DNA of 64,000 nt from Euphorbia lathyris (taxonomy: Eukaryota > Streptophyta > Magnoliopsida > Malpighiales > Euphorbiaceae): positions 16,344,501 through 16,408,500 of the forward strand of contig NC_088916.1 in assembly GCF_963576675.1 (NCBI RefSeq). The letters are read 5' to 3'. Below the pieces are notes generated by a model. It made no database searches. It saw nothing but the letters and a program-made list of their open reading frames with translations, and was not told the DNA's origin. Shown piece after piece: positions 1 to 64,000 of this stretch. Position numbers and translations under genes: made by a program. The number at the start of each line of letters is the position of its first letter. The first letter of the stretch is position 1.

Positions 1-2558
1 AGGTAGGACTCAAATTTAGACCAAATCCACTCACCCTCAGCATCCACCACATCTGCAATCTTCCAGTCCTGAAATTCCAAAGGCGGCAAAGAAGTGCAAA
101 CTTCCAATAAAGGCTTTTTCCCTATCCATAAATCTTTCCAGAAGCTAATGGACCTACCATTTCCCACATTCCACCCAATCCCTGAACAAAACTCAGCAAA
201 AACAGAACTAATGCCTTTCCAAAGAAAAGAACAATTAACCACTCTTTCCTTAGGACCCCCAAACACCTTATCCTTCCGATATTTCCCACATAAAAGTTGA
301 ACCCACAGAGCAGAAGGAAGCTGCCACATACGCCACAGGAGCTTCATTAATAAGACTTTATTATTATCTTTGGCTTTCCTAATGCCCAGACCTCCCATCT
401 CCTTAGGCTGACAAACCTCATTCCAAGGAACGAGGTGGATCTTCCTCCCCTCCTCAGCTTCTCCCCATAGGAACCTACGATTAATTTTATCAAGATCCTT
501 GAGGACAGGCTCAGGAAGATGACAAGCCTGCATAATGTGATTGGGAGTCGCACAATTGACAGATTGGATCAACGTAAGATGGCCAGCCAGAGAAAGAGAC
601 TTAGCTTTCCACGTGGCACACTTCATATTAGCCTTATCCAAAGTATCTTTAAAAGACACTTTTGAAACTCTATCACTGTGGAGGGGAATACCCAGATACT
701 TTCCAAGAGAGCAAGTCAGAGGCATACCCGACAGATCACTCATCCTTTTACAGGTTCTCTGGTTCATATTTTTAGAGCACATCATTCTGGACTTCTGGAC
801 ATTGAGTTTCTGACCAGATGCAGCACAGAAACAGTCCAGAATATCCATAATAATACTTAACTACTCCTCATTACCCTCAAGAAAGATCAGAACATCATCT
901 GCAAAGAACAAGTGAGTAATCTGGGGGCAGAACTTATTGATAGCCACTGGGTGGAATTTCCCATTATCAACAGCATCTTGGATCAGGTGAGACAATCTTT
1001 CCATTGCAATAACAAATAAGAAATGGCTCATTGGGTCCCCTTGCCGGATACCCCGGCCCAGAGAGAACTCCTCCGACATATCCCCATTAATCAAAACTTG
1101 AAACACAGGTGAAGAAATACAGACCTTTATTAACCTTCTCCAATTGTCAGGGATCCTTGCTCTCTCAAGACTCTCCATCAGAAAACTGCAGTTAATGCGA
1201 TCATAGGCTTTCTCCAGATCCAACTTTAGAGCCACAATACCTCTCTTCCCCTTTCTGATCTTCATAGTGTGGACCATCTCTTGGGCAATCACCACATTAT
1301 CCATCATTTGTCTACCAGGCACAAAGCTTCCCTGATTCTGACTAATGACCAAAGGAAGAATGCACCGGATTCTATTTGCCACAATCTTCGTGATAGTTTT
1401 ATAGAGAACATTACAAAGACTGATAAGCCTCATCTGTAAGAAAGAGGAAGGTTTCTCAACTTTAGGAATCAGAACCAGAAGGGTTCTGTTTACCAGCCCG
1501 ATATCCTGAGAACCATTAAAAACACCATTTATAAAGTTGTAAATACCTTCCTTCACAACCTCCTAGTGTTTGTGGTAAAAACCAGCAGGCAGGCCATCAA
1601 TCCCAGGAGCTTTGGTAGCCCCTATGCTAAAAATGGCTTGATCAATATCCTTCAGGGAAATAGGGTGGAAGGCTTCCAGAATTCTATCCTCTCCCACCAT
1701 GGGAAAGGTAGCAACAGAATGAGCCTTACCCAGATCAACAGGTTCCTCTTTAAAAAGGTCCCTATAGAAGTCCAGGGCCAAGTGACGAATATCTTTGTTC
1801 TCATAAATCCACTTACCATTAGAGTTCTTGATAGCATCAATCCTATTCATCTGTCTTCTAATGACGGTAGAGAGATGAAAATACCTGGTATTCCGATCCC
1901 CATCCTTGATCCGGGCTTTCCTAGACTTTTGAAACCAAAGAAACTCTTCCTGCCGAAGCACAGCTTCCAACTCCTTCTGAAGGGTTCTGAGAAAGCCATC
2001 CAAACTGTGATCAAACCTTACCTCCAACCTACGCTGAATGCCCTCGATCCTACTCAATAAATTATTCTTCCTCCTAATAATATGCCTGAAGACATTTTTA
2101 TTCCACCCTCGCACATTCTTCCTGAACCCCTCAGCAGCTTGAAGGACATTCGAGTGAGGCTTCCAATTATCTTGAACGAATTCCTTAAACTTAGGGTGAG
2201 TCTCCCAAGCCACCTGATACCGGAAAGGTCTCTCCCCCCTAGGCTTATTACCTCTAAACAGCCTGAATAAGATAGGACAGTGATCCGAATGACGGAACGG
2301 GAGATTTAACACAGAACCTTCTGGGAAAGTAGAATGAGCTGACACATTAGCATAAACTTTATCCAACCGAATGAAGGTACTGTTGCGCTTCCAAGTGAAC
2401 TTATGAACAGAGGCACCCAGATCAGAAAGCCCACATAAATCCATGCTATTCTTATGATTGAGGCAACGGTTAACATAGTGATGCGAGCCCCCTCTCTGAT
2501 CACTCATAAGGCCAATATCATTAAAGTCACTAGCCACAAACTAAGGCTCGGATATATT
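1..2558 (-). mobile_element. LINE-A, L1-type non-LTR retrotransposon, 3' part (cut by window start)
   Basis: This is the 3' part of an L1-type LINE read on the minus strand. It closely matches LINE-B (37408-43580) in order and sequence of endonuclease, reverse transcriptase and the region after the RT. The element runs off the left edge before its RNase H tail and poly-A. At 2558 it is interrupted by Sirevirus-A and resumes at 14056, the 5-bp ATATT being present on both sides of the insertion. Position 1 corresponds to about 42340 in LINE-B. Confidence 0.9.
1..2558 (-). pseudogene. LINE-A ORF2 (endonuclease C-terminus, reverse transcriptase, post-RT region), broken
   Basis: The reading runs from high to low coordinates. 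2537-1563 encodes the end of the APE-type endonuclease (FNDIG and HSDHC motifs) and the linker into the RT. 1556-861 encodes RT motifs including KLDLEKAYDR, RQGDPMS and the catalytic FFADD near 880-915. From 860 to 1 the thumb and post-RT part continues in the same frame to a frameshift around 450, then in another frame. In-frame TAG codons lie at 863-861, 1562-1560 and 2543-2541. Compared with LINE-B, each fits a CAG or TGG codon changed by one G:C to A:T transition. The product would copy LINE RNA by target-primed reverse transcription; this copy cannot make it. Protein similarity to LINE-B is clear by eye. Confidence 0.88.
2554..2558. repeat. Target-site duplication of Sirevirus-A, left copy (ATATT)
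   Basis: ATATT directly precedes the 5' LTR and is repeated exactly at 14056-14060 after the 3' LTR. Five bp is the usual copia duplication size. Confidence 0.95.
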
Positions 2559-3894
2559 TGTTGAAACACCTTTCTACATAATTTTGATTTGACAAAATTG
2601 TTTAAGTATAATTGAAATACATATTCTAAAACACACTAAGTTTAAGTGCTTTGATTTATTCTACTAATGTGTTTGTTCAATGTTGAGTTAAATTGTTTAT
2701 AAGAAACAAGAATCAAAAGGCCCAAGCCCAATACGGAAGTCAAAGCCCAAGTCAAACAACTCAGTACCACTCGGCCCGCGTTTGTCAAAACGTTGTCGCT
2801 TTGGACAAAACGCAACTCAGCGAAAGAAGGATCTAGAAGACCTTCGGGAACAACTTCAAGATGAAGCTGTTGAGTAGATTCGACAAACGTACAAGACAGC
2901 AGCTGGCTAAGGAAAACTTCCAGACAAAGTATTTCTACTTTGGGTAAAGTTCAGATGACACAGTATGCTGTCCAGTTGACTTTACCATAAAAGGAGAGAC
3001 ATTCTGCTGAGCTGACCGAGAATAGAAGATACACAAATCTGATTGGCCGAGAGCTCTGAGCAAGTCAGGATGACAACGACAGGAAGCCGTTTCCCTCCAA
3101 CGGTTATTTCGAAATTCGAAATGACCGATGCCCAGACGTCTCTATAAATAGAGTGCTATCAGAAGCTTTAATACTTACAGAACTTGATCAAGCCATTACG
3201 CTGACCAAATCTCTACGCAAAGTTCTGCAAGCAAAAAGCAAAGCAACCTTACACTACATTCAATATCTTTTGTGTAAAAGTCTAGAGTGATTATTCAATC
3301 ATCTAAGGTGTCTTAGCAAATCATTGTTTAGGACAAACACTTATCATTTCTAGAAAGTAGAAAGGAGAGGCTGAGTACTCGGTTATAGTACTCAGCGAGA
3401 GATTAGGATTGAGTAGAGGTATAGAGGAAGGTACTCTTGTTATACTCAGTTGCTAAGATTGTAAAAGGTTTGAGGCTCTACCTTTAAAGAGCTCAGTAGA
3501 GGATTCGAAATCTCGGAACGTGTTCCGGGGACAGGACGTAGGCTTAGAAGAAGCCGAACCTGGATAAATCTGCTGAGTAACGTATTTCTTACCTTAAACT
3601 CCTTATATATATTGCTTGCTTAAATAACCAAAAACTGACCAAGTTAAGAGGTCAAGCTGAGTTGTGCGCATCGAACATCTGAGCTCAGGAATAGATTTTA
3701 AGTGCTATCTCTTGACTCAAGTCAAGAAACTGACCTAGTCACCAGTTGACTAAGCCAGTATCTTACTGATCACTCAGCGCCGCTGTTGAATCCTTTTTCT
3801 CTTTAGAAAAGAATTCTGCCCTAAGGTTAAAAAAGTTTAAATAGTTCCTAACCCCCCCTTGGAACTATCCTTCCAACATTATAAGGGACCAACA
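2559..3894 (+). repeat. 5' LTR of Sirevirus-A
   Basis: It begins TGTTGAAACACC and ends GGGACCAACA, directly followed by the primer-binding site. It matches 12720-14055 along its whole length. It holds a TATA box at 3143-3151 and a near-palindrome built on TTCGAAATTCGAA (about 3109-3121), also present in the other two Sirevirus LTRs of this window. Confidence 0.95.
3143..3151 (+). promoter_or_regulatory. TATA box in the Sirevirus-A 5' LTR
   Basis: TATAAATAG in the context CGTCTCTATAAATAGAG. The same motif occurs at 13304-13312 in the 3' LTR and at 15136-15144 in Sirevirus-B. It probably sets the start of the genomic transcript. Confidence 0.75.
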
Positions 3895-3896
3895 AG

Positions 3897-3908
3897 TGGT
3901 ATCAGAGC
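3897..3908 (+). other. Primer-binding site (tRNA-iMet), Sirevirus-A
   Basis: TGGTATCAGAGC lies two bases after the 5' LTR. It is the standard complement of the plant initiator methionine tRNA 3' end, which primes minus-strand DNA synthesis. Confidence 0.93.
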
Positions 3909-3956
3909 TTAAAAGCTCACTGTAAAAGGTCTAACAACCTTGAGCTGATCCCTACC

Positions 3957-5696
3957 ATGGGCGAAAACAGTACTCGGTTTCTCCCAGGAAACCAAACAAC
4001 TCAGATATTGCCTGAGGGGCTGTCCATCACTCGGCCTCCCCTATTCTTCGGGTCTAACTATACCTTCTGGAAGAATAGGATGAAAAATTTCATTCAGGCT
4101 ACAAATATGAGTGCCTGGCTATCTATAGTGCAAGGCCCATTTGTACCTGTCGAAGTTGTGGCTGGCCAAACAGTTGTAAAAGCTGAGGCCAAATGGACAG
4201 AGGATGATCTTAAGAAGCTTCAAGATCACGCTTCGGCTATCAATATGCTTCATTGTGCGCTTGATGCTGTAGAATATAATAAAATCTCAGGTTGTGAGTC
4301 GGCGTAAGAGATCTGGAAAAAGCTGGAAGTCACCTACGAGGGAACCAATAAAGTAAAGGAGTCCAAGGTGAATCAGCAGATGAGACTGTACGAGCTGTTC
4401 GAGATGAACAATGATGAGGGCATTTCAGACATGAATGCAAGGTTTACCAACATCATTAATGAGCTCAAGAGACTTGGGAAAATCTTCACTGAGGAAGAAC
4501 AAGTCAAAAAGATACTCAGGAGTCTTCCTAAAGACTGGCAAGCAAAGAAGACAGCTGTTGAGGAAGCTCAGGATTTAACCACCTACAAATATGACGAACT
4601 CATCGGCTCGTTGCTGACCCATGAGATATCTATGAAAAACTTCGAGGTGAAGGAAAAGTCTGAAGACAAGAAGCAGAAATCTCTTGTCATGAAAGCTGAC
4701 TCCACTGACGGGAGCTCAACTGATGATGAGGAGATGGCCATGTTCACAAGGAAGATGAAAAGGCTATTTAAGAAGAACGACAAATATTCTAAGAAGCCTT
4801 ACAGAAAGTTTGATAAGTATAAAGCTGACTCAAGCGACAGCAAATACAAAAAGGACAACTCAAAGCCCATTACATGCTTTGAGTGCCATCAAACCGGCCA
4901 TATTAAGTCAAGCTGCCCCACACTGAGGAAAGACAAGAAGAGCGGCAAAAAGGCAATGGTGGCTACATGGAGCGACAGTGATGAGTCTTCATCTACAGAA
5001 ACTGAGGCCACCGAGTCAGCAAAGATATGCTTCATGGCTGACGAACTTGCTGAGCCGTGTGTCTCTGAGCATGCTGACCTATCCATCGCATCAGATGACG
5101 AGGAGCAATCAAATGAGGTAATTACTCTTCCCCAGCTCAGAAACGATATGGTTAATGCCCTGAGTGATCTCTACACACTTGTCAAGAAGTGTAATAAGAA
5201 AGTTAGAGCACTCAGCAGGCGCTGTGATGAAGTGGAAGAGGTCAAGCTGAGTGACCTCAGATTCCTTCTTCAGGACAATTCAACTCTGCATGATAACATG
5301 AAGATCATACACGAGTCTGTCTCTGAAGTCCAATCAGTTTCAAAGAAACTGAGAAAGGACGTCACAACTATCCAGAACCAATTAAAGGTTCCAAATAAAA
5401 GAAACATTCCTCTGAGAACTCAGTACCAAGGTACTCAGCAGAGATGGAATCCCCAGCGAAAAGTCCAGTGTGACTTTTGTGGGAAGAAAGGACACACCAC
5501 TAAGGTGTGTTGGCACGCTCAGCATTGGGGTGCTGACAAGTCAGTGAAACATCCTAAACAGAAGGTCACCTGTGACTTCTGTGGAAAGAATGGCCATACT
5601 GTCCAAGTATGTCGCCATAAAATAAAATATGATGCTTTACCTGTTGCACCTAACAAGCAAGGACCCAAAAAGAATTGGGTACCTAAAAGTAACTAG
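3957..5696 (+). pseudogene. Sirevirus-A gag, one nonsense codon
   Basis: This is the gag reading frame, which forms the virus-like particle around the element RNA. It starts with MGENSTRF and is homologous over its length to the open 580-residue gag of Sirevirus-B. An N-terminal copia gag region (FWKNRMKNF) is followed by an acidic and basic linker. A CCHC knuckle CFECHQTGHIKSSC (about 4877-4918) and two tandem knuckles with CDFCGK (about 5470-5610) follow. The single break is TAA at 4305-4307, where Sirevirus-B has CAA; no frameshift is seen. An in-frame ATG at 4368 could restart a shorter protein of 442 residues that keeps all three knuckles. The frame ends with TAG at 5694-5696, five bases before the pol ATG. 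Confidence 0.92.
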
Positions 5697-5701
5697 TTAC
5701 A

Positions 5702-8700
5702 ATGCAGGTAAGCCTGAGATGTGCTGAGAAGTCAAAGATGTGGTATATTGACAGCGCATGCTCGAGGCATATGACTGGTGATGAAACTCAGTTCATCACG
5801 TTTGAGCGTAAACGAGGAGGAAGTGTAAGTTTTGGAGACAACAAGAAGGGTAAGATAGTAGGGTCAGGAACCATTGGAGGTAATCCTACTATTGAATCTG
5901 TCTCCCTAGTCAGCGGACTCAAATATAACTTACTCAGCGTAGCTCAGCTATGTGACAATGGGAGAAAAGTTATATTTGATGCTACTAGATGTAAAATATA
6001 TGAGGGTGAATCAAATGAGTTAATTTTAACTGCCCCTCGCATAGATAATGTCTTTATGCTAGACTTAGAGAAAAAGTTTTCAAAAACTGTATGCTTAGTA
6101 TCAAAGGAAGAAAATTCCTGGCTATGGCACAGGAGACTTGGTCATGTAAGCATGGACCTCCTGGCCAAATTAGCAAGAAAGCAATTGGTTGAGGGACTGC
6201 CTGAACTTAAATTTGAAAAAGATCAATTATGCCACGCTTGCCAAGCTGGAAAACAAACCAAACAATCTTTTCACAGCAAAAATATTGTCTCAACTAAGCA
6301 TCCGTTAGAGTTACTACACTTGGATCTCTTCGGTCCAGTCCAGCCGCTGAGTCTGGGTGGAAGAAGATTTTCCTTGGTCATTGTAGATGACTTCTCTCGG
6401 TACACGTGGGTCATCTTGCAGAGTAGCAAGGATGAAACCTTTGAGACATTTTTAAATTTGGTTAGAAAAATTGAAAATGATAAAGACCTAAAATTAGCTC
6501 ACATCCGTAGCGATAACGGTGGAGAATTCAAAAACCAAAAGTTTGTTGAATTCTGTGAAGCCAGCGGCATTGACCATAATTTTTCTGCTCCTAGAACACC
6601 TCAACAAAATGGGGTTGTTGAAAGGAAGAACAGAACTCTGGTTGAAATAGCCAGGACAATGCTGGATGAGCATAAGCTTCCAAAGTATTTTTGGGGAGAG
6701 GCTGTTAACACAGCGTGCTATATTCTTAATAGGGCTCTAGTTAGACCTATACTCAAGAAAACCCCCTATGAACTTTGGAAAGGACGAAAGCCCAACATTG
6801 GATACTTTTGTGCCTTTGGCTGTAAATGTTTTATTTTAAATACCAAAGATAGCTTAGCAAAGTTTGATTCAAAAGCTGATGAGGCTATCTTTTTGGGCTA
6901 CTCAACAAACAGCAAAGCATACATAGTTTTTAATAAGCGAACTCAAGTTCTAGAAGAGTCAGTACATGTGGAGTTCGACGAAACTAACCCTGCAGGTAGA
7001 TACCAGCCGCTGACCGAAGATGATCCACACTCAGTAATCGCTGACCAAGAACCAGCTACTGAGTCATTCACTAAAAGGCTGACCAAGAGTAAGAGTGAAC
7101 CTAAGATTACTTTCACTGACCCATCTACTTCTGCAGAGATTGTTGAAACACAGACAACACAAGACATGAATCTACCTAAAGAGATAAGGATTCCAAGAGG
7201 GCACTCAGAGAGTGCAATCCTTGATTCTATTGGGAATACCCCGATGACGAGGAATCAACTCAGGAAGTACCTCAGCAATGTAGCCTTCGTCTCAGTACAA
7301 GAACCTAAGAACTTCGCTGATGCTGAGGAAGATGAATTCTGGATGAACGCAATGCAAGAGGAGCTCGATCAATTCAAAAGAAACGATGTATGGGAGCTAG
7401 TGCCTCATCCAAAGAGTCAGAAGACCATTGGAACAAGATGGGTCTTCAGAAACAAGTTGGATGAACAAGGGAACGTAGTCAGAAACAAAGCAAGACTTGT
7501 AGCTCAGGGCTACAGTCAGGAAGAAGGTATTGACTACGGTGAGACCTTTGCCCTAGTGGCAAGGCTAGAGGTAATTAGAATTCTATGTGCATATGCATCT
7601 TACATGAACTTTAAATTATTCCAAATGGATGTCAAAAGTGCATTTCTTAATGGAGTTATAAACAAGGAGGTTTATGTTAATCAACCTCCAGGTTTTGAGG
7701 ACCCTAAATTCCCAAACCACGTTTATAAACTCAAAAAGGCTCTGTACGGCCTCAAGCAAGCACCACGTGCTTGGTATGAGAGGCTGACCAGTTTCCTGCT
7801 GACTAGAAATTACGTCAGGGGCAAAGCTGATACAACCTTATTCATTAAGAGAAAGGGTAAAGATACCCTGCTGGCCCAAATTTATGTTGATGATATAATA
7901 TTTAGTGCAACTAACGAATCAATGTGCAAGGAGTTTAGCAAACAAATGCAGAATGAGTTTGAAATGTCCATGATGGGAGAACTCAACTTCTTCCTCGGTC
8001 TTCAAATTAAACAAGGAAAGAATGGCATCTTCATCAGTCAAGCCAAATATGCCAAGGAGATATTAAAGAAATATGATCTGGAAAATTGCAAGCCAATATC
8101 CACTCCTATGGGCACTGACACTGTCCTATGCGCTGACAAGAATGGTAAGTCAGTAGACAGCAAATTATATCGAGGTATGATAGGCTCTCTACTTTACTTA
8201 ACAGCAAGCAGACCGGATATTCAGTTTTCAGTATGCTACTGTGCTAGATATCAATCTAACCCTAAGGAATCTCATTACATTGCTGTAAAAAGAATCCTTA
8301 GATATTTGCAAAGCTCAGTGAGCGCAGGTTTATGGTATCCCAATACTCATGATTTCACACTCATCGGATACACTGACGCTGACTATGGACGGGATAAGCT
8401 GGAACGAAAAAGCACCTCTGGAGGATGTCACTTCTTAGGAAGCTGTCTTGTATCCTGGTTTAGCAAAAAGCAGGCGCCAGTAGCCTTGTCTACCACTGAA
8501 GCTGAGTACATTGCTGCTGGTCATTGTGTTGCTCAAGTCCTATGGATTAAGCAACAGCTTGAAGACTATGGTGTTCAAACAAAGACAATTGAAGTCAAAT
8601 GTGACAACAAAAGTGCAATTGATCTTTCAAAGAACCCAATTCAACACAGCAGAATGAAGCATGTCAGCATCAGACATCACTTCATTAGAGACCATGTACT

Positions 8701-8830
8701 CAAAGGTGAGATCAAGCTGACCTTTGTCCCAACGGACGAGCAGCTTGCTGATATCTTCACGAAGCCACTGGCCCGTGAGCAGTTCAGCATACTGAGAGAA
8801 GCTATTGGTATGTTTAATCCTCTTCAGTAA
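5702..8830 (+). CDS. Sirevirus-A pol: protease, integrase, reverse transcriptase, RNase H
   Basis: An open frame of 1042 residues with copia domain order. The protease active region WYIDSACSRHMTG is near residues 14-26; the usual DSG reads DSA here, as it does in Sirevirus-B. The integrase zinc finger has two His (WHRRLGH) and two Cys (CHAC), followed by the catalytic triad in LDLFGP, SDNGGEF and VVERKNR. Reverse transcriptase has QMDVKSAFLNG and YVDD at residues 728-731. RNase H has TDADYG, STTEAEYIAA and CDNKSA. The frame differs from gag: an in-frame TAA at 5690-5692 stops any upward extension, so a classic long gag-pol overlap is absent. No internal stop or frameshift is visible, which is unusual in this window. 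Confidence 0.93.
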   Translation: MQVSLRCAEKSKMWYIDSACSRHMTGDETQFITFERKRGGSVSFGDNKKGKIVGSGTIGGNPTIESVSLVSGLKYNLLSVAQLCDNGRKVIFDATRCKIYEGESNELILTAPRIDNVFMLDLEKKFSKTVCLVSKEENSWLWHRRLGHVSMDLLAKLARKQLVEGLPELKFEKDQLCHACQAGKQTKQSFHSKNIVSTKHPLELLHLDLFGPVQPLSLGGRRFSLVIVDDFSRYTWVILQSSKDETFETFLNLVRKIENDKDLKLAHIRSDNGGEFKNQKFVEFCEASGIDHNFSAPRTPQQNGVVERKNRTLVEIARTMLDEHKLPKYFWGEAVNTACYILNRALVRPILKKTPYELWKGRKPNIGYFCAFGCKCFILNTKDSLAKFDSKADEAIFLGYSTNSKAYIVFNKRTQVLEESVHVEFDETNPAGRYQPLTEDDPHSVIADQEPATESFTKRLTKSKSEPKITFTDPSTSAEIVETQTTQDMNLPKEIRIPRGHSESAILDSIGNTPMTRNQLRKYLSNVAFVSVQEPKNFADAEEDEFWMNAMQEELDQFKRNDVWELVPHPKSQKTIGTRWVFRNKLDEQGNVVRNKARLVAQGYSQEEGIDYGETFALVARLEVIRILCAYASYMNFKLFQMDVKSAFLNGVINKEVYVNQPPGFEDPKFPNHVYKLKKALYGLKQAPRAWYERLTSFLLTRNYVRGKADTTLFIKRKGKDTLLAQIYVDDIIFSATNESMCKEFSKQMQNEFEMSMMGELNFFLGLQIKQGKNGIFISQAKYAKEILKKYDLENCKPISTPMGTDTVLCADKNGKSVDSKLYRGMIGSLLYLTASRPDIQFSVCYCARYQSNPKESHYIAVKRILRYLQSSVSAGLWYPNTHDFTLIGYTDADYGRDKLERKSTSGGCHFLGSCLVSWFSKKQAPVALSTTEAEYIAAGHCVAQVLWIKQQLEDYGVQTKTIEVKCDNKSAIDLSKNPIQHSRMKHVSIRHHFIRDHVLKGEIKLTFVPTDEQLADIFTKPLAREQFSILREAIGMFNPLQ

Positions 8831-9183
8831 ATTCCTGAACTAAATGAATATGCATGCTGAGTGAATTACTATGCTGAATGATTGTTTTTGCTGAGTACTC
8901 ATTGAAATTAATTGAACAGCAAATTCTGTGTAAACCTTCACACTGAGTAAGTTAGTTTAAACTTAGAAATCATCCCTTTATGCAATACTGACCACTCAGA
9001 ATATGAAACGCTTAATATTCTAAACGCTGAGTGTTAGATCCGTTAGAATAAATGCAAAAGCATGCGTATAGTCACCTAGGATGACGTACGCGTCGAATGT
9101 GTCATAAAAGCCAGGATTTTTGTCGGTTCACAATGCCAAGGCAAAACTGACACATGGATTCGTTAAGATCCACACTTCACCGC
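8831..9183 (+). other. Spacer between pol and env-like ORF of Sirevirus-A
   Basis: About 350 bp with no long open frame. It is rich in CTGAG/CTGAC words like the rest of the element and leads into a TATA box at 9184. Confidence 0.6.
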
Positions 9184-9192
9184 TATAAATAA
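9184..9192 (+). promoter_or_regulatory. Candidate internal TATA box before the env-like ORF
   Basis: TATAAATAA is preceded by CACTTCACCGC and followed by a pyrimidine-rich stretch (TTTTCTCTTTA at about 9210). It lies 104 bases before the ATG at 9296. The layout resembles a plant core promoter and could give a separate env-like transcript. Function is inferred only. Confidence 0.45.
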
Positions 9193-9295
9193 TGGGTAAA
9201 TCCCCATTGTTTTCTCTTTACGTCTACCAAATTCTAAGGCAAAGAAAGCTTTCTCTCTAAAAACTCTCAAAGCTTCCCAAACGCATTCTTCAACT

Positions 9296-12159
9296 ATGAC
9301 TAAAGTTACCTTCAACATCTCCGGTGCTGGCCACTCTAAGCCCAGCTCCGATGAAACTTCCAGGCAAACCTCTGTGCCGGAATCCACCAAGGTCACCTCA
9401 CCGAGCAAAGGAAAAACTGGCCAAACCTCCTCTGGTAAGGGAAAGCCTGAAAACGTCCGAGAATGGAAGGTTGAGCCCTCAAGATGGGTATCTGAAGCAT
9501 TCGTACAAACCGAACAACCCTTCTGTGAGTGGATTTCATAAAATGGATGGACTGAACTGTTTTCAATTAGGGATCCCACCTATCCTGACCTTGTAAAGGA
9601 GTTTTACCACAACCTCCGCGTTGCTGATGATAACCAGGACTACCTGGTAACCGTGGTGAAAGAGAAAACCATCTTCATCAACCCTCTCTACCTAGGAAAT
9701 TTTCTCAAGTTAAAAACTGAGGGAACAAGGCTAAGGAGATCTGGAGATCAGGATGGTACTGGGTACGAGGTCAACTTCTGTAAACCTGCAGGCCACTCAG
9801 GAGAAGTATCCAGTTCCTCCATGGGTCAGCACTAGAAGATGGCTCATTATCTGTTGAGTTATTTTATCTATCCCAAGATTAACTGCACAACCTCAGCAAC
9901 AAACTTCGAGCAATGCTTCATCTGGCATATGCTGACGTACAAGCCGATCAACCTGCCAGTATTCCTCATTGCTGGCTTCCAAAGGAGTACCGGAACCTTA
10001 AGGCTAGGATCACTCATCACCAGGATCCTCATTGATCATCAGATAGACCTAACTGATGAAGAAATAGCTAAAGGATCAGAAATCACAGCGGCTTCGCTGA
10101 GAGCGTTGAAGTTCGGTCAGCCTCTAAAGAAAGGAAAAGCTGCTGCTGCTACTGGACAAGCTGAGGAAACAGTTGTTCCGCAGAAAGGGAAAAGATCTAA
10201 GGCACCCACTTCTCGTAAGAGGAAAGCTGTTGAGACTCCTTCACATGATTCTGAGTCTCCAGCTAAGAGGCAAAAGTCAGCTGGTACTAAGGGTCAGGAG
10301 AGACCTAAGTCAGCTGATAAACGAAGCAGGCAAGATGAGCCTGAAACTGAGGACAAAACTGATGCTGATGTGCAACCTCAGAAGAAGCACAAGTCTTCTC
10401 CACTGACTCCCCTCGATGTTATCCCTACTAACATTGTTGTGCCTGGTGACTCTCACTACACACAGTGTTTAGGAACTGTGTCTGAGGAACAAGAAGAAGA
10501 GGTGCATCTGGACGACCAGTTCATTGCACAAGTTGAGGAAGAATTGGATGGGGATTCTGATGACGATGATGAGAACAACGATGATGCTGACTCCGAGGAG
10601 ACAGCTAGTGAAATCGAAGCTGAGCAAGCCAATACTGGGTTTGCTGCTGGAGAAGAGCAAGAACTTGACCAACACAATGTTGATCAAGTCCAAGAGCAAG
10701 CTGTCCTCCCTCATCATGATCAGGAAGAAACTTCTCCTTCTCACTCAGGAGAGTCTATTCAAGCTGGCAAACCTCCTCCTCCTCGAAGAAGAAAACTCAT
10801 CAAGGCAAGTCAGAAAGAAGTCAGTGAGACTCCTGTTGAACTAACAACTCTTCCTACCTTTGCCATTCAACAACCAACCAAAGACCCCTCTGCCCTAAAA
10901 CTCAGATTTGTTGGGAGAAAACCTGCGGCATCCATCGAAAAACAAGCCTCTGTTTCTTCCCAACAGGAACATGCCGACCAAAATGCTTCTGCCACCTTAA
11001 CAAGTCAGGTTGAGACGAGTATTGTCAATACTGTCCATCCAAGCATTGTGCTGACTCCAAACACATCTGCCCCCATCAGTACAGACAGTATTCGAGTTTC
11101 CACTTCTCCAACTCATCTATCTGCCGATCAAACTCGTCCCCAAATGAACCAAGTGCAGATTGAAAACACCATTCCAGTCACTGACCATGTCATTCCTTTG
11201 ACTCCTCCTCCTACCGGTCACACTGATGTCACTGAAGGCTCTCAAAGCTATCTGAATGCCACTGAGTCCGGTAAAAGAATAATCGATTCAGTGCAAGCGT
11301 TGATCAAAGACCTTCAACAATCCACTCCTCCTGCTGCTGGGTCTTCATCTATTGAGACTACTCAGCTTTCCCAGGTCATTCAGCTTCTCAACGAAGTTAA
11401 GGGATTCAAGGACTTGCTGAATGTCATCATCTCCTATCAAACACAGCAAGCTAAGCAGGATTCCATCACCAAGCTGGCCGAGATCCAGCTGACAACTGTG
11501 CAACACTTAAACGCTCTACAACAGCAAGTACAGAACTTGTCAGCTGTGAACCCTGGATATGCAACTTCTGATGAGGTAAAGATGCTCTTTGCTCAGCTTC
11601 ACACCGAGCAACTCAAGACCAATGAGCAAATGGTCTCTTACTCTCAGTGCTCAGTGGAGCAAATTGGTGAAGCTATTCGATTGCTGAATCTGAACAAGCA
11701 AGAGATGGACACTGACCAAATGAAACAAAACGAGATGTTGTCTATCACAAGACAAACCTTCAATCACATCCGTCACACAAATGTTCAGCGTCAGTACTTT
11801 GACACCTACCTACTCAAAACCTTTCATCAAGTCATTGCTGGACTAACTGGTGCGCTTATATGGATTGGTAAGTCTGAAGCTTTCATCGTCAGTATGATCA
11901 GCGCTGCTGAACTCAAAATACCTGATGAAGTCTCAAATCAGGGAGTTGCCATTTTTGATGGTGTAAATGAAAGCGCTGACCGACTTAAAGCGCTGACCGA
12001 CTTAAAGCGCTTTCCAACGAACTAACCAGGGCTGTCTTAACCGACAGCTTTAGAATTCCTCCTCCCGATGCTGACAAAACGGGGGAGAGAGATCAAGCGA
12101 GAACACCAGCAAGAACACAGCATGGGTCAAGTCAGTCCCAACAGAAGAAAAAGAAATAG
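9296..12159 (+). pseudogene. Sirevirus-A env-like third ORF, two nonsense codons and a 17-bp duplication
   Basis: This is the third ORF typical of many Sireviruses, placed between pol and the 3' LTR; its role is unknown. One frame runs from ATG 9296 to 12023-12025 with only two stops, TAA at 9539-9541 and TAG at 9833-9835. The first part (about 9540-10080) resembles the putative plant transposon protein domain, with a hydrophobic helical region (HYLLSYFIYP). Next comes a basic Ser/Lys/Pro region, then a strongly acidic stretch (about 10490-10640), a Pro/Ser/Thr-rich stretch and a Gln-rich, probably coiled-coil C-terminal part (11280-11900). A 17-bp tandem duplication at 11971-12004 shifts the frame close to the end; the other frame stays open to TAG 12157-12159. 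No clear signal peptide is seen. Confidence 0.78.
11971..12004 (+). repeat. 17-bp tandem duplication inside the env-like ORF
   Basis: The unit AAGCGCTGACCGACTTA occurs twice in a row (11971-11987 and 11988-12004), followed by a third partial AAGCGCT. Seventeen is not a multiple of three, so it alters the reading frame. Confidence 0.95.
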
Positions 12160-12717
12160 ATATATAGGCTAGCTCAGTATAGGCTAAGTATGTAGTCTGT
12201 ATTTCTTTTTGCCTATCTTTGAACTGTTGATTGTAAACACTGACTATCTATTTTTAATATCAATACTTGCATCTTCCGTTCAAAACTCTGAGTTATGAAT
12301 TATTTGCATACGATGTTGTGTATAATGTTATTCTGTGTCTTCAATTAAATCAGCTATGTTTAAGACTTATAAAACTTACTGATTAAACCCAATACTGATA
12401 ACATGTTTGACATTGACTTATATGCCTATATAACATTGTCTTATAGAAATCATTGAACAACAAATTACTCAGCGCACTCTAAATGATTAAACCTTCCGCT
12501 TAATACTGAGTAAATAGAATATGTTACATAAGCTGACCTATATCTGAAAACTGACCTTAGACTTACTCAATTAAACCTTTAAATGTTTAGAGTAAAACTA
12601 AGTCAGTAACTCAATCCTGACGGGGGAGTTTGCTAAGTTATAATAGGTCAACTATCATGGGGGAGCTCAATACTGAGTTCCTCGCTGAATAGTTTTGCCA
12701 ACATCAAAATGGGGGAG
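12081..12717 (+). repeat. Repeated polypurine motifs (GGGGGAG) before the 3' LTR
   Basis: GGGGGAG occurs at about 12081, 12622, 12659 and 12711. The last, in AAAATGGGGGAGTT, abuts the 3' LTR and is the expected plus-strand primer. Multiple PPT-like motifs are a known Sirevirus trait. Confidence 0.8.
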
Positions 12718-12719
12718 TT

Positions 12720-14055
12720 TGTTGAAACACCTTTCTACATAATTTTGATTTGACAAAATTGTTTAAGTATAATTGAAATACATATTCTAAAACACACTAA
12801 GTTTAAGTGCTTTGATTTATTCTACTAATGTGTTTGTTCAATGTTGAGTTAAATTGTTTATAAGAAACAAGAATCAAAAGGCTCAAGCCCAATACGGAAG
12901 TCAAAGCCCAAGTCAAACAACTCAGTACCACTCGGCCCGCGTTTGTCAAAACGTTGTCGCTTTGGACAAAACGCAACTCAGCGAAAGAAGGATCTAGAAG
13001 ACCTTCGGGAACAACTTCAAGATGAAGCTGCTGAGTAGATTCGATAAACGTACAAGACAGCAGCTGGCTAAGGAAAACTTCCAGACAAAGTATTTCTACT
13101 TTGGGTAAAGTTCAGATGACACAGTATGCTGTCCAGTTGACTTTACCATAAAAGGAGAGACATTCTGCTAAGCTGACCGAGAACAGAAGATACACAAATC
13201 TGATTGGCCGAGAGCTCTGAGCAAGTCAGGATGACAACGATAGGAAGCCGTTTCCCTCCAACGGTTATTTCGAAATTCGAAATGACTGATGCCCAAACGT
13301 CTCTATAAATAGAGTGCTATCAGAAGCTTTAATACTTACAAAACTTGATCAAGCCATTACGCTGACCAAATCTCTACGCAAAGTTCTGCAAGCAAAAAGC
13401 AAAGCAACCTTACACTACATTTAATATCTTTTGTGTAAAAGTCTAGAGTGATTATTCAATCATCTAAGGTGTCTTAGTAAATCATTGTTTAGGACAAACA
13501 CTTATCATTTCTAGAAAGTAGAAAGGAGAGGCTGAGTACTCGGTTATAGTACTCAGCGAGAGATTAGGATTGAGTAGAGGTATAAAGGAAGGTACTCTTG
13601 TTATACTCAGTTGCTAAGATTGTAAAAGGTTTGAGGCTCTACCTTTAAAGAGCTCAGTAGAGGATTCGAAATCTCGGAACGTGTTCCGGGGACAGGACGT
13701 AGGCTTAGAAGAAGCCGAACCTGGATAAATCTGCTGAGTAACGTATTTCTTACCTTAAACTCCTTATATATATTGCTTGCTTAAATAACCAAAAACTGAC
13801 CAAGTTAAGAGGTCAAGCTGAGTTGTGCGCATCGAACATCTGAGCTCAGGAATAGACTTTAAGTGCTATCTCCTGACTCAAGTCAAGAAACTGACCTAGT
13901 CACCGGTTGACTAAGCCAGTATCTTACTGATCACTCAGCGTCGCTGTTGAATCCTTTTTCTCTTTAGAAAAGAATTCTGCCCTAAGGTTGAAAAGTTTAA
14001 ATAGTTCCTAACCCCCCCCTTGGAACTATACTTCCAACGTTATAAGGGACCAACA
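12720..14055 (+). repeat. 3' LTR of Sirevirus-A
   Basis: 1336 bp from TGTTGAAACACC to GGGACCAACA, nearly identical to 2559-3894, with a TATA box at 13304-13312. The copy of ATATT at 14056-14060 follows directly. Confidence 0.95.
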
Positions 14056-14441
14056 ATATTAACACTCATAGAGTAAAGAACCTCCTAAAGCCGCTTCCGA
14101 TTGGCCAGGACAGGGTCAGCATACACCAGGGTAATGAAAAATGGGTTATTACCAGCAACACTTACTTTACTATGAATAAACTATTTATCCATACTAATTA
14201 TATCAAAATGAACGCGATCTGGCTTCCAGAAAAGCCAAATCCCACCAGCCCGGCCAGTAGCCTCCGATCTAACACAGTTCCAGTTTTTAAACTTTTTAGC
14301 CACCTCATCTGCTTTATCTCCACTAATCTTAGTTTCCATTAAAGCAAAACAAGAAGGATTAAATTGTTTGATTAAATCATTAACATGGATACGGGTAGCC
14401 TTGCTAGCCGCACCTCTAACATTCCAAAGCAACAAATCCAT
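14056..14441 (-). pseudogene. LINE-A ORF2 N-terminus (APE-type endonuclease start)
   Basis: ORF2 starts at the ATG at 14441-14439 (MDLLLWNVRG) and contains the endonuclease Asn motif WNVRG and Glu motif METKISG. In-frame TAG codons at 14183-14181 and 14087-14085 match CAG and TGG codons of LINE-B. The end of ORF1 lies just upstream, with its TAG stop at 14476-14474 in a different frame, so the normal ORF1 stop/ORF2 start arrangement survives here but not in LINE-B. Confidence 0.85.
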
Positions 14442-14531
14442 AGAAAGGAGGACAACTGACCGCACCCACAAACCTAAGACATGTATTTATTAGGGGCTCC
14501 TGAGAGCCTTGCCGAGGTACCCGCAGGCCCT
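14056..14531 (-). mobile_element. LINE-A, continuation beyond Sirevirus-A
   Basis: LINE-A resumes after the ATATT duplication and is again cut at 14531 by the 5' LTR of Sirevirus-B. It corresponds to about 39390-39850 of LINE-B. Confidence 0.9.
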
Positions 14532-15879
14532 TGTTGAAATACCTTTCCACATGATTTTGATTTGACAAACTTATTTAAGTAAAATTAAATATATTCTAAA
14601 CACACTAAGTTTAAATGCTTTGATTTATTATACTAATGTGTTTGTTCAATGTTGAGTTAAAATTGTTTATAAGACATAAAGAATAAAAACCCCAAGGCCC
14701 ATACGGAAGTCAAGGCCCAAGTCAAACAGATCAAGACAACTCGGCCCGCGTGTGCAAAACGCTGTCGTTCTGATCAAAACGCAACTCAGCAAGAGAAGGA
14801 TCTAGAAGACCTTCGTTGAACAACTTCGGAGTGAAGCCGCTGAGTTGAATCGACAAAGAGTACAAGACAACAGCTGAGCAAGAACAACTTCCAGACAAAG
14901 TGTTTCCACTTTGGGTAAAGTTCAGAAGACACAGAACGCTGTCTAGTTGACCTTACCGAAAATGGAGAGACATTCTGCCGAGCTGACTAAAAGCTGCTCA
15001 ACACTGACCGAGGACAGAAGATACTCAAATCTGATTGGCCGAGAGCTCTGAGCAAGACTGAGTGACAACGACAGGAAGCCGTTTCCCTCTAACGGTTATT
15101 TTGAAATTCGAAATGATCGATGTCTCAGACGTCTCTATAAATAGAGCCCTTCAGTTGCTTCATTTCATACAGAACTTGATCAAGCCATTACGCTGACCAA
15201 AATTCTACTCAAAGTTCTGCAAGAAAAAGCAAATCAAATTCTTACACCAAATTTCATATCTTTTGTGTAAAAGTCTAGAGTGATTATTCAATCATCTAAG
15301 GTGTCTTAGCAATTGTTGTTTAGGACAAATCTTTATCATTTCTAGAGATTAAAAAGGAGAGGCTGAGTACTCGGTTATAGTACTCAGCGTGAGTTTAGGA
15401 GTGAGTAGAGGTATAGAGGAAGGTACTCTTGTTATACTCAGCTTCTAAGTTGTAAAAGGTTTGATGCTCTACCGTTAAAGAGCTCAGTAGAGAATTCGAA
15501 ATCTCGGAATGTGTTCCGGGGACAGGACGTAGGCTTGGAGGCCGAACCTGGATAAATCTGCTGAGTAATATCTTTCTAACCTTAAACTCCTTAATATATA
15601 TATTGCTTGCTTAAACAAAACTGACAAAGTAAAGAGGTCAAGCTGAGTTGTGCGCATTGAATATCTGAGCTCAGGAATAGATCCTAAGTGCTATCTCCTG
15701 ACTCAAGTAAAGAAACTGACCTAGTCACCAGTTGACTAAGCCAGTGTCTTGCTATTCACTCAGCGCCGCTGTTAAAACCTTTTTTTCTGAAGAAAAAGAA
15801 GTCTGCCCTAAAGAAAAATTTTAAATAGTTCCTAACCCCCCCCTTGGAACTATACTTGTAATGTTATAAGGGACCAACA
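14532..15879 (+). repeat. 5' LTR of Sirevirus-B
   Basis: 1348 bp from TGTTGAAATACC to GGACCAACA. It aligns over its length with the Sirevirus-A LTRs but with many more differences, so it is an older or different subfamily copy. TATA box at 15136-15144. Confidence 0.92.
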
Positions 15880-15882
15880 AGT

Positions 15883-15894
15883 GGTATCAGAGCT
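15883..15894 (+). other. Primer-binding site (tRNA-iMet), Sirevirus-B
   Basis: TGGTATCAGAGC starts three bases after the LTR, as in Sirevirus-A. Confidence 0.92.
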
Positions 15895-15941
15895 TAAAAG
15901 CTCACTGTAAAAGGTTTAACCACCTTGAGCTGATCCCCACT

Positions 15942-17684
15942 ATGGGCGAAAACAGCACTCGGTTTCTCCCAGGAAACCAAACAACTCAGTTCTTACCTGA
16001 GGGACTGTCCATTACTCGGCCTCCCCTATTCTTCGGGTCTAACTATACCTTCTGGAAGAATATGATGAAAAATTTCATTCAGGCTACAAATATGAGTGCC
16101 TGGCTATCCATAGTCCAAGGCCCATTTGTACCTGTCGAAGTTGTGGCTGGCCAAATAGTTGTTAAAGCTGAGGCCAAATGGACAGAGGATGATCTCAAGA
16201 AGCTACAAAATCACGCTTCGGCTATAAACATGCTTCACTGTGCGCTCGATGCTGCAGAATATAATAAAATTTCAGGTTGTGAGTCGGCGCAAGAGATCTG
16301 GAAGAAGCTGGAGGTCACCTACGAAGGAACCAATAAAGTAAAGGAGTCCAAGGTGAACCAGCAGATGAGACTGTATGAGCTGTTCAAAATGAACGATGAT
16401 GAGGGAATATCTGACATGAATGCAAGGTTTACAAACATCATCAATGAGCTCAAGAAACTTGGGAAGATCTTCACTGAGGAAGAACAAGTCAAGAAGATTC
16501 TCAGGAGTCTTCCTAAAGACTGGCAAGCAAAGAAGACCGCTGTTGAGGAAGCTCAGGACTTAACCACCTACAAATATGATGAGCTCATCGGCTCGCTGCT
16601 GACCCATGAGATATCAATGAAAAACTTCGAGGTGAAGGAAAAGTCTGAAGACAAGAAGCAGAAGTCTCTTGTCATGAAAGCTGACTCCACTGATGGGAAC
16701 TCAACAGACGACGAAGAGATGGCTATGTTCACCAGAAAGATGAAAAGGCTATTCAGAAAGAATGACAAATATTCTAAGAAGCCTTACAGAAAGTTTGATA
16801 AGTATAAAGCTGACTCAAGTGACAGCAAATACAAAAAGGACAGCTCAAAGCCCATTACATGCTTTGAATGTCATCAAACTGGCCATATCAAGTCAAGCTG
16901 CCCCACGCTGAGGAAAGAAAAGAAGAACGGCAAGAAGGCAATGGTGGCAACATGGAGCGACAGTGATGAGTCTTCATCAACAGAAGCTGAGGCCACTGAG
17001 TCAGCGAAGATATGCTTTATGGCTGACGAACTTGCTGAGCCGTGCGTCTCTGAGCATGCTGACCCCTCCATTGCATCTGACGATGAGGAGCAATCAAATG
17101 AGGTAATATCACTTCCCCAGCTCAGAAATGAAATGGTAAAGGCCCTGAGTGACCTCTACACACTTGTTAAAAAGTGTAATAAGAAAGTTAGAGCACTCAG
17201 CAGGCATTGTGACGAGGTTGAAGAGGTCAAGCTGAGTGACCTCAGATTCCTTCTTCAGGACAACTCAACTTTGCATGATAACATGGAGATCATACATAAG
17301 TCTGTCTCTGAAGTCCAATCAGATTCTAAGAAACTGAGAAAGGACGTCACAGCTATCCAGAACCAACTAAAGGTTCCAAACAAAAGAAATATTCCTCGGA
17401 ATACTCAGTACCGAGGTACTGTTCAGCAGAGATGGAATCCCCAGCGGAATGTCCAGTGTGACTTCTGTGGGAAGAAAGGACACACCACAAAGGTGTGCTG
17501 GCACGCTCAGCACTGGGGTGCTGACCAGTCAGTGAGAAATCCTAAACGGAAGGTCAGCTGTGACTTCTGTGGAAAGAATGGACATACTGTCCATGTATGT
17601 CGCCATAAAATAAAATATGATGATTTACCTGTTGAACCTAACAAGCAAGGACCCAAAAAGAATTGGGTACCTAAGAGTAACTAG
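15942..17684 (+). CDS. Sirevirus-B gag, open reading frame
   Basis: An uninterrupted frame of 580 residues, colinear with the broken gag of Sirevirus-A. It has a copia gag N-terminus (MGENSTRF, FWKNMMKNF) and a CCHC knuckle CFECHQTGHIKSSC near residues 307-320. An acidic region and two CDFCGK knuckles near the C-terminus follow. It should bind element RNA and assemble particles. It retains CAA where Sirevirus-A has TAA. The stop is TAG 17682-17684. Because the rest of the element is lost, any product could act only in trans on related elements. Confidence 0.92.
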   Translation: MGENSTRFLPGNQTTQFLPEGLSITRPPLFFGSNYTFWKNMMKNFIQATNMSAWLSIVQGPFVPVEVVAGQIVVKAEAKWTEDDLKKLQNHASAINMLHCALDAAEYNKISGCESAQEIWKKLEVTYEGTNKVKESKVNQQMRLYELFKMNDDEGISDMNARFTNIINELKKLGKIFTEEEQVKKILRSLPKDWQAKKTAVEEAQDLTTYKYDELIGSLLTHEISMKNFEVKEKSEDKKQKSLVMKADSTDGNSTDDEEMAMFTRKMKRLFRKNDKYSKKPYRKFDKYKADSSDSKYKKDSSKPITCFECHQTGHIKSSCPTLRKEKKNGKKAMVATWSDSDESSSTEAEATESAKICFMADELAEPCVSEHADPSIASDDEEQSNEVISLPQLRNEMVKALSDLYTLVKKCNKKVRALSRHCDEVEEVKLSDLRFLLQDNSTLHDNMEIIHKSVSEVQSDSKKLRKDVTAIQNQLKVPNKRNIPRNTQYRGTVQQRWNPQRNVQCDFCGKKGHTTKVCWHAQHWGADQSVRNPKRKVSCDFCGKNGHTVHVCRHKIKYDDLPVEPNKQGPKKNWVPKSN

Positions 17685-17689
17685 TTACA

Positions 17690-18181
17690 TTGCAGGTAAG
17701 CCTGAGATGTGCTGAGAAGTCAAAGATGTGGTATATTGACAGTGCATGCTCGAGGCATATGACTGGTGATGAAACTCAGTTCATCACATTTGAGCGTAAA
17801 CGAGGAGGAAGCGTAAGTTTTGGAGACAACAAAAAGGGTAAGATAGTAGGGTCAGGAACCGTTGGAGGTAATCCTACTATTGAGTCAGTCTCCCTAGTCA
17901 GCGGACTCAAATATAACTTACTCAGCGTAGCTCAGCTATGTGACAATGGGAGAAAAGTTATATTTGATGACACTGGATGTAAAATATACGAGGGTAAAAC
18001 TAATGAGTTAATTTTAACTGCCCCTCGCATTGATAATGTCTTCATGCTGAACTTAGAGAAAAAGTTTTCAAAAACTGTATGCTTAGTTTCAAAGGAAGAA
18101 AATTCCTGGCTATGGCACAGGAGACTTGGTCATGTAAGCATGGACCTCCTGACCAAATTAGCAATAGCCCCACTCCTGTGA
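17690..18181 (+). pseudogene. Sirevirus-B pol, truncated in the integrase zinc finger
   Basis: The pol frame again begins just after the gag stop in a different frame. The codon equivalent to the pol ATG of Sirevirus-A is TTG here. The protease region (WYIDSACSRHMTG) and the WHRRLGH part of the integrase finger are present. Homology ends at about 18164, after which the frame reads a few unrelated residues to a stop at 18179-18181. Confidence 0.9.
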
Positions 18182-18684
18182 TCCCTCGAGCCGAGCAGCT
18201 CCTCCCCCTCTGCCTGGCACCGCCCGGCATCGCCCGGCACCTAAAGCCAACTCTGCCCCAGCCGCACCCCCCAGATCTGCCGGCACCTCAGACCTAACGC
18301 TCACCACCATGCCAGCGCTGGCCCCAGCGCCTTGCCCGATCCGTCCAGCACCGGCAAATTGCAGGAGACACTCTCGCCCCCCACCATCGCCCCTAACCTT
18401 TCCTGAGTGCCACGGCCGGCGCCACCCTCTCCCTGCACAGCCGCAAAGCCCCCCAGGCTAATCACCGCCTGATCCACATCCAGATCAGGCCTAGATCCGC
18501 TCCCCCCATCCCCGAAAGACGTCGATCTCCCCTTGCCTTCCTCCCCATCCCCATCCGACCAAGGATCCGACTCCCTCGCCTTCCCCACCTCCCGATCCGG
18601 CCAACCCGCTCGCCGCCGCACCCCCCCACCGCCTGCCTGAACCCTTTCACCAGAGCGCTCCCTTACCCTGTTCTCCGTCCGCGA
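18165..18684 (-). other. GC-rich segment, possibly the 5' end of LINE-A
   Basis: This 520-bp stretch is far richer in G and C than its neighbours and joins Sirevirus-B directly. On the minus strand it shows Gly/Arg-rich open frames (18621-18301), similar in composition to the GC-rich 5' region of LINE-B (37490-37900). I could not align the two convincingly. If it is LINE-A, then most of LINE-A ORF1 and most of Sirevirus-B were lost in one deletion. Its right end meets repeat segment 1. Confidence 0.35.
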
Positions 18685-19371
18685 TAGTTGGATTTCTCTT
18701 TTTTTATGTTTTTTTTTTAATTTTTAAGTCGAAAATAATGAGCATGATAAGTCACCTTGAATTGCTTTTTTATTTATAATTTCTTATATATATATATAAT
18801 TTACAAAAATAATTTTAAATTAATTGTATATATATTTAATATATAAAAAATTTATTTATTTATTGCATCATCTGATCCAACCAACCCAAGTTATACAATA
18901 TGACCAAGTGATCCCTGATCCAACTAAATTAGATCATTTTTACATTTTATTAAAAAGTACAAATTTATTATAGTTATATCAAATAGAGCAGTTATCCCAT
19001 TTAAAATTAGAATTTTCTTTATAAATTACTACCCCTGTATCCATTTAAAAACTTTATTTAAAATATAGATATCAAATTTAAAGCATGGAATGTTATTAAA
19101 ATATAGATATGAAATTTAAAATTTTTATGTTTTTCTATGGAATGTTGTTTTGATAGTATGAAATGTTATTAAAATTTAAGATTTTTATATTTAGTGTATG
19201 GAAGGTAGTTTTGTATGGTAAGTTGTTAATCTATGTATATTCATTTTTGAGTTTTGGCTATTGGCTGAGCTATTTATATTTTTATTTCAATTTTTTTTAA
19301 TCAATAGTTTAGGATTGCCACACATATAATTTGGTAGTTCATCCCTAGCATCAACGATCACCTGAACATTT

Positions 19372-19500
19372 TAATGGAAATAAAGTATGAAATACTATTA
19401 TCATATAATTAATCATTTATTTCAAAATAATTTCATACTAATATACTTAAAAAAATAATTTTCAACAATTTGCATAACTCCTCTATAACGTTCACCTCGT
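19372..19500. other. Small insertion flanked by GAACATTT repeats
   Basis: About 129 bp, absent from segment 2, lies between GAACATTT at 19364-19371 and at 19501-19508. An 8-bp duplication suggests hAT-type insertion, but I see no terminal inverted repeats. Confidence 0.4.
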
Positions 19501-19519
19501 GAACATTTCAAGAGCTCTT

Positions 19520-21665
19520 GTTGTCACACCCGACCCAAATCGGCATCGGGTATGAATGGAAAATAGGATAACGAACGCCTGTCGGTCTGAAACACGAATC
19601 TATTTTCTAATAGATAAAATTTAATTGGAGAACCTAAAGTTTTATATAATTATTTGGCTTGGACTTGATAATTCTATCAACCTTCCTACGTATCCCAAAC
19701 GTCTTTTAATCTTTTAAATCGGAAATTAAAGCCACGTAGTTCTACCTATTTTAGGTAGTTCTCTTAATTAGGTAGTTCTCTTAACTTATGAACTCATTTT
19801 AACTTATTGACACGTTGATTAATTCGCTAATAATTTAATTGTATATTTCACTTTATTACTATATAATTTAATATATATATAAGTTATTTTATCAAAACGA
19901 ATCAAATCAAATAACGTTTTATCAAAACGAATCAAATCGAACAACGTTTTATCAAACGGATCAAATCGAACAACATTTCATCAAAACGAATCAAATCGAA
20001 CAACGTTTCATCTAAACGAATCAAATCGAACAACGTTTCAAACGCAATCAAATCGAATAACGTTTTATCAAAACGAATCAAATCGAACAACGTTTTATCA
20101 AACCAATTCGTAATTAAATAAATTGCTTTATCAAACCAACTCGTAGTCAAATAAACGTAAAATATTATAATTCAAATCATCAAACAATTTCAAAACGAAA
20201 TACAAAATTTGAGTGCGTGTCCATCCTCGAATTCCACCCGTGTAGCTTATCATAACATCAATCATATCAACAATCGAGATATCTCATTTATATCTCGCCT
20301 TGCCTAACGTTAGGACTACCATCCGTGCACTCTGGCCATACCGCCCTTAGGTATGGTCTTACAACTTACAACTCCTACCCCGGGCAATCCTAGATGGACA
20401 AAACTATTTTATCTTTCTTTCAAAATATCACAACATAAAAATCATATTTGGACTTCAATCCAAATCACATAAATAATAACAATAACTGCAATAGCTTACT
20501 CAATCCAAAAACAATTCGTATAAAATAGTCAAATTCATTTCCAACCCAATTTTCAAAGTACCACGATAATAATTAATTATTCTTCAAATAATCGAAATAA
20601 AAAAGTATATGAATATTTTAAACAATTATATTTTAAACAATTAAAATCAAAAGTATATAAAATCACTTAAATAATATATAAGTAATTTAAAACTGAAACT
20701 TATACCGAATACGTTTGTGAGACTTATTTTTATCTGTCACTATCGGTATCGTTAATTTCGACCGAAGGTTCAGTTAGCCTCGTTATATTATCATAAATCT
20801 ATTTGAACTAATTTTATATTCAAATTTTTGTACAAATTTAATATTCGACTTTATACCGACCCTACTTGATAAATATCAGTATTAGTCCTTCTATTTTCAA
20901 TTTATTTTAATTCTAACTGTTAAAGTTGCTTAAAATATTTTACTGTTCGAAATATTCTAATTAGATTATTTTCGGTCACTGAGATTGTAATTTTAAAACA
21001 ACGTAGTTAATTCAGACTGATTATACTTTTAAACTCGGACCGATTATACTTTTAAATCAAACTGGTGACGATGCTAAAATATCGACTTGAATAAATCTAA
21101 TCAACAATGTCTAAATTTCATATTTTTATTAGTAACTTACAAACTTGATAAATCACTACTCATAAATATGTTAAAATTTGACGTTAAAAATTTGACGAAA
21201 CGAAACCTAACTTACTCAAAATCATACTTATAACATTTTAAAAATAAATATAACATTTTAAAAATAATTTAGATCTAAAATATAGTTACCGAAATATTGT
21301 CTGTCGTCACCGAAAATCAATTGGTATAATCCGTTGACAGCTGATCCGAAACAGAACGAAATCGTCTTCCTTTACGTTTTAGTTACTTCAAATCCAAAAC
21401 AAATAAAACAATTAAAGGAAACCCAAATCCCATTTAATAAATTCCCATTTAATAACCCCTTTATCATAAGTGAGTGCAAAAATATTTATATATTTTAAAA
21501 AAAATCATAAAAGGTTTTTCTTTCTTGTAGTTGTTTAGAAAAAACTCAAAACTCTTCCTAATCTTCCCTATTATCCACCAAGGTATATATAATATGTGTA
21601 TAGCTATTACACATGGCATACATAAGAATAAAGTGTTTTATACTTTGACAAGTGTTTTAACATGG
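19520..21665 (+). mobile_element. LTR-like insertion of about 2.1 kb in segment 1
   Basis: This block is absent from the equivalent place in segment 2 (about 25512). It begins TGTCACACCCGACCC, a common start of plant LTRs, and holds a minisatellite near 19865-20160. No gag or pol motif is found and no clear target duplication could be matched, so it may be a truncated or solo LTR. Confidence 0.45.
19865..20160 (+). repeat. Minisatellite of about 30 bp
   Basis: Around nine imperfect copies of ATCAAAACGAATCAAATCG plus AACAACGTTTT, degrading towards the right end. Confidence 0.88.
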
Positions 21666-22418
21666 TATCCGTATTTTTGTAGCAAGAAATTATTAGCTCG
21701 AACTCATTCTTAATCAATGATTTTAGCCCATGCAATAGCTTCGGAGCTTGTAGGGAACATGGTATCCGTATGGAAACGGACGTTGTAATAAATCTCGTTG
21801 ATATACCAATCTTCTATTGGCACCTAAATTACATTAAATGTATATTATTATTTAAAAATAGAGTAACCCGTACAAAGCACGTAAATTCCAGGTGAAATAC
21901 GATTAATATTTTTATTTTCTAAACCAATTGTTATGTACTAATACAAAGCACGTAAACATAATATTTGTACTTTTTAATAATGTTAAAAATTATCAAAGTT
22001 AACTCTTCAATTATATAAATCTATACATTGCGGATAAAAGTGCATTAAATGTTAAGGTATTTTTTTTTTAACTATATCCATAATGTTTATTAATGTATAT
22101 TAATTTATGAATAAATATAGATAAATTTACGTAATGTATCATAATTTATGAATAAATATAGATAAATTTATATATAATAATTATCATTTACGTATTAAGA
22201 TATTCTAATTGATAAATTCTAGTGTGAAATTTATAAATCAAAACCTTAAAAATTATATAAATTATATCTTAAATCCCTAATTTATAAACTAGTCCTATTT
22301 TATAAATTCTAATATTTAAAATATATTTAAAAATAATTTAAATAAATGAAAAAATGGTGCTAGATCCATTTTTTCCCTGGGGAAAACGGATGACCCATAC
22401 TATCCGGTCCCATGGGCA

Positions 22419-22472
22419 GGCAGTATGGGCTACCCGTTCGGTCCTAGGGCCGAACGGGTAGTTCATACTGCC
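22419..22472. repeat. Long GC-rich hairpin in segment 1
   Basis: Arms 22419-22441 and 22450-22472 (GGCAGTATG, then CTACCCGTTCGG) pair almost perfectly around an 8-base loop. A related hairpin lies at about 26286-26339 in segment 2. Confidence 0.85.
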
Positions 22473-22723
22473 TGTCTATAGGCCGGACAGTATGGGCTAT
22501 CCGTTTAGGTAAAATTCATAGAAAAAAATTGATTTCGGGTTCAATTCGTCAAATTTCATTAGTTGTAGGATCGATTCATTACCTCGTCTATGAAATCATC
22601 CCTTTCCGGAGTTCTCGGGTCCATTTTTCAAATATCCATATCTTGCCTCGGAGAGAGAGAATATTAAAATTTTGAATGAAAAAACGAAAAGGGCGAAAAT
22701 ATCCAAGAGGAGACAGTAATAAG

Positions 22724-23450
22724 CAATGTTATCAGGCTCGGATCGGACCGGCCGGTCCGAACCTGTCCGATTTTTTGAATGTTCAAAAAACCAGAGTGAC
22801 CCGGGGTTGGACCGGGACCCGGCGGTCCGGCCAGGAACCGGGGTGACCCCGGGTCTCTAACAATGAAAAGAAAAAAGTCTGGGCGGGATTTTTTTTTGTT
22901 TTTAGGCGGGTTGGAAAAAGTGTGGGCGGGATAATTGTTTTATAAAATGAAAAGAATCAGCCGGCAAGCACTGCTTGCAATCAATTCACTTCATCTACTG
23001 CTTTATTTATAGTACTTGGGCATGCTTTGTTCTGCTCATCTTTGCCGATTTGGAAAACACATTATTGGAAAATTACCAATATAATCCAGCCACTTTTTAT
23101 GTTTTACAGAAACAACCACAATTCTTTATAAAAAGCAGTTTTTTCATTTTTTTCAAAAGGGACCAATTGTTTTATTTTTTTTGGAAAGAGGGACCAAATA
23201 AACACACTTGATTTCAATATATTATTATTATACCCCAAATTATATATAATTTATCTCATGTTGATGTATTGGATTATATATAATTTATAAAAAAAATCAA
23301 ATTATATATACATATATATTTAATATATATAAATATTATTTATTTATTACGTCATCCGGTTCGATCAATCCGAGCCATCCGGTCCGACCAAGTGACCCGT
23401 GACCCAGTCACCAATCCGGTTTGATGTCCGGTCCGGTTCTGATAACATTG
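22724..23450. mobile_element. hAT-type MITE with 8-bp target duplication
   Basis: 727 bp with inverted ends CAATGTTATCAG / CTGATAACATTG and an exact 8-bp duplication GTAATAAG at 22716-22723 and 23451-23458. The equivalent place in segment 2 (about 26585) is the unoccupied site with one GTAATAAG. The ends are rich in GGACCGG/CCGGTCC. No transposase is encoded; mobilisation would need a hAT transposase in trans. Confidence 0.88.
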
Positions 23451-23689
23451 GTAATAAGTAGATAGGGGGTGGTGAATAGCAAAAACGTTTTGATTTTATG
23501 AAAGACGAAAATGCATGCTCTAAATCCACATTTTGACGTTTTCTCAACGATCCTCTGAGATCATCGTCGTCTTTATGTTGGATTTAGTTATTAGTTGGAT
23601 TTCTCTTTTGTTGTGTTTTTTTTTAATTTTTTAAGTTGAAAATAATGAACATGATAAGTCACCTTGAATTGATTTTTTATTTATAATTT

Positions 23690-23733
<44 letters not shown>

Positions 23734-24503
23734 ACAAAAATAATTTTAAATTAATTGTATATAAATTTTATTTATTTATCGCATCATCTGATCCGACCAA
23801 CCCAAGTTATACAATCTGACCAAATGATCCCTGATCCAACTAAATTAGATCATTTTTTGCATTTTATTAAAAAGTATAAATTTATTATAGTTATATCAAA
23901 ATAGAGCAGTTATCCCATTTCTTTTTCTCTGAAGTTTTTTTTTCCACTTTCGACTACGTTTTTTATGTTTATAAATTAATATGAATATGCAGAATATTAG
24001 TCTAAGTCCAAAAGGTAAAACCAAATTATAAATTATAAACCAATCAGTATACCATCATATTTTCATAATAACCCATGAGATTAGATGACATGAAAAAATT
24101 CCTTATAATGGTGAAAATGTACACGATGTAGAAAAGTTGAAATTTAAGAATGTTACTCAAATTTAAAAAAAAAAAATCCGGTGATTCTATTATTAAGGAG
24201 ATGCCATTTCATGTAATTATTTAAATCAATCATAATTTTTATGTAAGTAACCCTATTTTCATATCAAAACCAAGTTCTAATCAAATTAGGACTATTAGTT
24301 CTTTGTAGTTAGACTTTTAATAATATAAAATATATTTAAATTAAGTAGATAAAATAACTATCCGTATATCCATTTTAAAGTAGATAAAATAAATATAACT
24401 TATTAATTAAATTAGTATTTTAATTAGTAGATAAAATAACAAATTAAATTAGCAATAATCCGTTTTCATTTCGGTTGTAAAATGTACCAACAAATTAACA
24501 TAC

Positions 24504-24776
24504 CTGATTCCTTGAAAGAATCCTTTTTTCCCTCTCATCTTCTGAGCAATCAAAAAAGAGCACCAGCTCCGGCTCTGTGTTGGTCTGCAAAACACATGAA
24601 TAACACTTCAACTCTGATACGATTACCATTTTAATTCAAATTTATATATCCTTACTGCAGTTTCAAATGTAGCTCGGATATCCTCATCACGAGGAAATCC
24701 ATCAAGCATGAACTTGTTACTGTCACTTCTCTCAATAGCCTTCATCAGAATCACCATGGTCAGCTCAGGCGGAAAA
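24504..24776 (-). pseudogene. Captured UMP-CMP kinase fragment, copy 1 (exon 4 part, intron 4, exon 5)
   Basis: On the minus strand 24776-24656 matches the 3' part of exon 4 of the kinase gene at 34869-36322 ([26 protein letters not shown]). It is followed by a donor (GTAAGG), an intron and an 81-base exon 5 equivalent at 24584-24504 ([13 protein letters not shown]), ending before GTATG. Both exon pieces keep their frame and splice signals. Similarity goes on into intron 5 (to about 24435) but stops upstream of about 24789. Retained introns show that genomic DNA was copied, not a spliced message. P-loop, LID and both ends of the protein are missing, so no enzyme can be made. Confidence 0.88.
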
Positions 24777-26285
24777 TGCTCGGATACGTTTCGGGGTCGT
24801 TTTGTAGTATCAAAAAGTTGGACACGCGCAGTGACATAGATAAGGGGTCCTGGAGGGCCCAAGTCTCTCCGGCCGTCGGAGCTACCTTGACCCCGGGTAG
24901 TTTTGGCCCCCTATCTTAAAAAAAAAATTTACCGGGGTGTTGAATTAGCCCCCCCCCCCCCCCCCCCCAAAATGGCCCATTACGTGTTACACTTGTACAA
25001 AATTTAAAATTTTAAATTTGTTATGTTAAAAAAAATTATATTGTAAATAATATTTATTTATCTAATAAATATATTTACATGGATTTATAAAAGTTTTTAT
25101 TAAGAAAATAATAGTAATTGTTTTGAAAAAAAAAATTATAATTTTCTTTATAAATTACTACCCCTGTATCCATTTAAAAACTTTATTTAAAATATAGATA
25201 TCAAATTTAAAGCATGGAATGTTATTAAAATATAGATATCAAATTTAAAATTTATGTTTTTCTATGGAATGTTGTTTTGATAGTATGGAATGTTATTAAA
25301 ATTTAAGATTTTTATATTTAGTGTATGGAAGGTTGTTTTGTATGGTAAGTTGTTAATCTATGTACATTCATTTTTGAGTTTTGGCTATTGGCTGGGCTAT
25401 TTATATTTTTATTTCAATTTTTTTTAATCAATAGTTTAGGATTGCCACACATATAATTTGGTGGTTTAGCCCTAGCATCAACGATCACCTGAACATTTCA
25501 AGAGCTCTTGCTTTCCGCTATTTTTGTAGCAAGAAATTATTAGCTCGAACTCATTCTTAATCAATGCTTTTAGCCCATGCAATAGCTTCGGAGCTTGTAG
25601 GGAACATGGTATTTGTATGGAAATGGACGCTGTAATCAATCTCGTTGATATGCCAATCTTCTAATGGCACCTAAAATTACATTAAATGTATATTATTAGT
25701 TAAAAATAGAGTAACCCGTACAAAGCACGTAAATTCCAGGTGAAATATGATTAATATTTTTATTTTCTAAACCAATTGTTATGTACTAATACAAAGCACG
25801 TAAACATAATATTTGTACTTTTTAATAATGTTAAAAATTATCAAAGTTAACTCTTCAATTATATAAATCTATACATTGCAGATAAAAGTGCATTAAATGT
25901 TAAGGTATTTCTTTTTTTTTTTTAACTATATCCATAATGTTTATTAATGTATATTGATTTATGAATAAATATAGATAAATTTACGTAAATGATAATTATT
26001 AATGTATCATAATTTATGAATAAATATAGATAAATTTATTTATAATAATTATCATTTGCGTAATAAGATATTCTAATTGATAAATTTTAGTGTGAAATTT
26101 ATAAATCAAAACCTTAAAAATTATATAAATTATATCTTAAATCCCTAATTTATAAACTAGTCCTAATTTACAAATTCTAATATTTAAAACATATTTAAAA
26201 ATAATTTAAATAATTGAAAAAATGGTGCTAGATCCATTTTTTCCCTAGGAAAAACGGATGGCCCATACTATCCGGTCCATGGGCA

Positions 26286-26339
26286 GACAGTATGGGCTAC
26301 CCGTTCGGTCCTAGGGCCGAACGGGTAGTTCATACTGCC
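26286..26339. repeat. GC-rich hairpin in segment 2
   Basis: Counterpart of the hairpin at 22419-22472, with CTACCCGTTCGG / CCGAACGGGTAG as inner arms. Confidence 0.82.
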
Positions 26340-27656
26340 TGCCTATAGACTGGGCAGTATGGGCTATCCGTTTAGGTAAAATTTATAGAAAAAAAAAATT
26401 GATTTCAGGTTCAATTCGTCAAATTTCATTAGTTGTAGGATCGATTCATTACCTCGTCTACGAAATCATCCCTTTTCGGAGTTCTCGGGCCCATTTTTCA
26501 GATATCCATATCTTGCCTCCGAGAGAGAGAATATTTAAATTTTGAATGAAAAAACGAAAAGGGCGAAAATGTCCAAGAGGGGGGCAGTAATAAGTAGATA
26601 GGGGGTGGTGAATAGCAAAAACCTTTTGATTATATGAAAGACGAAAATTCATGCTCTAAATCCCCCTTTTTGACGTTTTCTCAACGGTCCTCTAAGATCA
26701 TCGTCGCCTTTATATTGGATTTAGTTATTAGTTGGATTTCCCTTTTTTTTATGTTTTTTTTTTGAATTTTTTAAGTTGAAAATAATAAGCATGATAAGTC
26801 ACCTTGAATTGATTTTTTATTTATAATTTCTTATATATATATACAATTTACAAAAATAATTTTAAATTAAATGTATATATATTTAATATATATAAATTTT
26901 ATTTATTTATCGCATCATCTGATCCGACCAATCCAAGTTATACAATCTGACCAAGTGATCCATGATCCAACTAAATTAGATCATTTTTTGCATTTTATTA
27001 AAAAGTATAAATTTATTATAGTTATGTCAAATAGAGCAGTTATCCCATTTCTTTTTCTCTGAAGTTTTTTTTTCCACTTTCGACTGCTTTTTTTATGTTT
27101 ATAAATTAATAGGAATATGCAGAACATTAGTCTAAGTCCAAAAAGTAAAACCAACTTATAAATTATAAACCAATCAGTATATCATCGTATTTTCATAATA
27201 ACCAATGAGATTAGATGACATGAAAAAATTCCTTATAATGGTGAAAATGTACAAGATGTAGAAAAATTGTTTTTTTAGTGAATAATAAAAAAATTTAAGA
27301 ATGTTACTCAAATTTAAAAAAAAAAAATCGGAGATTCTATTATTAAGGAGATGCCATTTCATGTAATTATTTAAATCAATCATGATTTTTTTTATGTAAA
27401 TAACCCTATTTTCATATCAAAACCAAGTTCTAATCAAATTAGGACTATTAGTTCTTTGTAGTTAGACTTTTAATAGTATAAAATATATTTACATTAAGTA
27501 GATAAAATAACTATCCGTATATCCATTTTAAAGTAGATAAAACAAATATAACTTATTAATTAAATTAGTATTTTAATTAGTAGATAAAATAACAAATTAA
27601 ATTAGCAACAATCTGTTTTCATTTCGGTTGTAAAATGCACCAACAAATTAACATAC

Positions 27657-27930
27657 CTGATTCCTTGAAAGAATCCTCTTTTCCCTCTCATCTTCTGAGC
27701 AATAAAAAAAGAGCACCAGCTCCGGCTCTATGTTGGTCTGCAAAACACATGAATAACACTTCAATTTCTGATACGATTATCATTTTTATTCCAATTTATA
27801 TATCCTTACTGCAGTTTCAAATGCAGCTCGGACATCCTCATCGCGAGGAATCCATCAAGCATGAACTTGTTATTGTCACTTCTCTCAATAGCCTTCATCA
27901 GAATCACCATTGTCAGCTCAGGCGGAAACT
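27657..27930 (-). pseudogene. Captured UMP-CMP kinase fragment, copy 2
   Basis: Same fragment as at 24504-24776: exon 5 equivalent 27737-27657 (81 bases, as in the intact gene) and a partial exon 4 at about 27930-27810. A one-base deletion in the DGFPRDE-coding part (GAGGAATCC instead of GAGGAAATCC, about 27847) breaks this copy's frame. The flanking intron sequences match those of copy 1 and of the gene. Confidence 0.87.
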
Positions 27931-28064
27931 GCTCGGATACGTTTAAGGGAAACAGGCAGGCCACCCGTTTCACCATAGGTAGGAATGGGTAGCGCGCGCC
28001 GCCCATCCCATGGGTAGAATGGGCACTGCCCGTTCCATAGGTGGAATGGGTGGCGCATGCTGCT

Positions 28065-28111
28065 CGTTCCATAGGCCGAACGGGTAGTTCATCTATTCGG
28101 CCTATGGAACG
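28065..28111. repeat. Hairpin in segment 3
   Basis: Perfect 16-bp arms CGTTCCATAGGCCGAA (28065-28080) and its complement (28096-28111) around 15 bases. Further related GC-rich words surround it. Confidence 0.88.
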
Positions 28112-28395
28112 GGAAGCATGTGCCACCCGTTCAGGCAAAAATCATGAAGAAAAAAAAATAAAATTTCAGAATTCGATTTTTTTAAAAAAATGTAGGATCG
28201 TAATATTACCTCGTGTTCGAAATCATCTACTTCGGAAATGCTTGGTTCCATTTTCGTAAAATTCGATTTTTTGCTCGAAAGAGAAAGGGAAAAAGAGGAT
28301 TTTGAGTTTTGAATGCAAAATAAAGAGTGGAAAGGTAAAAAATGAGGTGGTAATAAATAATTTTAAGGCGATGAATAGCAAAACCCTAGACTAAT

Positions 28396-29404
28396 GGGTG
28401 ATTTTTGCTTTTGGGGGAAGGCTTGATCAATTCAAAGGGATGATGGATCCTAGATCCATAAGGGGGCGAATGGGCTTAATAATTGTCAAGTTCATCTCTT
28501 TATATTAAGGGAAAATTACACAGAAATTCATTTTTTAAAAATTATTTACAACCATGTCAAGTCATAATTTTAAATTATGTCAAACTAGTAAAATCAGTAC
28601 TTTTAATATATTTTAAGAATTGGAATTTATAAATTAGAAGTCTAGAATATATTTTCTAGGGTTTATAATTTATGAATCGGTGTCTAGAATTTTTAAATCA
28701 TAGTGTAAAATCATAATATATAGAGAATAATGACAAATTAAACATTAAGCTTGATGATATGACTTAGTTGTAATTTTCTACTTAATGAATATATATTCAT
28801 GTATTTGACCCAAAAATTAAAAGTCCAAACCATTTATCCATTTATCTATTTACAATTGTTTTGGTGTATTTAAATTGTTATTTTCTGGTTTTGTAGTCTT
28901 ACTTTACTAATCCTCTTTGTTTACTAAATTTTAGAATATAATCTTCAAACTTTTGCTTTTATAAATGTTTTCATCTAGTTCTGGATTGAGTTATATGTGA
29001 TTGTAATTAGTTTTAGACACATTTTTATTATTATTATTTTAGGTTCTTATAATAAAATATATAAACTTTTCATATTATAAATTACCCACCTTTAACCCGG
29101 TTGAATTTTAATTCGACCCCAAATCATCCCAATTCGTTTTGATTAGATCCTTTATTTTTATTCTTATTTTTAATTTAACACTTGCGTTACATATTGTGTA
29201 TATGTGATGTGCAAAATTCTAAAACCAAAATAAACCAATTCAGGGTGATTATTTTGAATTTCCATAAATCAGACTCGGTTCAAATTGATATAAAAACGTC
29301 GTTTGAACTTAAATCATCCTTTATCAAAATTCATATCGTATATGTAATACGCACAGGTAAAAAATAAATCAATTCAAAATGTTATTTCGGATTAATAAAA
29401 TTAA
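28396..29404. other. AT-rich intergenic stretch
   Basis: No gene, element end or RNA gene recognised. The right part (29220-29400) contains loose relatives of the 45-bp repeat that follows. Confidence 0.6.
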
Positions 29405-29539
29405 CCAAATTAATTCGAATTGATGTGAAAACGTCATTCGAATTCATAACCAAATTAATTTGAATCGATGTGAAAACGTCATTCGAATTCGAAACCATAT
29501 CAATTCGGATCGATGTGAAAACGTCATCTGAATCTATAA
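29405..29539 (+). repeat. 45-bp tandem repeat, three units
   Basis: Three units of 45 bp share a core GATGTGAAAACGTCATTCGAA, at 29405-29449, 29450-29494 and 29495-29539. Since 45 is a multiple of three, it gives a repeated 15-residue pattern on the minus strand, but nothing suggests that this is translated. Confidence 0.88.
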
Positions 29540-29540
29540 C

Positions 29541-31460
29541 CATATCAATACTGGCACAACATGGACTTGACGCCAACACAGAAAGACTTGAGGAACATTG
29601 AAAAGAGAAAAGGATCAAACTTTCAGAGAATATGCGTAGGCTTGGAGGGACAAGGCTTCTCAAGTAAAGCCTATACTGACTGAAAAAGAAATGATTGGAA
29701 TCTTCTTGGAAACCCTCTGGGCACCTTTCTACGACGCCCTTATTGCACATAGCGCGACAAGGTTTTCAGATTTTGTCATAACATGGGAAAGAATAGAGGT
29801 GGCTTATCGAAGTGGAAAACTAGAGTCAGCATTTCAGGATAAGTCAGGAATCAGGAGAAGTAGGAATAATGGAATCAGGAAAGAGGGGGAGAATCATATG
29901 GTAGACTTCATTCAAGAAGTAAAAACTTACAGCTCTGCGTTGCCTCAAGAAAGTTATGTGGCAAACATGCCCCAAGGGAATGATTTCAGGAATCAAATGA
30001 GAGGACGAATATTTGAACCTATCGATCTGATACCGATCACATACGCAGAACTGTTCCCTCAATTACTGAAGAGCAAGCAGATAGCGGTCTCCCCTCTAAG
30101 GGTCATAAGTGAACCTTATCTGCAGTGGTATAAGCTAGAGCATAAATGTGAATATCATGCAGGGTCTCTTGGGCATACCATTGAGAACTGCATAGCCTTT
30201 AAAAGAAAGGTGCAAGCACTTGTAAAAGCATGGTGGTTGAAATTTAATGAAACCAGTCAGAAGCCGGATGTGAAAACTAATCCCCTTCCAAATCATGGGG
30301 GCAGCACCAGTGCCAATGCAGTCATTAGTGACGACTGGTGTGAATACAAGACCCAAATGGGCAAGGTGTATATACCAATGGAATAGGTTTACCAAGCAAT
30401 GTGCCAAGTCGGTCTGATTAAAGAAGGTTCAAAGAATGGTAATTGTTTGTATCATAAAGAGGATGTTGAGCACTCGATCCAAAAGTGCAACCAGTTCAGG
30501 GATGAAGTCCAAAAGCACATGGACTCGGGAATCATGGTGTTTGGGGAAGGAGTTAGCAGGGTTTCATCGGTGAATATGATGCAAGGAGATGAGGCGACAG
30601 AGCCAGTCCAATTAATAATAGAATTGACACCAAAGGAATCGGAAAAGGGAGAAGACTTTGTGACACCCTTTGCAAGGTTAGACATCAAAACCCCATGCCC
30701 TTTCCCTTACAATAACAACAAGGCGGTACCATGGGTATATGGGAACATTGTTACAACTCAAACATGCAATAATGCGCAAATCAGGGAGGAGATCACTGGT
30801 GTGTCTAGAATGACCAGAAGTGGGCGTTGTTTTTCTTCCGAAGAGATTGCAAGAAAACGCCAAGAGGAAGTTGATAGACGAAGGAAGGGCACGGCAAAAG
30901 AAGGCGAAAGCCCTTCGGAGGAAGAACTTGAGATTCCCCCCGCTAGAAACTCAGTAACTGATCAGGATGCACTGGAGTTTCTAAGGATAGTCAAACAAAG
31001 CCAATACAAAGTGATTGAGCAACTAAACAAGATTCCTGCTCGAATCTCTTTACTATCTCTAATCCTAACTTTAGAATCCCACCGAGCAGCACTACTCAGG
31101 GTGTTAAATCGGGCTTACATCTGCCATGACATCTTTGTAGAAAATATGAGCAATATTGTGGGCAATGTGGTGGCATCCAACTATCTAGCCTTCACCGATG
31201 ATGAGCTACCAAGTGAAGGAATTGGACACACTAAGGCCCTACACATAACAGTAAAATGCAAAGAGTTTTCAGTGACCAAAGTGCTGATTGATAATGGGTC
31301 CTCTCTAAATATCATACCAAGAACAACATTGGCAAAGCTACTAGTTGACAGCTCGTATGTACGCCCAAGCCGTGTATTTGTGAGGGCATTTGATGGGACC
31401 AGAATGGAGGTAATCGGCGATGTAGAATTGCCCATCCAGATAGTGAATCTCATCTTTGGG
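29541..31460 (+). pseudogene. Ty3/gypsy (Tat-like) gag and protease relic
   Basis: One frame from about 29617 to 31460 with gag similar to Tat-lineage elements: a region ending in FLETLWAPFYD and SDFVITWERIE, then a knuckle CEYHAGSLGHTIENC (near 30147), a degenerate second one (CLYHKEDVEHSIQKC, near 30440) and a retroviral-type aspartic protease with VLIDNGSSLN (Asp codon 31290-31292). In-frame TAG codons at 29637-29639 and 30384-30386 break it, and a one-base shift near 29615 cuts off the upstream part. The RT and integrase expected next are absent; the sequence switches to copia pol at about 31465. No LTRs found. Confidence 0.83.
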
Positions 31461-31465
31461 ATATT

Positions 31466-32030
31466 GCTCCGAGTATCAACACTCCATTTATTGGCATTTA
31501 TCATGAGGGTCTCTCCACTTCTCAAGTCACAGAAAATCAAGGTTTATCTAGTCCTCAGTCTAATCCCTTAGGTTCTCAATCTTCAAGTCCATCTATGACC
31601 CTTGCCCCTCATCAAGAACCAGAAAACAAAGAAACTATTATCTATATAAGAAAGAAAAAATCTGGTAACGATATAGAGCACATAACACATCTAGAGGACC
31701 GTCATGAATTAGAACCAAATTCCCTTTCACTGGCTCATTCAGGTTTAAGTAATTCTGACCTTGATAATATTGCTCAAATAACTGATGATTCAGATCTTCC
31801 TATTGCATTGAGAAAGGGAGTTCGTACATGTACAGAACATCATATTGGTAATTTTGTGTCCTATAAAATATTATCACCATCCTACCATGCTTTTTGTCTC
31901 CACCGTTGATAATATATATATATATATTCCTTACACTATTCAAGAGGCACTAAGTGATTCACACTTGAAAGAAGCTGTTGAAAATGAGATTGATGTCTTG
32001 TTTAAAAAAAAAACAACAAATGGAGAATAA
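31466..32030 (+). pseudogene. Ty1/copia pol fragment (linker between integrase and RT)
   Basis: In another frame from the gypsy relic, a Ser/Gln-rich copia linker is followed by the segment that leads into copia reverse transcriptase: LPIALRKGVRTC, NFVSYK and IQEALSDSHLKEAVENEID. An indel in an A-run near 32004 shifts the frame, and similarity stops at about 32028. The catalytic RT part is missing. Confidence 0.8.
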
Positions 32031-32391
32031 TAGTTATAATTTTTATTATAATTACTATCCCTATATCCATTTAAATGATTTGTTCAAATCCGTTATATAG
32101 ATAAAAAATAAATTTAAATTATTAATTATAATCACTACTTTAATTAATAGTTTTAATTCAATAAAAAATACAAACACCATTAATAATAATAAAAATTATT
32201 ATTAAAATAAAATAAAAGTTTGTGCCTTTACGGGGTGGTTGTCAGAAGAGATATAGGAGGTGGGATAGGGATAAAAAAACACGAGATAAGTTATCTCGTG
32301 TTTGTTTGGGAGATAGAAAGTGAGACGGATGAAGGATAAGCTTCTTATCCGTCAAATCCTATACCTAGTAGGAGGTGGGATAAGCTCCTAC
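32031..32391. other. AT-rich spacer, possible MITE end
   Basis: No gene. 32230-32390 contains GGGATAGGGATA and a short ATCTCGTGT palindrome; the sequence after MULE-1 (33820-34045) has GGGATAGAGATA in the opposite sense. MULE-1 may therefore sit in an older MITE, but the ends are not clear. Confidence 0.35.
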
Positions 32392-32401
32392 GATTTTAAT
32401 G

Positions 32402-33809
32402 AGGTAAATTTCATCAATGGTGTACAACATTTACCTCATTTCACACTTTGATGTACAACCTTCAATTTGTCTCACTAATATGTATGAACTTATATGTGAC
32501 TTGCCACTTTGGTGTACAACAGGTAAAAATGACCTATTTGACCGGTCAAAAAGTCAAAAATTGACCCACCTAATATGAAATTACTTTTGTACCCTTCTTC
32601 TTCCTTTCCTCCTTTTCTTATTTCCAACTACCTTTCTCTCTCTAAAACCAACTTCACTCCTCTCAATATCTTTCCCATTCTCTCTCTTACTCCTCTCTCT
32701 CTTGTGATGTTCTGCAAAAAAAGTTTACTTCTGATTTTGGGTATTCGTTTTTTTGGTAAATTGGGTTTGTTGAATTTTCATTTTTAGATTAAGGTCAGCT
32801 TCAATTTATTGACTCAATTTTTTTTTATTATTCCACTTCTTCGAGATCTCAGTTCGCTAAGAATAGGTACGCCTTTCATCTCATCTTCATCAATGTCCAG
32901 CTTAAACTTCCATTTTGTTCGTTTCATTGCCATTTCTTTAAAAATAATGATAGTAAGAAATCATATCCGGTTGATTTTAGACTGCAACTAAAATTTAGTT
33001 TCAGTTAGTATTGATAAAATTTGCTTAAATTTGTGGAGAATAATGACAGAGAAGATGGTCTCTGCTTCAATTAGTCACATGGAATTTGTTATGCCTTTTG
33101 TTTTTTAATTTTCTACAAATTATGAGAGTTTGCTCTTTACATGATTTTTTCTTTTCTGTGCTGCACCATTTGAGAGCATGTAGAGAATTGCACCACAGAA
33201 TTTGCCAATTAATAGGATTTGCTAAGGCTCAAAATTCATAGCTCTTTACATTGTCCTTGTTTCTGGAAAGGCCTCGACGTGGAGTATATATATATGGCGA
33301 TGGAAAACTGAACTTGAAAGGCAAGAATAAGAAAGTGCAGTCATTGAATTGAAAATGGAGAATCAGAAGTTGAGGATGAAGGCGGTGATATACGCATGGT
33401 CATTGTTCCAACAGAAACTTATTCGTGACTTTCCTTCTTAGGCTAGCCTTAAATGCAATCAGATTTAGAGAGAGAGGGGTTAGAAAGAGAGAGGAGTTAG
33501 AGAGAAAAAAACATAGGGAAGAATATGAAAGAAAAAGATGAAGAGATTAATGTATAAGGTTAAAAAAGAGAAATAGATAAAATTATTTTTTTTATTATTT
33601 ATGGGTCCCACTTTAATTAATGAATATTATGAAAAATGTTGATGTCGTATATTGATTTCGAGTTGACTGGTCAAACAGGTCATTTTACCTGCTGTACACC
33701 AAAGTGGGAGGTCACTTACAAGTTCGTACACATTAGTGAGACAAATTGAAGGTTGTACACCAAAGTGTGAAATGAGGCAAAAGTTGTACACCATTGATGA
33801 AATTTACCC
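32402..33809. mobile_element. MULE-1, non-autonomous Mutator-like element with long inverted ends
   Basis: 1408 bp. The first about 145 bp (GGTAAATTTCATCAATGGTG onward) and last about 145 bp are inverted copies with roughly 90 percent identity by eye. GATTTTAATG flanks it at 32392-32401 and 33810-33819. The 9-10 bp duplication and long ends fit Mutator-like elements. No transposase domain is present. The interior (32560-33640) is not repeat-like and contains a 28-codon frame (33355-33441, starting MENQKLRMK) that could be a captured gene piece. Confidence 0.85.
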
Positions 33810-33819
33810 GATTTTAATG

Positions 33820-34868
33820 GGATGGAAAAGTCAATCTTATCCCTCAAATTAATGTTATGTAGTTTAAATAAAATTAAAATAATAAAATGTATTATTTTAT
33901 CCTCATCTCTATCCCACATACCAAACATGGAATAATAATTCTCGACTATCATATTTTTATCCTTATCCCAACCATTTATCTTTGTTTCTATCTTAACCTT
34001 TATCTCTATCTCTATCCCAATAGAATACCAAACGCCATGTTAGTTCAACAATTGGATCCTGGTTATATTCTTAAATGCAATTACACCAATTTCATTAAAT
34101 TTGATCATACATGAAATTGACTAAAATTGGATATCATGGGCTTATATCGATAAAAAAAAAAAAAAAAAACAATGTAGAAACAATTTGTTTTAACTAAATG
34201 AAAAAAGATTAAAAAAAAACATCTAATTTAACCTTGTGTAAAATTGGTTGAAATTGATCAAACATTTTTAAAAATTGGATAAGTTTCATAAATTCCATAA
34301 GAAATGTAAGGGTTTAATAATAAATAATTACATGATAGTTTATTCTAAAATTATTTTTAAAAAATGTATATTAATTAGATATAAAACAAATTGTGAGTTT
34401 TGTTGTTTTTCTAAAGAAATGCATTGGCAATTTGTACATGGAATATAGATAAAATATGAAATATAAAAAAAAAATTATTGATAAGTTATTAAATTTAAAT
34501 TATTTCAATGAGGATGAAGATTAGAAATGGTACAAGTTTTGGCAAATAGAATCTTTTTTCCTTAAAAGTAAAAGTTAAGCAATGTAAAATAGTATAAATT
34601 ATTGGGGAAAAAAAGAAGTGATTAGAAAGTAAATTCCCCAATAATCTATTCTTATGAAAGTAAATTCCCAAAATATATTCTATTTTTGACCACCTCTCGC
34701 ATTAAAATTCATTGTAGATAATTACCCAACCATTAAACTCATGAAATCTAAAGTAAACTGTCACAACTAAAATATTATATTCTCCAAAATGGTTATCATA
34801 ATAACCAAAGTTAATTCACATTAACAGCAGTTATAACCCCTAAAATAAAAATAAAAAAGGTTAATGGC
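33820..34868. other. Intergenic, downstream of the kinase gene
   Basis: AT-rich with poly-A runs; no gene recognised. The part next to 34868 should contain the 3' UTR and polyadenylation region of the minus-strand kinase gene. Confidence 0.6.
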
Positions 34869-36322
34869 TCATAATTTCATTTTACTAATGTCCTTCTCCA
34901 ACTCTACTTCAATTTCTTCAGTCTCTGCTTGAACATGAGCTACAGTTTTCGTTAAAAGACTTGTAATAGTCTCAGAAACCTCTTCCTTCGTTTTTGAAGC
35001 ATCAATCTGAGATCAAAAGCAACATAAATCACCATATTATAATTACTAAAAATAACGATAAATTTACTAAAAAATGTATACAATTACCTGGTAAACCTTG
35101 CCCCGAGACCTGTAATATTCAACCACAGGAAGAGTATGCTCTTCAAAATACTTAAACCGCTTCCTTATACTTTCGGGGTTATCATCTACTCTTCCCTTTA
35201 TAAACCAAAACAAAATAACAAATTAAATTAGCAACAATCCGTGTTTATTTCCATGCAACATATCATCAAATGCAACGTACTTGATTCCTAGAGAGAATTC
35301 TCTTTTCCCTTTCTTCTTCCGAGCAGTCAAAAAACAGGACCAGCTCCGGCTCAGTCTTAGTCTGCAAAACACGCACAAATCACATTTCAATTTCTGACAC
35401 GATAATACAATTTAACACTGTTATAGCTTTTATTGCATTTATATACTCACAGCAGCTTCAAATGCAACTCGGATTTCCTCATCACGAGGAAATCCATCAA
35501 GCATAAACTTGTCGTTATCACTTCTCTCAATAGCCTTCATCAAAATCACCATTGTAAGCTCCGGCGGAACACTCTCTCCCTCCTTGATCATCCTCTGAAT
35601 CATCGGTCTGCAAAACATAAATGAAATTAAAATAATCGTTTCGTGCGACATTTTACTATGAATGTGATTAGATTAATTAATTCAATCATACATACCCATG
35701 CTCGGGATCATTTTGAACAGCTTTTCTTAGCAGATCACCACTGCTCAGATGTGTGAATCCAATCTGTTTAGAAATATTAGCACATTGAGTGCTCTTGCCG
35801 CCACCAGGCCCCCCTACAGAGCGCATATCAGCAGACGAAGAACATCTTCTTCATAAACACAAAATATATATGCACAAAATAAAACTCACCTAAAACAAAA
35901 ACAACTCTGTAGTTTCTCTCACATTCACTTAATTTCACATCAACTTCACTCTTCCTTTCCTCAGAAACAGCAGGGATTTCATTCAGACGAACATTCTCAT
36001 CTTCCTTTTCGGCTGCGATTTTCACTTCCTGATCGATTTCAGTAATTTCTTTCTGAGAATCATCTCTTTCAATTTCACTCATCTTTTCCTCAGAAACATC
36101 AGGAGTTTGAATCTCACAAACATTTTCAGCTGACACAATTTCACCTGAGCTTTTTTTCACTTCCTGATCAGCAATTTCAGTCTGAGAAACAGTGATTTCT
36201 TTCTGAGAATCGAAATTTTCAATTGTTTCCTGCAAATTAGGGATATCGGAATCATGTTCTCGAAACTAAATTTAATAAAGAGAGATGAGTGAAATTACCT
36301 TGTTATCAACAAAAGAGCCCAT
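34869..36322 (-). CDS. UMP-CMP kinase (nucleoside monophosphate kinase), seven exons, extended ends
   Basis: Transfers phosphate from ATP to UMP or CMP in pyrimidine nucleotide synthesis. Exons (minus): 36322-36299, 36229-35890, 35813-35696, 35607-35451, 35361-35281, 35195-35088, 35006-34869. All introns are GT-AG, phases agree, and the join gives 321 residues with TGA at 34871-34869. The P-loop is GGPGGGKST (residues 122-130), followed by the NMP site [15 protein letters not shown] (198-205) and the LID region [14 protein letters not shown] from 241. These fit UMP-CMP kinases better than other adenylate kinases. Plant members usually have about 200-220 residues. Here about 114 acidic residues precede the kinase domain, with two imperfect internal repeats (DSQKEIT twice, VSEE..SE twice), and a charged tail of about 35 residues follows. 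No transit peptide is obvious. Substrate choice is inferred. Confidence 0.88.
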
Positions 36323-36390
36323 GGTTGCTTTTTCAATATCTGGAATGCAAAAATTATGATTGTTTTGTAGAGAGTGAATGTAAAATGGCC

Positions 36391-36398
36391 TATTTATA
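36391..36398 (-). promoter_or_regulatory. TATA box of the UMP-CMP kinase gene
   Basis: On the minus strand TATAAATAGGCC lies about 70 bases upstream of the ATG at 36322, a normal distance for a plant gene with a short 5' UTR. Confidence 0.6.
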
Positions 36399-37174
36399 TA
36401 GATATATATAGAGAGAGAAATGTAAAAGGAATAACTGTACGGAACCTTTGAGCTTCTGGGTATTAAAGTAAAGAGAAAGGGGAAAGAGAAGTGAAGATGC
36501 GCAGTGTGCTACTTAACGAAGAAGTAGTAGCGACTTATGGACTGCCCCAAGTCAATTAAAGAATATAATTATTTATCTGCCCAAACATACGTCAAAAGGC
36601 GTTCCTCATTTATGACGTCATAAACTGTTTCCTTATTTTTTAAAGAACAGTTTCCATTTTTATACCCAAACACCTTAATCAACATAAACAATTCTATTAG
36701 TCCGTTTTTTTTTTTTTTGAAGAAGTAGTTGTTATTATTATTATTAGAGGGTATTAGGTAGTCGCTTTTCATGCTAGTATTTGTCTTTTTCTTCAAAAAG
36801 TAAAGTTTTAGCTTTTATTCAGGAGTTTGGAGGTTAATGGAGGTAATGAAAATGAAAGGGAATTGATGGAAAGAAAAGTTAAAAATTAACCTTATTTGAA
36901 AGTTTATAAAACGTAAATGAGGTTAAATGTTTAACTTTGTTTAGGAGTTAAATACGAGGGGGAATGAAAGTTAAATTTACTATGCAGAGATAAAAAAATT
37001 TAAAAAACTTTAGGTTACTTCTATTAATCTTCAATTTGGAAGTTAGAGTCTGGAGGTTAAAGGAAGTAAACATTTAATTTCCATTAACCTTTGTTTACTC
37101 TAAAAAAAACTTCCAAAATATTTAACCTTCCATTACTCTCATTTACTTCCATTAACCCTCTTCCAAACAATGGC
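36399..37174. other. Upstream region of the kinase gene and intergenic DNA
   Basis: No coding region. 36840-37150 has an inverted arrangement of AGGAGTTTGGAGGTTAATGG and its complement around 37130, suggesting an eroded MITE between the gene and the LINE-B complex. Confidence 0.4.
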
Positions 37175-37177
37175 TTA

Positions 37178-37407
37178 GCGCATCTCCAAAAAACCTCTTA
37201 AATTGGCTCTTAAGTTAAAATTTGATAAGGAAGAATAAAAAATGAGCTTCAACAGCCTCTTAGTGGATCCTCAATCACTATGAGCCTCTTCACTCTCTCT
37301 ATTAACAGAAAGTCTCTAGACCTCTTAGTGTCTTCTAACTTCATTTTTTATTAATAATTTATTATTAAAGAGTTTCTCTTTTAACTATTGGTAAATATAT
37401 CAATCAT
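37178..37407. mobile_element. Harbinger/Tourist-like MITE, left part
   Basis: Begins GCGCATCTCCAA after TTA (37175-37177). Its other end (CTTGGAGATGCTC, followed by TTA 43740-43742) is at 43739. The inverted ends and TTA duplication fit PIF/Harbinger MITEs. LINE-B is inserted at 37407/43593. Confidence 0.8.
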
Positions 37408-37801
37408 CACATTAACCAGTTTTTTGGTATTTATCTTTTTTCGGTTTTTTCTCTCTAGGAAAAAAAGGAAAATAGGGTTAGGGTTTTATGGTAAAGAGAA
37501 GGGGGGCGGCGACGGCTTTGGGAGATGGGGAGATGGCGACGACGGGTGTTGGGGAGGCGAGGAAGGGTAGCTGGGTAGGGGAGGCTGTTTGTGGTGGATG
37601 GCGAGAGAGGAGATGCGGGTGGTGTCGGATCTGGTGCGGCGGAAGGGAGAGGAGTTGCGTCGGGTGGGGGAGGCCGAGTTTCGACGGCGGTGATGGCAGG
37701 GGGTACAGGGGTCGAGTCGGGCGGTGGCGAACAAGGGTCGATGGCAGAGACGGCAGGGGCCCACGGCCGATTATTGACTACGGCTAGGGGAGGCGGTCCC
37801 A

Positions 37802-39424
37802 ATGCGGCTTTCGAGGTGGAAAGGGGGGTCCGACGCCGATCTGGAGTTAGGAATGGTGGTGGAGACGAAAAAATCGGTCGATCCGATGATCGAAGGTGAT
37901 TTGAATAGGGTAGGGAATGGTTGTGTTGGGGATTCTCGGGAAGTTATGAAGGCCTCCAATGCTCGGGTCAGTATAGTTGATTCTATCAATCATATTGGAG
38001 AATTGGCAAACAACTTTAATTCCAATTTAGGAATAGATCGCTTTTCATGGAAAGATAAGGTGATGGGTGTGGTAGAGGAGGAACCTAGTTTGGAGGAAGA
38101 TGTTATGGAGGACGAGTCGAAAGAATTTCTTTCAGATTCAGATGAAGAGGACAATGATCATGATGATCTGCTTTGTCCCGTGATCCGCCTTTCCTCGGAA
38201 GAGAAGCGTGCTCTTAGAGCCAAATGGAAGCTTGCTCTAATTGTTACAGTGCTGGGCAAAAGAATTAGTTTCAACTATTTTGCTCAGAGAATTCAGGCAC
38301 AGTGGGCAAAGAAAGGTAAAATCAGTATTACTGATCTAGAAAATGATTACTATGTAATTAAGTTTACAAGGTCTGAGGATTTTAATGTCATGATTAATGG
38401 GGGTCATTACATAATTTCTAACCAAGTTCTGGCTTTAACGCCATGGGTTCCAAATTTTAATCCACATGATTGCTCGGTGAACAGAATTCTGACATTGGTT
38501 AGATTCCCAGGGCTTCCAATTGAATATTACAATGAAAGTTTTCTTAACAAAATAGGTGGTTTGGTTGGCAAGGTCCACCATATGGATAAAACAACCATAG
38601 GGGCTATTAGAGGTAAGTTTGCAAGAGTTTGTATTGCCATTGACCTTGTTAAATCCCTCTTGTCTAAGTTTTGTGTTCATAATAAAGTTTACTTTATAGA
38701 GTATGAAGGCCTACATAATATTTGCTTTGAATGTGGCATGTATGGCCATACTTTTGATGGGTGCCCAAAGAGGGAAAAGGTGTTGAAAGAGGTTGGTGAG
38801 GTGGTTGAAAGTAGAGATGAAAGTATTCAAAAGGAAGAGGAAAATTTTGGCCCCTGGATGGTTGCTAAGAGATCTACAGACGTAGGACTCGGCCTTCTGT
38901 TGCTCAGAATCGCCCTCCGGATATTAATATCCAAAATTCTCCGAGTCATTCGAATCCATCCTCGTCTGATAAAGGGAAATTTAGCCCAAAAGTTGATAAA
39001 GGTTCTAGGGGGGCTTCGAGCTTAAATTCAGAGTCTAGATTTGGAGCTCTAAATAGTGTGGAGGCTCAAGATTCAGACCAGTTAGAGAAGCCTATTGGAC
39101 AAAGCAGACCGGATTTAGATTCTGCTGAAACTTCTGACAAAGGGATTGAGACTGTCAACCCCCTCCTTATTTCCAAAGGTGATGGCCAGAATATTTCTAA
39201 AAGCTATGTTACAAATATGAAAGACAAGAATAAAAAGGTTAGTATCCCTAAATCCTATGTTGAACAGAATGTTGGAAAAGTTATGGGGGTTAATAAAATT
39301 AGTATGAAAAAACCTAAAGGCAAGCAGAAAAGTATTCAGAATTCTAGGAATTCTATGAATATTCTGGATAAGAGGGGGCCTAATGGTACCTCAGGAAGGT
39401 TCTTAGGAGCCCTAATAAATACCT
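37802..39424 (+). pseudogene. LINE-B ORF1, nucleic-acid-binding protein, frameshifted
   Basis: ORF1 of plant L1 elements binds the element RNA. 37802-38880 encodes an acidic N-terminal part, a DUF4283-like domain (ALRAKWKLALIV to VLALTPWVPNF, about 38210-38455) and a knuckle CFECGMYGHTFDGC (38726-38767). The frame shifts near 38880, where the Ser/Asn-rich C-terminal part goes on in another frame (ALNSVEAQD). A further missing C near 39408 removes the stop seen in LINE-A, so this frame runs into ORF2. The true start is uncertain; open frames upstream (37488-37790) are in the GC-rich leader. Confidence 0.83.
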
Positions 39425-39462
39425 TATGTAGGGTTTGGGTGGTGTTAGTAGTCTTCCTTTCT

Positions 39463-42400
39463 ATGGATTTGTTGGCTTGGAATGTTAGAGGCGCGACTAG
39501 CAAGGCTACCCGAGTCCATGTTAATGATTTAATTAAACAATTTAATCCCTCTTGTTTTGTTTTAATGGAAACTAAGATTAGTGGAGTTAAGGCAGATGAG
39601 GTGGTTAAAAAGTTTAGAAAATGGAGTTGCATTAGATCGGAAGCTACTGGTCGTGCTGGTGGGATTTGGCTTTTTTGGAAGCCAGATCGAATTCATTTTG
39701 ATATTATTAGTATGGATAAGCAATTTATTCATAGCAAAGTGAGCCTGCCTGGTAATAGTCCTTTCTTTTTTACCTTTGTTTATGCTGATCCTGTCTTGGC
39801 TAATCGTAAAAGGCTTTGGAAGGTTCTCTATTCTATTAGTATTAATATGATTGATTCTTGGTTTGTGGCTGGTGACTTTAATGATATTGTTGTTATGAGT
39901 GATCAGAGAGGGGGGGCTAATCATTATGTGAATCGTTGTCTGAATCATAAGCAGAGTATGGATATATGTGGTCTGTCTGATTTGGGGGCCGCTGGTCATA
40001 AGTTTACTTGGAAGCGGAATAGTACTTTTGTTCGTCTGGATAAAGTTTATGCCAATGTTTCTGCTCAAGTCAGGTTTCCTGAGGTTTGTGTTCTTAATTT
40101 GCCCTTCAGACATTCAGATCATTGTCTTATCTTATTTAGGCTTTGTAGAGCCCAGCAGTCTAAAGGGAATAGGCCGTTTAGATACCAGGTGGCTTGGGAG
40201 TCTCATCCCGAGTTTAAAAATTTTGTGAAAGATAATTGGATTCCTCATTCTAATGTCTTACAAGCCTCAGAAGGTTTTAGAAAGAGTGTTATGGGATGGA
40301 ATAAGAAGATCTTTGGTCATATTATTAGGAGAAAGAACAATTTGTTGAGAAGAATTGAGGGTATTCATCGCAGATTGGAGGCTAGATTTGATCACAGTTT
40401 GGATGGTCTTCTCAGAACTCTTCAGAAGGAGCTTGAAGCTGTTTTAAGACAAGAAGAGCTTCTTTGGTTTCAGATGTCTAGAAAAACTTGGATTAAAGAT
40501 GGAGATCGTAATACCAGGTTTTTTCATCTTTCTACTATTATTATAAGACAGAGAAACAAGATTGATGCTATTAAAGATAGTAATGGTGATTGGGTCTATG
40601 AGAATGAAGATATTCGCAATCTTGCCCTTAACTTTTACAAAGACTTATTCAAAGAGGAGATTGTAGATCTAAATAAAGCTCTGTCTATTACTACTTATCC
40701 CAGGATTGAGGAGGATAATTTTCTGAAAGCTTTTCATCCCTTTAACAAGGAAGAGATTGATCAAGCTATTTTTAGCATGGGGGGCACTAAAGCTCCTGGA
40801 ATTGATGGCATTCCTGCTGGTTTTTATCATAAGCATTGGGATACTGTGAAAGAAGGTATTTATAAGTTTATTGAAGGGGTGTTTATAAATCCTGAAAATA
40901 TTAGGCTTGTGAATAAGACCCTTCTAGTTCTGATCCCCAAAGTTGAAAGACCTTCTTCTGTCTTACAAATGAGACCTATCAGCCTTTGTAATGTTCTCTA
41001 TAAAGTGATAACCAAAATGGTGGCTAATAGACTCCGTGACATTCTTCCAGATATTATCAGTCAGAACCAAGGCAGTTTTGTTATTGGTAGACAAATGATG
41101 GATAATGTTTTTATTGCCCAGGAGATGGTTCATTCTATGAAGATCAAGAAGGGTAGAAAGGGTATTTTGGCTTTCAAGCTGGATCTGGAGAAAGCTTATG
41201 ATCGCCTCAACTGGAGTTTTTTATTTGATAGTCTTGAGAGAGCTGGAATTCCGGAGAGTTGGAGGAGGTTAATTGAGGTATGCATTTCTTCTCCTACTTT
41301 TCAGGTTTTTATCAATGGGGACATGTCTGAGGAGTTCTCCTCCTCCAGGGGTGTTAGGCAAGGCGATCCTATGAGCCCCTTTCTTTTTGTTATAGCTAAG
41401 GAAAGATTGACTCACCTTATCCAGGAGGCAATTGATAATAGGACTTTTCATCCAGTGTCTATTAATAGATTCTGTCCTGCTATTACTCACTTATTCTTTG
41501 TTGATGATGCTATGATCTTTGTGGAAGGGAATGAGGATCAAATGGGGGAGATTATGAAAATCATTAATTGTTTTTGTGAGGCTTCTGGTCAAAAACTTAA
41601 TATTCAGAAGTCTAGAATGCTTTGTTCTAAGAATATGAGTATAAGAATGTGCAAGTTGAGTGATATTTCGGGTATTCCTTTGACCAACTCCTTTGGTAAT
41701 TATCTTGGGGTTCCCCTCCATAGTGATAGAGTCTCTAAAGCTTCTTTTAAAGAGATTCTGGATAAAACTTCTAGCAAATGTGCTAATTGGAAAGCTAAAA
41801 CTTTATCTCTTGCGGGGCGTCTTACTCTTATCGGTTCCTAACCATATTATGCAAGCTTGTAGATTGCCGGAGTCGGTCCTCAATGATCTGGATAAAATTA
41901 ATCATCGTTTTCTTTGGGGGAATTCAGTAGATAATAAGAAGATCCATCTTGTTCCTTGGAAGGAGGTTTGCAAGCCTAGAGATAGAGGGGGTCTGGGGAT
42001 TAGACAAGCTAAAGATAATAACAAAGTTTTATTGATGAAGCTTCTTTGGAGAATGTGGCAGAATCCTTCGGCTCTTTGGGTTCGCTTACTATGTGGTAAG
42101 TATAGAAAAGATAAGATTTTTGGAGGGCCTAAAGAAAGAGTTGTTAACTGTTCCTTTCTCTGGAAAGTCCTCAGTTCTATTTTTTTAGAATTTTGTTCTG
42201 GGATTGGTTGGGATGTGGGTAATGGTAAGACTATCAGCTTTTGGTATGACAAGTGGATTGGTGACAAGTCTCTATTAGAGGTTTGTAGCTCCCTTCCCCC
42301 TGTTAATTTTCGCAACTGGAAGATAGCTGATGTAGTGGATTCTGAAGGTGAATGGATTTGGTCTAAATTTGAGTCTTTTTTTTAGCTTGAATACTCTCTT

Positions 42401-43533
42401 TAGAATTAGAGGAGTGAAGATTAGTAGCATGGAAGAGGATAGGGATAATTATTGTTGGGCTTCTACCAATAATGGAGCTTATTCTTGTAAGTCTGCCTTT
42501 GAGGCTTTTAGCAACTGTGATGAAGAGCCTCACTCAGATATTTGGAAGTTGTTATGGTCTATGAAAGTGCCCTACAGAATTAGAAGTTTCTTATGGCTTG
42601 GGGTTAAAAACAGACTGCTTACTAATTCAAATAGAAAAAGGCGCCATCTGGTGGAGTCTGGAGATTGTAGCAGATGTAGAGGGCATGAAGAAACCATTTG
42701 TCATGCTCTTAGGGATTGTGATAGAAGTAAAGCTATTTGGAGGAAAATTCTCTCTAGTCATATGATTGATATGTTCTTTTCTCATTCCAATCTGGAGTGG
42801 TTTGAGGATGGGGTGAGTGGGAAGTTGCTAACTAATCTAGAGCATGGTGAGATCTTCTTTTCTGTTGTCTGTCACCAAATTTGGGATTGGAGAAATAAGG
42901 AGATTTTTGGGGCTGATATTATTAATATCCCTAACTTGGTTGATTTTTTTGCTAAAAAGATTTATCATATTATTAATAGTTTCAAGGAAGAATCTCTTTA
43001 TAGATATATTCAAAGAAAGGCGATTCACCTTCTTTGCTGGACAAGACCTAGAGAAGGTATGATGAAGCTTAATACTGATGGCTCTTGTCTAGCCAATGGT
43101 AATATTGCTGTAGGTGGAGTCTTGAGAGATGATGGGGGTGCTTGGATTTCTGGGTTCTCACATAATCTTGGCATATGTTCTTCCTTTTTGGCTGAGTTGT
43201 GGGGTATTTATTCTGACCAAGAGATTGGGGGTGGATAATCTGATTGTTGAGTCTGACAATCAGGAAGCTATCAGGTTAATCTCCAATAATAAAGCTATTG
43301 GTTTGAATAGCAATAATTTGATTAAAAGTATCAAGAGGCTCTGTCATTCCTTTGTTTCTATCTCTTTCTGCCATATCTTTAGGGAGCAAAACAGGGTGGC
43401 GGATCGTCTGTCGGCTGCTGGTCATGAAGGAAGTTGGGGAGTCACTTCTTACTCTTCTCCTCCGGCTTTTGTCTCCTCGATCCTTCTGGAGGATGTGGTG
43501 GGGGTTAGCTTCCCAAGGCTGATCCCGGGTTAG
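39463..43533 (+). pseudogene. LINE-B ORF2: endonuclease, reverse transcriptase, RNase H, frameshifted
   Basis: ORF2 starts MDLLAWNVRG at 39463. Endonuclease motifs are WNVRG, METKISG, VAGDFND and RHSDHC. RT motifs are GTKAPGIDGIP, PISLCNVLYK, KLDLEKAYDR and RQGDPMS; the catalytic FADD of LINE-A reads FVDD here (41497-41508). After a frameshift near 41838 the thumb and post-RT part continues (LLWRMWQNPSALWV). A run of eight T near 42376 shifts it again into the zinc-finger-like part (CSRCRGHEETICHAL). RNase H follows (LNTDGSC, FLAELWG, then a shift near 43205, VESDNQEA, EQNRVADRLS), ending at 43533. At least three frameshifts and the FVDD change make the copy inactive. Confidence 0.88.
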
Positions 43534-43592
43534 CTTTTTTGTTTGTTTGTTTTATTTTCTTTTTCCTACCAAAAAAAAAATATAACAATCAT

Positions 43593-43739
43593 TAATAATT
43601 TTAGTTATAAAATAATAAATAAGGAGTGAATATAAGAAGTATTATTGGAGATGATATATTTTAGTTACTCTTAAATCACTAAGAGTCAATTATTTATATT
43701 ATTTTTAGACAGTGCACTAAGAGTCTCTTGGAGATGCTC
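43593..43739. mobile_element. Harbinger/Tourist-like MITE, right part
   Basis: The right part of the MITE split by LINE-B, ending CTCTTGGAGATGCTC followed by TTA (43740-43742). Confidence 0.78.
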
Positions 43740-43742
43740 TTA

Positions 43743-44737
43743 GATGTTTGGTTTTTTTTTTTAAATAATTTTAGGTGTTTGGTTAGTGACCTCATGTTTG
43801 TCTGTTACCACTGAAAAATAGCCTTTTACAAAAGCAGAGAATTCCTGCTTTTTGAAAAAACAGTTTTTTCCAACCACAAATAGAAAACCGTAACAGCAAA
43901 GTAGGTAAAACAAATAGGTCTTTAGTCTGTTTTCATTACTAAATTAAATTTAAAATTACCATTTATCCTATTTTCTAATATTAAAATTTAAACATTTATT
44001 TTTTCTACTACTTAACAGAAAAAAAAAAAAAAAAAAAAATTGGTAGTAGTTTACTTGAACGGGATCCTTGTATTATTTTTTTTTAGGAAACATTCAGTTA
44101 ATTTTCAAATTTTTCTTCCTATTTTAAATAACGATAAAGGGTACTTGTTACCTAAATTATGTACTATATATATACTACAGAAAAAGTGGAAAATATAATA
44201 CTTTCTCGGTTTAAAAGAAACTTTTTCTTTATGAACGGTTTAAAAAAACTTAATTAACATTTATATTTTGATCCGTATAAAATTATAGTGCATTTATTTT
44301 TAAATCATAATTAATTTTATAGTTTCTCCCTTTTTGTAAGAAAATTATATAGTTTCTCAAATCCTTTTTATTTATTTTTTTTGTAAGTTAACCATATATG
44401 GGCCGTATTTGGTAAAGAGCTTTTTGAAGTAAAATTAGACGTTTGAACCACTTTAAAGGTTTTGACTAATCATACATCTAATATTGGTGTTTGGTGAATA
44501 GAGGTTTGAAAGATCTTATTTGGTCTAAAAAACTGGTTTTATGAGCTTTTTCAATTAGTTTATTGATGCATCTCTTTTGAAGAACATTTTCACCCTTAAA
44601 TACTCTCAAGTGATTCCACCATCATTCCTTACAAGTTGTGAGTGAGGCTTGGAAGTCTTTCACTGTTTTGCTGGTGTAGGGACATGGAATTGGTGATGTC
44701 TACCTCAATCTGAGCATTCTGCTCCTCAATCCGGGTG
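43743..44737. other. AT-rich intergenic stretch with a MITE relative
   Basis: No gene. About 44401-44600 (GGCCGTATTTGGTAAAGAGC onward) is a relative of the MITE at 47815-48561, apparently without its right end. Poly-A and poly-T runs are present. Confidence 0.5.
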
Positions 44738-45454
44738 TTAGATGCCTCCAACATCTAGAAACCGTGCCATGATGGTATCCATATCGAAATTCTGAGGTGG
44801 AGGTGCATTGGGGGCAGATTTGTTGGCTAAAGTGCCTTTTTCCGCATTTCTAGCCACAGACCTTCGCCTATTGACCTCAGGATAGTCTCCTCTCTCATTG
44901 AAATCAAAATCCATTAAAATAGTATCAACACGAGCCAAAGTTTTGAGCCTCTCATGGAATCCAAAGTGTTCGGCAAATCGAGTCACAAAGTGACCAAATC
45001 CCAAACTGGACCGGAGATTTGCCCAAAGTCTCGTTCATAAGAAAAAATATAACTATAGGCACATTTATAATTATACTTTCCTTTAAACAATGCAATAAAA
45101 GCAATTTAATGTCTATTATTTTATCACTGTAACTTTTGTCTGTGACAGTGTAACAGATAAATTTATGCATTAATCGCAGAACGGGGTCTATAATGTATTT
45201 ATTTTTCATGACCTTAGACCCCCGCTTTTAGACTCGTGGACATCTCACACCATATGGCCATTTGGGACATATCCTCTGTCCACCCTATATAACCCCTCTT
45301 TGGGGAGACCAAATAACCCGTAAAAGTCAAGTTCAGTTATGGTTCTGCATTCACTAAATAAGCGGAAGGAGATAGAACATACTCTGCTTTCATCATTATA
45401 GTTCAGAGTTGTGAAAAACTCAAGAACTGGAATAAGTAAGTCGAATGAACCCAT
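44738..45454 (-). pseudogene. Athila-like retrotransposon ORF fragment
   Basis: Pieces of one protein in changing frames on the minus strand: 45454-45245 (FDLLIPVLEFFTTL, ISFRLFSECR), 45180-44990 (IDPVLRLMHKFICY) and 44985-44738 (VTRFAEHFGF, then a charged stretch). The pattern of an N-terminal FxxTL/ISFRL block and a later R+MH+ block resembles the ORF found in Athila-type gypsy elements and related plant transposon proteins. Frame breaks show it is a relic. No RT or LTR is linked to it here. Confidence 0.6.
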
Positions 45455-47814
45455 ATTGTATGCCTTTTTTTTTGTACAGAGTGGAGCAATTCTATCTTCT
45501 GAAGCAAATCTTTTATGTCTATTATTTTATTCTTTAATAATTCATATTGAAATAATGAGTTACTAATTGATAAATATAACTTTGTGCAAATGGATAAATA
45601 TTTATATTTACTAATAGGATTATAAACAATTTTTCACTATAAATTAGTGCTCAGCATGTTATATTCTTAATCACCTCCTAAAAAACGTTATTGATAACTG
45701 TGTATATGAACTTTGACCGAACGTTCCAGTCTCCTCGTAAATCTTCTGAGGCTTACATGTAAAACAAAAGAAGGGGTCGGAGTCCGGCGAACCCACTCTG
45801 ATGTCTAAGTCAATAAGTGTTGAAAGGGTGGAGGAGTAAGGATTAATTATGAGATCGTAGTGTTAATGTCCTCTTCAGTGTGACTACACTTGTCTATTTA
45901 TAAGGTGAAGGTTGAGCCATTATTCTTCTAGGAACGTTATATGTATGAGGATTCCTACTCTTGTTGCAAGTCTGACTTTAGGAGAAGTCTCCCAAACGAA
46001 GGAGTCTTTGCCCTAGCCGCATATAGAGGTTTTCTTAAATGGGGAACGTTCCATGGAAGCTTTTTTTTATAGATATGAAGCTATGTTTGGACACGTGATG
46101 TCTGATCTGATGACCCCCTTAAGTGTCACGTATCCTGAATCGTTTTATACATATCTATTATGTACACATGTTATAACTTTATTCTTATTAGTACAGAAAA
46201 ATATATTTAAATCAATGAAAAACATTCTTAGATTTTTACTAATACATAAAAAATTAAAGAAAAAATAACAATTTTATATAAATAGCTCTATATTTAATCC
46301 AACAAAATAATACTTGAGAATATAATAAAAGAAAAAATATAAAATATTGTTGAATTGATACATATAGTATTCAAATTACATTTCTCAAGAGTGTCCAGAA
46401 ACCTCATTTTTGGTACAACTCAATTCAATTTATTTCAATTTGTTGAAATTTACGAATAAAACTCATAATAAGAATAACGATTATAAATAAATAAATTCTC
46501 TCATTTCTAATAGGTAAGGATGGTAATTTGGGACAAAAAAAAAATCAATATAAATGCTGCAATCTTGTAATCAAAAAAGTTTTTAAAACTAATTGTTTTT
46601 CTAAATTATCAGTTTGAGCCAATCTGCTTTTCCAAATAGTTTTTCATCAAACACCATTATTATATACCAAACATGTCAGTAGCTAACGGCAATAGCTATT
46701 CGCGGATATTGAACCAAACATGCTCATAATTCCACAAATTATACCAATAGCAACTTCATTTATATTTTGTTAAATTTAATATCAGTGATTGAAATATATT
46801 GAAAATTACTCTTTTGAAGATTTTGATTTTGATGTATTTATGAATGAGCTAGCTCACCGTTTGTCTCTCTTCTTTCTCCTCCATCTATGGTTTTACTTCC
46901 GTTTTTCTAATTTTTTCAGTGTTTTCTTTTTTGTTTCAGTTGAAATCCATACCTTTCATCGGATTTTCTCCGTTTGATTCACACTTGTTATCTATATAAC
47001 TCAGTAGTTTAGATTTTTTTCAGGTTTAGCAAGAGCGGAAACATATTATTTTATACATATATCTACGGGGTTGCACCAGTAAAAAGGACTCAGATCCAAT
47101 TAGTCGGAAGAAACTAAATGATGACAATTGGTTTGCAGTTGCTTTCATGCGGAGTTGGATTCGTGAGAAATATGAGTTTTTTCGTCTTATTGTTTTAGTT
47201 GTACCTTTTATGGTTATTTTTGCTATTTGTAGCTTTTTTATTTCCTTTATGGACGTTGTATTAGGCATTAGCATGTACTTGTGTAAAGTTTTATCCCTTA
47301 CTATTTTCATGATCTACTCTTCATCAAATGAAATGATTATGTATTATTGTAAAAAAAAAAAGTTAGTATTATTGGGAAGGAAATGGTAGAAATTATAAAA
47401 ATAATAAAAATAATTTTGTGTTTCAAAGATGGACCATAATTTAGAAAAATAAAAATAAAAATAAAAAAGAGTTGAAATTTGAGGGTTGTTGCGAAATAGG
47501 GAGCCACCTTGGAAAATGCTATGTAATGCAGCACATAATAGGTCCAACTCAGTCACGACATTATACAAATGCATGGAAAATCTACCCTAAATTAAATTAC
47601 CTCTATATGTCTATGCTTTACAAATATGTTGCAGGAAACCAATTTTTCATGCATGAAAGATACGTGGACTGGAGATCTAATATCTCAATATCACAAACAC
47701 AAATTAATATTAATATTAATAATAATGAAGGATCGATGTGAGGTTCACAATTGGTTTCGATCCCCTGTTTCCGATAAATTAAGGTTCAAAGTGGTTAATT
47801 AATTCATTAAGTTA
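45455..47814. other. AT-rich intergenic stretch with a possible LTR remnant
   Basis: 45720-46040 is less AT-rich, contains TATTTATAAGG and GGGTCGGAGTCCGGCG, a word pattern seen in plant gypsy LTRs, and has GAACGTTCC near both ends. It may be an LTR piece. 47030-47389 contains a short frame with hydrophobic segments (47147-47389) of no known family. The rest shows nothing recognisable. Confidence 0.4.
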
Positions 47815-48561
47815 GACCATATTTGTTAAAAAGCTTTTTGGACTAAAATTAGAGGTTTGAGACATTTTAGAGGTTTTGACTAGTCAAACATCTAGGCCCT
47901 GTTTGGTAAAGAGCGTTTTTGGATAAAAAGAGCGGTTTTGACCAACTTTAGAGGTTTGACCATTGAAACCGCTAATTGGAGTGTTTGGTGGAGAGATGTT
48001 TGGGAGAGAGTTTTGGGGTGAAAACGCTAATTTAGAAAAAGCTCTTAAAGAGCTTTTTCTAAATTAGCGTTTTGCAATATTAAAATTAATGGACTTCTTT
48101 AACCCTAATAAATAGACTCCCTCTTTTCCTGTGCCAAAATTAATGCCCTTATTCGTCTTTTTGCACAAACCGCTATTATCAATCAGCTAATTTTTACCAA
48201 ACAGGTCTACACAAACAGCTAATCAAATCAGCTAGTCAAATCAGCTAATGTAATCAGCTAACAGCTAACAGTTAATTCCCAAACAGAGCCTTAATAGTGG
48301 ATCCAAAAAGCTAATTTTGAAAAAACTCATTTTAGGAGCACTTTCAATTAGCTTATTGATTCATCTCTTTTTATAGACATTTTTTTACCCCTAGTTAATA
48401 CTCTTTAATCCTAAATAAATGTTTTACCATGTCTTTATTTATCATTTTACACAAAACGCTATTAGCAATCAGCTAATTTTTATCAAACAAGTTTACACAA
48501 TCTGCTTGTCATCAGCTAACAGTTAATTTAATCAGCTATCAGCTAATTGCCAAACATTACC
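47815..48561. mobile_element. Tourist-like MITE (outer), host of a second MITE
   Basis: Starts GACCATATTTGTTAAAAAGC and ends GCCAAACATTACC; the ends are imperfect inverted repeats next to TTA/TTT. The right half is rich in ATCAGCTAA repeats. A 396-bp relative is inserted at 47895-48290. Confidence 0.65.
47895..48290. mobile_element. Tourist-like MITE (inner)
   Basis: 396 bp with ends GGCCCTGTTTGG / CCAAACAGAGCC and 3-bp flanks CTA/TTA. It belongs to the same general family as its host MITE and the copy near 44401. Confidence 0.75.
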
Positions 48562-48580
48562 TTTCTATTTAATTATAAAA

Positions 48581-49159
48581 GGGTTAAGGTGCAAAAATAC
48601 CCCTAACGTTTTGGGCTAGGAGCAATTTTACCCCTAACGTCTAAAATGGTGCAATTTTACCCCTAACGTTGGAAGCCAAGAGCAATTTTACCCTTAACGT
48701 TGATAAATTGGATCAATTTTAGACACTATTATAAAACACATAAATTTTTATTCATTATTCTGCACCAATTCCATAACAATTCGTTCTAAAAAAAGAATTT
48801 CATGTTTTTTATAATTTAATAATAGAATTTGAGATTAATATTTATAAATTCGGTAGATTTTTTGAATTTTTTTGTCTAATCCGTACAAAAAGACAATATA
48901 TTTTTTTATTTTTTTCACATCCTAACAAATGTTTGTGATTTGTTACTGATAAAATGACACATGTATGAAGTGTAGATAACAAGATTCATGACCGAGAAGA
49001 CAGTTTGATGAATTATTTCTCAAATTGACCCAATTTATTAACGTTATGGGTAAAATTGCTCTTGGTTTCCAACGTTAGGGGTAAAATTGCACCATTTTAG
49101 ACGTTAGGGGTAAAATTGCTCCTAACCCAAAACGTTAGGGTATTTTTGCACCTTAACCC
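48581..49159. mobile_element. MULE-2, Mutator-type MITE with exact 9-bp duplication
   Basis: 579 bp with inverted ends of about 140 bp (GGGTTAAGGTGCAAAAATAC onward) and ATTATAAAA on both sides (48572-48580, 49160-49168). Inside each end a word CAATTTTACCCCTAACGT is repeated about three times. No coding capacity. Confidence 0.9.
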
Positions 49160-49168
49160 ATTATAAAA

Positions 49169-50674
49169 TCCAACTTGATTATTGTATGACAGGTGATCAA
49201 TTTCTCTAAATTTATTTAAAACGATTCAATCTTACTTTTGTAGTCCAAATCTAGTTTAATTTTGGAAAGTTTTATACTAGTATGTAAAAATCGGTTCCGG
49301 ACAACTCGGATGATAATACATATATATATGGAAAACAAAAATTGAGCAAATTTGGTTTAGAAAAAAAAAATGCACATGCACGTGTAAAATCGGTCTCGAA
49401 ACAGGCCAATCTTATATTCGCCATCCATCTGGTCATATGAGTAACTAGCTAGGATGCTTCCTACCTCTACAACCTTTTCCTTGAAAAAATAGGAAGATAT
49501 TCAAATATAAATGATTTAATTGCATTCATTAATGATAAATATATTTCGTATTATACCTTTTGTTGATCAATGATTAATTTTCTAGTCATGATGAAATAAA
49601 TATTTATAAATATAAAAAAGACTTCCCCTTGTTTGAGGTTGACGCAGTCTCCTCTCCATCTTTTTTCTGATAGTACAATTTCATTTGCATAATATCCATA
49701 GTACCGGTTTAGTTTTCTAAACTAATGCTTCAAAGTTAATTAGAACCTAAAACTATCAAAATTATTAATTAGGTTCCAAAACTAACCAAAAATTATCAAT
49801 TGAAATCCTATTTTAAATAAAAATTATCAATTGAAGCTTCAACAAAAGTCATTTGATTAAACAGTTTCAAATTCTTTTCCACAAACTCATTTTGAACCAA
49901 CACATAGATTATTACTATTTATATCAAACAGTCATAATTTCTAATTTCAGAGTAAGATGAGAACTCAATTCGATTTTTGCTTAGTTCAAGAGTCTGATTG
50001 ACGATTTTGATAGTTTAAAATTTTAATTAACTTTGAAGCTTTAGTTTAAGGATCCAAATGGATGTAATGCAATTTCTTTTCATAGGTGGCCAAATATAAA
50101 AAATAATATGCGAAACTTGGAACAATATTAAAGATTAAAGTTGTCGACTTTCACTTTATTTTATTTTATGTGAAAACGACTTTCTTCCCAACTTAGACTA
50201 GACAACTTCATTCCTAAGTTGTCATAATAATTTATTTATTTTAAACACATAATTGATTTTCTGTTTATTACGCATTTATTTAAATACCATTTATATTTTT
50301 GTTATTATGTAAAATTGGCACAAATTTTTAATCAATATATTGATAAATTTAACTAAAATTTAGGAAGAAATCAATACTTGTAAATTTTTTAATGTTACTT
50401 TTTAGGAATATCAACTATATACAATTAGACATAATGGTTAAATTAAATAAAGATAAAGAAAAAGAGATTAAGGAAAAGTTAAGGAAGTTGATCGTCATGA
50501 TTTGTTTAGTATAGCAATTTACTGTATTGGTCAGTTTTTTCTTATATGAAATTTCCTAGGAAAGAGCATAATGTTTTATTATCAAAAAAAATAAAAGAAT
50601 AAATATTTTTTAACCAACCGTGCTTGATTCGCCTGATGGCCCGCCCGATCCGTTTATGCATGTTCTTTAGGTTG
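49169..50674. other. Intergenic stretch with a weak inverted repeat
   Basis: No gene. About 49690-49790 and 49990-50080 are imperfect inverted copies (CTTCAAAGTTAATTA and TTAATTAACTTTGAAG), probably an old MITE of about 400 bp. The remainder is AT-rich without recognisable content. Confidence 0.45.
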
Positions 50675-50679
50675 GATTT
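50675..50679. repeat. Target-site duplication of copia-C array, left copy (GATTT)
   Basis: GATTT directly before the first LTR equals 57605-57609 directly after the last LTR. Confidence 0.85.
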
Positions 50680-50947
50680 TGTTGGGCTTGACCCATTTAT
50701 AATTTATGAAATTGGCCCATGCATGTGTCTTTAAGTTTTTTCAAGTGAAAAACATCTCACATTACTTTCAAAGCACTTGGTGGAGATGTTTATAAGGAAG
50801 GTCCTCACATGCTTGGGGTGTGCCCCAAGGGGTACCCACTTTTGTGAAAGGGTGAGGACATATCTCTTTGGTTGACCACCACACACGCGCGCGCGCCGTC
50901 CGTCCGACCGAACCGGACCGGGTTGGTGTGGTGTGATGTAAAATGAT
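50680..50947 (+). repeat. Copia-C LTR 1, 5' part only
   Basis: Matches the first about 268 bases of LTR 2 (TGTTGGGCTTG onward) up to GATGTAAAATGAT, then switches to pol sequence. Confidence 0.9.
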
Positions 50948-51110
50948 ACATCGTAAGCACATCACTGTGAGAGAGCTACTCACTAAAGGAGCTGTTAGAG
51001 TGGATCACATACGCTCAGAAGAGAATTTAGCCGATCCTTTGACGAAAGGATTAGCTAGAGAGAAAGTCCATAATACGGCAAAGAGTATGGGACTTATGCC
51101 CCTACAGTGA
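50948..51110 (+). pseudogene. Copia-C pol remnant (RNase H end)
   Basis: Matches 56172-56334 almost base for base: the tail of RNase H with the stop TGA at 51108-51110. Everything upstream of it in this first interior is deleted. The join has a 3-4 base microhomology (GAT). Confidence 0.9.
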
Positions 51111-51621
51111 TGAGTTACACACAATGGTAATCCAACCTATAGACTGGAGATCCCAAGAAATAGGTTCAAAGGGTAATAACAAGTTGTGTGGTAATATGAG
51201 TCAGATCATGCAATTAGAAGCATGAATATCCTGAAGCGATTTGAGGTTGAGATAATAGAAACTCTTAATGAAGTCTATACTCCATTTGGAGTGAAGTACC
51301 TAGCTACAGGAGTACTTTTGATAGACTCACCTATATGAATGTGGAAGTGAGGCCGCTTCCTATGAGTTTAGGGCAAAACTCTAGAGCATTCATTAAACCG
51401 GGATAGACGTGCAAGGCCATAAACGCACGGGCTACTAGAACTACACTCTGAAAAGGTTATGGCGTGATATACGTCAGAGATAGAGTTCAAGACTACGAGT
51501 CACTCTAGTAAAATCTGAACTATACTCACTACGCAAAGGTTCAAATCGAAAGATACCTCTGCTTATGTCTGACCTTATGTAACTGCTCAGTAAAACGATT
51601 TCAAAAATTCTAGTGGGGGAT
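51111..51621 (+). other. Copia-C 3' untranslated interior and polypurine tract (first interior)
   Basis: About 510 bp nearly identical to 56335-56845. It ends in TAGTGGGGGAT (51611-51621), the plus-strand primer site directly before LTR 2. Confidence 0.88.
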
Positions 51622-52411
51622 TGTTGGGCTTGGCCCATTTATAATTTATGAAATTGGCCCATGCATGTGTCTTTAAGTTTTTTCAAGTGAAAAACATCCC
51701 ACATTGCTTTCAAAGCACTTGGTGGAGATGTTTATAAGGAAGGTCCTCACATGCTTGGGATGTGCCCCAAGGGGTACCCACTTTTGTGAAAGGGTGAGGA
51801 CCTATCTCTTTGGTTGACCACCACACACACGCGCGCGCACCGTCCGTCCGACCGAATCGGGCCGGGTTGGGTTGGGTTGGGTTGGGTTGGTGTAAAATGA
51901 TTAATTTTTTATTAAAAAAATTATTATTAATAATATTATTTATTATTATTTTTAATTTCGGAAATCCTTTTTTATTTAATTATTTATGCTCTGATTTAGT
52001 CTTTGTGAACGTTGTTCACAACGTCCATTTTTCTGAACGTGTCTTCAGTCTCCTCCACCTTCTTGGTTTTCCTCCTTCTCTTTCTCCATGAAATCAGAGC
52101 TCAAACAGCTCTTTTTTCTTGTATAAATAGGTGATGAGAGACTACCTTCAAACACAATTTACTTTCATTCATTCTGTATTTTTTTCGAAACTGAGCAAGT
52201 AAACAGAGAGTGTATACAGAACGATTTTCGTACGGTGCAATACGAAAATCGTATTTAAGAGGGCTGTTTTATCCTGGAGGCGACCGGAGTTCATACTGTT
52301 TGCTAAATTTCGGCAGTTCCGCGAACGTCTTAAAGAAAGCGACATTGTCCGCGACTCTGCCCATTTAATTTTGTTCGGTCCGTTCCTATTTTCTGAGTTC
52401 GAGCTACAACA
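51622..52411 (+). repeat. Copia-C LTR 2 (middle)
   Basis: 790 bp, TGTTGGGC to GCTACAACA. It contains an alternating CACACACGCGCGCG stretch (about 51821-51840), five GGGTT repeats (51864-51890) and a TATA box at 52122-52130. Confidence 0.92.
52122..52130 (+). promoter_or_regulatory. TATA box in copia-C LTR 2
   Basis: TATAAATAG in CTTGTATAAATAGGTG; the same site is at 57315-57323 in LTR 3. Confidence 0.7.
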
Positions 52412-52437
52412 ATTTTAAGACGGTTCAATTACTGCTG

Positions 52438-55400
52438 ATGGCTACCGAACAATCAAATGGGATTGCTGAGATTAACAAACCATTCCGGTTTGAAGGAGCT
52501 CATTTCCGAAGATGGAGACAGAAGATGATGTTCTACCTCACAACAAAGAAGGTAGCTTCTGTTCTGACTTCGGAAAAACCAATTGTTCCTGAAGATGGTG
52601 ACGAGGCAGATGTTCGTGCTGCTGAGAGATGGACAAAAAATTATTTTCTGTGCAAAAATTATATACTCAATGGACTGACTGACGATCTGTATGATTACTA
52701 CACTGTTGAAAAAAAAACAGCAAAAGAAATTTGGGAAGCTCTGCAGAGGAAATATGACACTGAGGAGGCCGGATCGAAAAAGTACGCTGTAAGCTGCTAC
52801 CTCAAATTCCAGATGACTGATGACAAGTCAATGGAAATTCAATCTCATGAATTACAGAAGATAGCACATGAAATTATTTCAGAAGGTATGCCTTTAAACG
52901 ATCAATTTCAAGTTGCTGTCATTATTGACAAATTGCCTCCTTCGTGGAAAGATTTTAAAAATATTTTGAGGCACAAAACAAAAGAATTTTGGATGGAAAG
53001 TTTGATTACTCGCCTCCGAATTGAGGAGGAAGCTCGAAAACAAGATTTAAAAGAGGAACTGCTTATTGTTTCTAATAGCACTAAAAGGTCCACTGCGGTT
53101 CTGAAACCCACTCAAAAGAATTTTAAGAATCAGAACCGCAAACCAATCCAAAACCGCAACACCCGAGTTAATTTGAATTGGAACCTTCAAAGGAACCAAA
53201 ATAGGCCACAACAACAACCACCTAGAAATGATGCTGCTTTCCTATGCTTTAATTGTGGGGAACCAGGTCACATGGCACGTAAGTGCAGGAACATGCCAAA
53301 CACTACTCCTAGTGTTAACCTGACTGAAGAGCAATATAACTTTGTTGCTATGATTTCTGAGATCAACCTCATAGGTGGATCAGATGGGTGGTGGGTAGAC
53401 ACTGGTGCCTCTCGCCATGTTTGCTATGATAGAAGTATGTTAAAAACATACAGTGCTGTGACTGAAGATAAGAAAGTGTTATTGGGTGATTCCCATACCA
53501 CTATTGTTGCTGGAATTGGTAGTGTGGAATTGAACTTCACATCTGGAAAAACCTTAACTTTGAAGGATGTGATGCATACTCCAGAAATGAGAAAAAATTT
53601 GGTTTCGGGCTATCTTCTCAACAAGGCTGGTTTTACTCAGACTATAGGAGCAGATTTATTTACTTTGACTAAGAACAATGTATTTGTAGGAAAAGGTTAT
53701 GCTACTAAAGGCATGTTTAAGTTGAATGTTGAGATTAATAAAGTGAATGCTTCTATTTACTCCTTGTGTACTTTTAATGTTTGGCATGCTCGTTTTTGTC
53801 ATGTTAATAAGCGAATCATTAAAAATATGAGTAACTTAGGGTTAATTCCAAAATTGAATTTGAATGAATTTCTTAAATGTGATTATTGTAGTTAGGCAAA
53901 AATCACAAAAACACCTCATAAATCTGTTGTTAGGGATTCTGAACCTCTAGATTTAATTCATTCAGATATATGTGAATTAGATGGAAAGTTGACTAGAAAT
54001 GACAAACGGTACTTTATAACCTTTATTGATGATTGTTCTGACTTTACTTTTGTTTATCTTATGAAAAATAAAAGTGAAGCGTTTGACATGTTTAAGTTGT
54101 TCATAGTTGAAATAGAAAATCAATACAATAGGAAAGTCAAGAGACTTCGTAGCGATAGAGGCACAGAATATGGTTCTAGCCTGTTTATTGATTTCTATAA
54201 AACACATGGTATTATACATGAAACCACAGCACCTTATTCACCAGAAATGAATGGAAAGGCTGAAAGGAAAAATAGGACACTTACCGAATCTGTAGTAGCT
54301 ATTATGCTTAGTTCAGGTGCCGCCTCACATTGGTGGGGAGAAATCCTTTTGACTGTTTGCTATGTGCTAAATAGGGTCCCTAAATCCAGAAGCAAAATCT
54401 CTCCTTATGAGATCTTGAAAAATAAAACACCTAGTCTATCATATTTTAGAACTTGGGGTTGTTTGGCTTATGTTAGGATTCCTGACCCTAAGAGAGTCAA
54501 ACTTGCTAGTAGGGCTTATGAATGTGTGTTTATTAGATATGCTGTGAATAGCAAAGCATATAGGTTCTATGATTTGAATGCGAAAGTCATATTGGAGTCG
54601 AACGATGCTAACTTTTATGAAGATAGATTTCCTTTTAAGTTGAGAAATAGTGGGGGTGCATCATCTAGTAGCATACCTGCTACTAGACCTATAATGCAAA
54701 AAGAGATTGAGGAATCTGAACCTAGGAGAAGTAAGAGACCTAGAGTATCTAAAGATTTTGGTTCTGACTTTTATGCTTTCACAGTAGAAGAGGATCCACT
54801 TACCATACAAGAAGCCTTAACATCATTAGATGCTGACTTATGGCAAGAAGCCATTAATGATGAAATGGACTCACTTGAGTCAAACCAAACTTGGTACTTA
54901 GTAGACTTACCACCAGGTTGTAAACCAATAGGTTGTAAATGGATCCTTAAGAAGAAACTGAAACCTGATGGTTCAGTAGATAAGTTTAAGGCTCGCCTTG
55001 TAGCTAAAGGCTTTAGACAAAGAGAAAATGTTGATTTCTTTGATACTTATTCACCTGTCACTAGGATTACGTCTATACGTGTTTTGATTGCTATTGCTTC
55101 TGTGCACAATCTAGTAGTGCACCAAATGGATGTTAAAACTGCGTTTTTGAATGGTGAACTAGAAGAAGAGGTTTATATGGATCAACCTGAGGGCTTTGTA
55201 GTCTTTGGTCAAGCCCATAAGGTATGTAAGTTAGATAAGTCTTTATATGGGCTAAAACAAGCACCTAAGCAATGGCATGCAAAATTTGACAACTTGATTA
55301 TTTCAAATGGCTATAAGGTGAATGAAAGTGATAAGTGTATCTACTATAAATATGAAAATGGTCTTTGCACCATTATATGCCTATATGTTGATGACTTGCT

Positions 55401-56334
55401 TATTTTTGGATCTAATATTCATGTTGTAAATGTTGTTAAGTCAATGTTGTGTGAGAACTTTGACATGAAAGATCTAGGAGAAGCGAACGTCATTCTTGGC
55501 ATAAAGATAACTAGGTCTGAAACTGGAATTTCTCTAGATCAATCTCACTACGTTGAGAAGATTCTAAAGAAATATAACTACTTTGATTGTAAACCTGCAT
55601 GTACACCTTATGACCCTGGTATAAAACTTTTTAAGAACACTGGAGACAGTGTAAGACAATCAGAGTATGCTAGCATAATTGGCAGTCTTCGTTACGCCAC
55701 TGATTGTACTAGACCCGACATCGCGTATGTCGTAGGACTGCTATGCAGATTTACAAGTAGACCTAGTGTGGAGCATTGGAATGTTATAGAAAGGGTCATG
55801 AGATACCTTAAAAGAACCATGAAACTTGGATTACATTATCAAAGGTTTCCAGCAGTCCTTGAAGGATATAGTGATGCTGACTGGAATACCTTATCAGATG
55901 ATTCCAAGGCTACTAGTGGCTATATTTTCAATATAGCTGGTGGTGCTGTTTCATAGAAGTCTAAGAAACAGACTATTCTAGCTCAATCAACCATGGAATC
56001 AGAACTGATTGCACTAGCTGTGGCTAGTGAAGAAGCAGGTTGGTTGAGAAGTCTGTTAGCTGAGATTCCCATATGGGAAAAACCGATTCCAGCTATATTG
56101 ATCCACTGCGATAGTACCGCGGCTATTGCTAAGATTCAGAATCGTTATTACAACGATAAGAAACGACAGATATGTCGTAAGCACATCACTGTGAGAGAGC
56201 TACTCACTAAAGGAGCTGTTAGAGTGGATCACATACGCTCAGAAGAGAATTTAGCCGATCCTTTGACGAAAGGATTAGCTAGAGAGATAGTCCATAATAC
56301 GGCAAAGAGTATGGGACTTATGCCCCTACAGTGA
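52438..56334 (+). pseudogene. Copia-C gag-pol polyprotein, two nonsense codons
   Basis: One frame of 1298 codons with no frameshift, broken by TAG at 53893-53895 (codon 486) and TAG at 55954-55956 (codon 1173); context suggests original CAG and TGG. Gag has an N-terminal copia region (FRRWRQKMMFYL) and a CCHC knuckle CFNCGEPGHMARKC at about residue 270. The protease has WVDTGASRH with Asp at 321. The integrase finger (WHARFCH, CDYC) is followed by the catalytic region IDDCSDF, SDRGTEYG and KAERKNR. RT shows QMDVKTAFLNG and YVDD at 983-986. RNase H has YSDADW and STMESELIALA. It starts only 27 bases after LTR 2. The copia lineage is not assigned. Confidence 0.92.
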
Positions 56335-56845
56335 TGAGTTACACACAATGGTAATCCAACCTATAGACTGGAGATCCCAAGAAATAGGTTCAAAGGGTAA
56401 TAACAAGTTGTGTGGTAATATGAGTCAGATCATGCAATTAGAAGCATGAATATCCTGAAGCGATTTGAGGTTGAGATAATAGAAACTCTTAATGAAGTCT
56501 ATACTCCATTTGGAGTGAAGTACCTAGCTACAGGAGTACTTTTGATAGACTCACCTATATGAATGTGGAAGTGAGGCCGCTTCCTATGAGTTTAGGGCAA
56601 AACTCTAGAGCATTCATTAAACCGGGATAGACGTGCAAGGCCATAAACGCACGGGCTACTAGAACTACACTCTGAAAAGGTTATGGCGTGATATACGTCA
56701 GAGATAGAGTTCAAGACTACGAGTCACTCTAGTAAAATCTGAACTATACTCACTACGCAAAGGTTCAAATCGAAAGATACCTCTGCTTATGTCTGACCTT
56801 ATGTAACTGCTCAGTAAAACGATTTCAAAAATTTTAGTAGGGGAT
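56335..56845 (+). other. Copia-C 3' untranslated interior and polypurine tract (second interior)
   Basis: About 510 bp between the pol stop and LTR 3, nearly identical to 51111-51621. The PPT reads TAGTAGGGGAT here, one base different from TAGTGGGGGAT in the first interior. Confidence 0.88.
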
Positions 56846-57604
56846 TGTTGGGCTTGGCCCATTTATAATTTATGAAATTGGCCCATGCATGTGTCTTTAA
56901 GTTTTTTCAAGTGAAAAACATCCCACATTGCTTTCAAAGCACTTGGTGGAGATGTTTATAAGGAAGGTCCTCACATGCTTGGGGTGTGCCCCAAGGGGTA
57001 CCCACTTTTGTGAAAGGGTGAGGACCTATCTCTTTGGTTGACCACCACACGCGCGCGCCCGCCGTCCGTCCGACCGAGCCGGGTTGGGTTGGGTTGGGTT
57101 GGTGTTAAAAAATTATTATTAATAATATTATTTATTTATTATTTTTAATTTCGGAAATCCTTTTTTATTTAATTATTTATGCTCTGATTTAGTCTTTGTG
57201 AACGTTGTTCACAACGTCCATTTTTCTGAACGTGTCTTCAGTCTCCTCCACCTTCCTGGTTTTCCTCCTTCTCTTTCTCCATGAAATCAGAGCTCAAACA
57301 GCTCTTTTTTCTTGTATAAATAGGTGAAGAGAGACTGCCTTCAAACATAATTTACTTTCATTCATTCTGTATTTTTTTCGAAACTGAGCAAGTAAACAGA
57401 GAGTGTATATAGAACGATTTTCGTACGGTGCAATACGAAAATCGTATTTAAGAGGGCTGTTTTATCCTGGAGGCGACCGGAGTTCATACTGTTTGCTAAA
57501 TTCCGGCAGTTCCGCGAACGTCTTAAAGAAAGCGACATTGTCCGCGACTCTGCCCATTTAATTTTGTTCGGTCTGTTCCTATTTTCTGAGTTCGAGCTAC
57601 AATA
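56846..57604 (+). repeat. Copia-C LTR 3
   Basis: 759 bp, very close to LTR 2 but with a shorter GGGTT array and a short deletion after it; ends GCTACAATA (C to T in the terminal CA). GATTT follows at 57605-57609. Confidence 0.9.
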
Positions 57605-57609
57605 GATTT

Positions 57610-60210
57610 GTACATACATATTTAATAATTAATCCCACTCCGCCCAAGTCAAGTTAAATCTGAACATATGATGAGTTAGGTTTGAGATTTATTTTAAAAC
57701 AGAGACCCAATCCGACTTGATCCGAAATTCATATATTAATATATAATTATGATTAAGTTAAAGTTAATAAGATATATAATTATGGTTAAAACTGTAAACA
57801 TTTCCGTTTGAATTCAACACAGTTTAAAAAATTCTTATGTAATTACCGTTTAAAACAAATCATAAAACAATTAGTATCAACTAGTTTTATACTCGTGCAT
57901 TGCACAGGTTTTGGTTTTAAACTTTTAATACACGTTTTTATTTATCTTTTATCGTGTCATTACACATATGTATTGGTAATTTATTTTGAAAACGTAATAA
58001 AATCAAAGTAAAACTATAATCAAAATATGAATGATTCAATTAATAATATTACAAACTTTTTCATACATTTTGGTTGCACTTTTTTTTCCATCATAAATGT
58101 TAATTTTTAAAATAGTACAATATTAATAAATGTTAATACACGTTTTTATTCATCAAATTTAGCAATACGACTATTGAAGATTATCCTCCACATATATAAA
58201 ATAGTACAATATTAAACTTAACATTCACCAAAACAATGTGTAAATTATTTCTTGTGGTGGCTAGATATTCTCAATTTTTCAAGACCCGCTATTCTTTATT
58301 AAAAATATGTCATTTAGATTAATTACATTCCAAAACAATAGTATACCTTTTGGTAATTATTTATGTATTATTATTTTTTTTAAAGCGTTATTTATTTATG
58401 TATTATTAGTTGTCATTAAATTAACTTGTTAAATAAAACAAAGGAAACAATGAAATGTCAATTTCAAGTTAATTTTCAAAAATGAAAGGGAGAACTCTAT
58501 AAGCTTCGAGTTATTTGACAGATATTATTATTCAGCTCTAAAAAGAACTTCTGCACTATCTTCATTTGCTTATCCAACTAAAAAAACTTAAAAGAAATGT
58601 CTTGCAACACAAGTGTACCGGGTTAAATGTCCAATATTAAAGCATGGCATATCAGAACAATTTCCATGTAACAGCTTAATTTTGAACTAAGATGCCCAAA
58701 ATTTTGGAAACAATATTAGACGAAGTAGAGGGAAAAAGTATTTACATTTTTCAGATTATAATACAATAACAGCTATATATTGATGTTTTACATCTCATTC
58801 TTATGGCACAATAAGTAGATAAATTCTTCTTAATTTGAAAACACTTAGTGGAACTTATTGATTGAATCCTCATTCTGTTTTCATTCGATGAAAAAACCTT
58901 ATCCTCCCTATGACATGTGTCCAAATGAACATCAAAATTAACCCGACAAACCCTCTAACTCATTCGAAATTGAGATGAAACATACCGTGTCCAGTCCATC
59001 ATTGATAATCTGGAACATGAAAATGGAAATTAAAAACCCAACTAATAATAAATTGGTAATAAATATTCATTAGCAAGACTATGATTTGAAATCGGAAGCA
59101 ATAAATCAACCATGCAAGTGAAAAGAATGAGCATGTTAGCAAATGAGTACATAAAATACGCCTGAAAAAGAGAGCATGAAACAGAAACCTAATGAGCATC
59201 ACATTAATCCATGGTTCAGACTTTTAAATGATTTTTAGAAAATATGTCCAACAGCGAACAAATAAAGAAAAATCAGATAAGAGAAGAGAAGAGAAAAAGC
59301 ACCAAAAATACTATAATCTCACACTACTGTCAGAAGCTAGATCAGATCCCCACCATTAATGACATTTTTATGTGGTGGAAACAGCATTATCTTGTTTCAG
59401 AAACATAAAGTAAGATTTCCATAAAATGATTCGAATAGCTACTCCATGGTTATAATAAATTAAAAATTAAATGACATGCAAAATTTATTCCAAAGAACGG
59501 TAAAACAGTAAAACATAAAGGATCAGTTAGAAAATCGGAATAAATTTCAATATGTTATATCTTCGGCAACCTGCAACATATAATAACTAAGATCATGTAA
59601 TAGAAGATTGAAGCATCCTAAGGAAAGAACAAAGTTGAATGAAAAAATAAGATTACATTCACAAAAGACATAAAATAAATAGGGACAACGCAAGCAAAAG
59701 AATAGAACTTAACACTTCTCAGGATAGCAATAACATCCTCAATGGAGGATAAAGCATTATATAACCACTGTATGTCAACACCAACATTAAAACCTATAGG
59801 TTTAGGAAGAGAAAGAGAGATACTGAAGAGTTCATCGAGTACATAAGGAAAAAACATCAGTCATTAATCTGATTAGCAAGTGATTATTAAAGAGAGAATT
59901 TCCAAATCTTTATTCTAAAAAACCATCAAAGCGTTCTCAGTGTATCGTAGATTGAACTGACGAATTAACTAAATTACAAATCGTGCACCGAACTATTACA
60001 TCCCTGAGCAGAAACTTTTCTATATATTATTTCATGGAATGTGGATACAATGTAAGCATAATTGAATCTGGTGCCTTCAGTCTCCTAAATATGATGTATG
60101 TAATAAATTTTCAAAAGAAAACCATGTAAATAAAAAAACTCAAAGAACTTCAAATCAAGTAAAATAAAGAATATACAGAAATTTGACCTCAAATCCCAAG
60201 GAAGATCTAA
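57610..60210. other. Intergenic or degenerate gene region
   Basis: Mostly AT-rich. On the minus strand there are exon-like pieces with splice signals: 59022-58999 between TTCCAG and GTATGT, and 59830-59715, coding [16 protein letters not shown] and SIEDVIAIL and followed by a possible donor. A good acceptor (TATGTTGCAG) lies near 59573. They do not join into a recognisable gene, so I do not annotate a CDS. Confidence 0.4.
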
Positions 60211-60215
60211 TGAGG

Positions 60216-60609
60216 TGATGCAGCGGAATAAACAGACTTTCGTTCTAAACGAATGCTCGCGCACGAACAAAGCTTAAAACCGTCAACTATCGTTGAATCG
60301 CGCACGACTAACGAAAATTGGAAGAAAGAGAATAAACTCTGAAATTTTATTAATCAATAACTGCCTTACATAAGGTGGGGGTCGAGCCTTTATATAGGCT
60401 GACAAAATAAAAACCTAATCCGAAACCTAAAAGGAAAAGGAAAACAACAAAATAAAAAAAGTGCGCTAAAACACAAAAAGGCCGATTTGAGGCCCTAAAC
60501 GACCTCGGATGGCTAAAAAACACGTCCACCATAGGTCAATAGACCTATGGGTTTGATTCAGTGGGCCGAATCCAATGAAATTAGGGTCCGAAATCACTAA
60601 ATTTCAACA
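60216..60609 (-). mobile_element. LTR-D, copia-type LTR on the minus strand
   Basis: 394 bp reading TGTTGAAATTTAG to GCTGCATCA on the minus strand, with a TATA box (TATATAAAGG, about 60396-60387) and a purine-rich AAAACGGGGT directly upstream, as expected for a 3' LTR. No matching LTR or target duplication found (TGAGG versus ACCCC), so it is a truncated element. Confidence 0.6.
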
Positions 60610-60710
60610 ACCCCGTTTTAACTTAAAAATCTCAGTTTCGGGTCCGCTTTCTCTAAATAGTTCAAGGCCCGCTCCACTTCATCATGAGGCCATTCATATA
60701 CTATAGTAGC

Positions 60711-62304
60711 TGATAGCTCCTTATTGTATAGAGTTTTTAAGATTGTTTTAGACTGTTTTTTGCTTTGTTTCCTTTCGATTCGAGTATCATTTTGTTAGTT
60801 TTTAGTTAAATTCCGCATTCTCCGTTATTTATGGCATTTTCGGTCTTTTTAGGGATTTCCAGGGACTATTTGAGCATTTTTGAACCAGACTCAAGCCTAT
60901 TGGAGCATTTCCGGACTATTCAGGGACCGTCAGAGCACTTTTGGGATTCGTCAGGGACTATTAGAGCATATTTTGGAAACCCGGGGACCAAAACGGACAA
61001 AAACCGGAAGTTCTGCCCTATTTTGGCACCTGTCTCGTCGAGACACTATGTGTCTCATCGAGATAGGCACTCATCTCGTCGAGACACTCACTGTCTCGAC
61101 GAGACGAGGCGGGGAAAGGTGCACCAACGCCTTTCCCTTGCTGAAATCTCGAATTATTAAGCCGTGGAACCTATTTTTATTGTACAAAATGTCTTTTGTA
61201 CCCCCAGAGACACTAGGGTTTCGCCCTATCTCTATAAATAGGGAGCTACTCTCAGTTCTTCGGGACGATTAGATTATTAATAGCTTACCAGTACATTATT
61301 TCCAGCTTTACATTTAATTTCAGCTTAGTTGTAGCTTAGCTTTATTTTTGAAGAACGAGCTCAACTGGTGGAGGATCTACCTTGATTTCATTGTAATTAG
61401 ACAAACGGGTTCCAAAATTTCTTTCTCCTTCCCTTTTATCTTTATTGAATTTTAATCAAGAATGCCTTCCATTGTTCTTAATTGCATCTTTGATATGATT
61501 AGTTTTTCTATGAGCTAATCCCTATCCAATCTAGGATGGGGATGAAATTGGTTACATGAATATGTATGATTAGGACTTAGGGTTTATGTATTCGCTCTTG
61601 ATTGATCAGATTATGCATGCTTAATGCCTAGATAATGTCAGGAATAGGGTTATTGCTAGAATGAGACTCGATGATGATCAACTAGCCTGTTTAATATATA
61701 TAATTGCGCCTAATGCCTATAAACCTGACATAGATAGGATTATAGATAGATAAGAACCCGACCACGGAATTGTCTATACTGAATCTGTGTTAATATGACC
61801 TCGCTAGAGACCACTATGAGTGTGGCTATGTGACTGGGCCAAGGCTTTAGTCTTAATTGTCAAAGAACCTAATGCTTTGCATGACCTAGGGTATATGCCT
61901 AATCAAGCCGTCACCCAAATGCATGTGAATAGGTTAGATGAATCTTGATCATATTTATCTTTCTTGCCAGGACAATTACCAACAACCACTAGTAGAACGT
62001 AAACCTGAAGTCCTTAAACCCATACTTAGGAGTTAACCAATGAATTCCCTATCCTAGGTTGTAACCTACGCTGAATCACAATCCACCCTGCGACTTGTTC
62101 TGTTTATTGCTTTCTTTAGATAGTTATTTATTTAATCTTTTCTCAACCAATTTATTATCAACTCCACTAAATAGATAGGTTTACCCTTCGATTTGACTAA
62201 TTAGGATAATAGTTCTTGTGGTTCGATCTCGTGCTTAGCACAATATTACTTGTTGCGATAGGATACATTTGTCCTATTAACTGCTATATATTTTACGAGC
62301 ATCA
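60711..62304 (+). mobile_element. Solo LTR-E (gypsy, Athila/Tat-like)
   Basis: 1594 bp with TG...CA borders (TGATAGCTCC, GAGCATCA) flanked by exact GTAGC duplications at 60706-60710 and 62305-62309. It contains a TATA box at 61233-61241 (CTATAAATAGGG) and a cluster of palindromes at 61030-61106. No coding interior remains, so it is the product of recombination between two LTRs. Family assignment is by general look only. Confidence 0.82.
61030..61106. repeat. Cluster of TCTCGTCGAGA palindromes in solo LTR-E
   Basis: TCTCGTCGAGACAC and variants occur four times in both orientations within 77 bp upstream of the TATA box. Confidence 0.85.
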
Positions 62305-62309
62305 GTAGC

Positions 62310-64000
62310 TTCTTCTTCCCTCCTCCAATTCAAACTATAGAAAATCGTGTGTAGGTTTATTACAAATCTTTGCCAATACTACAACCCAATGACTCATTAG
62401 AAGCCCAAAAAATTGTTAGCTCTGCTCCGGAATCTAACAATATTAAACGACGAAAATAAAACAATTAGTTGATTAGTTAAAGATTAATATTGAATAGACC
62501 CAAAATCAAGCATCTAATTAGAACTGCAAGTCTAACATAATAAAACTGAGCCTGTTCTTTTGCTTCTTCTGTACTTTTGAAACTTCTTTTGCTGGTTATA
62601 ATTGCAGGATGAATGAAGTGAAGTCTGATCTTAAATCTTGAAAATATCATCACTAATGTTAGAATTACTAACTGAAACCCCACCTACATGATCTTTTTAT
62701 GTTTCGCATAGTTTTTTCTTTATAGAAAAGCAGTTGTGAATTTGTTGCACACTTTCAATACGTGAATGCTTAAATTTTAGAATAAATATGCTCTTACACA
62801 TTAGCAAACTTACCATTAAAAAACATAAAGGTAATGTTGACATACCTTGAACCTGTAAATTAGATCAGATGTTGAAAGGTTGAGCCATTTGCCAACAGAT
62901 ACAACAGAAAAATGAAAAGTGAAATAGAGAGCAACTTTCGAACAGATAGAACAAGAAAATAAAAAGAGATATTAAGAATACATACCTGAAATTCATATGA
63001 ATTACGATAACTCCAATTATATGCCTTCCTTTAAGGATCGAAATTCTTTATGCTTCGCCGTGGTAAAGCAAAACAGTAACATAAACCCCCTTAACTTGAC
63101 AGAACTTATTCTTCAGCCTATTTTACTGTATCAATTAACTTGCAACTTCATTAGCATAAAAATAAATATTTTGCCATTAAAAGCGAAAGATTGAATTTGA
63201 TGAATAGCTAATGATTAAAATCTTCTTCAAAATAGATGACAAAGTTGTTTGGCAAGTCATAATTAAAAATTAAATGTGAAATAAAGTGAAATGCAGTTGA
63301 AAAGATGTGACTTACCCAGATGGAAATGTAATTAAAGGAAGAAGAAAAACCAAAGGTGGACATGATGGAAGGATGCATAAACTATAAATATCCTCGTATA
63401 GCTTGTGGAGAAAACTAAATAATCACACTAAATTAGAAAATGACATCTCAGCTATTAGAGCGTAAGAAAACAACACGTCAGCATTTTTTCTACTGCTTTA
63501 GAAAATAGTAATAAATAGATTTGTTATATAGCTGAATAAAATTAAGAGTTTCCTAAATTCAAGTCATTTTCTCAATTAATTTAGTTATCAATAAAATTGT
63601 GAAAGAAGCATAACTCAAAGTAGAAGACCTAAAGTTAAAGGATACTATATGTATAGTCCATAAATTTTAAGGACTATAGACAAAATAATAAATAAAGACT
63701 CTAATAAAAAAAATTATACTTGCAATTTTAAAATAACATTTTTTACCCATTTAGGTTTGAAATATAATATTATTTGTACCAATTTTATGTCTGAATAATT
63801 GAATATACTTATATAAAAAGTAAATGTTTAAGATTTAGACTTGTATAAGAAGTTTTAAACCTATGATAGAATAGACTTGTATAGAAAGTAAACTGTTTAA
63901 GACTTAGACAATGGAGGGTATTTTAATCCATTTTTTATAAATTTAATACAAATTAATATGGATGGATTTTAACTCAACCAAAACTCACTTCTATTCAAAA
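62310..64000. other. AT-rich stretch to window end
   Basis: No gene could be supported. Before the LTR-E insertion 62310-62345 was continuous with 60610-60705. Minus-strand AG-GTATGT pairs occur at about 62985 and 62845, and a short frame (62683-62477) is open, but no protein family is recognised. Confidence 0.4.

What the first reader, a model, noticed from the sequence alone, without database searches (positions are those of the whole stretch)
50675..57609. Three-LTR copia array with one shared target duplication
LTR 1 (partial), LTR 2 and LTR 3 are in direct order, with GATTT only outside the whole array. Two separate insertions would each give their own duplication. Unequal recombination between LTRs of sister copies, or insertion of a tandem cDNA, followed by a deletion from LTR 1 into RNase H (join near 50947, microhomology GAT), explains it. 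The duplicated 3' interiors (51111-51621 and 56335-56845) are almost identical, so the duplication is recent.
Basis: partly seen in the sequence, partly recalled or inferred. Interest (0 to 1): 0.75.

Follow-up and report, generated by a model that had tools for sequence, protein, structure and literature searches.

The report
Tandem copia retrotransposon sharing one LTR
A jumping gene (a copia retrotransposon, in what looks like a plant genome) sits here as a tandem array with three of its end repeats but one insertion footprint, most likely because one inserted copy was duplicated by uneven recombination between its end repeats and then partly deleted; this is a known kind of structure.

Summary
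The array is real: GATTT, LTR1 (first 268 nt), 3' end of an interior, complete LTR2, full copia interior, complete LTR3, GATTT. No inner 5-bp duplication exists; 7 of 10 other copies of the family show outer 5-bp duplications. The deletion joint (LTR1 into the end of pol, microhomology GAT) was not seen in any of the 39 other places scored (of 945 candidates).

The two 3' interiors share a substitution whose 27-base context occurs nowhere else in the assembly, so they come from one source. The LTR1-LTR2 comparison is uninformative.

Best mechanism: one insertion, later unequal recombination between its 3' and 5' LTRs on sister or homologous chromosomes, and a microhomology deletion. Segments expected to be young have diverged 2.2 to 3.9 times less than those expected to be as old as the insertion, but support is modest (P 0.004 to 0.11 by treatment). 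Insertion as a dimeric cDNA is not excluded. A second array of the family lies on another contig. Tandem LTR retrotransposons are documented in plants, so this is a new member of a known kind.

The parts
50675..50679 (.). target-site duplication GATTT, left copy
50680..50947 (+). LTR1, partial: first 268 nt, ends at the GAT microhomology (50945-50947)
50945..50947 (.). deletion joint (GAT microhomology) between LTR1 and the end of pol
   Evidence: seen only here among 40 places scored of 945 candidates; interior side in family copies
50948..51621 (+). upstream 3' interior (int3a): end of the pol frame (RNase H by position, recalled), 3' untranslated part, polypurine tract
   Evidence: shares T at 51131 with 56355
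51622..52411 (+). LTR2, complete, shared by both units; proposed recombinant LTR
52412..56845 (+). copia interior (gag, zinc knuckle, integrase core, reverse transcriptase by Pfam), with in-frame stops at 53893 and 55954 before the end stop at 56332
56172..56845 (+). downstream 3' interior (int3b), copy of 50948-51621
56846..57604 (+). LTR3, complete; about 20 nt kept by LTR2 and most family copies shown are missing near 57103; ends CAATA
57605..57609 (.). target-site duplication GATTT, right copy

Best explanation
One copia element inserted once, making the GATTT duplication (supported by the outer duplication and the lack of inner ones). Later its 3' LTR recombined with the 5' LTR of the same element on the sister or homologous chromosome, giving LTR-interior-LTR-interior-LTR inside the single duplication (inferred). 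On this model LTR2 is a chimera: left part from the 3' LTR, right part from the 5' LTR. A GAT-microhomology deletion removed the right part of LTR1 and most of the upstream interior (joint shown; timing unknown).
For: GATTT outside only. Both 3' interiors carry T at 51131/56355, where 49 of 49 other copies aligned have C; an exact 27-base pattern with T occurs in the assembly only at these two places. Changes per segment against family states: segments predicted to date from the duplication (LTR2-left 1, LTR3-left 0, int3a 1, int3b 4) total 6 in 1750; segments predicted to date from the insertion (LTR1-left 4, LTR2-right 4, LTR3-right 4) total 12 in 1140. Weighted by the singleton rates of these regions in other copies (0.0045 left LTR, 0.0042 interior, 0.0052 right LTR per base), one-sided P = 0.041 with all sites and 0.011 without the CpG pair at 50949-50950. 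The older set matches LTR pairs of ordinary copies: left part 2-8 in about 202 (8 pairs), right part 6-12 in 434-473 (9 pairs). Left LTR2 and LTR3 also share a GGGTT-repeat type that LTR1 lacks. Joint seen only here among 40 places scored.
Against: The age contrast rests on 18 changes and was set up after I had seen the differences. It fades to P = 0.10 if states seen in more than three other copies are dropped and the CpG pair kept, and to 0.11 if the interiors are left out. No derived base joins LTR2-right to LTR1-right, because LTR1-right is deleted. The GGGTT type also occurs in 5 other LTRs of four loci and differs within the pair of L001, so it recurs. Gene conversion could mimic the pattern. 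No reads, other accessions or solo-LTR alleles could be seen, and the flank searches did not complete.
Confidence: 0.66

Rival explanations
1. The array was inserted in one piece as a dimeric or template-switched cDNA, with the deletion afterwards; all LTRs and both interiors are then the same age.
For: Single outer duplication; both interiors from one source; published model for copia complexes with outer duplications (PMC1950507). Some treatments of the age test are not significant (P 0.10, 0.11).
Against: Unequal ages of segments in the other treatments, P 0.004 to 0.045. In the published model the two outer LTRs are identical at insertion; here, in the left 202 nt, LTR1-LTR3 differ at 4 sites and LTR2-LTR3 at 1.
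Confidence: 0.18
2. Integrase-independent recombination (single-strand annealing) of an incoming cDNA of the family into a resident copy through an LTR.
For: A described route to tandems, suggested for plants too (PMC12786077, passages). It keeps the single duplication of the resident.
Against: The two interiors share a substitution whose context is found at no third place in the assembly, so the cDNA would have to come from this same copy or from a copy not present now.
Confidence: 0.1
3. Two neighbouring independent insertions recombined, or one nested in the other.
For: The usual explanation of complex elements before 2007, as told in PMC1950507.
Against: The outer 5-bp repeats match and no inner 5-bp duplication exists; the interiors share a base not found in 49 other copies.
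Confidence: 0.02
4. Assembly artefact (haplotypes or reads joined wrongly).
For: No reads were available; repeats of 99% identity are risky places.
Against: The copies carry changes of their own, the joint has microhomology and was seen only here, and a second array exists elsewhere.
Confidence: 0.04

Closest known systems
Tandem LTR-retrotransposon structures of plants (Morales-Diaz et al. 2025, PMC11899658; abstract, background, methods, most of the results and the discussion read)
   Same: Alternating LTRs and interiors sharing an internal LTR, outer 5-bp duplication, similar units; reported there in rice, Arabidopsis, almond and cotton
   Different: Here the upstream unit is cut down by a deletion and only the first third of LTR1 remains. 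That paper leaves recombination against tandem insertion undecided; here segment ages lean to recombination.
Template-switching complexes (Sabot and Schulman 2007, PMC1950507; whole text read)
   Same: Complexes with three LTRs and outer 5-bp duplications, copia among them
   Different: That model makes the two outer LTRs identical at insertion; here LTR2 and LTR3 are the closest pair in the left part.
Wukong TRIM arrays of maize (PMC4528315; abstract, passages and the section on tandem arrangement seen)
   Same: Of 89 intact elements, 15 have three to seven LTRs, usually in one orientation, attributed there to recombination
   Different: Wukong is a small TRIM element; this one is a copia element with coding domains.
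Integrase-independent tandem insertion (review PMC12786077; passages seen)
   Same: Tandems sharing LTRs
   Different: Needs a cDNA donor; no third copy with the shared base was found.

Membership tests
Ty1/copia LTR retrotransposon | gag, then integrase, then copia-type reverse transcriptase (copia order, recalled) | tested here: met
   Pfam PF14223, PF13976, PF00665, PF07727 in that order in the pieces 52438-53895 and 53989-55956
Ty1/copia LTR retrotransposon | LTRs TG...CA with 5-bp target duplication | tested here: met
   TGTTGGG...CAACA in LTR2; LTR3 ends CAATA; GATTT outside
Ty1/copia LTR retrotransposon | tRNA primer binding site after the 5' LTR | not tested
   LTR2 is followed by ATTTTAAGACGGTTCA, alike in other family copies; it was not compared with tRNAs
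Tandem LTR-RT (one insertion, shared LTR) | Interior-LTR-interior without inner duplication, with an outer one | tested here: met
Tandem LTR-RT (one insertion, shared LTR) | Two interiors from the same source | tested here: met
   Shared T, absent from 49 of 49 other copies; its 27-base context at two places only
Template-switching complex | Outer LTRs are the most similar pair | tested here: not met
   Left 202 nt: LTR1-LTR3 4, LTR1-LTR2 5, LTR2-LTR3 1; small numbers, and the right part of LTR1 is gone
Unequal LTR recombination product | Middle LTR is a chimera, with two ages of divergence | tested here: inconclusive
   Age contrast P 0.004 to 0.11 by treatment; LTR1-right is missing
Unequal LTR recombination product | Single-copy or solo-LTR alleles at the same site | not testable with these tools
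   Only one assembly of this organism is held here

The most novel reading that the evidence does not exclude
The array transposed as one tandem unit: a dimeric cDNA with three LTRs was integrated by a copia integrase, making tandem transposition rather than later recombination the source of such arrays in this family.
Probability: 0.18. Interest if true: 0.45.

Novelty: new member of a known kind. Interest (0 to 1): 0.24.

Why it matters
How tandem LTR retrotransposons arise in plants was left open in a 2025 survey (PMC11899658, discussion). Comparing ages segment by segment can separate duplication after insertion from insertion as a tandem, and could be run on any array with three full LTRs. 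This case leans to recombination, but its truncated LTR1 limits the power.

Tried and rejected
Rejected: near-identity of the 3' interiors as proof of a recent duplication (an unlinked copy ties); LTR1-LTR2 similarity as a test (uninformative); the ~20-nt loss in LTR3 as a marker of chimerism (other LTRs shown mostly keep the sequence, so it is a change of LTR3). An early count of 3 differences in 671 left out two sites next to the joint that I first blamed on the joint; family copies mostly read ACGTCG there (28 and 1 rows; 3 rows read like int3a), and each interior has lost that CpG in its own way, so 5 in 673 is right and the test was redone. A first regular expression for that site matched only the window and was replaced. 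Passages of PMC4600303 concern nested copies and did not help.

All treatments of the age test: equal rates without the CpG pair 0.0043, region-weighted 0.011, without LTR1 0.025, left LTR only 0.045, without interiors 0.11; without states seen in more than three other copies 0.033, without the last LTR3 change 0.019; with the CpG pair 0.041 region-weighted, 0.018 equal rates, 0.10 without states seen in more than three other copies.

Not obtained: whether the flanks are single-copy, an empty-site relative, and a genome-wide count of internal LTR junctions. As a partial substitute, of 52 interior-to-LTR junctions in the loci already fetched plus the window, 3 are internal (2 in the C8 array, 1 here), 46 terminal and 3 not covered to the LTR end; these loci were chosen for similarity to this copy and are not a random sample.

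Rows dropped: L013 (overlaps L014), L017 (no close family copy) and L018 (the window itself) from the alignments and; hits covering under 90% of a query; L043-L045 (like L042) from the rate control.

Full report
The window lies at C7:16344501-16408500 of a 1.02-Gb assembly in 33 contigs. It is taken to be a plant genome from its size and element content (inference; the organism was not identified). Positions 50675-57609 hold GATTT, LTR1 (50680-50947), a 3' interior (50948-51621), LTR2 (51622-52411), a full interior (52412-56845), LTR3 (56846-57604) and GATTT. The interior is copia by Pfam: gag, beta-barrel domain, zinc knuckle, pre-integrase, integrase core and copia-type reverse transcriptase, found in two open pieces sent apart. 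The third piece, 55993-56334, had no Pfam match; calling it the RNase H end rests on its position (recalled). The frame has stops at 53893 and 55954 before the end stop at 56332, so this copy looks inactive (inference).

The single target duplication holds. Of 10 other copies examined with flanks, 7 have exact 5-bp duplications (L001, L003, L005, L006, L008, L010, L014) and 3 do not (L002, L004, L007). No such duplication surrounds LTR2 or precedes LTR3; the bases there are family interior sequence. The deletion joint was matched across its length only here among 40 places scored of 945 candidates; LTR (AAAATGAT) and interior (AGAT) share GAT.

Are the two 3' interiors copies of one source? 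They differ at 5 of 673 sites. Family copies are so alike that this alone proves little: C6:68638135 is as close to the upstream interior as the downstream one is (40 of 478 candidates scored). The shared T at 51131 and 56355 is the stronger evidence: 49 of 49 other copies aligned have C, and an exact 27-base pattern with T occurs in the assembly only at these two places; a copy with T and another change within those 27 bases would be missed. A second shared T (50962/56186) occurs in 3 of 49 others.

Which route made the array? Unequal recombination between the LTRs of one insertion predicts two ages: LTR2-left with LTR3-left, and the two 3' interiors, date from the duplication; LTR1-left, LTR2-right and LTR3-right date from the insertion. 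Tandem insertion predicts one age. Counting changes against family states gives 6 in 1750 bases for the first set and 12 in 1140 for the second. Region rates, measured as singletons in other copies, are similar (0.0045 left LTR, 0.0042 interior, 0.0052 right LTR; 60, 46 and 55 copies). One-sided P is 0.041 with all sites and region weights, 0.018 with equal rates, 0.011 without a CpG pair, 0.10 when states seen in over three other copies are dropped, and 0.11 when the interiors are left out; the full list is under Tried and rejected. I set up the test after seeing the differences, so these values are a guide. Ordinary copies show divergence like that of the older set: left part 2-8 in about 202 (8 pairs), right part 6-12 in 434-473 (9 pairs), the C8 array left out of both. 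With 7e-9 to 1.3e-8 changes per site per year (recalled plant rates) the older set gives 0.8-1.5 and the younger 0.3-0.5 million years; these are rough.

The template-switching model of PMC1950507 makes the outer LTRs identical at insertion. In the left 202 nt LTR1-LTR3 differ at 4 sites, LTR1-LTR2 at 5, LTR2-LTR3 at 1. LTR2 and LTR3 share a GGGTT-repeat type that LTR1 lacks, though the type recurs in 5 LTRs of four other loci. This is weak evidence against template switching.

A second array of the family lies on C8:86287075-86302620, minus strand: three LTRs and three interiors, the upstream interior cut at interior position 372 and no LTR found in the next 6 kb. Its three 3' interiors share a base absent from 49 of 49 other rows (the two of this window among them), two of them share another absent from all 49, and at one further site a different two agree (1 of 49 others has it), which suggests exchange inside the array or recurrent change (inference). 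Divergence there does not show a clear two-age pattern: 3' interiors differ by 5-9 in about 670 and LTRs by 11-15 in 714-786, and I did not run the test on it. Of 52 interior-to-LTR junctions in fetched loci and the window, 3 are internal, 46 terminal, 3 not covered.

Tandem LTR retrotransposons sharing an LTR are reported as widespread in plants with the mechanism left open (PMC11899658); a 2025 review adds integrase-independent recombination as a route (PMC12786077, passages); Wukong arrays of maize are another case (PMC4528315). The paper searches place this as a known kind. The verdict is an ordinary but well-resolved member with a lean towards recombination.

Noticed in passing
L009, L015, L016 (C8:86287075-86302620, minus strand): Second tandem array of the same copia family: three LTRs, three interiors, 5' end truncated; the middle interior carries a deletion and internal rearrangement.
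   Followed up: partly
L033 and L042-L045 (C7:9067300-9248940): Five family copies with the same 3' flanking bases, four of them 53-56 kb apart, pointing to repeated duplication of a larger block.
   Followed up: no
L007:572-1276: After 77 bases of interior the end of the 5' LTR is repeated (local duplication of LTR end plus interior start).
   Followed up: no
L004:412-1305: The 5' LTR holds an internal tandem duplication of about 120 bases around the CG-rich stretch.
   Followed up: no
window 52412-52427: The interior just after LTR2 (ATTTTAAGACGGTTCA), alike in other family copies, does not begin with the TGG expected of a plain tRNA 3'-end primer site (recalled expectation); the primer is unclear.
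   Followed up: no
window 5702-17684: Other copia sequence: integrase and copia reverse transcriptase in the ORF 5702-8830 and copia gag in the ORF 15942-17684, an order that suggests two elements.
   Followed up: no
window 37802-41841: LINE-like pair of ORFs: DUF4283 with zinc knuckle, then endonuclease with RVT_1.
   Followed up: no
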